Shown here: piece after piece, positions 1 through 28,796 of the stretch
How the letters are laid out: the number at the start of each line of letters is the position of its first letter
Position numbering within the stretch: the first letter of the stretch is position 1
From: a virus
DNA length: 28,796 nt
Reading direction: 5' to 3' (one strand)
Virus record (IMG/VR): IMGVR_UViG_3300029309_000249
Location: 1 to 28,796 of that record
Notes under the pieces: model-generated
Told to the model about the DNA's origin: nothing
Database searches by the model: none
The model's input: only the letters and a program-made list of their open reading frames with translations
Position numbers and translations under genes: made by a program

Positions 1-2
1 CA

Positions 3-182
3 ACAGATACAAACAGTATGCTTAGTGCTATTTTTGACACTACGGTAAACAACATTCAACAACAACAAAAGCAAGATTCTTTAAACTATTCTATTTTTGA
101 GTTAAGAAAAGCACTCAAAGAAATATCAGACGAACTTGATATTTTAGTTAAAAGAATAGAAACAATTAAGGAGGTATCATGA
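3..182 (+). CDS. Small coiled-coil protein, open at the left edge
   Basis: The reading frame is open from the window edge to a TGA that overlaps the next start (ATGA). An in-frame ATG at 18 would give a 54-residue protein; a start further left cannot be excluded. The residues are rich in Gln, Glu, Lys and Leu, with a heptad-like pattern in the second half (SIFELRKALKEISDEL then DILVKRIETI), so a short coiled coil is likely. I do not recognise a family. The 4-base overlap and the AAGGAGG at 168-174, which serves the next gene, show it belongs to the same transcript as the exonuclease. Confidence 0.6.
   Translation, partial: TDTNSMLSAIFDTTVNNIQQQQKQDSLNYSIFELRKALKEISDELDILVKRIETIKEVS
168..174 (+). 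promoter_or_regulatory. Strong Shine-Dalgarno of the exonuclease gene
   Basis: AAGGAGG lies 4 bases before the ATG at 179, inside the end of the preceding small frame. It supports that start. Confidence 0.7.
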
Positions 183-1063
183 TAGATAACCCACCACTAC
201 CAGATTCACTAAAAAGTCATCAGCATATAGCTATTGGCGATACTATGTATTTTCCAGGTATGGATAATGCATATTATCATCAATCACCAGGCGTGTCTTC
301 ATCTACCTTAAGGAGGTTTAGACAATCGCAGTTACATGCTATGCAAGAGGTGGTAGAGCCGACACCTGCTATGCAGTTCGGTTCTGCTGCCCACTCTCTA
401 ATAGTAGAGGGCGAGAACGCATTTAATAACGAGGTCGCAGTTATATCTGGATCTCCATACACAAATGCAAACAAACAACTAAAACGTGATTACGAAGATA
501 GAGGTATGTTAGTAATCACACAAGACAAAAGGGACACTTTGTTTCGCATGAAAGATAATCTTATTGAAGAAGCAAGAAAGTTCCTTAACGTTGATCAGGG
601 CGAGTATCCTGGAGTTTTTACCAAGCCATACGAAAACTCCTTGTACTGGTGGGAGCAAGATGTACTCCTCAAGCTAAGGTCTGATGTTATCAGACACCCA
701 GTAGTGCAACCGTATTCAGATGAATCTATTGTAGTTATTGATTACAAGACTACAAGTGATTGCTCCGTATCTGGATTTACTCGCTCTATCAGACGTTATC
801 AATATGATTTACAGGCCGCTTTTTATAGAAGAGGTTATCAAAAAGCTGGTTTCAAAGTAGAAGATTTCTTATTTGTTGCACAAGAAACCAAAGCTCCATT
901 TGCAACCAAAATATTCAAAATGCATGATGAAGATATGGACAGGGGATGGGATCAACTAGAGAAAACGCTTGGAGATTATAAATCAGTTAGGGACGGGGAA
1001 AGACCTACTATTTATAATACTCCAAGCATAGTTGAAGTTATGCTGGGATACGAGTTTGAGTAA
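179..1063 (+). CDS. RecE/exonuclease VIII-like PD-(D/E)XK exonuclease
   Basis: Probable 5'-3' dsDNA exonuclease of the phage recombination system, resecting ends for strand annealing. The 294-residue protein shows the family pattern: FGSAAH with His72 (67-72), a basic/acidic stretch LKLRSD ending in Asp169, then IDYKTT with Asp188 and Lys190 as the D...(D/E)xK core, and the downstream Gln/Tyr motif around YQYDLQAAFY (207-216). All core residues are present. Length fits the phage PDDEXK 'exonuclease 8' family. It is separated by a terminator from the Sak4-like ATPase and DUF669 genes on the other strand, with which it probably forms one recombination pathway. A Cas4-like nuclease is less likely because no Cys cluster is seen. 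Confidence 0.88.
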   Translation: MIDNPPLPDSLKSHQHIAIGDTMYFPGMDNAYYHQSPGVSSSTLRRFRQSQLHAMQEVVEPTPAMQFGSAAHSLIVEGENAFNNEVAVISGSPYTNANKQLKRDYEDRGMLVITQDKRDTLFRMKDNLIEEARKFLNVDQGEYPGVFTKPYENSLYWWEQDVLLKLRSDVIRHPVVQPYSDESIVVIDYKTTSDCSVSGFTRSIRRYQYDLQAAFYRRGYQKAGFKVEDFLFVAQETKAPFATKIFKMHDEDMDRGWDQLEKTLGDYKSVRDGERPTIYNTPSIVEVMLGYEFE

Positions 1064-1211
1064 AGGCAATAAGCAAAGACCAGGAAACTACGACAAGTGG
1101 AGTGAGGGCTGGGATAGAATATTTAAGAAAAAAAAAGAAAGGGACATCACTAAACTTAAAAACGTATGGGAAGAGAAGTTTAATAAAAAGGAGAAACAAA
1201 ATGAAACTTAA
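1056..1211 (+). CDS. Small basic phage protein with TTG start
   Basis: A 51-residue frame starts with TTG at 1056, inside the last codons of the exonuclease gene, and ends with TAA inside the next gene. The product begins SKGNKQRPGNYDKWSEGWDR and ends in a Lys/Glu-rich helix. The SKGNKQRP...WDRIF pattern resembles a small protein I recall in many phages, always without known function. A possible ATG further upstream in frame was not found. The overlaps on both sides (8 and 11 bases) match the packing of neighbouring genes. The unusual start codon is why it is easily missed. Confidence 0.62.
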   Translation: MSKGNKQRPGNYDKWSEGWDRIFKKKKERDITKLKNVWEEKFNKKEKQNET

Positions 1212-1443
1212 ATTTGAAAGCGGTAAAAACACTAAATTAGTAAGCTTTAAGGTAGATCCGCAAACAAGCAAAAACTTAAATGCTATCAGAAATACTTACT
1301 CTAAAGAATCAAAAAGAAGAGTAACAACTGGTGAAATTGTAAAACAACTTATCAACTTACATCATAAAGAATTATTTGATAATGATAGTTGGGTGCAAAT
1401 GCAAGAAAATATGTTGGAGAAACAATATGAAAGAAACAGATAA
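1201..1443 (+). CDS. Hypothetical protein, possible ribbon-helix-helix fold
   Basis: The start is placed at ATG 1201 because AAGGAG lies at 1188-1193; a GTG at 1102 would overlap the preceding small gene almost completely. The 80-residue product has a strand-like VSFKVD (about 15-20) followed by two predicted helices (PQTSKNLNAIRNTY and TGEIVKQLINLHHKEL). That strand-helix-helix order is the one seen in small RHH DNA-binding regulators, but I see no diagnostic residue and the assignment is inference. It overlaps the DUF3310 gene by 17 bases. Confidence 0.65.
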   Translation: MKLKFESGKNTKLVSFKVDPQTSKNLNAIRNTYSKESKRRVTTGEIVKQLINLHHKELFDNDSWVQMQENMLEKQYERNR

Positions 1444-1666
1444 CGTAAATGACCCAGTAAATCACCCTATACATTATCGAACAGGGTCTGTTGAATGTAT
1501 AGACGCAATAGAGTCAGCTTTAACCTTTGAGCAGTTTTATGGGTATTGTAAAGCAGCAGCTATTAAATATATCTGGAGAGCTGATCACAAAGATGCGAAC
1601 ATCCAGGATCTTGATAAGGCTATATGGTATTTAACCAGGGCTCGTAACAAACTAGAAGAAAGATGA
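1427..1666 (+). CDS. DUF3310 family protein
   Basis: The 79-residue product from ATG 1427 carries the DUF3310 signature: DPVNHPIHY near the N-terminus (about 9-17), CIDAIE, FYGYCKAAAIKYIWRADHK, and the C-terminal DLDKAIWYL. The family is widespread in phages, often labelled as nucleotide-kinase-like without biochemical support; its function is unknown. The start is set by GGAG at 1416-1419 seven bases upstream; an earlier in-frame ATG at 1376 would add a Cys/Lys-rich tail atypical of the family and deepen the overlap with the preceding gene. Confidence 0.88.
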   Translation: MKETDNVNDPVNHPIHYRTGSVECIDAIESALTFEQFYGYCKAAAIKYIWRADHKDANIQDLDKAIWYLTRARNKLEER

Positions 1667-1737
1667 TGGACATGAGTTTTTATGCTGTTGTTGGTATATT
1701 GTTACTTATGATATACGCACTTATAGAAAATAAATAA
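1663..1737 (+). CDS. 24-residue single-span membrane microprotein
   Basis: The frame starts with ATG at 1663, overlapping the DUF3310 stop as ATGA, and its TAA shares one base with the next start (TAATG at 1735-1739). The product is MMDMSFYAVVGILLLMIYAL plus IENK, essentially one hydrophobic helix with a short polar tail. It is too short for similarity arguments, but start-stop coupling on both sides exactly fills the gap between two genes. No function can be assigned. Confidence 0.5.
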   Translation: MMDMSFYAVVGILLLMIYALIENK

Positions 1738-1928
1738 TGGAATTTGATAACATAAAATATTTATACGGTTGCTTAGATAATGAAAGATCTAAGCTTAACC
1801 ATTTGATAACAGCGGCAGTAAGTTCAAAACAGGACGTAGATAATCCTATAATAAAACAACAAGAAGAAGTAATTAAAACTTTAGTTCAAAAGATAAAAAG
1901 GATAGAACAACAAAATGGGAACATTTGA
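1737..1928 (+). CDS. Small helical hypothetical protein
   Basis: A 63-residue protein with regularly spaced hydrophobic and charged residues, probably two helices forming a hairpin (EFDNIKYLYGCLDNERSKL and a C-terminal QQEEVIKTLVQKIKRIEQQ). I recognise no family. It is coupled to the preceding microprotein by TAATG and overlaps the next gene by 14 bases, so it belongs to the early plus-strand transcript. Confidence 0.6.
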   Translation: MEFDNIKYLYGCLDNERSKLNHLITAAVSSKQDVDNPIIKQQEEVIKTLVQKIKRIEQQNGNI

Positions 1929-2109
1929 AGATATACATAAATGCGTTATCTGTAAAGGTGATATAGAAATCAAAAGAACCGTTGATGGCGTAGCTTATTG
2001 GAATAGAGGTCATAATGCTTGGCCAGTAGCACAAGGTAATTGTTGCTACAAATGTGAAGAGAATAAGGTATTACCCAGGCGGAAACTCAAAGCTTTATTT
2101 AATGATTAA
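1915..2109 (+). CDS. Small zinc-ribbon-like phage protein
   Basis: A 64-residue protein with a CVICKGDIEIKRTVDG knuckle, a central YWNRGHNAWPV, and a second cysteine pair in NCCYKCEEN. Four or five cysteines in CxxC...CCxxC spacing suggest one structural Zn site. This pattern occurs in a small conserved protein of marine phages, without known function to me. It is the last gene of the left plus-strand block; its stop runs directly into the hairpin terminator. Confidence 0.7.
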   Translation: MGTFEDIHKCVICKGDIEIKRTVDGVAYWNRGHNAWPVAQGNCCYKCEENKVLPRRKLKALFND

Positions 2110-2135
2110 AAAAGGGGCTTAACGCCCCTTAGTTT
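2108..2135. terminator. Hairpin terminator between convergent genes
   Basis: AAGGGGC (2112-2118) and GCCCCTT (2124-2130) pair perfectly around a 5-base loop. Read on the minus strand the stem is followed by six T (A-run at 2108-2113), a textbook Rho-independent terminator for the DUF669 gene. Read on the plus strand the tail is the weaker TTAGTTTTAT, so it may also stop the left plus-strand block. Confidence 0.85.
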
Positions 2136-2602
2136 TATCCCAGATCGGGTGGAACTGCCGCAGGGGGTGGCGACATACCACCAGTATCAGCAGGTAAATA
2201 GCGTAATACTTTGTTTTTACTACCAGTCCTCTCATTACCCTCGTTATCAGTCCAGTTATTCTCAACTTCTTTAACAGTAAGCATGAGCTCCTTTCCAATA
2301 TAGTCTTGAGCAGAACTTGGTGGTTGTTTAACAAAACCTACAGCTTTACTAAGTCTAGTAAATATATCTGTAGATATTTGTTTGATTTCTTCCCTAGGAT
2401 CCCACAAGTTAAACCACTCGTTATGATCCCTATAATTACCCTCAGCTATCTGAAAGGTCATCTTTAAAGTCCAATTACCGTTTTGAGATTTGTATTTCTC
2501 AGCTTGGATAATTCTTGCAGCATGATCACCAGACGGAGCCACACCAGGCCCCGCAGGTTTATCTTCTACCTCTACATAAGTTATGTCATCAAAATCAGAC
2601 AT
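2135..2602 (-). CDS. DUF669 protein, probable ssDNA-binding recombination partner
   Basis: The 155-residue protein begins MSDFDDITYVEVEDKPAG and has the DUF669 layout: a strand-rich core (HAARIIQAEKYKSQNGNW then LKMTFQIAEGNY), WFNLWDPRE in the middle, TRLSKAVGF, and YIGKELMLTVKEVE, ending in a Pro-rich acidic tail. DUF669 genes lie beside Sak4 or Sak ATPases and are thought to act as single-strand binding proteins; that role is inferred. ATG 2602 is preferred over an in-frame TTG two codons upstream because AAGGAG is 7 bases before it. It overlaps the ATPase gene by 8 bases. Confidence 0.85.
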   Translation of the reverse strand: MSDFDDITYVEVEDKPAGPGVAPSGDHAARIIQAEKYKSQNGNWTLKMTFQIAEGNYRDHNEWFNLWDPREEIKQISTDIFTRLSKAVGFVKQPPSSAQDYIGKELMLTVKEVENNWTDNEGNERTGSKNKVLRYLPADTGGMSPPPAAVPPDLG

Positions 2603-3335
2603 TTCCAATCTCCTTCACATTATCTGTGTTATTTGCTACGGCTGTAAAACCTAGCTTTTCTATTAATGCAGTAAGATTTGGAACTTCAAAAGCTTCTAAC
2701 TTACCACTCCTATCCTTAGCAACGTAGCCTTGTCCAACCCTGGTTTGTAACCATCTGGCTTGTACTGCGTTACCCTCCGCATCTGTATCATCTATAACTC
2801 TAAGAGCTAAGACTTCATCAAAGAAATAAGTAATAGACTGACCAAGCTTTGTGCCAACCATTTTTGGTTCGTGCATAAAGACTCCATCACTATTTACCTT
2901 TTCCTCTTTACAAATAAACATGACATGCATATTCAAATCACGAAAAGCACGCATCACATTTGTTACAGACTCCTGAACTTCCCCGTAAGCCTTACGAGGA
3001 TCTTTGTGTCTAGCTTTCTCCTGTTGCAATAACAGTTCGCTGATTTCAGAAATAGAATCCAGACAAACCGTATCGTATTGAAGTTGGCCAGTTTTAAGCA
3101 ACTCATGAAGTTGCATAAGCTCTGATGCTTCTTTTACTTCTATAGCATCTACGTTTGTAGCGTCTTTGATAGAAAGCAATCCAGCCTCAGCACTAATTAC
3201 CAACACCCTACCTGGTGCTGTTTTTGCAAGAGAAGTTTTACCTGCTCCAGCCATTCCATACACAAGAACTTTAGCTCCTTGGTTCTGGACTAGCTTTTCT
3301 GGTGAAACAATCCTGCTCGATAAATCATTATTCAT
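2595..3335 (-). CDS. Sak4-like RecA-fold recombination ATPase
   Basis: A 246-residue P-loop ATPase (AAA_24 / Sak4 type). Walker A is GMAGAGKT (27-34); Walker B is VCLDS (90-94), followed by a sensor-like stretch HVMFICKEEK (137-146). The family supports single-strand annealing or RecA-like recombination in phages together with an SSB-like partner, here the overlapping DUF669 gene. The start has GGAGG nine bases upstream. It is transcribed leftward from the divergent promoter region at 3336-3433. Size and motifs leave little doubt about the family; whether it anneals or only assists is unknown. Confidence 0.88.
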   Translation of the reverse strand: MNNDLSSRIVSPEKLVQNQGAKVLVYGMAGAGKTSLAKTAPGRVLVISAEAGLLSIKDATNVDAIEVKEASELMQLHELLKTGQLQYDTVCLDSISEISELLLQQEKARHKDPRKAYGEVQESVTNVMRAFRDLNMHVMFICKEEKVNSDGVFMHEPKMVGTKLGQSITYFFDEVLALRVIDDTDAEGNAVQARWLQTRVGQGYVAKDRSGKLEAFEVPNLTALIEKLGFTAVANNTDNVKEIGNV

Positions 3336-3357
3336 AATATGGTTCCTCCGTAAATAA

Positions 3358-3377
3358 ATAATAAGTTTGCTTATTAT
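3358..3377. promoter_or_regulatory. Palindromic operator candidate
   Basis: ATAATAAG (3358-3365) and CTTATTAT (3370-3377) are perfect inverted copies around TTTG. The element overlaps the -10 region of the leftward promoter and the -35 region of the rightward one, so a bound dimer could silence both. The HTH protein encoded just downstream is the obvious candidate binder; that is inference. Confidence 0.55.
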
Positions 3378-3395
3378 ATACTAAGAAGATACAAT
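3367..3395 (+). promoter_or_regulatory. Sigma70-like promoter for the replication block
   Basis: TTGCTT (3367-3372) and TACAAT (3390-3395) are separated by 17 bases. Transcription would start near 3402, giving a leader of about 30 bases that includes the AAGGAGG at 3423-3429 before the HTH gene. Confidence 0.6.
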
Positions 3396-3401
3396 GTGTA
3401 A
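3373..3401 (-). promoter_or_regulatory. Sigma70-like promoter for the Sak4/DUF669 operon
   Basis: On the minus strand TTACAC (3401-3396) and a perfect TATAAT (3378-3373) are separated by 17 bases. The core overlaps the rightward promoter almost entirely, so RNA polymerase cannot occupy both at once. Confidence 0.6.
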
Positions 3402-3433
3402 AATATTATTTTTGCAAACTGTAAGGAGGTTAA

Positions 3434-3775
3434 ATGGAAAATGCAATTGAAGACTTTGTTTGGATTGCTAACTATTATCATAGAGTAAATTCAATATCCA
3501 GGCAAGAGTTAAGGAGATTAGAGAATATGGGTATAGAGCCAAAGTATAAAGATAGAAAGGTAGAACCAATTACTTTGTCAAAATACATACAGTTTTTAGG
3601 CAAAGAAAAAGCAGCAAAAGATTGGGATGTATCAGAACATACAGTTGAAGCCTGGAGATATGGACACAGGCAACCATCAATCAGACAAGCTAAAAAGATC
3701 ATTAAACTTACAGAGGGGAGACTAAACTTTGAGGGTATATATGGCAACATAGCAGATCTACTTGTAGAGGATTAG
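3434..3775 (+). CDS. HTH-domain regulator or replication-associated DNA-binding protein
   Basis: A 113-residue protein. Residues about 48-95 look like a Cro/C1-type helix-turn-helix: KYIQFLGKEKAAKDWDVS, then EHTVEAWRYGHRQPS as the recognition helix and turn, then RQAKKIIKLTEG. The N-terminal 45 residues are a separate, mostly helical and charged segment that I do not recognise. It has a strong AAGGAGG five bases from the ATG. It is the first gene after the divergent promoters with palindromes and precedes the primase by two bases, so autoregulation of both promoters is plausible. A replication-initiation accessory role is also possible. Confidence 0.72.
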   Translation: MENAIEDFVWIANYYHRVNSISRQELRRLENMGIEPKYKDRKVEPITLSKYIQFLGKEKAAKDWDVSEHTVEAWRYGHRQPSIRQAKKIIKLTEGRLNFEGIYGNIADLLVED

Positions 3776-3777
3776 CT

Positions 3778-5901
3778 ATGTTTGACTTTAATCTGTCTGA
3801 GGAAGAGGCAGCGTTAGATATTGCCTTGGCATATTATGATGAGGGTTATAACGTTGTCCCGTTACAAAGATCTAATAAAAAACCACCTCCATTTTTAAAA
3901 GGCTGGGAACAATACAAAAACGAAAGGCCTTGTCGTAGCACCGTTGAAGAATGGTTTACTGATCGTGATAATTTAGTTGTAGCATTAGTTTGCGGTAAGT
4001 TTATTGTCGTAGATGCAGATTCTCCAGAAGCTATGACTTGGGTTGAAGAAAATTTACCAACTTGTCCTTACAAAGTGAGAACTGGTAAAGGCATGCATTA
4101 CTATTATAATAATCCAGAAAACTACACTACATTTGCAACAAGAAGAACAAATGATACGCCTGTTGAAAGGCTGATAGATTTAAGGGGTGTTGGTGGACTC
4201 ATAATTGCTCCATTCAACCGTCATGCGAACGGTCAGATGTATAAGCCAATACCCCTACCTGGTTGGGATATATTTGATCACAAAGATTTACCAGACTTTA
4301 CACCCAAAGAATTTGAAAAGATTACTGGTGTTCCAAAACAAGATAGCGTGCAAAAGACCGCACCATTTTCTTTAACTGGTGTAAATGAGGGATCACGTAA
4401 CGATAATGCAGCACGTATAGCAGGTTATTTAATATCTAAAAACGTGAATTTAGATTTTGTAAAAATATTCTTACACAACTGGAACAAAGAAAACTCTCCA
4501 CCATTACCACAAGAAGAAGTATATTCCGTAGTTGATAATGTTAAAAAGACACACGATAGAAAAAACCAGCTTGCACCTTTGTTTGTGCAAACCAAAGAAG
4601 ACATAAGACCGCCAGAAGATTTATTTAATCCGCCAGGGTTATTAAAAGATATGTTTGATTATTGTGAGGAGATAGCACAAGTGTCGCAACCAGAATTATC
4701 TCTTGTAGCCGCACTATCCTTAGCTAGTGTTACTTGTGGCAGGATATTTAAAACAAACATGAATAACTTTTCTAGCATGTATTTCATGTGTATTGCCAAG
4801 TCAGGACAAGGAAAGGAGAACATAAAAACCTTTGTTGAAGCAGTTTTAAACGCCTCTGAGCACGATAAATTAGTAGTAGGTGATGGATATACCTCTAGTG
4901 GTGCTGTGCACTCAGTATTAAAGATGAGGCCAACACATGTAACAATAATGGATGAGTTTGGTAAAAGATTAGAAAGTATATCTCAAGCTGGCAACACTAA
5001 TAAAGAAGACGGCATACAAACCCTTATGGAAGCCTGGGGTAGATGCCACGGTATTTTAAGACCAGATAACTATTCTTTAATGGGCATACAGGTAGAAGAT
5101 CTTAAAGAAAAGATTATGAACCGTGTAACTCATAAACCAGCTATTACTATGGTAGGTCTATCAGTTCCTAAAAACTTTTACAAAGCACTTAATTCTGGCC
5201 GTATAGCTGATGGTTTCTTAAATAGGTTTATGGTTATTGAATCAAAAGAACCAAGACGTGTAACAAATCTTAAGAAAATAAAGAAACCACCACTTACATT
5301 AGTTAATTGGGTTAATTATATTAGAAGAGATAGGGGTGGCTTATCACAACCTATGGTAAACAACTCAGAGTGTAATCTTGATCAAGAGGTATTAAGCTTT
5401 GATAGTCATTCTGAACAACTACTACAAGAATTTGCAAGTGAGATAGTCAAAAGACAAGATATATTAGAAAAAGATGGCCTAGAGCCACTTCTAAGCCGTT
5501 CTAAGGAAAAAGCTATGCGTTTATCGTTAATATGTGCTTTGGCATCAAATGCACAAACTGCAACGATTACAGCAGATGTAACTAAGTGGGCAATAGACTA
5601 CGTAAGATACTACGATATGCTATTTATAGAGGCCTGTAGAGATAAAGTAGCAAGTTCTGCAACTGAAGCTAAGATTAAGCAAGTATTGTCTTACATAAGG
5701 TCTAGGGAGAGCGAGGGCATATCCAAAAGAGAGGTTGACCGTCATGAATTATTTAGAAGCATGAAGTCGCATGAGGTAAAAGAGATAATAGAAAGACTTA
5801 AAAACGCTGGGGAGATTCAGGAAATAGATATTAAAGTAGGAGGCAAAGGCAGACCGACCAAAAGGTTTGTAGCTGTTGATCCTACATTCTTTGAAGAGTA
5901 G
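3778..5901 (+). CDS. Primase-polymerase fused to DUF3987-type helicase
   Basis: The main replication enzyme in the window (707 residues). The N-terminal prim-pol domain (about 10-160) has VVDAD with Asp79 and Asp81, TGKGMHYYY with His107, and a third acidic site DLRGVGG at Asp134. A PriCT-like linker spans about 200-260 (GVNEGSRNDNAARIAGYLI). The helicase-like DUF3987 domain (about 300-600) has a Walker A variant AKSGQGKEN (340-348, Lys346) and Walker B VTIMDEFG (Asp392, Glu393). The last 70 residues resemble a winged helix (EGISKREVDRHEL ... GGKGRPTKRF). It should make primers and unwind the fork. No DNA polymerase is seen nearby, so it may lie outside the window or be recruited from the host. 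Confidence 0.88.
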   Translation: MFDFNLSEEEAALDIALAYYDEGYNVVPLQRSNKKPPPFLKGWEQYKNERPCRSTVEEWFTDRDNLVVALVCGKFIVVDADSPEAMTWVEENLPTCPYKVRTGKGMHYYYNNPENYTTFATRRTNDTPVERLIDLRGVGGLIIAPFNRHANGQMYKPIPLPGWDIFDHKDLPDFTPKEFEKITGVPKQDSVQKTAPFSLTGVNEGSRNDNAARIAGYLISKNVNLDFVKIFLHNWNKENSPPLPQEEVYSVVDNVKKTHDRKNQLAPLFVQTKEDIRPPEDLFNPPGLLKDMFDYCEEIAQVSQPELSLVAALSLASVTCGRIFKTNMNNFSSMYFMCIAKSGQGKENIKTFVEAVLNASEHDKLVVGDGYTSSGAVHSVLKMRPTHVTIMDEFGKRLESISQAGNTNKEDGIQTLMEAWGRCHGILRPDNYSLMGIQVEDLKEKIMNRVTHKPAITMVGLSVPKNFYKALNSGRIADGFLNRFMVIESKEPRRVTNLKKIKKPPLTLVNWVNYIRRDRGGLSQPMVNNSECNLDQEVLSFDSHSEQLLQEFASEIVKRQDILEKDGLEPLLSRSKEKAMRLSLICALASNAQTATITADVTKWAIDYVRYYDMLFIEACRDKVASSATEAKIKQVLSYIRSRESEGISKREVDRHELFRSMKSHEVKEIIERLKNAGEIQEIDIKVGGKGRPTKRFVAVDPTFFEE

Positions 5902-5910
5902 GAGGTAATT

Positions 5911-6378
5911 ATGTTTAAAACACCAAGTTTTGAAACAATACAAGATAAGAAAAGAGAAGATAGGGTAGCAGGCTTTTTAGAAGGCCTTTGGCAAGTAAGT
6001 TGTCATAAACTACCAGTTAGTTACGGTATAGATTATTGGATAGAATCAGCCGATAAATGGTATTGGTGTGAGATCAAGTGCCGTAGTTTTGCTAGTGATA
6101 AGTATGATACGTTTATATTATCTGCAAACAAACTGCGTAAAGGTGCCTCGTTTAGTCAATCAACTGGCTATCCTTTTATAACCGTTTACGGTATGACAGA
6201 CGGTATTTGGATGCATAAATGGATGCCAGATTATGTTTACGATATACGTATGAATATTAATCCTACACCTAATTATGATGAGGATAACGAACCATACATA
6301 CATATACCAAAAGAACACCTAACTTGTTTATCAGATGTACCACTTGGTTTTGATAGGGATGAGATAGGGCTTATATAA
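5911..6378 (+). CDS. PD-(D/E)XK endonuclease, possibly Holliday-junction resolvase-like
   Basis: A 155-residue protein with YGIDYWI (Asp41) followed 12 residues later by WCEIKCR (Glu54, Lys56): the D...ExK core of PD-(D/E)XK nucleases. An upstream acidic residue in KREDRVAGFLE (Glu16/Asp17) fits the helix-1 Glu. The size fits small phage VRR or Hjc-type nucleases acting on branched DNA, but the exact substrate cannot be read. It follows the primase after 9 bases with a strong AGGAGG, and its 3' end overlaps the end of the late operon by 8 bases tail to tail, with no terminator hairpin visible between them. Confidence 0.72.
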   Translation: MFKTPSFETIQDKKREDRVAGFLEGLWQVSCHKLPVSYGIDYWIESADKWYWCEIKCRSFASDKYDTFILSANKLRKGASFSQSTGYPFITVYGMTDGIWMHKWMPDYVYDIRMNINPTPNYDEDNEPYIHIPKEHLTCLSDVPLGFDRDEIGLI

Positions 6379-9300
6379 CTGGTCTTCTAAATAGACGTTC
6401 TGCAAATTCTATTCTGTCTTGTTGCTCTTGCCTAAGGGGATCAGATACACGTACTGGTGTAACTTGTGGCAAGCTTATATTTACTTGTGGTGGACTAATT
6501 TGTTGATTTATACCAATAATGTCATCTACATCAATTGGTGGTACATTTTCACTAATAAGATCAGAAGCTTGTTCCTCTACCTTAATTAATTCTCCGTTTA
6601 TGTATCTATAACCAAATTGTGCTGCAGCAGTTCTTAAAATTTCTAATGATTTAATTATAGAACCTTTATCAGTTCTTGATGCAAATTTTATAAATCCAGG
6701 ACTACCTAACATAGTTTTTGCAATTTGAAGTCCAGCTATCGTAGGTATTGCAGCCAATGGAGCAAAGACTATACCAGCTGCTATACCAGCGGCTACCAAA
6801 GCACCAGGAAAATTACCTCTGCCTATTTCTCCTTTTGTAAGAACATCAATTGTATTTGCAAAATTTTTAATATCTCTAGTAAATTCTTTGCCAAACATAG
6901 CCTCCAAAGTTTCATCACTATATTTATCTAAAGCGGTATTTAAATTTTTTACTTTAAATATATCTGTTACTGTGCCTGTTTTAAGATTGTAATCTATTGC
7001 ATCTTCCAGTAACTGGCCTAAGCTTGCTTCTCTTACTTTGGCAAAATCTTCCTCACCCATAAGTTGTCTAAGCTTGATTATGTTTGCACTGTTTTTGGGT
7101 CTAAAAATGGTTTCTACTATCTCACTAGGAGTTCTGTTAGGTAGTTCTGCTAAATTACGATTAGCTAGTAAATCAGCTTCACGTGCGGAAGCAGCAGCCT
7201 GTTCCTCTAATGCATTTATAAATGCTGTTCCTTTGCTTGTAGTATCTAAACCATCTTGTCCTCTAAATACAGAAATAAGATCATCTATATCTGCAGCTTT
7301 AAATTTTGGTGAAAGTTTTACTAATTGATTTATGGTTTGTCTAATAATTGGACCACTTGTTGTGCCATCAGCTGATCTAAAAAGAGAGTCTATTTTACCA
7401 GGATGTCTTGACTCAAATTTCATTATATTTTTTGCAAATACTGTGTAGTCTATTGCGTCTGTAACAGGATCAATACTTTCATCAAAAGCATTTGCAAACA
7501 ACCTTTGTGCAGTTTGTGTTTTAACTCTATTTAAATTAGTTGCTAACACTTCTTGGTCACTTTTAATTAAATGTTGATCATAATCATCTACTGCTTTGAA
7601 AAAATCGTCTAATTGTCTTAATGAACCATTAAATATTAATTTGTCATAAACCTCATCTGGATCAAAAGCACCCGTTCCTCTTGCAGCATTTGTAATTTTT
7701 TTCACTACAGCATTACCAAAAGGTTCATTAAGTGTTGCGTTTAACTTATCTGCTTCTCGTAATAAATTTATACTTTCATTAATTTTGCTAATTTCATCAA
7801 AGTCCATAGTTTCAAAAATATTTTTACCTCTTGCATTTTCAAGCTGTATGATTTCTTTACCCTTTAAGCCAAGTATTGTAAAAATACTATCTGCGTTGTC
7901 AGGATTGTTTTTTAAAAAATCTTCGCCTTTTAATGCATGCAAGTCTGCATCATCTAAAAGTCTTGTCAGAGTATAAAATAATTCCCTTTCTTTTGAGTCG
8001 CTTGATTGTGCTATAAATAAATTTAATTTTCGTTTTGTTTCTAAAACTCTAGTTAATTTACCAAATTTTTGCACACCCTCACCAAAAGCTTCAAAAGATG
8101 GCAGGCTTTGATTAAGCTTTTTGAAATCTTCTTTAGCCTCTAAAACATTTTTTAGGTTTATATCACCAACTGGAGGCTCTAATGTTTTAAGAGATTTTTC
8201 AGAAATATTAAATCTTTGTTCAAAATATTTTATAGCGTCTAGTCCTTTTTTTTGATATTCTTTTATCACGTTATCAATTGCTTTTGCAGTAGCATTTACA
8301 GGAACATTTCCATCATATTTAGCAACACTAAAAAAGGCATCATCAACTTTGTTATACATTTTTCCAACTTCTCTGTTAACTTCTCCTTTTGCATTACCCA
8401 ATAATTCCAAAACTTGTTCGCCATACTCTCTCATTCCAGGTGCATTTATATATGGAGCAACACCTATGTAACTATCAGCCAAATCTTGTATAGCTTCTTT
8501 TGTAACACGTGTGGCTTCTATAGTGTCTGACTCAAGTGCTTTTTTTGTTTGTGTGATTGTGTCTGAAACTGCATCTGCAGTTATATCATCAACATAAGCA
8601 TTTAAAGTAGATTCTCTACCTCGTAATGCTGTAGTCATATTATCAAATAGACCCCTGAGGTATGGAATATTACTTTTATCTCTAGCACTCTTTAATACTG
8701 CTTCTGCTATTTGTTGTGTTTTTCCTGCAAGATTTACCTCAAGTCCCTGTAAAGATATTCTATATTTATCATCTAAAACCTTAACTTTACCGTCTGCAAC
8801 TGCTTTAGTTATTTGTGCATCAGTAGCTTCTTTACCTAAATCTTCATCAAGTTTTTTAATATCTAGTATATCTCTACCTTTGGCTGCTTGAAATGCTAAT
8901 CTTTTTGCTGAGGTTGGTGCTTTCGCACCAAAATACATTCTATAAAGGCCGCCTGCAGCTGCACCTAAACCCTCACCCGCTGCACCTAATGTAAATTCAT
9001 AACCTGCTAGAGATGCTAAATCACCAGCATCTTGTAATTGAAAGCCTTGGATATAATCAGCTGCTTCTTCAGTTAATTTACCTGTAGCACCACCTACACC
9101 CGATCCTAACATTCTTTGTGCGGTAAGATTACCACCAGATAAAGCACGCACTCCTTTAAATATTTTGCTTTGCGGTAAAATACCGTAAACACTACCAATT
9201 ACAGGTCCTGCAATACCCATAAAATCTGCGAGATCCCCTCTTTCAAAAGGACTTGTACTATCTATTATGGTATTGACCTCTACATTTGTGCCGTCATCAA

Positions 9301-9628
9301 GTTTTCTTTTTTGAACAGGTTGACCCCTATCTCGCAAACCTTTAGGTGTCAAAGCTAATTGACCATCTGTAGTTTTTATAAAACCTGAGGCACCCACAAA
9401 GTTTCTTAATATTGATTCTTTTTCATCTAAAGTTTCTGCCCTTGATAACAGTCTTCTTAGCTGTAAATCATCAACTCCAGTATCATAATCGAAAAATAAA
9501 TCGTCATAAACAGGGCTTAAAGCACCTTTAACAATTTGTGCTCTGACTATTTTTCTAGCTGCGTCTGGCGTAGGAGCTTCAATATCTTGATAAACACCTG
9601 GAGATATTTCTACTTCATAAAGAGGCAT
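6371..9628 (-). CDS. Large internal virion protein, distal gene of the late operon
   Basis: A 1085-residue protein, the last gene of the late operon. The N-terminus (MPLYEVEISPGVYQDIEAPT, then PDAARK) is a small domain seen at the start of many large phage virion proteins. Gly/Ala-rich hydrophobic stretches occur at about 135-150 and 208-233, a long helical, charged middle follows, and a hydrophobic segment at about 943-975 (ALVAAGIAAGIVFAPLAAI...) precedes a Pro-rich tail. No enzymatic motif is recognised. Size, position beside three other large virion candidates and the mixed helical/hydrophobic make-up suggest an internal or ejected protein that crosses the host envelope with the DNA, as in podoviruses; this is inference. 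Its ATG shares one base with the upstream stop (TAATG). Confidence 0.6.
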   Translation of the reverse strand: MPLYEVEISPGVYQDIEAPTPDAARKIVRAQIVKGALSPVYDDLFFDYDTGVDDLQLRRLLSRAETLDEKESILRNFVGASGFIKTTDGQLALTPKGLRDRGQPVQKRKLDDGTNVEVNTIIDSTSPFERGDLADFMGIAGPVIGSVYGILPQSKIFKGVRALSGGNLTAQRMLGSGVGGATGKLTEEAADYIQGFQLQDAGDLASLAGYEFTLGAAGEGLGAAAGGLYRMYFGAKAPTSAKRLAFQAAKGRDILDIKKLDEDLGKEATDAQITKAVADGKVKVLDDKYRISLQGLEVNLAGKTQQIAEAVLKSARDKSNIPYLRGLFDNMTTALRGRESTLNAYVDDITADAVSDTITQTKKALESDTIEATRVTKEAIQDLADSYIGVAPYINAPGMREYGEQVLELLGNAKGEVNREVGKMYNKVDDAFFSVAKYDGNVPVNATAKAIDNVIKEYQKKGLDAIKYFEQRFNISEKSLKTLEPPVGDINLKNVLEAKEDFKKLNQSLPSFEAFGEGVQKFGKLTRVLETKRKLNLFIAQSSDSKERELFYTLTRLLDDADLHALKGEDFLKNNPDNADSIFTILGLKGKEIIQLENARGKNIFETMDFDEISKINESINLLREADKLNATLNEPFGNAVVKKITNAARGTGAFDPDEVYDKLIFNGSLRQLDDFFKAVDDYDQHLIKSDQEVLATNLNRVKTQTAQRLFANAFDESIDPVTDAIDYTVFAKNIMKFESRHPGKIDSLFRSADGTTSGPIIRQTINQLVKLSPKFKAADIDDLISVFRGQDGLDTTSKGTAFINALEEQAAASAREADLLANRNLAELPNRTPSEIVETIFRPKNSANIIKLRQLMGEEDFAKVREASLGQLLEDAIDYNLKTGTVTDIFKVKNLNTALDKYSDETLEAMFGKEFTRDIKNFANTIDVLTKGEIGRGNFPGALVAAGIAAGIVFAPLAAIPTIAGLQIAKTMLGSPGFIKFASRTDKGSIIKSLEILRTAAAQFGYRYINGELIKVEEQASDLISENVPPIDVDDIIGINQQISPPQVNISLPQVTPVRVSDPLRQEQQDRIEFAERLFRRPVI

Positions 9629-11067
9629 TAATTTACTCCAGCTTGTTTTAAGGCTTCATCTTTTGGATTTAATGATATTCTAGTTTTTGTTGACGATTGC
9701 TGATTTTGACTGGGGTTGCTTGAAAAATCTGTAATTATAGTTGGAGGAATATCTCCCGCTTGCCTTATTTGTAAATCTAGCTCGGTAATTTTATTTAATC
9801 TAGCTCTCTGCTCACTTGCAATATCCACTAATCTTCTTCTAAGAATTTGCTCTATTTCATCATCAGATTTAAACACACCTTTAGGACCTTTGATTGCTGC
9901 TAAAAGTTGTTGTGCCATCAAAATATCTTGATCAGATAATCTGCCAGTTTGACCTAAGAAATCTCCTGGTGATGATCTTGCAATTTCTTCTAATATGTTT
10001 GCCGCAGCAATAACAGGAGTTTCTTTACCAGATACGTTTATAGCTGCTCCAAATCTAAATTTTATTTGATCTACTAATGCAGGTAAGCCTGTGACGTTTG
10101 CTTGATCAACTATATCTAACACATCAAATAATAATTTTTCAGTATTTGCACCTTTTTCAAAAGTACCAGCGGTATCTTGATATAAAAGACGTATTTCAGA
10201 TAATTTATTAGCGGTAATGCCTTCTTTTTGCAAACCTTTTGCAATTTCAAGTTGTAAAGCTAGTTCCTTAGCAGCTCTTTCTTCTGCAGCTTTTGCTGCT
10301 CCTTGTGCTAACCCTGGTCCAAATTGACCAGTTTCTACAAGAGATTGACCAACATTACGTAAAAAATCGTTAAATTGTGGGGTTGCAAAAAGAGAAGTAA
10401 CTGGCGATAGTTTTTTTGTAGTTTCTTGTTGTTGATCAGCCTGTGCACCTGCATCAGTAACTTGATCTTCTGCAGTTTCTTGCAAAGCCTCCTCTATTTG
10501 TTCGTTTGCTGCTTTTATTTCCTCTACTTTTAAATCATTAATATCATCTTGTAAAAGTGCAGCTTGATCAGCTAATTGCGTTGACTCATTAGCCTCATCC
10601 ATAGTTTTAACACCTATCCCAGAGTAAGTTAATGATTGAGGTATTTTGAGACCAAATGGCACTTTAGGTGTAACTAATTGAGTGTAAGGTGCCCCACCAC
10701 CTAAAGGAGTGACTGTTGGGCCTGGAGTCGCCCCCTTTCTATAAATGGGATTCAACAAATTTTTAAGTTTTTGTAATCTTTCGATATTGTCTTTTGCTTT
10801 CTTACCTTTTCTTGCTGTTTTAATACCTTTAATGCCTAATCCGAGTGGAGCTGCTACACCCGATATAGTTAATCCAGCTGATAAATAATCTAGAGGATCG
10901 GTTGGATCAAATAACGCTTCAGCTGATTCTTTTGCTTGTGCTGTTGTAATTTCATCTTCTAGTTGTGTAGATGTTTTGCCTCTAGGATCTATACCAAAAG
11001 CTAAAAATTCAGCAATAACTTCCTCATCAGTTATGTACGGTTGATTATCTAATAATTGTTCTGCCAT
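9628..11067 (-). CDS. Virion structural/internal protein (hypothetical)
   Basis: A 479-residue protein. The N-terminal part ends in an apolar stretch (LDYLSAGLTISGVAAPLGLG, about 58-77) and a basic patch (KTARKGKKAK). The middle is a Glu/Gln/Ala-rich likely coiled coil (about 165-215). The C-terminal half has SLVETGQFGPGLAQGAAKAAEERAA and repeated helical segments, a form common in podovirus internal proteins. No catalytic motif is seen. It lies between the 974- and 1085-residue proteins with gaps of 1 base and an overlap of 1 base, so co-expression in a fixed ratio is likely. Family unknown to me. Confidence 0.55.
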   Translation of the reverse strand: MAEQLLDNQPYITDEEVIAEFLAFGIDPRGKTSTQLEDEITTAQAKESAEALFDPTDPLDYLSAGLTISGVAAPLGLGIKGIKTARKGKKAKDNIERLQKLKNLLNPIYRKGATPGPTVTPLGGGAPYTQLVTPKVPFGLKIPQSLTYSGIGVKTMDEANESTQLADQAALLQDDINDLKVEEIKAANEQIEEALQETAEDQVTDAGAQADQQQETTKKLSPVTSLFATPQFNDFLRNVGQSLVETGQFGPGLAQGAAKAAEERAAKELALQLEIAKGLQKEGITANKLSEIRLLYQDTAGTFEKGANTEKLLFDVLDIVDQANVTGLPALVDQIKFRFGAAINVSGKETPVIAAANILEEIARSSPGDFLGQTGRLSDQDILMAQQLLAAIKGPKGVFKSDDEIEQILRRRLVDIASEQRARLNKITELDLQIRQAGDIPPTIITDFSSNPSQNQQSSTKTRISLNPKDEALKQAGVN

Positions 11068-11068
11068 T

Positions 11069-13993
11069 TTAACCTGTTTGTGTTCCTGGTGGTTTTAATG
11101 ATGTGTAAGCTCCAAAAGCTGCTCCTAATCCTAAAGCAGTTGGATCAGATGGCAATCTATACTGTGATTCTATACGTGTACGTCCTTGCTGGAACTGTGG
11201 TAAAAATTGTCCAATTTGTCCTAATGTTTGTAAAGGTCTTAACTGTTGTGCTGTTTGTTGTTCAAATAATCTACCTAAACCTGTCTCAGCAATACCCCTA
11301 CCAATACCGCCAAATCTAGCTAACTCACCTCTTTCACCTCTTCTTAAGGAATCTAAAGAAGAACCAATACCACCAATTTGTTGTCCAAATCCTGCTAAAG
11401 ACTGGCCTAATTGCTGTGCACCAGCTCCTCTTTGCTGACCTATACCTAATAAGCCACTTGCTAAATTTTGTCTTGCACCTGCACCAGCAGATCCAAATCC
11501 TAATAAACTTTGTGCTAATTGACGTTGTGCACCAAATTGATCGCCTGTAAACCCTCTTAAAGTGCTGCCAAGTTGTTGTTGTGCACCTAACTGTTGTTGT
11601 CCTGTTCTACCTAATAAATCTACGACTCCTTTCTCTGCAGCTAATCTTTGTTGTGCTCCTGAAGTCAATCTATCAAGCAAACCAGTCTCTGCACCAAATC
11701 TTGTGCCTGCTAACCCAGATAAACCTCTAGAAGCAGCTCTCTCAGCTTCTCTTTGTCTTGCAAACTCACTTAGTCCTATTCTTTGTGCTTCACCAAATCC
11801 TTGTTGTCTTATTCTACCTAATGACTCTGCTAAACCTTTTCCTAGAGCTTCTCTTCTCTCTGCAGCACTTAGTCTTGCTCTACTACCTCCAAATGCCCCA
11901 GCACCTATCTCACGTGCTCTAGCAGCCATATCTTGTTTTTCTCCTGCTTCGATTACGTCATCTATAGTTTGTTGCACAACGGCATCTTCAAATGGATTAT
12001 AAAACTGTTGTGTTAAACCTTGATCATATCCACCTAGAGTTCCTCTAATTAAATCTTCAGATTCACCTAATCTTTGACCAAACATATCGGTAGCACCAAC
12101 TGCTCCAGCTTCAATACCGCCCAAAGATTCACCAAATCTACCAGCCGCACCTTCACCTCTTGCCTCCACATCAGACAATCTTCTTCCAAATGCATCTGTT
12201 GCACCTATTTGTTGTCTACCAAGCCTGCCTAATGATCTACCAAATCTATCAGTAGCACCTATGGTAATGCCACGTGCTTGATCTATACCTCCTAACTGAT
12301 CTCCTAAACCAAGCAACATTTGTTGCTCTGCTCTCTGAAAATAAGGGTCTCTTAAAGCTTCAGCACGTCTAGATTGACCAATAGCTTGATCAACTAAATC
12401 TTTGTTTTGTTGAAAAAACGGTTCAAAACCACCAAGTCCAGCTACTGCTTGTTGCCTAGCTAATAACTCAAGAGGCGTTAAACCTGCAGTTTGTTGTAAC
12501 GGAACTTGACTACCAATTAAATTAGCTCCTGCTTGCTGTAGTTGATTTATAAATCCAGGTTGATCAGCGGTACCAAAATACAAAGCTCTTACTAAAGGAT
12601 CTGATAAATCTTCTACGGTATCTTGTTGTGCAAGCACAGGATCAACTGAACCTGCCACAGTCGCAGGTGTTGTTACAGCGGGGTCTGTCCCTACATCAGT
12701 CGCCACTGCAGCTGGCGTAGTAGGAACAGGGGAAACAGGGTCAACCACTGGGTCTGGTGTTGATACGGGCTCAACTATTGGATCTGGCGTTACGCCTCCA
12801 GAGCCAACAACAATATTACCCTGTTCATCAAATATTTCTGTAGGTCTAATGCCTGGACCAAAGCCAAAGTCTTGTGGTGGTATTAATCCACCGCCCATAC
12901 CAGGACCGTAATCTATACCGCCACCTCCAGGTACAATACCACCTACAATAGGACCTCTTGGCCTACTAGCTCTATCATCAAACGCATTGACAACTCTAGG
13001 TTCATTAGTGCCTGTTGGTACCAAATTACCGTCTAAATCTCTTAAGACAAAGGGCTCGCCATCTGTTGGTCCTCTTAAAAATCTTTCAGAATCATTAGAG
13101 GGTGGTTGCTCTATAGGTCGTAGTTCAGGAGGTAGGTCTGGTAATTGTGGTGGATTGACAGGCACTACACCAAATTGCCTATCTGTAAAATAATTACTAA
13201 TTCTAGTATTAGGGTCAATACCTCCTAACTGATCACCAGGCATGACAGGTGCTGGGATTGGGTCTGGGCCTATATCTGGTAGAGGTATTTGACGACCTCT
13301 TACTGGAAAAGCAGGTGAAGAAATAGTTACTGGACCAAACTCTGTGTCACGAGTTTCTATGTTCATGTTTGTTCTAGGGTCTGGTAAAACAGGTGGTGCC
13401 AGTGGGCTACGTAATTCTTGTATTGGATTTACTCTAGTTCTTGCAAAAGGATCATCAGCAGGTGGTTGTAAAGGTGTTAAAGAATCTGGTCCATAATTAA
13501 TACCACCGCCGCCAGGAACATTATTACCTATAGGTATACCTCTAGGTTTTAGAGCTCTATCATCAATTGGTAAATCTATATTTTGCAAGCTGTCGTCAAA
13601 TACTCCTCCAATAGGCGGTAGTGGTCTAGTAATTGGTTGTACTGGTATTGGTCGTGGACCGCCTTTTATAGGTAATAATTCTGATGGTACTCCAGCACCA
13701 GGAGAGGGTAGCTTATCAATAGGTGAAGGCACTGGCTGTCCTATGTTTATTGGATTAATTGCACCAATACCACCTATACCACCAATAGAAATAGGGGGAA
13801 TGGGTCTACCTCTTGGTGGTAAAATAGGGCCAGGAGGTAAGGGTAAATCTCTTGGTATAGGATTTATTGGTAAAATTGGCATATTAGGCGGAGGACTAAT
13901 TGGTAATTCTATTGGGCCAATAGGCTCTCTGTTACGAATATTTAAAGGATTGCCGCCCCTTACTCTTGATATTGCGTTTCTTAATAATCCCAT
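11069..13993 (-). CDS. Pro/Gly-rich and 18-residue-repeat virion protein
   Basis: A 974-residue protein of two contrasting halves. Residues 1 to about 460 are Pro/Gly/Ile-rich and look extended, with a duplicated block (DDRALKPRGIPIGNNVPGGG and DDRASRPRGPIVGGIVPGGG). The C-terminal half is Gln/Gly/Arg/Ala-rich, predicted helical, with two tracts of 18-residue repeats. Between the tracts lies YNPFEDAVVQQTIDDVIEAG followed by AGAFGGSRARL, a motif (FNP..VV...; GAFGGSR) I recall from tail or internal proteins of many podoviruses. I therefore take it for a tail/internal structural protein; an ejected fibrous protein is possible. No membrane spans or enzyme motifs are seen. Confidence 0.6.
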   Translation of the reverse strand: MGLLRNAISRVRGGNPLNIRNREPIGPIELPISPPPNMPILPINPIPRDLPLPPGPILPPRGRPIPPISIGGIGGIGAINPINIGQPVPSPIDKLPSPGAGVPSELLPIKGGPRPIPVQPITRPLPPIGGVFDDSLQNIDLPIDDRALKPRGIPIGNNVPGGGGINYGPDSLTPLQPPADDPFARTRVNPIQELRSPLAPPVLPDPRTNMNIETRDTEFGPVTISSPAFPVRGRQIPLPDIGPDPIPAPVMPGDQLGGIDPNTRISNYFTDRQFGVVPVNPPQLPDLPPELRPIEQPPSNDSERFLRGPTDGEPFVLRDLDGNLVPTGTNEPRVVNAFDDRASRPRGPIVGGIVPGGGGIDYGPGMGGGLIPPQDFGFGPGIRPTEIFDEQGNIVVGSGGVTPDPIVEPVSTPDPVVDPVSPVPTTPAAVATDVGTDPAVTTPATVAGSVDPVLAQQDTVEDLSDPLVRALYFGTADQPGFINQLQQAGANLIGSQVPLQQTAGLTPLELLARQQAVAGLGGFEPFFQQNKDLVDQAIGQSRRAEALRDPYFQRAEQQMLLGLGDQLGGIDQARGITIGATDRFGRSLGRLGRQQIGATDAFGRRLSDVEARGEGAAGRFGESLGGIEAGAVGATDMFGQRLGESEDLIRGTLGGYDQGLTQQFYNPFEDAVVQQTIDDVIEAGEKQDMAARAREIGAGAFGGSRARLSAAERREALGKGLAESLGRIRQQGFGEAQRIGLSEFARQREAERAASRGLSGLAGTRFGAETGLLDRLTSGAQQRLAAEKGVVDLLGRTGQQQLGAQQQLGSTLRGFTGDQFGAQRQLAQSLLGFGSAGAGARQNLASGLLGIGQQRGAGAQQLGQSLAGFGQQIGGIGSSLDSLRRGERGELARFGGIGRGIAETGLGRLFEQQTAQQLRPLQTLGQIGQFLPQFQQGRTRIESQYRLPSDPTALGLGAAFGAYTSLKPPGTQTG
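11375..11704 (-). repeat. Second tract of about 18-residue repeats
   Basis: Six consecutive units of 18, 18, 19, 18, 19 and 18 residues, for example QFGAQRQLAQSLLGFGSA and GAGAQQLGQSLAGFGQQI. The units share a small residue pair, then Gln-Leu, then Leu and Gly-Phe. They are degenerate at DNA level, so they are old or selected at protein level. Confidence 0.7.
12044..12259 (-). repeat. Four tandem 54-base units coding 18-residue repeats
   Basis: Exactly 216 bases encode four in-register units: GATDRFGRSLGRLGRQQI, GATDAFGRRLSDVEARGE, GAAGRFGESLGGIEAGAV and GATDMFGQRLGESEDLIR. The G-A-(T/A)-(D/G)-x-F-G-x-x-L core is constant and the second half of each unit varies. Confidence 0.85.
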
Positions 13994-13995
13994 AA

Positions 13996-15399
13996 TTAAC
14001 TTACTTTTTCTTGATAATCTTCAAAAAATTTCATCAACATGTCGTTGTTTTTGAAACCTTGTTCTCTATCTGGTTTACCTGTTGGAAAAATAGTAAGGCT
14101 ATTTTTATTTTTTTCTATTTTAAAACCGCCTAATCCTTTGTTTGCTTTTGCAGTATGCACAAACTCACCATCACTTAACATAGCAGGTATATCATCACTT
14201 GTTTCTGTACCAGGGCCTACAGAGGGACCACCAGGTCTCATATCTTGTTCCATTATGTCTACTATATCAACAATATCACCCATAGCAAAACCTGGTCGAT
14301 ATCCTAAAGCACCACCATAAGACATTCCTGGTCTTATTCCAACATCAAAACCTTGGAATGTTTGCTGTGGCATTAAGTCAGGTCTAGTAGACAATCTTAC
14401 ATCTGTTAAACCACCTGCAGTTTTTTCTGCTGCTTTTTTAGTAGCTAAACCATAAAGAGCAGCTAGTGCTGCAATACCGCCAGCTCCTCCTAAATTAAGT
14501 CCTCCAAGACCTAGTCCTGAACCTGTTTGCGTGCCAGTTTGTTGTCCTTGCTCTCCACTACCTTTTAAAAAACTAAAAGGTCCTGTACCCTTGTTGGGAT
14601 CAATATTTAAAATTTTATCTGCAAAACTACCAGGTCCTGTAAGACCTGAAAATTTAGGGTCGCTTAATTTACTTAATGGTGATCCTACTAAGTTACCAGA
14701 TTTATCAATTAATCCCATATCTTTCAGCTGTCCAAAGCTGTATTTGTCACCTGTAACAGGATCAACATACATACCAGTTGGATTACCAGCAGCATCATAT
14801 TCCATTTCTGGCATACCAGTTTGTTGACCAAGACCCAATATGTTTTTAAATAAACCTTTTTTATCTTGTCCAGGTAAAATAAACTCTTTACCTTGTCCTA
14901 ATATATTTCTGAAAGTACCACCTTTACCGAAAAACTTACCTGAAGTTCCTTTTAATCCACTTAATCCCTTACCCGCTGTTCCTGTCCCTCCAAACATTTT
15001 ACCGCCAGCAAAACTTAATGCACCGCCAAGCAAAGCCTCTTTTGTCGATAATCCTGATGCCTTACCAGTTGCTGCAGTAAGAGCTGCTTTTGCTACTGGA
15101 CCTACTCCAGGTATAAAATTCACTGCTATTGGTGCTACTTTTTTTACTACCTTTTTAACTTTTTTAAATAATTTAGATAAGAAACCAAATTCTTGTAAAC
15201 CAGTTAAATTATTTATAGATCCTTGTCCAACAATATACTCAGCAGGATTTAATCCTACGGACTGCATATCTAGGTTGATCATTTGTTGTGTTTGTTCAGA
15301 TATAACAGGAGGCACCACCATTTCGCCTGGTGCTGCATGTATTATTTGTGAATCCTCTGGCTGTCCTGCGTTTGCTAATTTTTGTACGTTATCTTCCAT
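13996..15399 (-). CDS. Virion protein with amphipathic Lys-rich segment and two GE(M/F)V motifs
   Basis: A 467-residue protein. The N-terminus has SQIIHAAPGEMVVPPVIS (17-34) and GLNPAEYIVG (49-58), then LSKLFKKVKKVVKKVAP (74-90), a strongly basic amphipathic helix running into an apolar stretch (IAVNFIPGVGPVAKAALTAA). A Gly-rich middle follows, then DDIPAMLSDGEFVHTAKANK at about 402-421, a motif I recall from phage tail/structural proteins. The likely role is a virion component, possibly ejected and membrane-active; this is inference. No strong Shine-Dalgarno precedes ATG 15399, and a 41-base gap with a palindrome separates it from the gene upstream. Confidence 0.6.
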   Translation of the reverse strand: MEDNVQKLANAGQPEDSQIIHAAPGEMVVPPVISEQTQQMINLDMQSVGLNPAEYIVGQGSINNLTGLQEFGFLSKLFKKVKKVVKKVAPIAVNFIPGVGPVAKAALTAATGKASGLSTKEALLGGALSFAGGKMFGGTGTAGKGLSGLKGTSGKFFGKGGTFRNILGQGKEFILPGQDKKGLFKNILGLGQQTGMPEMEYDAAGNPTGMYVDPVTGDKYSFGQLKDMGLIDKSGNLVGSPLSKLSDPKFSGLTGPGSFADKILNIDPNKGTGPFSFLKGSGEQGQQTGTQTGSGLGLGGLNLGGAGGIAALAALYGLATKKAAEKTAGGLTDVRLSTRPDLMPQQTFQGFDVGIRPGMSYGGALGYRPGFAMGDIVDIVDIMEQDMRPGGPSVGPGTETSDDIPAMLSDGEFVHTAKANKGLGGFKIEKNKNSLTIFPTGKPDREQGFKNNDMLMKFFEDYQEKVS

Positions 15400-15421
15400 A
15401 GCTTGTTTACTAAGTTGTTTG

Positions 15422-15440
15422 TAGATACTTAAAGTATCTA
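15422..15440. repeat. Perfect 9-base inverted repeat in an intergenic gap
   Basis: TAGATACTT (15422-15430), a single A, and AAGTATCTA (15432-15440) directly follow the stop codon of the 113-residue protein gene in one of the few real gaps of the late operon. As RNA it could form a 7-bp stem with a TTTAA-type loop. No T-run follows, so it is not a standard terminator. Confidence 0.6.
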
Positions 15441-15782
15441 TTATTTACCAAAATTAGCAAGTTTGATAGACGTGGCCCCATTATTTCTAACTGTAACCTT
15501 GCCTACTGCACTTGTTGCTTGTAAACCATCATTTACAAGTCTTGTACCAATATCTACCCATTCGTTACCAGTATATACCTGTAATACCTCTAATGTTGTA
15601 TTCCAAATAATACTACCAGCATTAAAATTTATAGTATTTAGCTCATTTTCGCTTACTTGACGTGTATTGTCTAGGTCAACCGCACCTAAATTTATTTCTA
15701 AAATTCTAATTAAACGGTTAAATATGTCTGGAGTTACTTCTGTTAATGCTTGTGGCAGTTGCGTTTGTAACAACTTGCTCAT
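15441..15782 (-). CDS. Small conserved virion protein
   Basis: A 113-residue protein beginning MSKLLQTQLPQALTEVTPDI followed by FNRLIRILEINLGAVD, a start I associate with small marine-phage structural proteins near the gp10-like gene. The C-terminal half (IIWNTTLEVLQVYTGNEWVD and VGKVTVRNNGAT) is strand-rich and resembles a small adhesin or fibre-base domain. The ATG overlaps the upstream stop by four bases. A tail-associated role is inferred from position; there is no enzyme motif. Confidence 0.6.
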   Translation of the reverse strand: MSKLLQTQLPQALTEVTPDIFNRLIRILEINLGAVDLDNTRQVSENELNTINFNAGSIIWNTTLEVLQVYTGNEWVDIGTRLVNDGLQATSAVGKVTVRNNGATSIKLANFGK

Positions 15783-17647
15783 CTTTTACCATCTGATTTT
15801 AGGTCTATTCTTGTTGCACCCAAACGCCAACCTATAGCTAAATTACCATCATTAGTAGCGTCATCATCTGATTCAAAGCGTAAGGCCATCTGTCTAGATC
15901 TACTACGTACAAAAACCTGTTGGGTGGTTGAACTAATTGCATTAGTAGAGTTTATAGATAAAGTATCCCCTGGAAAATTTCTTGTTTTTAAAACAATATT
16001 TACGTTACCGTCATTATCATCTTGTATAAACTTATAATCTGGTATTATTCTTCTAATAAAGCTAAAACTATTACCATCACCTATATCTATATCAGAACTT
16101 TCTATAAAAACATTTGTCATAGGCGACCCGTCATCATCAAACCCAGTTTCATGTTTATACAATAAACTTGATCCTGTAGCTCTAGGATAGTTCTCTGTTC
16201 CAGCATCAAGCCAAGCCGTTCTAACTAATTGACCAAAAAACCATAAATTTTCAGAATAGTTATAAATTACATATCTATCTATTTCAGATGACGAACTTGA
16301 ACAGTAAAACCAACCAACTTCATTTTTATCAGCTATTGTGAAAGCATGTATTTTAAATGATTGTCCTAAATTAATATCATTAAAAACATAATTATGCACA
16401 GAACAAGGTAAGTGTCTTACGCTACCATTATATATATAAAAATTATTGTAACTCATGAAATAAACGCCTTGTGCTGCCGTTACTGCTGCTTTTGGACCAA
16501 CAAGACCTGTTCCCTCGTTTATTAAATTAATTCCAAAAGTAAAAGGTGGTCCAATAAATTGCATACTATAAAGAGCTGTGTCAGTCCAAATAAGAGTTTC
16601 TTGTCTTGATTTAACCGCACCAATAATAGAAGAACCGCTTGATAATCTGAGTGATCCAGCAGTATTTGTTGACAAAGGTTCAAATTCTAATTCGTTTTCT
16701 TGGTCGCTAAAAGCAACTAGCATAGGGTCTATAGTTCCTGTTCTAGAAGACCCAGATATGGGATCTGCTCCAAGCACTATTAAATGCCTGTCTATTTCTG
16801 ATGTAATGACTTGTAAAGCAACAGTAGGTACTAAATTTGCACCTGTTATACTTGACATTTCTACCGCTCTGGTTGTAACGCCATTATTTTCTGTCCATTT
16901 AAAAATACCGCCGTTTCTAGCGTTTATAATTAAATTTTCTCCAAAGTTATCGTGTGTCCATAGTCTGAGCTGGTTAGTATTACCTAGTGCAGATGTACTA
17001 CCAAACGTACCTTCGCCCCAACCATTTATACCCCAGCCTGTACCAGCTACATAAACATCAAGACCGACATTTATTTGATAAGCACCTACAACTGAAGATC
17101 CACCATTACCAGTATCTGAGGAATTTGCTGTCACTGTTGTGCCTGAAGTATCTTTAGCTTCTATTGTGTAACTGTTTGCATTTACTATTGTTGCAATTTG
17201 GTATTCTTGATTTAATACTGCAGCTGTAATATTACCTCCAAGACTAGATGCTCCGCTAAATGTGACAAAATCATTCTTTACAGCACCGTGAGCAGTATCT
17301 GCCACTGTAATTGTTGCATCACCATTTGAAGCTGAAAATGTTACATCTCCTGCAGAGGTTGTTGATCGAATAGGTGTAATATCGTTAAATACATTACCGC
17401 TTTCAATATAATATTTTAAATGTGTGCCTATGCCTAAATATTTTGTGCCACCCAAGGAAATAAAACTATGTAAAGCTCTAGCCGTACCAAGGTATGTTGC
17501 GTTTGTTATTTTTTCCCAACCACCAAATTTTTCTGGCCTACCTTTACGAAAACGTACAAGATTACAATCAAACCAACCACCTTCGTTATCGTAGGTTGTA
17601 CCTTCTCTATTTATACCAGGTCTAAATGTTATTTTTTGTAACGGCAT
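15779..17647 (-). CDS. P22 gp10-like packaged-DNA stabilisation / tail protein
   Basis: A 622-residue protein. The N-terminus (LQKITFRPGINREGTTYDNE, then GGWFDCNLVRFRKGRPEKFGGW) is the hallmark of a tail-hub/stabilisation protein family widespread in marine podovirus-like phages and related in organisation to P22 gp10. Residues about 95-195 look like an inserted beta domain (DATITVADTAHGAVKNDFVT). The rest is strand-rich with SYNNFYIYNGS and ENLWFFG, typical of the propeller-like body. The protein would close the portal or tail tube after packaging. ATG immediately follows the lysozyme stop. A general 'structural tail protein' label is safer than a strict gp10 orthology. Confidence 0.72.
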   Translation of the reverse strand: MPLQKITFRPGINREGTTYDNEGGWFDCNLVRFRKGRPEKFGGWEKITNATYLGTARALHSFISLGGTKYLGIGTHLKYYIESGNVFNDITPIRSTTSAGDVTFSASNGDATITVADTAHGAVKNDFVTFSGASSLGGNITAAVLNQEYQIATIVNANSYTIEAKDTSGTTVTANSSDTGNGGSSVVGAYQINVGLDVYVAGTGWGINGWGEGTFGSTSALGNTNQLRLWTHDNFGENLIINARNGGIFKWTENNGVTTRAVEMSSITGANLVPTVALQVITSEIDRHLIVLGADPISGSSRTGTIDPMLVAFSDQENELEFEPLSTNTAGSLRLSSGSSIIGAVKSRQETLIWTDTALYSMQFIGPPFTFGINLINEGTGLVGPKAAVTAAQGVYFMSYNNFYIYNGSVRHLPCSVHNYVFNDINLGQSFKIHAFTIADKNEVGWFYCSSSSSEIDRYVIYNYSENLWFFGQLVRTAWLDAGTENYPRATGSSLLYKHETGFDDDGSPMTNVFIESSDIDIGDGNSFSFIRRIIPDYKFIQDDNDGNVNIVLKTRNFPGDTLSINSTNAISSTTQQVFVRSRSRQMALRFESDDDATNDGNLAIGWRLGATRIDLKSDGKR

Positions 17648-18097
17648 TTACACCTCTGTCCAGTCTTGACCTATAAATAATAAAGCTTCTGCTTCTCTTC
17701 TTCTTACAAGTCCCTCTAATACTTTACCATTAGCTTTGTTCCATCTTTTTATTTGTTTTGGTACATCACTCCAATCTTTATGAGTGCTATTTAAAACTTT
17801 TAATAAAGTAGAATTTTTTAAATTTGTTGATCCTAAATTAAAAGTCCAAGAAACCAACGCATCAAACTCATTTTGATCCAAAGAAACTTCTACTAAATCA
17901 TTTACTGCTTGTTCAAATTTTTCCAAATCTTCTAAAAGCAACATGTCAGCTCTTTCTTGTGATATAGACATACCTTCACTTATACCATGAGTAGACCCAT
18001 AACCTATTGTCCACACGTTAGCAGCACATTTATAAGATTCTAACTTACAACCCTCAAACTTTTTTATTAAAGCTATGCCCTCTTGTGATATTTGCAT
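17648..18097 (-). CDS. GH24 endolysin (lysozyme)
   Basis: Muramidase that cleaves peptidoglycan at lysis. The 149-residue protein from ATG 18097 shows the Glu-8-Asp/Cys-5-Thr catalytic triad of P1/P21-type lysozymes: Glu15, Cys24 and Thr30 in KKFEGCKLESYKCAANVWT followed by IGYGSTHG. Cys at the middle position is a known natural variant. SWTFNLGSTNLKNSTLL and the C-terminal GLVRRREAEALLF are family blocks. There is no signal peptide or SAR segment, so it needs a holin, encoded immediately upstream. A GTG at 18154 would extend it into the holin gene and add a non-family tail, so ATG 18097, 4 bases after the holin stop, is chosen. Confidence 0.93.
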   Translation of the reverse strand: MQISQEGIALIKKFEGCKLESYKCAANVWTIGYGSTHGISEGMSISQERADMLLLEDLEKFEQAVNDLVEVSLDQNEFDALVSWTFNLGSTNLKNSTLLKVLNSTHKDWSDVPKQIKRWNKANGKVLEGLVRRREAEALLFIGQDWTEV

Positions 18098-18101
18098 GTT
18101 T

Positions 18102-18578
18102 TTACTCTTTATCGGGCGAGTGAGATGCTCCGAAATAAAACGAAATAATTGCACTAGCTAATCCTCCAAGATAACCAAGAACTAAATTAATCAAAGCTTC
18201 ACTGTTTTGTTCTGGTGGTTGCAAGGTAACTAAAAATATGTAACCTAAAAATCCAGCTATAGTAGCTATACCTATAATTCTAGCTGTCCAGTCTTTACTG
18301 AACATACTTCTAGCATTTTGTTTATCAGCAACCTCTAACTCAAAAACATCTACATCAAGCTCCTTCATTTGCACTTCAAAAGCTTGTTCAGCTTTTTTTA
18401 ATTCTAACATTTGTTCTGGTGTTGCGTTTTGTATTGCGGTCTCTATCGATTTTTGGTCATTAGGCACACCTAATACGTCTGCAATCATATTGGCAGCCAT
18501 TCCTCCCATAGGACCGCCTATAGCAGTTCCTAAGGTAGGTGCTACTGCTCCGACTATGTTTTTAAATAAAGATTTCAT
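18102..18578 (-). CDS. Holin of the GTA_holin_3TM type
   Basis: A 158-residue membrane protein. The N-terminus (VAPTLGTAIGGPMGGMAANM) is the Gly/Pro/Ala-rich segment typical of the family first named from gene transfer agent release. A charged helical middle (about 40-95) follows, then two clear spans at about 101-119 (IIGIATIAGFLGYIFLVTL) and 128-150 (ALINLVLGYLGGLASAIISF). It should permeabilise the inner membrane and let the lysozyme out. It overlaps the 71-residue gene by 4 bases and precedes the lysozyme by 4 bases, an arrangement that supports the lysis role. Confidence 0.8.
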   Translation of the reverse strand: MKSLFKNIVGAVAPTLGTAIGGPMGGMAANMIADVLGVPNDQKSIETAIQNATPEQMLELKKAEQAFEVQMKELDVDVFELEVADKQNARSMFSKDWTARIIGIATIAGFLGYIFLVTLQPPEQNSEALINLVLGYLGGLASAIISFYFGASHSPDKE

Positions 18579-18790
18579 ATAATAATACTCGTTAATACAG
18601 CTATACCAATTGCACCCAAAAAGCCAAACACTCCAAAAGTAGCTGCCTTCATAGTTGAATTTATATAGATTATTTCTTCTTTAATATCAGAAAACTCATT
18701 AAATGCAGTCTTCCAACGCTCATGTGATATGGTTTCTAGCTTTGTAAGTCTCTCTGCAACATCATTTACTGTCATTTTTTTATTAACCAT
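18575..18790 (-). CDS. Small coiled-coil plus single-span membrane protein, XhlA-like
   Basis: A 71-residue protein: helical, charged N-terminus (TVNDVAERLTKLETISHERW ... FNEFSDIKEEI) and one C-terminal span at about 49-71 (AATFGVFGFLGAIGIAVLTS...). This layout matches haemolysin XhlA-like holin partners and some spanin-like proteins. With the holin directly downstream it probably tunes lysis. It overlaps the adenylate cyclase gene by 8 bases and has no clear Shine-Dalgarno, so translation is probably coupled. A second ATG at 18775 is an alternative start. Confidence 0.62.
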   Translation of the reverse strand: MVNKKMTVNDVAERLTKLETISHERWKTAFNEFSDIKEEIIYINSTMKAATFGVFGFLGAIGIAVLTSIII

Positions 18791-20543
18791 CTTGTAACGT
18801 ATATATTTTAATTGGCTTTTCTTTGCCTTTTACAAAAATACTATCAAGTTCTTTAAGCATTATTTGCTCACTAAAGTTACTTGCACTAATGGTATCATAA
18901 CCTATTACAATATCTTCTCCAACTTCCTTTGTAGAGCTTTCTAATCTAGCTGCTAAGTTAACTGCATCTCCTATAGCAGAATAATCAAACCTAGTATCAC
19001 TACCCATGTTGCCTACCACAGCATATCCTGTATTAATACCTACTCCTATCTCTACATCTAAATTAGCCATTTTTACTTTATCTTGTATTTCTTTAGCACA
19101 CAAAACTGCAGCTGTTTCATGATCGTACACGTCAACAGGAGCATTAAATATAGCCATCATAGCGTCACCTATGTACTTATCTACCATACCGTCATAATAT
19201 TTAACGGTATCTGCTTGTATTGTAAGGACTTTGTTCATAATTTCTGTTACTTGTTCTGGTTCTAACTTTTCTGATAATGCAGTAAAACCTCTTACATCAC
19301 TGAAGAGAAACGTGCAATATCTACGTTCGCCACCTAATATCAAAGAACTAGGATCATCTTGTAGTTTTTTTACTTGTCTTGGATCTAAATAATGCTCAAA
19401 TTGTTTTTTTATTTGTTGTCTCAGCTTGTATTGCTGCCTAAATCTAAGGTAAAAGGCTATAGATCCTGAAATAAATTCAGATATTAACGTCCAGGATACA
19501 TCTATTAATAATCCCTTTTGTATTAAAAAGTAGCCTGTCAAAGAAGTAATTATCATTAAAACCGTAGCAATAGTTATACCCCAAGTAATACCTAATATGT
19601 GTAAAGCAAACCAAACTAATGAAACAAAAATAACTAACGAAAAAATTTCAACTGCAAGGGCGTAGTCAGGTATATAGGGACTATCTTGTATTAATATTGA
19701 TTCTGCTAGTGCAACTTGTATTTTATGTGGTTCTAACAAACCTACAGGTGTGGCTACTTGTGGCATGACACCATTAGCAGTCACACCTACAAATACAAAC
19801 TTACCTGCAACATTCATTTCAGATAGTGTTGTTTGTGGTGTGTCTACCCAACTAATCCACTTACGACCAAGGCTGTCTGTTTTGACTGGTGGTATACCTC
19901 TGATTGATATTTCTTCTATACCATTATCATTAGTTTTTATAATGTATGTTTTTACACCAAATAAAGCTTTATATATTTGTGTACCAAAACTAGGTATCCA
20001 TTCGTTGTTAGGTGTTTTTACTAATAAAGGTATTCTACGTACTAATTGATCTATATCTGTGGGAGCAACGGCCAACCCTTGAAGTGTGTGATTGGATAGT
20101 AGAGTAAGGTTTTCCTTCACTCCCGTTGAAATTATACCACCTTTATCGTTACCTAGCACAACGGTTCCTGGAGATGTAGGATACTTTCCTTGACCGTTTT
20201 CAAACATACCTATGACTGACGGAGCGTATTGCAAAGAGTCTGCAAAAACTTTATCTCCACCCATACGGTCAGCTTGTGGAAAAGACATAACCCATCCAAC
20301 GCCTACAGCACCTTTTCTAAGCAAATTAATTTGTATTTCTGCAAGCCTTTGTCTTGGTAAGGGATAACCACCCTCTTTTTCAACATCTTCTTCTGTTATA
20401 TTTAATATTACAAAATTACCTGATGGTTTGGGTGTTTTTATAAAAGTGTCATACACCTTTAACTTTATAATCTCTGTGGGGGTGCTTTGAAACAAAACAG
20501 GCATGCACAGTATTATAAGTATTGGTAATAATAGTCGTTTCAT
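18783..20543 (-). CDS. CHASE2-domain transmembrane adenylate cyclase (class III)
   Basis: Predicted to convert ATP to cAMP in response to an extracytoplasmic cue. The 586 residues show an N-terminal membrane anchor (4-18), a periplasmic CHASE2 sensor (about 25-290, with KVYDTFIKTPKPSGNFVILN and LPRQRLAEI), three spans (about 294-316, 320-342 and 345-367), a short helical linker, and a class III cyclase domain (about 405-586). Catalytic residues appear complete: metal-binding Asp416 (FSDVRGFT) and Asp460 (YIGDAMM), ATP-selecting Lys456 with Ser522, and transition-state Asn529 and Arg533 (VNLAARLE). ATG directly follows the FecR gene stop, so translation is coupled. Such cyclases are common in bacteria beside FecR-domain genes; in a phage lysis region this is exceptional. 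Confidence 0.93.
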   Translation of the reverse strand: MKRLLLPILIILCMPVLFQSTPTEIIKLKVYDTFIKTPKPSGNFVILNITEEDVEKEGGYPLPRQRLAEIQINLLRKGAVGVGWVMSFPQADRMGGDKVFADSLQYAPSVIGMFENGQGKYPTSPGTVVLGNDKGGIISTGVKENLTLLSNHTLQGLAVAPTDIDQLVRRIPLLVKTPNNEWIPSFGTQIYKALFGVKTYIIKTNDNGIEEISIRGIPPVKTDSLGRKWISWVDTPQTTLSEMNVAGKFVFVGVTANGVMPQVATPVGLLEPHKIQVALAESILIQDSPYIPDYALAVEIFSLVIFVSLVWFALHILGITWGITIATVLMIITSLTGYFLIQKGLLIDVSWTLISEFISGSIAFYLRFRQQYKLRQQIKKQFEHYLDPRQVKKLQDDPSSLILGGERRYCTFLFSDVRGFTALSEKLEPEQVTEIMNKVLTIQADTVKYYDGMVDKYIGDAMMAIFNAPVDVYDHETAAVLCAKEIQDKVKMANLDVEIGVGINTGYAVVGNMGSDTRFDYSAIGDAVNLAARLESSTKEVGEDIVIGYDTISASNFSEQIMLKELDSIFVKGKEKPIKIYTLQDG

Positions 20544-21662
20544 TTAATTACTTTGAGTGATAGTTATTACGTTATCGCTACCACCATTTATTTTGATTGT
20601 GTTTGAAACACCATCTTGTATAAGAATTACTGTGTAGGCAGTTCCTCCATCTAAGTCTAGCCTTACACTTTCACTCACTTTTCTACGCATACTAAGTACA
20701 CCACCACTTATTATAGTTGTAATCTGTGTTTCTTCATCTTGCCCAAAGTTTGTACCAGAAATTCTTGTAACACTTGTTGGTGCTAACTGTTCTTCATCTT
20801 CATCTACCGCTAATGCATCAACTACTTGTAATAAATCTTCTAAATAGTTTACATCTAAATAATTAATATCCAGTTCAGTAAACTCTAAATTATCTTCTTT
20901 TAAATAATCTTCTGCAAGATAATCAACATCAAGATCATTAAAATCTAAAACGCCATCTGTTTGTGTGCTTGTGGTTTCTTCTTCTGCAACCACCTCTTCT
21001 TTTGGTGGTGTCACAATAAGCATGTTGTCAATAAGATCTAATGTTAAATCTAATATTACAGGTTTGGTTGGAGCAGACTCAAATACACTTACTGTGGTAG
21101 CTTCATACGGTTTATTTAACAAAACAGTGCCCATAGCAGTAACCACCTCTATTTCGCCACTAGAGAGCCCTAAAGCGTCTGGTAGAAGTATTATGAGACT
21201 ACGTCCCAATTCGTCAACTGTAGCCGTAAAGTCAGTCCCACGTATTGCTATGTTTGCTGTTGGGGTTTTTAAAGTAATGTTTTGTTTGTCAATACGGTTT
21301 AGATTGCCTGTAATAAACCTAGCAGTGCCAAGTCCAAAGGTAAGTGCCATTTTAGACTTGCTTGGATCAGGGTCGTAAATGTATTCATCAATCAGTAATT
21401 GACTATGCTCTGTAAGTTTTACAGTTGATTCATCAAGAAAAGTAATGGCCATACGACCATTTTGCGTTATGGCTTCATCATTACTTTGTATTGCAAACTT
21501 TAAATTTGCATCATAGGGTTTGTCTCTTAATATCTGAGCCGCACCGTTTAGTTCGGAAATATCTCCTATATCAACAGCTTGTGCTTGTACCTTGGTCGTT
21601 TTGAATGACGCAAACAGTAGAAGCAGCGGTACCAGATATAGATATAATTTTGAGCCAATCAT
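20544..21662 (-). CDS. Exported FecR-domain protein with acidic repeats and curlin-like tail
   Basis: A 372-residue secreted protein. Signal peptide 1-29 (LYLYLVPLLLLFASF, cleavage near VQAQA). The FecR domain spans about 60-195, with the hallmark LKTPTANIAIRGTDF (131-145). Residues 239-282 are an acidic Leu/Asp/Tyr repeat (LDVDYLAEDYL, LDINYLDVNYL). The C-terminus (about 297-372) is strand-rich and ends with IQDGVSN, INGGSDN and ITQSN, resembling the Q-x-G-x-x-N pattern of curlin repeats. It is exported, so it is not a cytoplasmic anti-sigma factor; FecR domains in such proteins are thought to bind partners or cell-wall ligands. Its ATG lies 92 bases inside the curlin-like gene. A pairing with the CHASE2 sensor encoded next is inferred. 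Confidence 0.8.
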   Translation of the reverse strand: MIGSKLYLYLVPLLLLFASFKTTKVQAQAVDIGDISELNGAAQILRDKPYDANLKFAIQSNDEAITQNGRMAITFLDESTVKLTEHSQLLIDEYIYDPDPSKSKMALTFGLGTARFITGNLNRIDKQNITLKTPTANIAIRGTDFTATVDELGRSLIILLPDALGLSSGEIEVVTAMGTVLLNKPYEATTVSVFESAPTKPVILDLTLDLIDNMLIVTPPKEEVVAEEETTSTQTDGVLDFNDLDVDYLAEDYLKEDNLEFTELDINYLDVNYLEDLLQVVDALAVDEDEEQLAPTSVTRISGTNFGQDEETQITTIISGGVLSMRRKVSESVRLDLDGGTAYTVILIQDGVSNTIKINGGSDNVITITQSN

Positions 21663-22299
21663 TATCTTGGGTGCTTAGTTGTGAAATATTAAATGTTCTT
21701 GAGCCACCTGTGTGATCAAGATAAAAATATCCACCTGCACTAGCTGTTACTCCAGTTCCAGTATATGTAACATTATTATCTGAACCATCAATATCCATAT
21801 AGTTAGTAGCACCATCTATATTTATAGTAGAGTTTATAGTGTTATTAGAACCCTGGATAATCCAATCAAGGTCAAGTTGTGATGCTAAAGCAGTAGTTCC
21901 TTGGTTTAAGGTAAAGGTGTTACCACTACCTGTGACATCAACATTTTGATTACTACCATCTGCACTATATGTATCTGTTGGATCTACTTGTATAGTAAAA
22001 GAATTTGTACCGCCATCAAACTCGTAAAAGCCTGTAAAGTTATCTGCAAAAATATCACCTAAAAACTTATTGGTTGCACCAATCATATTAATATCTAGTG
22101 TCATACTATTACCGTCTAAATCAAACGGGGTTAGATTACCAGCAGTGCTGTTTAAACCGCCGATAATATTTGATATACCAAGCTGTTCTAAGTCTATATT
22201 TGCACTTGTACCAGATTGATCTACATATATTTCGTTATCAGCCCCGTATGTTGTCAACGCAGTTAGCATCACAATCAGGCTCATTAATTTTAATTTCAT
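21571..22299 (-). CDS. Secreted curlin-like (CsgA/CsgB-type) repeat protein
   Basis: About 242 residues. Signal peptide ends near TTYGA. The mature part is Asn/Gly/Asp/Thr-rich with spaced curlin-like motifs: IYVDQSGTSANIDLEQLGISN, LDINMIGATN, VDVTGSGNTFTLNQG, WIIQGSNNTINSTINIDGAT, YMDIDGSDNNVTY, FNISQLSTQDN. The Q/D-x-G-x-x-N spacing and alternating hydrophobics predict a beta-solenoid amyloid like curli subunits. It differs from E. coli CsgA by irregular unit lengths and a C-terminal Cys pair (CVIQNDQGTSTSC). Position after csgF and csgG makes it the likely secretion substrate. ATG 22299 and 22302 are both possible, with GGAG about nine bases upstream. It overlaps CsgG by 62-65 bases and the FecR gene by 92. 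Confidence 0.75.
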   Translation of the reverse strand: MKLKLMSLIVMLTALTTYGADNEIYVDQSGTSANIDLEQLGISNIIGGLNSTAGNLTPFDLDGNSMTLDINMIGATNKFLGDIFADNFTGFYEFDGGTNSFTIQVDPTDTYSADGSNQNVDVTGSGNTFTLNQGTTALASQLDLDWIIQGSNNTINSTINIDGATNYMDIDGSDNNVTYTGTGVTASAGGYFYLDHTGGSRTFNISQLSTQDNDWLKIISISGTAASTVCVIQNDQGTSTSC

Positions 22300-23137
22300 C
22301 ATTAGATTCTACTCCTTGGTTATGATTTTGTAAAATCCAGAAACCACGTTCATAACCAGTATTTATGATTTCTAGTACACCTCCTTCTATAGCTTTCATT
22401 AAAGCTATGGTTGATGACTCATTTCTTGCGTTACCTAGTTCTATTTCAACTAACTCACTTTCAGCCTCAACAAACCTAAATACGTCTTCTGATCTACCGT
22501 AACTAAATATAGTTTTTTGGCTTAGCACCTCTAGTAAAACCTCTCCTGTAGCAACAGACACCATACGCAAGCTAACTGTAATATTATCTTCTCTATACAT
22601 TACGCTTTTGCCAATACCAAGATATCTAGCTCCAGAACCACCACTTTCTAAATTTGCTTCATAAGAAATAACTGCACCTTCCATAAGTATGCCTGCAAAA
22701 AGTAAAGGTCTTAATGCTTTCTTTTTTTCTTCTTCATTAGCAGATTGTTCTCTAGCACTACGTATTAGTTGCCTTTCTTTGGTTAAATTATCTAGTCCTA
22801 CTCTCTCAACCACTCTAAAAAATTTACCGTCCCCTGCATGTTTTAATGCTCTAATAAGCAGTGCGTTTGGTTGTTGTGTAATAGCTGTAGAAAATAAGGC
22901 AAATTCACTATTGCTTTTTCTTTGTCCCGTTTGATCTGTAAAAGCTGTGGGATATACAGCTACAACGGGACTGACTTTTGGTAAAGGTGCGTTTTTAAGT
23001 TCAGTAGACTGTAAATCTTTTATAGAGACAATATCTTTAGAAAACCTTTGTGCTTGTGTATCTTCAAACTGATCTAGCGTAGAACAACTAGAAAGTAAAA
23101 GTACCAATAGGTATAACGATTTCGGTAACTGTACCAT
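22238..23137 (-). CDS. csgG: CsgG curli secretion channel lipoprotein
   Basis: Outer-membrane lipoprotein that forms the nonameric curli export pore. The 299 residues start with a lipoprotein signal peptide ending in lipobox LSSC (Cys18). Family blocks match E. coli CsgG from memory: VVAVYPTAFTDQTGQ, FSTAITQQPNALLIRALK, RVVERVGLDNLTKERQLIRS, ILMEGAVISYEANLESGG, GARYLGIGKS, RMVSVATGEVL, and the C-terminal YERGFWILQN. The channel-constriction region reads SNSEFALFST where E. coli has Tyr51, Asn55 and Phe56; Phe is kept while the Asn position appears to be Leu. The C-terminal tail adds a Cys pair (DCDANC). The signal peptide is coded within the last 50 bases of csgF. Assignment is firm; use by the phage is unknown. 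Confidence 0.93.
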   Translation of the reverse strand: MVQLPKSLYLLVLLLSSCSTLDQFEDTQAQRFSKDIVSIKDLQSTELKNAPLPKVSPVVAVYPTAFTDQTGQRKSNSEFALFSTAITQQPNALLIRALKHAGDGKFFRVVERVGLDNLTKERQLIRSAREQSANEEEKKKALRPLLFAGILMEGAVISYEANLESGGSGARYLGIGKSVMYREDNITVSLRMVSVATGEVLLEVLSQKTIFSYGRSEDVFRFVEAESELVEIELGNARNESSTIALMKAIEGGVLEIINTGYERGFWILQNHNQGVESNDEIKINEPDCDANCVDNIRG

Positions 23138-23573
23138 CTGCCTCAGTAATTTTAAGGGTTAATGTTATACCATCACTTGTATACTCAATTGTATTGCCTT
23201 CTAAAGTGATGACACCTTCGCTCTGCGGTGTTTCTCCGAATAAGTTATTAACTAACTGTCTTGATAATTCTGCGTAAACTCTAGATTCTAAGTTACGCAT
23301 AAATCGTGCAAGAGTAGAATTTTCTTTTTCTCTCTTGATTTCATCTTGTAAAGCTTTTATTTCTTCTTTTATTGTAAGTTTACGGGTATATTCTTGATTT
23401 TCTATAGTCAAATAATGACTGGAAGTTCCTATGCCACTAAAACTAGGTGACTTAAATTTGTGTGTAATAGTATCTGCCCAAAGAGGGTTTGTTAAAATTA
23501 CAAGAAAGAAAAATATTAAGAGCAGTCCTGCAATTCTATATACCCAAATACTATCAGTCTTTTCTTTGGTCAT
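23088..23573 (-). CDS. csgF: CsgF-like curli assembly factor
   Basis: Periplasmic/surface factor that plugs and extends the CsgG pore in curli systems. From ATG 23573 it has 161 residues: a signal peptide with an 18-residue apolar core (cleavage near LWA-DT), then KFKSPSFSGIGTSSHYL, which matches the CsgF N-terminal NPSFGG...L motif that inserts into CsgG; a helical region (about 60-115, ending SRQLVNNLFGE); and a strand-rich C-terminus with the family's DGITLTLKITEADGTVTEI. An in-frame TTG at 23591 is a weaker start. It overlaps the upstream gene by 20 bases and csgG by 50. Adjacent csgG makes the call much stronger than the sequence alone. Confidence 0.85.
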   Translation of the reverse strand: MTKEKTDSIWVYRIAGLLLIFFFLVILTNPLWADTITHKFKSPSFSGIGTSSHYLTIENQEYTRKLTIKEEIKALQDEIKREKENSTLARFMRNLESRVYAELSRQLVNNLFGETPQSEGVITLEGNTIEYTSDGITLTLKITEADGTVTEIVIPIGTFTF

Positions 23574-23904
23574 CTCTGTCTGCCTTTGCAATTTTATTAC
23601 TGTTTATTAGTTGTGGTACGCCTAATATTGTTTTTATTAAAGTATCTTGTCTAATAATTTCATTATCTAAACTACGCACCCTATCTATTAATGCTACCAA
23701 AATACCATGTTGAGAATCAAGTTTTGTACCTAATCTTTCTTCTATAGCACTAATTTGTTGTGCAACCTTTTCATCAACAATATCTAATTTTTGCTCCATA
23801 CCATCAACAATACGAATGACTAACTTGTATATAAACCAACCTAGACCTATTGCAGCTGCTATGGGAAATCCGACCTCTTGTATGACAGTAACGGCTGATT
23901 CCAT
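23554..23904 (-). CDS. Single-span membrane protein with coiled coil, holin-like
   Basis: A 116-residue protein: a short polar N-terminus, one span at about 11-32 (GFPIAAAIGLGWFIYKLVI), then a long charged coiled coil (about 36-95) and a basic tail. The N-terminus ESAVTVIQEVGFPIAAAIGL resembles small phage proteins of the BhlA/YvrJ holin-like kind, but it lacks a second span. It lies between the thermonuclease and csgF with a 1-base overlap (TAATG) and a 20-base overlap. A role in lysis or in the envelope module is inferred from position. Confidence 0.62.
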   Translation of the reverse strand: MESAVTVIQEVGFPIAAAIGLGWFIYKLVIRIVDGMEQKLDIVDEKVAQQISAIEERLGTKLDSQHGILVALIDRVRSLDNEIIRQDTLIKTILGVPQLINSNKIAKADRDDQRKD

Positions 23905-24284
23905 TAGTAGTCACCCCAAACTTTTGTTTTTTTGCCTCCATTATACTCAACCGCATGACCTTCTTTAATTAGCACCTGGCAAATATCTCTGCCATCCTCT
24001 GTGTATGGTATACCAAGTATTCGTCCATACTTACCTTTACCCAAAGATTTTACTTTAAAATTACCGATACATAGCTCTTGTAAGCGTGATTTAGCTGCTA
24101 AACCTAGTTTTTTTTCTGCTAAATCTCTTGTACGACTTTCTGGAGTGTCTATACCTGCTAATCTTACACGTTGTTTGTGGAGTTTTACATCAAACCCAAG
24201 ATCTAAAGAACAATCAAAAGTATCTCCATCTACGATACGCTCTAGCGTAGCATTATATACAAACGCATCAGGAGACTTAGCCAT
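23904..24284 (-). CDS. Staphylococcal nuclease-like (SNase/thermonuclease) protein
   Basis: A 126-residue Ca-dependent-type nuclease. It has VDGDT (Asp19, Asp21), RLAGIDTPE with Arg41, Asp46 and Glu49, and GKYGRILG with Arg88; these match the metal-binding and catalytic Asp, Arg, Glu and Arg of the family, so activity is likely. No signal peptide is visible; it probably acts inside the cell or after lysis. Host-DNA breakdown for nucleotide recycling or removal of released DNA are plausible roles. Unusually it sits in the late operon among lysis and tail genes rather than with the replication genes. Confidence 0.88.
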   Translation of the reverse strand: MAKSPDAFVYNATLERIVDGDTFDCSLDLGFDVKLHKQRVRLAGIDTPESRTRDLAEKKLGLAAKSRLQELCIGNFKVKSLGKGKYGRILGIPYTEDGRDICQVLIKEGHAVEYNGGKKTKVWGDY

Positions 24285-24445
24285 TACTTACTTTGAGTTT
24301 TTTTTACTCGTTTTGTAGTCCAAGCTTCGTTAACATCTGGAGTTGATTTATCGTCTGCAACATAATGTCCTTTTTTGTTTCGTGTTCTTACTTTCACTTC
24401 TTCTGTGCCTGTAAGATTACCCCACAATCTTTTTAAAAAACTCAT
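24284..24445 (-). CDS. 53-residue basic phage protein
   Basis: The frame starts at ATG 24445 and its TAA shares one base with the thermonuclease ATG. The product MSFLKRLWGNLTGTEEVKVR continues RTRNKKGHYVADDKSTPDVN..., rich in Lys/Arg. The pattern FLKRLW..GTEEVKVRTRNKKG..ADD.STP..NEA.T.K resembles a small conserved protein I recall in marine phages, with no known function. AAGGA lies eight bases before the start. Confidence 0.68.
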   Translation of the reverse strand: MSFLKRLWGNLTGTEEVKVRTRNKKGHYVADDKSTPDVNEAWTTKRVKKTQSK

Positions 24446-24446
24446 G

Positions 24447-24608
24447 TTACTTATCCTTGGCTTTTAGAACATTTAAAGCACACCAATCAATAACTTTATA
24501 TAATTTAGCAAGCCACCAATCACCTTGGGGTGTTGGTGTAATTGCAGCAATTAGGGATGCTATTGCTATTATCGTGCAGATCCAGGTGAATGTGTTTATC
24601 CAAATCAT
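24447..24608 (-). CDS. 53-residue small membrane protein
   Basis: ATG 24608 directly follows the lipoprotein stop and uses AGGAGAAG, coded in that gene's last codons, as its Shine-Dalgarno. The product has one N-terminal span (about 4-23, INTFTWICTIIAIASLIAAI), then TPTPQGDWWLAKLYKVIDWC and ALNVLKAKDK. The ASLIAAITPTP...YK.ID..ALN..KAK pattern looks like a family I recall from marine phages, of unknown function. A lysis or envelope role is possible from the neighbourhood. Confidence 0.68.
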   Translation of the reverse strand: MIWINTFTWICTIIAIASLIAAITPTPQGDWWLAKLYKVIDWCALNVLKAKDK

Positions 24609-24887
24609 TTACTTCTCCTGTTCTTCTTCTTGCTTTGAGTCTTGTAACTCATTAGTTTGTTCATCAACTTGTTCTACCACGTTGTCAACAATACCTTCGG
24701 TCGAATCTGCAACAGTTTCAACTACTGAGGCTACATCTTCTAAAGCAGATGTTGTTATATTACCTGCTGTTTGTACAGTGGAATCAATAACGCTAGTGGT
24801 TAAATCTTTACCGCCATCTATAACAGCACCTACAGTTGCACATGAAGCTAAAAATAAAGCTCCAATGATTATTACTATTTCCTTCAT
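24609..24887 (-). CDS. Small outer-membrane-type lipoprotein
   Basis: A 92-residue protein with a lipoprotein signal peptide: short charged start, apolar core, and lipobox LASC with Cys16. The mature part is Thr/Val/Asp-rich, probably one long helix, ending in a Glu/Gln/Lys tail. Residue 17 is Ala, so no Asp inner-membrane retention signal; outer-membrane sorting is likely. It could be an o-spanin-like lysis protein or an envelope modifier; no inner-membrane spanin partner is clearly recognised. A strong AAGGAG precedes the start. Confidence 0.75.
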   Translation of the reverse strand: MKEIVIIIGALFLASCATVGAVIDGGKDLTTSVIDSTVQTAGNITTSALEDVASVVETVADSTEGIVDNVVEQVDEQTNELQDSKQEEEQEK

Positions 24888-24897
24888 AAATATCTCC

Positions 24898-25146
24898 TTA
24901 TTTTTCTAGGGTTTTAGTTTCTGTTTCTAAAACTTCATCCGCTTGCTCTTTTGTTGAGTCAACAAATGCTTTTTCAAAAACGCTTTTACTAGCCTTAACT
25001 TGGTCTAGTTGGAATTGTATCCGTGCCTCTTGATTAGATAAATCAAGTATCTGTGAATGTAAATATTGTTGTTGTGGTGTTAGATCTGCAATTTTCATTT
25101 CCTTATCGTCTAACATAACTACTGGCTCTTGGTTTTGTTTACTCAT
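24898..25146 (-). CDS. Small conserved phage protein (DUF6447-like)
   Basis: An 82-residue acidic protein. VVMLDDKEMKIADLTPQQQY gives the typical beta start and helix, followed by LHSQILDLSNQEARIQFQL and DQVKASKSVFEKAFVDSTKE as a likely coiled coil. I recall this layout from small proteins near tail genes of marine phages, labelled DUF6447; the family match is from memory. Function unknown; a virion or assembly role is inferred from place. Confidence 0.62.
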   Translation of the reverse strand: MSKQNQEPVVMLDDKEMKIADLTPQQQYLHSQILDLSNQEARIQFQLDQVKASKSVFEKAFVDSTKEQADEVLETETKTLEK

Positions 25147-25149
25147 TTT

Positions 25150-25497
25150 TTACTCGCTTAAAGTTTTAGTTACGCTTGTAGGTGATACTTTTTCAGCTAT
25201 CTGTTCATCTAATGATGCTTTCATAGCTGTAACTGTATCAGCAGTTAATGCTGTTTCAACCCAGCCTTGTACGTCACTTTCTTTTAGACTTGACCAGTTA
25301 ATAAAACTAGATAAATCATCTGTGCTTACAGCTTGTGAACCATAGCAAGTAGCTGTCCAGTTGTTGCCGTCACTGTCTTTATTAGTATCGTCTGTTGCAG
25401 TAAGTCTCCAATGTACGTTATGGACTACATTAGATTTACCACTTTTAGAGGGATATGTATCGCATGTTTTACAATCCCAAGTATATCCTATTGCCAT
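25150..25497 (-). CDS. Conserved phage protein (DUF7936-like)
   Basis: A 115-residue protein. The strand-rich N-terminus has TWDCKTCDTYPSKSGKSNVV and HNVHWRLTATDDTNKD, followed by GNNWTATCYGSQ, a helical SSLKESDVQGWVETAL and C-terminal SLDEQIAEKVSPTSVTKTL. This order is familiar from marine phages, adjacent to fibre genes. Two or three cysteines near the N-terminus are not spaced like a Zn site. Function unknown; probably virion-associated. Confidence 0.66.
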   Translation of the reverse strand: MAIGYTWDCKTCDTYPSKSGKSNVVHNVHWRLTATDDTNKDSDGNNWTATCYGSQAVSTDDLSSFINWSSLKESDVQGWVETALTADTVTAMKASLDEQIAEKVSPTSVTKTLSE

Positions 25498-25513
25498 ATT
25501 TATTCTCCTTTTT

Positions 25514-27718
25514 TTAGCTTTCTAAAGCTGTTATTCTTGCCTCTAGTTCTTGTATTGTTTTTACTAATAGTGGAACTAATTTACTTTGGTCTATACCTTG
25601 CATCTCTGCACCATCCTTTTCACCTGTTACGGATTCTGGAACTATGCTTGAAACTTCGTGAGCTAAGAAACCATCTAAAGTTGTATCTTTATCAGCTTTA
25701 AAATTAAATCTAGCTGGTTTTAATTGTTTTAATCTTGATGTTGCATCCCAAGTGTAATTTACATTTTCTTTCAATCTGTAGTCAGAGGATGTGTTAAAAG
25801 CTGTTGAAGATGCGTTTGTGGTAATAGAACCAACTACTCCGTTATCATTATAGAAGGTCATACAAGTTCTTGTATCTACAAGTCCATCAGCACCAACTGC
25901 AATACCTCTAATACTTGAGCTTAATTCAACAACTTGTCTATGGTCTCCAATATTTACTGGGTTTCCAGAGGTAGTACCAAGTAATAATTTACCATTATTA
26001 TCTATTTCCATAACCTGAGATAATGTGACTCCTGCTCCTGCACTTCCAGATGTTTGTGAATACCAAATATGTTCTCCAGCCTCTTGTCTGTAAGCACTTG
26101 ATTGATTAGTCTCAATATTTGCAAAAGAACCTGTATCAGTATCAACATACATATTATCTGTAAGAAAAGTACCATCAAGACCATGAACTCCTGTAGCATT
26201 TTCACTTATTACTGAACCTTTTTGACCTATAAAAAGTTGTGTCCAACCAGTATGTGTATCAGAAGGTGGATTAGTTCCCATACCTATTGACCCATTGCTA
26301 GCTATTCGCATCCTTTCTGCATCATTTGTACTAAATCTTAAAGGTATGGCATCAGCAGTACCAAGGAACATAACTGAAGCTGATATACCCATAAATCCAT
26401 CTTTATCAGTATCAGTTTCATGTACTAATACTAAAGGCTGAGTACCAGCTACATTAATACCACTAGCAGAACCAAAAGCACCAGCATTAAATGATGTAGC
26501 ACCAACAAGCAAATTACCAGCACTTGTAATTCTTACTTTTTCTGCACCTGCTGGATAGAAACCTATATCGTTACCAATATTCCCAATTTCTGCTTCACCA
26601 TTATTATCTTTAAAAGATGCTACAGCTATTGAGTCTGAACTTTCAAATCTAGCAACTAAATTTGATGTGCCTGAATTTACATGAAGCTTTTGAGCAGGAC
26701 CACTTGTACCAATACCAACATTACCTGATTCTAGAATAGTCATTAAAGCATTACTTGTGTCAACAGCAGTTTGATTATGTCCTATTACAAATACTTGGTC
26801 TGTTGCACTATTATTTGAATCTATATTAATTCTTAAAGAATTAGGCGTATTAATAGATAAGTTATTACTTGTATTTGTTTGTATGTTACCTGCTGCAATG
26901 GTCATATCATTTATTGCACTTGTTACAGTTATGCCTCCAACGGCTGTACTTAAAACTGTTGAGCCTAAATGTTTTAAGGCAACAGTTCCACCATCGCCAC
27001 CATCTGTACAAGTTAAATAATCAAAACCATCTGAATCTTGCAATTGTAAATTAGTACCTCTTACTAAAAGACTACCTGTTCCACCTTCTTGTATTCTTGA
27101 ATTTGAGCCATCGTGATAAATTTGTAAATCATCACTAGCACCAAATTTAGCTTTGGCATTATCAGCAAATTCTAAACAATCATCTGATTTATCCCAGACA
27201 AGGTTATTAGATGCACCAGTAAAAGTAACATCATCACTAAATGTTGTTGTGCTACTCACACTTAAAACAGAAACAGTTGTTGTGCCTGCTAAGTTTAAAT
27301 CAGTAAAGGCATCAACTATGGCTGCACCAGAACCAGCACCGTCTGAGTAAACAGCTTTTACATCACCAGCAGGTATGGTTACATTAGCACCACTACCTTG
27401 GGAAATAATTATGTTTTGTGATCCGCTAGTACCGTTTTCTATAAACCAAAGTTTAGATACGGTGTTTGGACCTATAGTAATCGTACAAGCTGAATCAAGT
27501 GTGCCTGTATATTTTAAATATAGTGATCTACCAGGATCAGTAGAACCGTCTGCTATTGTAGTAGTATGTGTGTCAGCGTTTGTTGTTATTGCTTCTGTTC
27601 CAAAGCTAAAAGCCTCTGCAATAAGTTCTAAATTTGTGTTTGTAGATGTTCCCCAGGTTCCTGACTCATCACCTGTCGCTATCTCTTTTAACCTTAAATC
27701 ATTTACATAAGTTGCCAT
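25514..27718 (-). CDS. Tail fibre with C-terminal S74 chaperone domain
   Basis: A 734-residue host-recognition fibre. The N-terminus (ATYVNDLRLKEIATGDESGT, then WGTSTNTNLELIAEAF) is the common virion-attachment start. The body is a Ser/Thr/Gly/Ala-rich beta region with motifs such as AKFGASDDLQIYHDGSNSRI, GNVGIGTSGPAQKLHV and NDAERMRIASNGSIGMGT, typical of trimeric beta-helical fibres. The C-terminal intramolecular chaperone (about 640-734) has SSDYRLKENV with Ser645 and Lys650 of the autocleavage dyad, then FLAHEV and a coiled coil QSKLVPLLVKTIQELEARIT. The chaperone should drive trimer folding and then be cleaved off. Confidence 0.92.
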   Translation of the reverse strand: MATYVNDLRLKEIATGDESGTWGTSTNTNLELIAEAFSFGTEAITTNADTHTTTIADGSTDPGRSLYLKYTGTLDSACTITIGPNTVSKLWFIENGTSGSQNIIISQGSGANVTIPAGDVKAVYSDGAGSGAAIVDAFTDLNLAGTTTVSVLSVSSTTTFSDDVTFTGASNNLVWDKSDDCLEFADNAKAKFGASDDLQIYHDGSNSRIQEGGTGSLLVRGTNLQLQDSDGFDYLTCTDGGDGGTVALKHLGSTVLSTAVGGITVTSAINDMTIAAGNIQTNTSNNLSINTPNSLRINIDSNNSATDQVFVIGHNQTAVDTSNALMTILESGNVGIGTSGPAQKLHVNSGTSNLVARFESSDSIAVASFKDNNGEAEIGNIGNDIGFYPAGAEKVRITSAGNLLVGATSFNAGAFGSASGINVAGTQPLVLVHETDTDKDGFMGISASVMFLGTADAIPLRFSTNDAERMRIASNGSIGMGTNPPSDTHTGWTQLFIGQKGSVISENATGVHGLDGTFLTDNMYVDTDTGSFANIETNQSSAYRQEAGEHIWYSQTSGSAGAGVTLSQVMEIDNNGKLLLGTTSGNPVNIGDHRQVVELSSSIRGIAVGADGLVDTRTCMTFYNDNGVVGSITTNASSTAFNTSSDYRLKENVNYTWDATSRLKQLKPARFNFKADKDTTLDGFLAHEVSSIVPESVTGEKDGAEMQGIDQSKLVPLLVKTIQELEARITALES

Positions 27719-27721
27719 ATT

Positions 27722-28483
27722 CTATGCTACCTCTTCCCAATTAGGAGTTTGTGTTTCATTAATTTCAGCAAAGGATGAACTTTGGTCAGTATTTATATTA
27801 GCATAATTTTTTGTTTGTGTATCATCTATTAGCGACCAAACCAATACACTACCTACAGATCCAACTGCCTCAACTCCTGTAGGTATAACATTTGCCTTTG
27901 AAATTACGGTAGGACTACCAACAGATCCTGTAGCAGACTGGCCCGTAATCTGAACTGTCATGCCTAAGGCTATAGAGATCGTACCTAATGCACTTGTACC
28001 CACAACTCCAGATGGTGAAACATTTGCCTTACCAGTAAGTGTTACAGTTCCTACAGATCCAGTAGCTGATACTCCAGATGGGCTTACATTTGCTTTTGCT
28101 ATTGTTGTAACGCTGCCTACGGCAGATGTGGCTGAAACTCCTGTTAGAGTAGCAACAGCGTTGTGATGAATAATTACAGAGCCAACGCTACCTGTGGCAC
28201 TTAGTCCTGCAACAGGAACATTTGCCTCTCCATCTACATCTACTGTAACCCCACCTACTGTTGCAACAGCAGTTGGTAAGACCGCTACTGCATCACCATT
28301 AACACCAACACCAGATACTGATGCTGTTGCGGATTGTCCAGATGGTATTACATTAGCTTTCGCTACGATAGAAACAGAACCAACAGCACTTGTTGCTGCT
28401 AATCCTGTAAGAGTAACTGGTATTGGTTCGCCCCAAGGACCCTCATCCCAGGCACCTCGACCCCAACCAGTAATATTAGCCAT
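27722..28483 (-). CDS. Repeat-rich structural protein beside the tail fibre
   Basis: A 253-residue protein. After MANITGWGRGAWDEGPWGEP come about nine repeats of 21-23 residues (25-217), then a conserved C-terminus (SLIDDTQTKNYANINTDQSS, ending ETQTPNWEEVA). The Gly/Trp-rich start and the C-terminus are features I recall from marine phage tail-region proteins. Repeats of V/T/S/A/G suggest a beta-stacked spike or fibre, perhaps a virion decoration protein. No enzymatic motif is present. It is separated from the fibre gene by three bases. Confidence 0.65.
   Translation of the reverse strand: MANITGWGRGAWDEGPWGEPIPVTLTGLAATSAVGSVSIVAKANVIPSGQSATASVSGVGVNGDAVAVLPTAVATVGGVTVDVDGEANVPVAGLSATGSVGSVIIHHNAVATLTGVSATSAVGSVTTIAKANVSPSGVSATGSVGTVTLTGKANVSPSGVVGTSALGTISIALGMTVQITGQSATGSVGSPTVISKANVIPTGVEAVGSVGSVLVWSLIDDTQTKNYANINTDQSSSFAEINETQTPNWEEVA
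27833..28411 (-). repeat. About nine degenerate 63-69-base coding repeats
   Basis: The units follow the pattern (S/T)G(V/L/Q)SATGSVGSV...AKANV(S/I)P. Adjacent central units (SGVSATGSVGTVTLTGKANV and TGVSATSAVGSVTTIAKANV) are the most alike, suggesting recent duplication there. Confidence 0.8.
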
Positions 28484-28494
28484 AGTAGGCTAGA

Positions 28495-28796
28495 TTAGGC
28501 TATTCTTATAATAGCTGTACTGGCTGCTGCTGCTGGAAAAACTATAGTAAAGTCACCTGCGGTGGATGTTTTATCACCACCAAAATCTATTGTTGCTACT
28601 GACTTATCGCTATTAGTATCGTTATAGATCATACAACCTCTTGCCGTAATAGTAGCTGTACCAAAGGTTAAATCTGCAAAATCAGTAAAACCTGTAGTAC
28701 CAGAACTTGTTGGTGCTACTTTAGTGAGTGCAGAACCGCCAGAAGTATAGTTTGTACCGCTTACTTCATTTGTAGTTGTAAATGCTGTTGTAGTAG
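28495..28796 (-). CDS. Structural protein, 5' end beyond the window
   Basis: About 100 C-terminal residues are visible: TTTNEVSGTNYTSGGSALTK, a middle with LTFGTATITARGCMIYNDTN, and the end FPAAAASTAIIRIA before TAA at 28497-28495. Short Thr/Gly/Ala-rich strands and the closing FPAA...AIIRIA are familiar from small proteins next to marine-phage tail fibre genes. It has no known enzymatic motif. Position at the head of the visible late operon suggests a virion component, probably tail-related; the start is outside the window. Confidence 0.62.
   Translation of the reverse strand, partial: TTTAFTTTNEVSGTNYTSGGSALTKVAPTSSGTTGFTDFADLTFGTATITARGCMIYNDTNSDKSVATIDFGGDKTSTAGDFTIVFPAAAASTAIIRIA

Follow-up and report, generated by a model that had tools for sequence, protein, structure and literature searches.

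A probable curli export block with FecR and adenylate cyclase genes in a marine podovirus lineage

Gene content and phage setting

The DNA analysed here (the window; 28,796 nt) is the entire IMG/VR virus record IMGVR_UViG_3300029309_000249, and its minus strand carries a curli set that spans about 17648-23904(-), reaching beyond the interval 21571-23573 given in a preliminary description. From upstream to downstream, the set encodes a small membrane coiled-coil protein, a CsgF homologue, a CsgG homologue and a predicted curlin-like secreted subunit in single copy, followed on the same strand by a FecR-domain protein, a CHASE2-adenylate cyclase, holin-like proteins and a lysozyme, with gene ends that mostly overlap. 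The block is a compact, functional-looking version of the apparatus by which bacteria export adhesive curli fibres. Its phage surroundings, as first described, were confirmed: the window is a whole virus record, and a chimeric assembly is ruled out because identical junctions recur across many contigs from other samples. A scan of the window for promoters and terminators returned matches no more frequent than chance, and searches for tRNAs and against Rfam found none.

The five-gene order proposed for survey in viral contigs was held in the window group wherever a contig was long enough (CsgF, 68/68; curlin, 73/73; FecR, 68/68; cyclase, 42/42), and the order CsgF-CsgG-curlin-FecR-cyclase was also held in the HTVC008M and Melnitz groups, with one exception in 16 for the cyclase. 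Purifying selection acts on every gene of the module (dN/dS 0.06-0.14; CsgF, 0.14; CsgG, 0.08; curlin-like subunit, 0.07; cyclase, 0.12), and the holin and lysozyme genes gave similar values. The endolysin, a phage lysozyme (17648..18154), matches PF00959 at E 1.7e-47. The putative holin (18102..18578) has a C-terminal TM hairpin and resembles the protein annotated 'Holin of 3TMs' in phage DSL-LC04 (27% over 89 aa, E 3e-4) as well as phrog_1544 (5e-28), a family of unknown function, and the small protein encoded at 18575..18790, with one C-terminal TM segment and no significant family, is a putative holin-like or accessory lysis product whose gene precedes the lysozyme.

Exporter, subunit, FecR tail and cyclase

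The CsgF-like factor and the full-length, lipobox-bearing CsgG of the preliminary description both stood up to profile searches. CsgF (23088-23573(-)), which has a signal peptide, matches PF10614 with E 3.3e-14 and 53.6 bits (cut-off, 25.8), and CsgG (22238-23137(-)), a predicted outer-membrane secretion pore lipoprotein, matches PF03783 with E 1.5e-45 and 155.5 bits (cut-off, 20.8), carries a lipobox (..LLLSSC), and aligns both to E. coli CsgG along its length (phmmer, 8e-49) and to PDB CsgG. The best match of the phage CsgF to PDB CsgF, weak at E 0.29, covers the N-terminal stretch (residues 24-56); in E. coli, the N-terminal stretch of CsgF inserts into CsgG. Pfam matches of the tested operon proteins included no CsgE, CsgB or CsgC, which narrows but does not void type VIII membership, since we took CsgG, CsgF and subunits as its core; CsgE, CsgC and CsgD are likewise missing from phage modules and from Alphaproteobacteria, according to PMC9599517. 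A phage-specific CsgG constriction was rejected, as the tyrosine/asparagine/phenylalanine set of E. coli is likewise unconserved in cellular alphaproteobacterial CsgG, and a match to OR851715 ('Salmonella phage') was set aside as an unverified 1.5-kb contig that probably holds host csgG.

The third gene (21571-22302(-)) had been described as encoding a signal-peptide protein with curlin-like Q-x-G-x-x-N repeats. The signal peptide is present, but the strict motif occurs only once (0.13 expected) and is not repeated; the actual repeat is G-x-x-N-x-[ILV], found 7 times against 0.78 expected, a count reached by 0 of 2000 shuffles. Of 65 aligned relatives, 47 match PF07012 (best, 2.5e-9), whereas the window protein scores 13.1 bits, under the cut-off of 20.7; judged by sequence, the gene is curlin-like at family level only. 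AlphaFold2 (AF2) predicted an all-beta structure (pLDDT 84, pTM 0.81), for which a PDB fold search, with beta-helix folds numerous among its leading matches, found nothing significant (best E 0.14).

The FecR protein (20544..21662) consists of a signal peptide, a FecR domain (PF04773, E 9e-10) whose AF2 fold matches PDB 4m0h and 6ovk, a disordered linker, and a separate C-terminal beta domain (approximately residues 315-370, pLDDT 82-85) with strands spaced about 21 residues apart. This last domain is of curlin type: the motif occurs at the FecR C-terminus in 36 of 37 lineages (1.7 expected from shuffles) and in 0-1 cases in other non-curlin families, and hhalign matched the tail to the C-terminus of curlin-2 at 83% (E 8.8e-6), and none of nine control profiles exceeded 0.7%. 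We lean on these two results because an HMM of the curlin C-terminus, which gave 15 FecR matches (E up to 1), also gave 9 on reversed CsgF. The window protein has its fold in common with anti-sigma regulators of the FecI/FecR type but not their cytoplasmic anti-sigma domain and inner-membrane helix, as only a signal-peptide-like segment lies N-terminal to the FecR domain. Unlike the phage protein, cellular FecR homologues are mostly long, and the curlin tail was found in 0 of the 7 complete ORFs compared, this number being small because most cellular frames ended at the edge of the fetched stretch. The literature searched, including the available part of PMC9599517, makes no mention of a curlin-type tail on phage FecR.

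The gene that follows (18783..20543) encodes a predicted class III adenylate cyclase with a CHASE2 domain (PF05226, E 2.7e-25; PF00211, E 1.7e-20), in which the catalytic motifs FSDVRGF, KYIGD and DYSAIGDAVNLAAR are intact, those for metal and adenine binding included. These profile matches bear out the earlier placement of a FecR gene and a cyclase gene in a phage late operon.

The small membrane partner and relatives of the module

At the upstream end of the block, 23554..23904(-) encodes a 116-aa protein that joins the core of family 'up1' to the C-terminal tail of family 'up2' and has one weak TM segment. A gene at this place is labelled 'histidine kinase' in PMC9599517, and from its position we infer that the 116-aa gene is the one meant. 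This identity is ruled out: a Pfam search of the protein found no kinase domain, members of the family at this position are small (about 90-130 aa), and 14 of 34 are free of histidine. Nor is it a common holin unrelated to curli, because its relatives among the 50,697 phage records of INPHARED are confined to T8SS phages, although a holin-like action inside the module is conceivable. Contigs collected blind by the partner gene carried T8SS genes in 76 of 80 cases, and in the other four the stretch ended no more than about 1.2 kb from the partner gene. Matches to YvrJ were weak (best, 0.012) and were not counted as evidence. The 116-aa product is a small coiled-coil protein of the membrane, and its gene accompanies the curli module; the literature searched does not give this identity for the 'histidine kinase' gene.

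The supposition that a set including a subunit, a FecR protein and a cyclase had not been described proved wrong: the CsgF-CsgG-curlin-FecR-cyclase set was reported from SAR11 podo- and myophages in 2022 (PMC9599517), following partial accounts (PMC7029224, PMC9004378), and is present in HTVC008M and MZ577097. These publications on marine phages date from 2020-2022. The module is thus not new as a kind, and the window is another podovirus lineage carrying it, with a structural protein that matches HTVC023P at 33% and DSL-LC04 at 41%. The pelagiphage T8SS module of HTVC023P-type podoviruses and pelagimyophages, as presented in PMC9599517, has the order 'HK', CsgF, CsgG, CsgA/B, FecR, cyclase in common with the window; it differs in an optional second curlin between FecR and cyclase, which the window is without, and in its 'HK' label, the window gene there not being a kinase, and the window block stands directly before holin-like genes and a lysozyme. 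Module and order are also those of the Pelagibacter phage HTVC008M (KC465899; CsgG 49% identical) and the Methylophilales phage Melnitz (MZ577097; CsgG 43% identical), which, unlike the window, are myoviruses with a second curlin gene and two small membrane genes.

In cellular curli operons (Alphaproteobacteria, Enterobacteria), CsgG, CsgF and curlin repeat proteins adjoin as they do in the window, but the alphaproteobacterial loci had neither FecR (0/7) nor the small membrane partner (0/7), and a cyclase-domain gene lay about 3 kb off in one of the seven. Conversely, a CHASE2 and/or cyclase homologue was found within about 6 kb at 7 of 20 alphaproteobacterial FecR loci, and at cellular locus L398 a full-length cyclase homologue lies immediately downstream of FecR. 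On this small comparison (7 curli loci, 20 FecR loci), phages appear to combine two cellular modules and to add a curlin tail to FecR, because cellular curli loci are without FecR while cellular FecR often neighbours CHASE2/cyclase; this contrast was not found in the literature searched.

Possible functions of the block

We consider it probable that the block forms a curli-like exporter and that the state of its fibre is reported to the cyclase via FecR. The channel proposed in the preliminary description, through which an amyloid-like protein would cross the outer membrane, is compatible with the evidence. CsgG capped by CsgF would form this pore in the outer membrane of the host late in infection and export the curlin-like subunit, which would assemble into a fibre on or near the cell. 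Rather than regulating a sigma factor, FecR would place its FecR domain and linker in the periplasm, its curlin-type C-terminal domain would attach to the curlin chain, cap it or anchor it, and the protein would act on the CHASE2 domain of the cyclase in the inner membrane to signal the state of secretion or of the fibre as cAMP, a contact suggested by genetic linkage. The tail could in this way tie the fibre to a cAMP signalling enzyme that the module itself encodes, and the small coiled-coil protein upstream would be a dedicated inner-membrane partner. We conjecture, as others have before, that the phage most likely benefits by holding progeny and neighbouring hosts together, or by blocking rivals, around lysis; release, superinfection exclusion and clumping are purposes already hypothesized in the literature, which, as searched, reports no secretion or amyloid assay for any phage version, and clumping was not seen in Melnitz-infected cells (PMC9004378).

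CsgG, with or without CsgF, might instead serve as a bare, fibre-free pore for lysis timing or uptake, as put forward for Melnitz (PMC9004378), a role suited to the position of the block immediately upstream of the lysozyme in 37/37 window relatives and to the M15 endopeptidase that adjoins it on the opposite strand at 3 loci of another group. However, essentially every locus has a curlin-like gene, which is under strong purifying selection, and the GenBank annotation of Melnitz includes two curlin-repeat genes, against the text of PMC9004378. An endolysin of the window type, the only type searched, is absent downstream in HTVC008M and Melnitz and from their groups generally (0/15 and 0/4), and CsgG is unlikely to be the lysis pore of the window phage because the block is directly followed by holin-like genes and a lysozyme of the phage's own. 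The CsgG pore also sits in the outer, not the inner, membrane, and we regard a bare pore as improbable.

It is similarly unlikely that FecR, the cyclase and the small membrane gene are a conventional regulatory set that activates the curli genes, the tail being incidental. FecR proteins do act as signalling proteins of iron uptake systems. Curli are under cAMP control in enteric bacteria (cited in PMC9599517), and that paper suggests a regulatory role for the set. Yet the window genes examined included neither a sigma factor nor a CRP-like gene, the small membrane gene is not a kinase, the curlin-resembling tail is kept across lineages, and cellular FecR domains are mostly N-terminal parts of long proteins, not short regulators. 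The single subunit gene of the window, with its degenerate repeat, would also be compatible with a soluble or surface-bound blocker of the phage receptor (superinfection exclusion) instead of a fibre, which we think very unlikely, as many relatives in other groups have a second curlin gene that is strongly repetitive, and the curlin-like family reaches PF07012 at the E-value given above.

If the exporter is indeed read by the cyclase, phages may have fused two separate cellular modules, curli secretion and a FecR-CHASE2 cyclase sensor, by adding a curlin cap to FecR. The circuit would then be closed, the fibre once exported informing the infected cell of its own state, and the small coiled-coil proteins would be a new phage-specific secretion component; we advance this larger reading only tentatively. 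In published accounts, the curli genes of phages make up a complete exporter of fibres to which regulators have been added, or they supply no more than a bare pore. The FecR tail is conserved across distant phages and was missing from the cellular C-termini compared; it points to fibre and cyclase being physically linked and renders the role of FecR directly testable. Re-reading the 'histidine kinase' as a small membrane protein dedicated to the module disposes of a misleading account of regulation. Marine viruses carry the module widely, and known SAR11 hosts are without it (PMC9599517); what it does therefore bears on how phages alter the surface of very abundant bacteria.

The curli operon and its phage background

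Nine genes, most with overlapping ends, follow one another without gaps on the minus strand from 23904 to 17648 and encode, in order, a small membrane coiled-coil protein, CsgF, CsgG, a curlin-like protein, FecR, a CHASE2-adenylate cyclase, two small membrane (holin-like) proteins and a lysozyme. CsgF and CsgG, as named in the preliminary description, both pass their Pfam cut-offs, as do FecR, CHASE2, cyclase and lysozyme, and the cyclase retains its catalytic motifs. The FecR signal peptide is coded inside the final 92 bases of the curlin-like gene (21571-21662, minus strand), an unusually long overlap.

The window is a complete IMG/VR virus record (28,796 bases). Its structural protein (622 aa) shares 41% identity with the DSL-LC04 protein and 33% with its counterpart in Pelagibacter phage HTVC023P, so the phage is podovirus-type and some way removed from both. 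In DSL-LC04, the same structural protein stands in a row with an endopeptidase and an annotated holin, and no curli block is present, an arrangement that looks like the module-free site. In three loci of another viral group (L239, L245, L246), the module has close by, on the opposite strand, a gene for an M15 endopeptidase that shares 68% identity with the one in DSL-LC04. Chimeric assembly was ruled out, since the same junctions recur in many contigs from other samples. Elsewhere on the minus strand, between nuclease and tail genes, lies a gene for a small lipoprotein (24609-24887; lipobox FLASC and a long helical acidic tail) that several relatives retain and that may be either a spanin of the outer membrane or a surface lipoprotein; a protein built of 'SATxSVGSV'-like repeat units (27722-28483, also minus strand) adjoins the tail-fibre gene (25514-27718).

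The curlin-like protein and the FecR tail

The curlin-like protein is recognized through its family: 47 of 65 relatives match PF07012 (best 2.5e-9), whereas its own score of 13.1 bits falls below the 20.7 cut-off. The Q-x-G-x-x-N repeat first ascribed to it occurs only once in strict form; what recurs instead is G-x-x-N-x-[ILV] (7 versus 0.78 expected). AlphaFold2 predicts an all-beta fold (pLDDT 84, pTM 0.81) with no significant match among solved structures.

FecR carries a curlin-type C-terminus. A [hydrophobic]-x-[hydrophobic]-x-Q motif at most four residues from the end is present in 36 of 37 lineages of phage-module FecR proteins at most 70% identical (1.7 expected from shuffled tails), the window tail reading ..YTVILIQDGVSNTIKINGGSDNVITITQSN. 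The same motif ends 38/43 and 25/31 members of the two curlin families, one each in CsgF, CsgG, cyclase and structural protein, and none in the other families. AlphaFold2 models a signal peptide, a FecR domain (residues 33-191, pLDDT mostly about 90 or more) that matches the FecR-type PDB proteins 4m0h and 6ovk and, beyond a disordered acidic linker (~213-300), a distinct beta domain (315-370, pLDDT 82-85), whose strands repeat at 21-22-residue intervals; curlin repeats have a similar spacing. In profile comparisons, the C-terminal 80 residues matched the C-termini of curlin-2 (83%, E 8.8e-6) and curlin (52%, E 1.5e-4), compared with at most 0.7% (E >=0.08) for nine control profiles. Our literature search returned no paper joining a FecR domain with curlin, or FecR with curli and CHASE2.

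Conservation and a dedicated membrane partner

Among CsgG-seeded viral contigs, with each gene scored only where the contig was long enough, CsgF, curlin, FecR and cyclase are near-constant in all four groups: 68/68, 73/73, 68/68 and 42/42 in the window's group, 76/76, 59/59, 39/39 and 15/16 in the HTVC008M group, 30/30, 22/22, 15/15 and 8/8 in the Melnitz group, and 46/48, 47/47, 42/42 and 34/34 in a distant group. The small membrane gene is found in 49/49 contigs of the window's group, and small genes in 55/55 of the HTVC008M group and 23/43 of the distant group; lysozyme lies downstream in 37/37 of the window's group, and a lysozyme of this type in 0/15 of the HTVC008M group. The module therefore occurs in several phage backgrounds, and lysozyme linkage characterizes the window's group rather than the module itself. 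Median pairwise dN/dS is 0.06-0.14 for module genes; the holin-like gene stands at 0.08 and the lysozyme (4 pairs) at 0.16.

The gene upstream of csgF (23554-23904, minus strand) is, we take from its position, the one called 'histidine kinase' in PMC9599517. Alignments of its two families (34 and 21 members) show a single short hydrophobic segment followed by an apparent coiled coil; a Pfam search of both found no kinase domain, and histidine is wholly absent from 14/34 and 10/21 members. The window's lone copy has the core of one family and the C-terminal tail of the other. The only INPHARED relatives are in phages that have curli genes, namely HTVC008M (two records) and the four Melnitz records. 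A viral scan seeded solely with this family returned 80 contigs, 76 of which carry curli-module genes; in the remaining four the gene lies within ~1.2 kb of the stretch end. This gene, which can face the same way as the module or the other way, is thus its dedicated partner, and its product might, at a guess, be an inner-membrane anchor or gate.

Precedents, origin and function

Genes csgF and csgG are known from pelagimyophages (PMC7029224) and from Melnitz, for which csgA/csgB were stated to be missing and a pinholin-like role was proposed (PMC9004378); contrary to that text, the Melnitz record (MZ577097) annotates two curlin-repeat proteins along with FecR (8731-11525), as well as a cyclase, in the operon. 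PMC9599517 (2022) documents podo- and myophages of SAR11 that have the full set, 'histidine kinase'-CsgF-CsgG-CsgA/B-FecR-(second curlin)-cyclase; it suggests an alphaproteobacterial origin and reports expression in metatranscriptomes. HTVC008M likewise carries the full set, and with these precedents the initial view that it was undescribed falls. A 1.5-kb unverified 'Salmonella phage' record coding for a CsgG (OR851715) is probably host DNA.

Seven alphaproteobacterial curli loci contain csgF and csgG, with curlins nearby in six, a cyclase-domain gene ~3 kb away in one and FecR in none. Conversely, none of the 20 alphaproteobacterial stretches that match FecR best holds curli genes, but in seven a homologue of CHASE2 and/or cyclase lies within ~6 kb; in one (L398, 6503-11448), FecR directly precedes a gene homologous to the phage CHASE2-cyclase over its full length (E 3.6e-134). 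Many cellular FecR frames are long, and none of the seven complete ones ends in the curlin motif. The simplest reading of this small sample would be a union of two cellular modules in phages, FecR gaining a curlin tail. A genome-contig scan revealed no close relatives outside phages, as matches above 40% identity lay only on small metagenome-bin contigs, mostly in phage gene order.

A secretion module is the best-supported reading, drawing on homology, gene order, selection, the FecR tail and the partner gene: CsgG/CsgF would form a pore exporting the curlin-like substrate, while FecR, as periplasmic anchor or sensor, would engage curlin through its tail and signal to the CHASE2 cyclase. The constant retention of the subunit gene, together with the window phage's own lysis genes, makes a bare lysis pore less likely, and a plain regulatory role for FecR leaves its tail unexplained. 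Hypotheses published for the benefit to the phage are sibling capture, exclusion of rivals and uptake; no clumping of infected cells was observed in the Melnitz study (PMC9004378).

The preliminary description thus correctly read a real phage module of a kind already described, here in a further phage lineage. To this we add that FecR bears a curlin tail, that the 'histidine kinase' is reassigned, that the module's position before lysozyme is constant in the window's group and that cellular loci suggest a two-module origin.

Follow-up and report, generated by a model that had tools for sequence, protein, structure and literature searches.

A viral FecR-domain protein with an acidic repeat and a curlin-like C-terminal tail, encoded between curli genes and a CHASE2 cyclase

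The FecR-domain proteins of the phage curli module combine a conserved acidic repeat with a C-terminal beta domain whose last strand is curlin-like, a feature that appears to be new, although modest. We analyzed one of these proteins, from a marine phage whose virus record is 28,796 bases long; the whole of this stretch is called the window hereafter. The FecR protein is specified by an open reading frame (ORF) of 372 amino acids on the minus strand at 20544–21662, as given by the ORF list and its translation; the plus strand of this segment is stop-rich in frame 1. The window also carries phage genes for a lysozyme, a primase-polymerase, and a PDDEXK nuclease, as well as one for a structural protein whose closest matches are found in phage DSL-LC04, Roseobacter phages, and Pelagibacter phage HTVC023P (33–41% identity).

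The genes for CsgF, CsgG, a curlin-like protein, FecR, and a CHASE2 cyclase follow one another in this order on the same strand, and all features described below lie on the minus strand. CsgF (23088–23591; these are the limits of the ORF, and the true start may lie inside) matches Pfam CsgF with an E-value of 3.6e-14. The outer-membrane curli pore CsgG (22238–23137) matches Pfam CsgG at 1.5e-45 and the NCBIfam CsgG model at 1.1e-54, the latter under the curated cut-off. The curlin-like subunit (21571–22302) reaches Pfam Curlin_rpt only below the cut-off (E = 0.095), and its homologues at other loci are also located between CsgG and FecR. The adenylate/guanylate cyclase (18783–20543) contains a CHASE2 domain (Pfam, 2.7e-25) and a Guanylate_cyc domain (1.7e-20). 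Upstream of CsgF, at 23554–23904, there is a protein of 116 amino acids that matches only PHROGs of unknown function, with no Pfam or NCBIfam match. Read by eye, it has a hydrophobic start and a coiled-coil look. A histidine kinase has been reported in the literature at this place, but 116 residues seem too few for a kinase, and the protein is possibly holin-like.

The assignment of the window to the known pelagiphage-type curli (T8SS) module with FecR and a cyclase is well supported. CsgF, CsgG, curlin, FecR, and adenylate cyclase were described in pelagiphages by Wittmers et al. in 2022 (PMC9599517), and the T8SS module reported there has the same content in the same order: CsgF, CsgG, curlin (CsgA/B), FecR, optionally a second curlin, and adenylate cyclase. 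Earlier reports on the phage curli module also exist (PMC7029224, PMC9004378). Because a module with FecR and an adenylate cyclase is thus in print, the system itself is not new. In PMC9599517, the FecR protein is labelled as an iron-dependent or ferric citrate regulator, and its main text, as far as accessible, uses none of the terms CHASE2, curlin, and C-terminal. The preliminary description of this DNA had seen no earlier account of a FecR–curlin fusion; this holds for the curlin-like tail, of which we found no account in literature that largely excluded subscription journals, and not for the module around it.

To place the window among its relatives, viral sequences were scanned with FecR queries, and the best 80 of 597 and the best 80 of 305 relatives were retained; adding two phage records and the piece from the window gives 163 loci. 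CsgF, CsgG, and curlin lie upstream of FecR in 116 of the 117 loci with at least 2.8 kb of upstream sequence. A recognised curlin gene is the next one after FecR, by position order, in 39 of the 163 loci, a count in which shorter curlins went unlabelled. Phages HTVC008M and Melnitz have this second curlin, and the window has none between FecR and the cyclase. In HTVC008M, the second curlin (locus L002, 6989–8311) contains a PA14 domain (E = 2.7e-6) in addition to curlin repeats (E = 5.2e-8), and it is perhaps a ligand-binding fibre subunit. Over 92 nt of the window (21571–21662), one frame encodes the FecR signal peptide and another the last part of the curlin-like protein. Among 71 window-lineage loci, 55 have an overlap of 92 nt and 12 have one of 86 nt.

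On its other side, the stop codon of the FecR gene directly abuts the ATG of the cyclase gene, and both genes are co-directional. Where a viral locus extends for at least 3.5 kb downstream of FecR, a CHASE2-cyclase homologue follows in 88 of 89 cases, so the co-occurrence of FecR with CHASE2 anticipated in the preliminary description is borne out. Genome contigs of bacteria were also searched with a FecR alignment, and the best 80 of 286 loci were kept. Fifteen of them (L164–L178) have a phage-type FecR, and several of these, judged by reading, are probably phage contigs binned with bacteria; the other 65 were found by FecR alone. Among these 65 loci without curli, 34 have a cyclase homologue, which lies within 400 nt of FecR in 23 loci and on the same strand in 18 of the 23. 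Eight of the 34 homologues were put to Pfam; all eight contain CHASE2, with a cyclase output domain in six and a SpoIIE phosphatase in two. The FecR–CHASE2 gene pair is therefore general and common in bacteria that lack curli at the locus, a conclusion that is well supported. The two SpoIIE cases (L186 and L192) are Pelagibacteraceae genome records, in which FecR-domain proteins are encoded near CHASE2-SpoIIE phosphatases, and a SAR11 host may accordingly own a related signalling pair.

Characterized systems provide partial parallels to this pair. The BiofilmReg operon of Burkholderia (PMC5192318) also encodes a periplasmic FecR-domain protein beside a CHASE2 sensor. It differs from the phage module in that its FecR carries LysM, its CHASE2 sits on a histidine kinase, the biofilm defect comes from the response regulator of the operon, and the operon as described there has no curli genes. 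In Sinorhizobium meliloti, a cyclase without its CHASE2 makes cAMP constitutively (PMC5498481) and sensing goes via the outer-membrane barrel NsrA (PMC13001267), which together indicate that CHASE2 can listen to the outer membrane. According to the part of PMC5498481 available, a role in signal perception is unsupported for SMc02177, a FecR-domain protein of the cAMP regulon, and for two others.

The window FecR is covered almost entirely by phrog_37870, a PHROGs family of unknown function (E = 7.6e-68, residues 13–372). Residues 1–29, ending in AQA (21576–21662), look like a signal peptide as read from the sequence, in agreement with the preliminary description. The Pfam FecR domain (PF04773) matches at residues 66–151 with an E-value of 9.2e-10 and 39.3 bits, above the curated cut-off of 24. 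This match includes LKTPTANIAIRGTDF, which had already been taken as the hallmark of the domain, and PF04773 is found in 23 of 23 aligned family members (Pfam, E up to 1). An AlphaFold2 model based on 59 aligned sequences has a good FecR fold, a low-confidence middle, and a confident tail. In the FecR fold (residues 30–192, 21087–21575), ten-residue blocks between residues 31 and 190 have pLDDT values of 66–92, and model residues 59–193 superimpose on PupR (6ovk) with a VIA Z of 13.9 and an rmsd of 2.3 over 117 aligned residues. A further resemblance was observed between residues 29–123 (21294–21578) and 5ix9 (VIA Z 9.8, rmsd 2.4, 72 aligned), a cell-surface anchoring domain named as an antifreeze protein in the PDB sequence search.

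The fold is shared with FecR anti-sigma regulators, namely PupR (6ovk) and those of Parabacteroides (4m0n and 4m0h), at VIA Z values of 12.6–13.9. In contrast to them, the phage FecR showed no anti-sigma N-domain and no STN-like part; it begins with a signal peptide-like segment instead and has an acidic repeat and a tail in addition. The acidic repeat described earlier is present as a Leu/Asp repeat at about residues 237–296 (20775–20954). One third of its residues are Asp or Glu, its net charge is −19, and its ten-residue blocks have pLDDT values of 39–51. Its mean identity is nevertheless 0.78 when the window is compared with its lineage, and 0.83 among members of the myophage lineage. Conservation in spite of low model confidence suggests a binding segment or a tether.

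The C-terminal beta domain comprises residues 297–372 (20547–20774) and is supported by an AlphaFold2 model of residues 295–372 alone. Its last part, residues 343–372 (20547–20636), is the curlin-like stretch, which consists of one minimal curli repeat and a terminal N-x5-Q strand. The motifs that had drawn attention to this end, QDGVSN, NGGSDN, and TQSN, are located at residues 349–354, 359–364, and 369–372, respectively. The minimal curli repeat has been published as X6QXGX2NX10 (PMC3521004). It is found within the last 45 residues in 70 of 70 distinct FecRs of the window lineage, the window's own included; these proteins are at least 79% identical to that of the window over the best segment, and as close relatives they do not represent independent events. 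The corresponding counts are 2/15 for FecRs binned in metagenome-assembled genomes (MAGs), 0/70 for other bacterial FecRs, and 0/65 for FecRs of the myophage lineage, which belong to the same module. Counted over whole sequences, the pattern has a frequency of 10/1098 among other bacterial ORFs and of 40/1102 among the unlabelled ORFs at the curli loci, a set that includes some curlins without a label. The 150 FecRs contain 76 sites in 76 proteins, never two in one FecR, and four of the 76 are outside the tail. The sole match in the myophage lineage is near the N-terminus of the Melnitz FecR, outside the tail, as are three of the five matches in MAG FecRs.

A second feature of the C-terminus extends across both lineages. 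The ending [hydrophobic]x[hydrophobic]xQ is shared by 145 of the 147 module FecRs whose C-terminus is intact, as against one of 67 other bacterial FecRs; the background is 13/1039 for other bacterial ORFs and 32/1029 for unlabelled ORFs of the curli loci, and ORFs cut by a contig end were excluded from all C-terminal counts. The two exceptions are L137, a truncated ORF, and L176, the FecR of which has no terminal Gln. The same ending is used by curlins of the groups Cur2m (32/32), Cur2h (32/53), and Cur1 (5/73). In all 123 complete viral FecRs, Asn or Ser is located six residues before the terminal Gln, and Gln370 is invariant across 59 aligned FecRs. The stricter pattern [NS]x[hyd]x[hyd]xQ is present in 140 of the 147 FecRs, including 8 of 14 MAG-binned ones, and six of the seven failures are deeper MAG loci. 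It is absent from all 158 curlins of the curli loci, and the terminal strand of FecR is therefore not simply the end of its partner. Within the window lineage, identity is higher for residues 343–372 (0.80) than for residues 297–342 (0.59), whereas the order is reversed in the myophage lineage (0.68 and 0.81). Since the FecRs are relatives of one another, the counts given here do not stand for independent cases. The alignments consist of representatives (A1, 23 rows; A2 and A3, 59 rows each); A2 omits the viral loci L074 and L029 of 61 candidates and the MAG loci L167, L169, L174, L175, and L176.

Profile comparisons give a weaker picture. A hidden Markov model of the curlin unit scored 6.1 bits on the window tail, a value reached by six of 1000 shuffles of that tail. 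The window score was equalled or exceeded by 4 of 125 FecRs (the window's copy included), 33 of 128 curlins, 21 of 1033 unlabelled "other" ORFs, and none of 1088 other bacterial ORFs. Since the 15 listed of the 21 "other" ORFs resemble unlabelled second curlins, that background is not clean, and we gave more weight to the bacterial ORFs. The curlin-like spacing exceeds what composition explains, modestly so for the window alone. Pfam Curlin_rpt (PF07012) gave no match to any of the 23 family members when E-values up to 1 were allowed, nor to the isolated tail at E up to 10. No tandem curli repeats were found in the 150 FecRs, each of which has one copy at most. In a profile–profile comparison of the tail with three curlin alignments, the check proposed in the preliminary description, hhalign returned probabilities of 3.3, 9.2, and 1.4% (scores 20.0, 23.1, and 18.2). 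For none of the three alignments did any of 40 column-shuffled decoys reach the score; however, the controls gave 20.1 for CsgF, 15.9 for CsgG, and 15.3 for AC. Because the CsgF control scores like the curlins, we do not count this comparison as evidence of homology.

The predicted structure of the tail is not recognisable as a curlin solenoid. Residues 295–372 alone were modeled as a compact six-strand domain with a pLDDT of 86.8 and a pTM of 0.74. The strands are at 314–319, 322–328, 332–338, 343–349, 352–358, and 365–370 in protein numbering, and their short turns suggest an antiparallel meander. The best Foldseek match in the PDB had an E-value of 0.15, far from the threshold of 0.001, and a VIA search gave none above Z 3.5. 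The non-significant neighbours include alpha-crystallin and lipid-binding beta domains, which comes close to the unrelated fold that the preliminary description had named as evidence against a curlin-like end. Curlin and CsgC chains are absent among the 50 structure matches listed, an absence that excludes nothing. When the tail profile was compared with PDB sequences, 14 matches were obtained at E up to 10, the best at 0.008. They are mostly entries named scIg12, dIG14, and Pizza6, which are designed proteins, together with a U32 peptidase and a glutamine transporter protein, and all were treated as chance.

Taken with the single literal repeat, these results leave the earlier claim of a curlin-like end standing in part. 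The window tail shares with CsgA/CsgB (PF07012) one X6QXGX2NX10 unit at the C-terminus, throughout the window lineage, but it differs from them in lacking tandem repeats and a Pfam match and in being predicted as a compact domain. An outright FecR–curlin fusion was rejected on the Pfam result and the weak profile score; that term is too strong, and "FecR with a curlin-like tail" fits.

Two Caulobacteraceae MAG contigs (L172, 3052–9106; L173, 3089–9106) carry CsgF, CsgG, two curlins, a tailed FecR, and a cyclase, and the presence of CHASE2 in the L172 cyclase was checked. The neighbouring genes, by reading, are apparently chromosomal, and this cluster may be a cellular counterpart related to the phage module. 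The tail profile, in which both L172 and L173 are included by construction, matched 2 of 390 genomes of this family, which are those same two genomes. It matched one of 299 genomes in a sample of the order (one of the two again) and 2 of 385 in a sample of the class (one of the two and a spurious match). The latter, a tail match in L246 (E = 0.0035), was dropped, as the 360-residue frame reads like an unrelated membrane protein. These counts indicate that the tail is rare in the sampled cells and common in the searched viral contigs.

The gene content and order, the domain identities, the conserved three-part architecture, and the curlin-like motifs of the tail are direct observations, and several roles for the protein may be considered on this basis. 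We tentatively favour, at slightly less than an even chance, a soluble periplasmic adaptor that feeds the state of curli export or assembly to the cyclase through CHASE2 and the curlin-like tail. FecR would be exported to the periplasm, where its FecR domain would partner CHASE2 in the product of the adjoining gene, the cyclase. The acidic repeat may serve as a flexible tether. The C-terminal beta domain, ending in the curlin-like strand, would face either the curlin subunit or the CsgG pore, and cyclase activity would change with the state of export or assembly. In favour of this adaptor are the constancy of the cyclase downstream and of the curli genes upstream, the FecR–CHASE2 pairs of bacteria, the parallels in Burkholderia and S. 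meliloti, and the repeat and terminal strand of the tail. The absence of the curli repeat from myophage tails, the absence of the stricter terminal motif from the 158 curlins, the Pfam and hhalign results, and the compact fold count against it. So do the S. meliloti result on SMc02177 and the report, in the part of PMC9004378 available, that cell clumping was not observed with Melnitz, which carries this module. A narrower version, which we consider unlikely, regards the tail as a dedicated curlin mimic, built of one curli-type strand module, which would join or cap nascent curlin or act as a CsgG pseudo-substrate and report to the CHASE2 cyclase via FecR.

The same FecR–CHASE2 signalling pair could instead have a tail that is an ordinary small beta domain binding, for example, the cell wall or an envelope protein, its curlin look arising by convergence of amphipathic strands with Asn/Gln turns. 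We regard this as a serious possibility, although somewhat doubtful. The compact, confidently predicted domain, the missing Pfam curlin match, the 65 of 65 myophage-lineage tails without the repeat, and a profile score comparable with the CsgF control all agree with it. It does not readily account for the repeat in every window-lineage tail, the better conservation of the curlin-like part than of the tail remainder in that lineage, or the terminal N/S-x5-Q of all complete viral FecRs; moreover, only two curli-bearing genomes of the 390 matched the tail profile, both of which are in it. The published label of iron (ferric citrate) regulator draws on the Pfam FecR match and the fold match to the anti-sigma regulator PupR, but it is a poor fit. 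With E-values up to 1 allowed, Pfam listed neither an anti-sigma nor an STN-like domain for any of the 23 members (the other listings there are AraC_N in one member, E = 0.17, and DUF3284 in one, E = 0.28). Twenty of the 33 ORFs of the window, a record that may be partial, were scanned with Pfam, and none of these matched an ECF sigma factor or a TonB receptor; the partner of FecR is a CHASE2 cyclase. We reject this label on the Pfam domain result for the 23 members, and it is hardly credible as the function.

Two further roles connect FecR with the pore, and both are improbable to the same degree. FecR might itself be exported through CsgG and become a minor fibre subunit or a CsgB-like nucleator, as its signal peptide-like start, the curlin-like repeat at its end, and the lack in the window of the second curlin that two phage records have between these genes would allow. 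However, it has one repeat where most scanned curlins have several stretches, a folded FecR domain would need to pass a narrow pore, and its constant neighbour is the CHASE2 cyclase. Alternatively, FecR might gate CsgG in place of the missing CsgE, its curlin-like strand being a pseudo-substrate that is displaced by curlin, possibly with a link to lysis control. CsgE is unreported in these modules in the accessible part of PMC9599517, curli genes were proposed to regulate lysis in Melnitz (PMC9004378), and the terminal strand is nearly invariant; against this, contact with CsgG is hypothetical, and the Pfam matches of FecR include none like CsgE.

The literature available on the curli genes of marine phages has proposed roles in sibling capture, uptake, and lysis control. 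By linking FecR with CHASE2 instead of iron, and by noting its curlin-like tail, the present analysis turns a vaguely regulatory gene into a concrete, testable hypothesis of envelope signalling. If the tail were indeed a curlin mimic, the module would connect amyloid export with cAMP through a phage-encoded circuit in hosts that are reported to be without curli.
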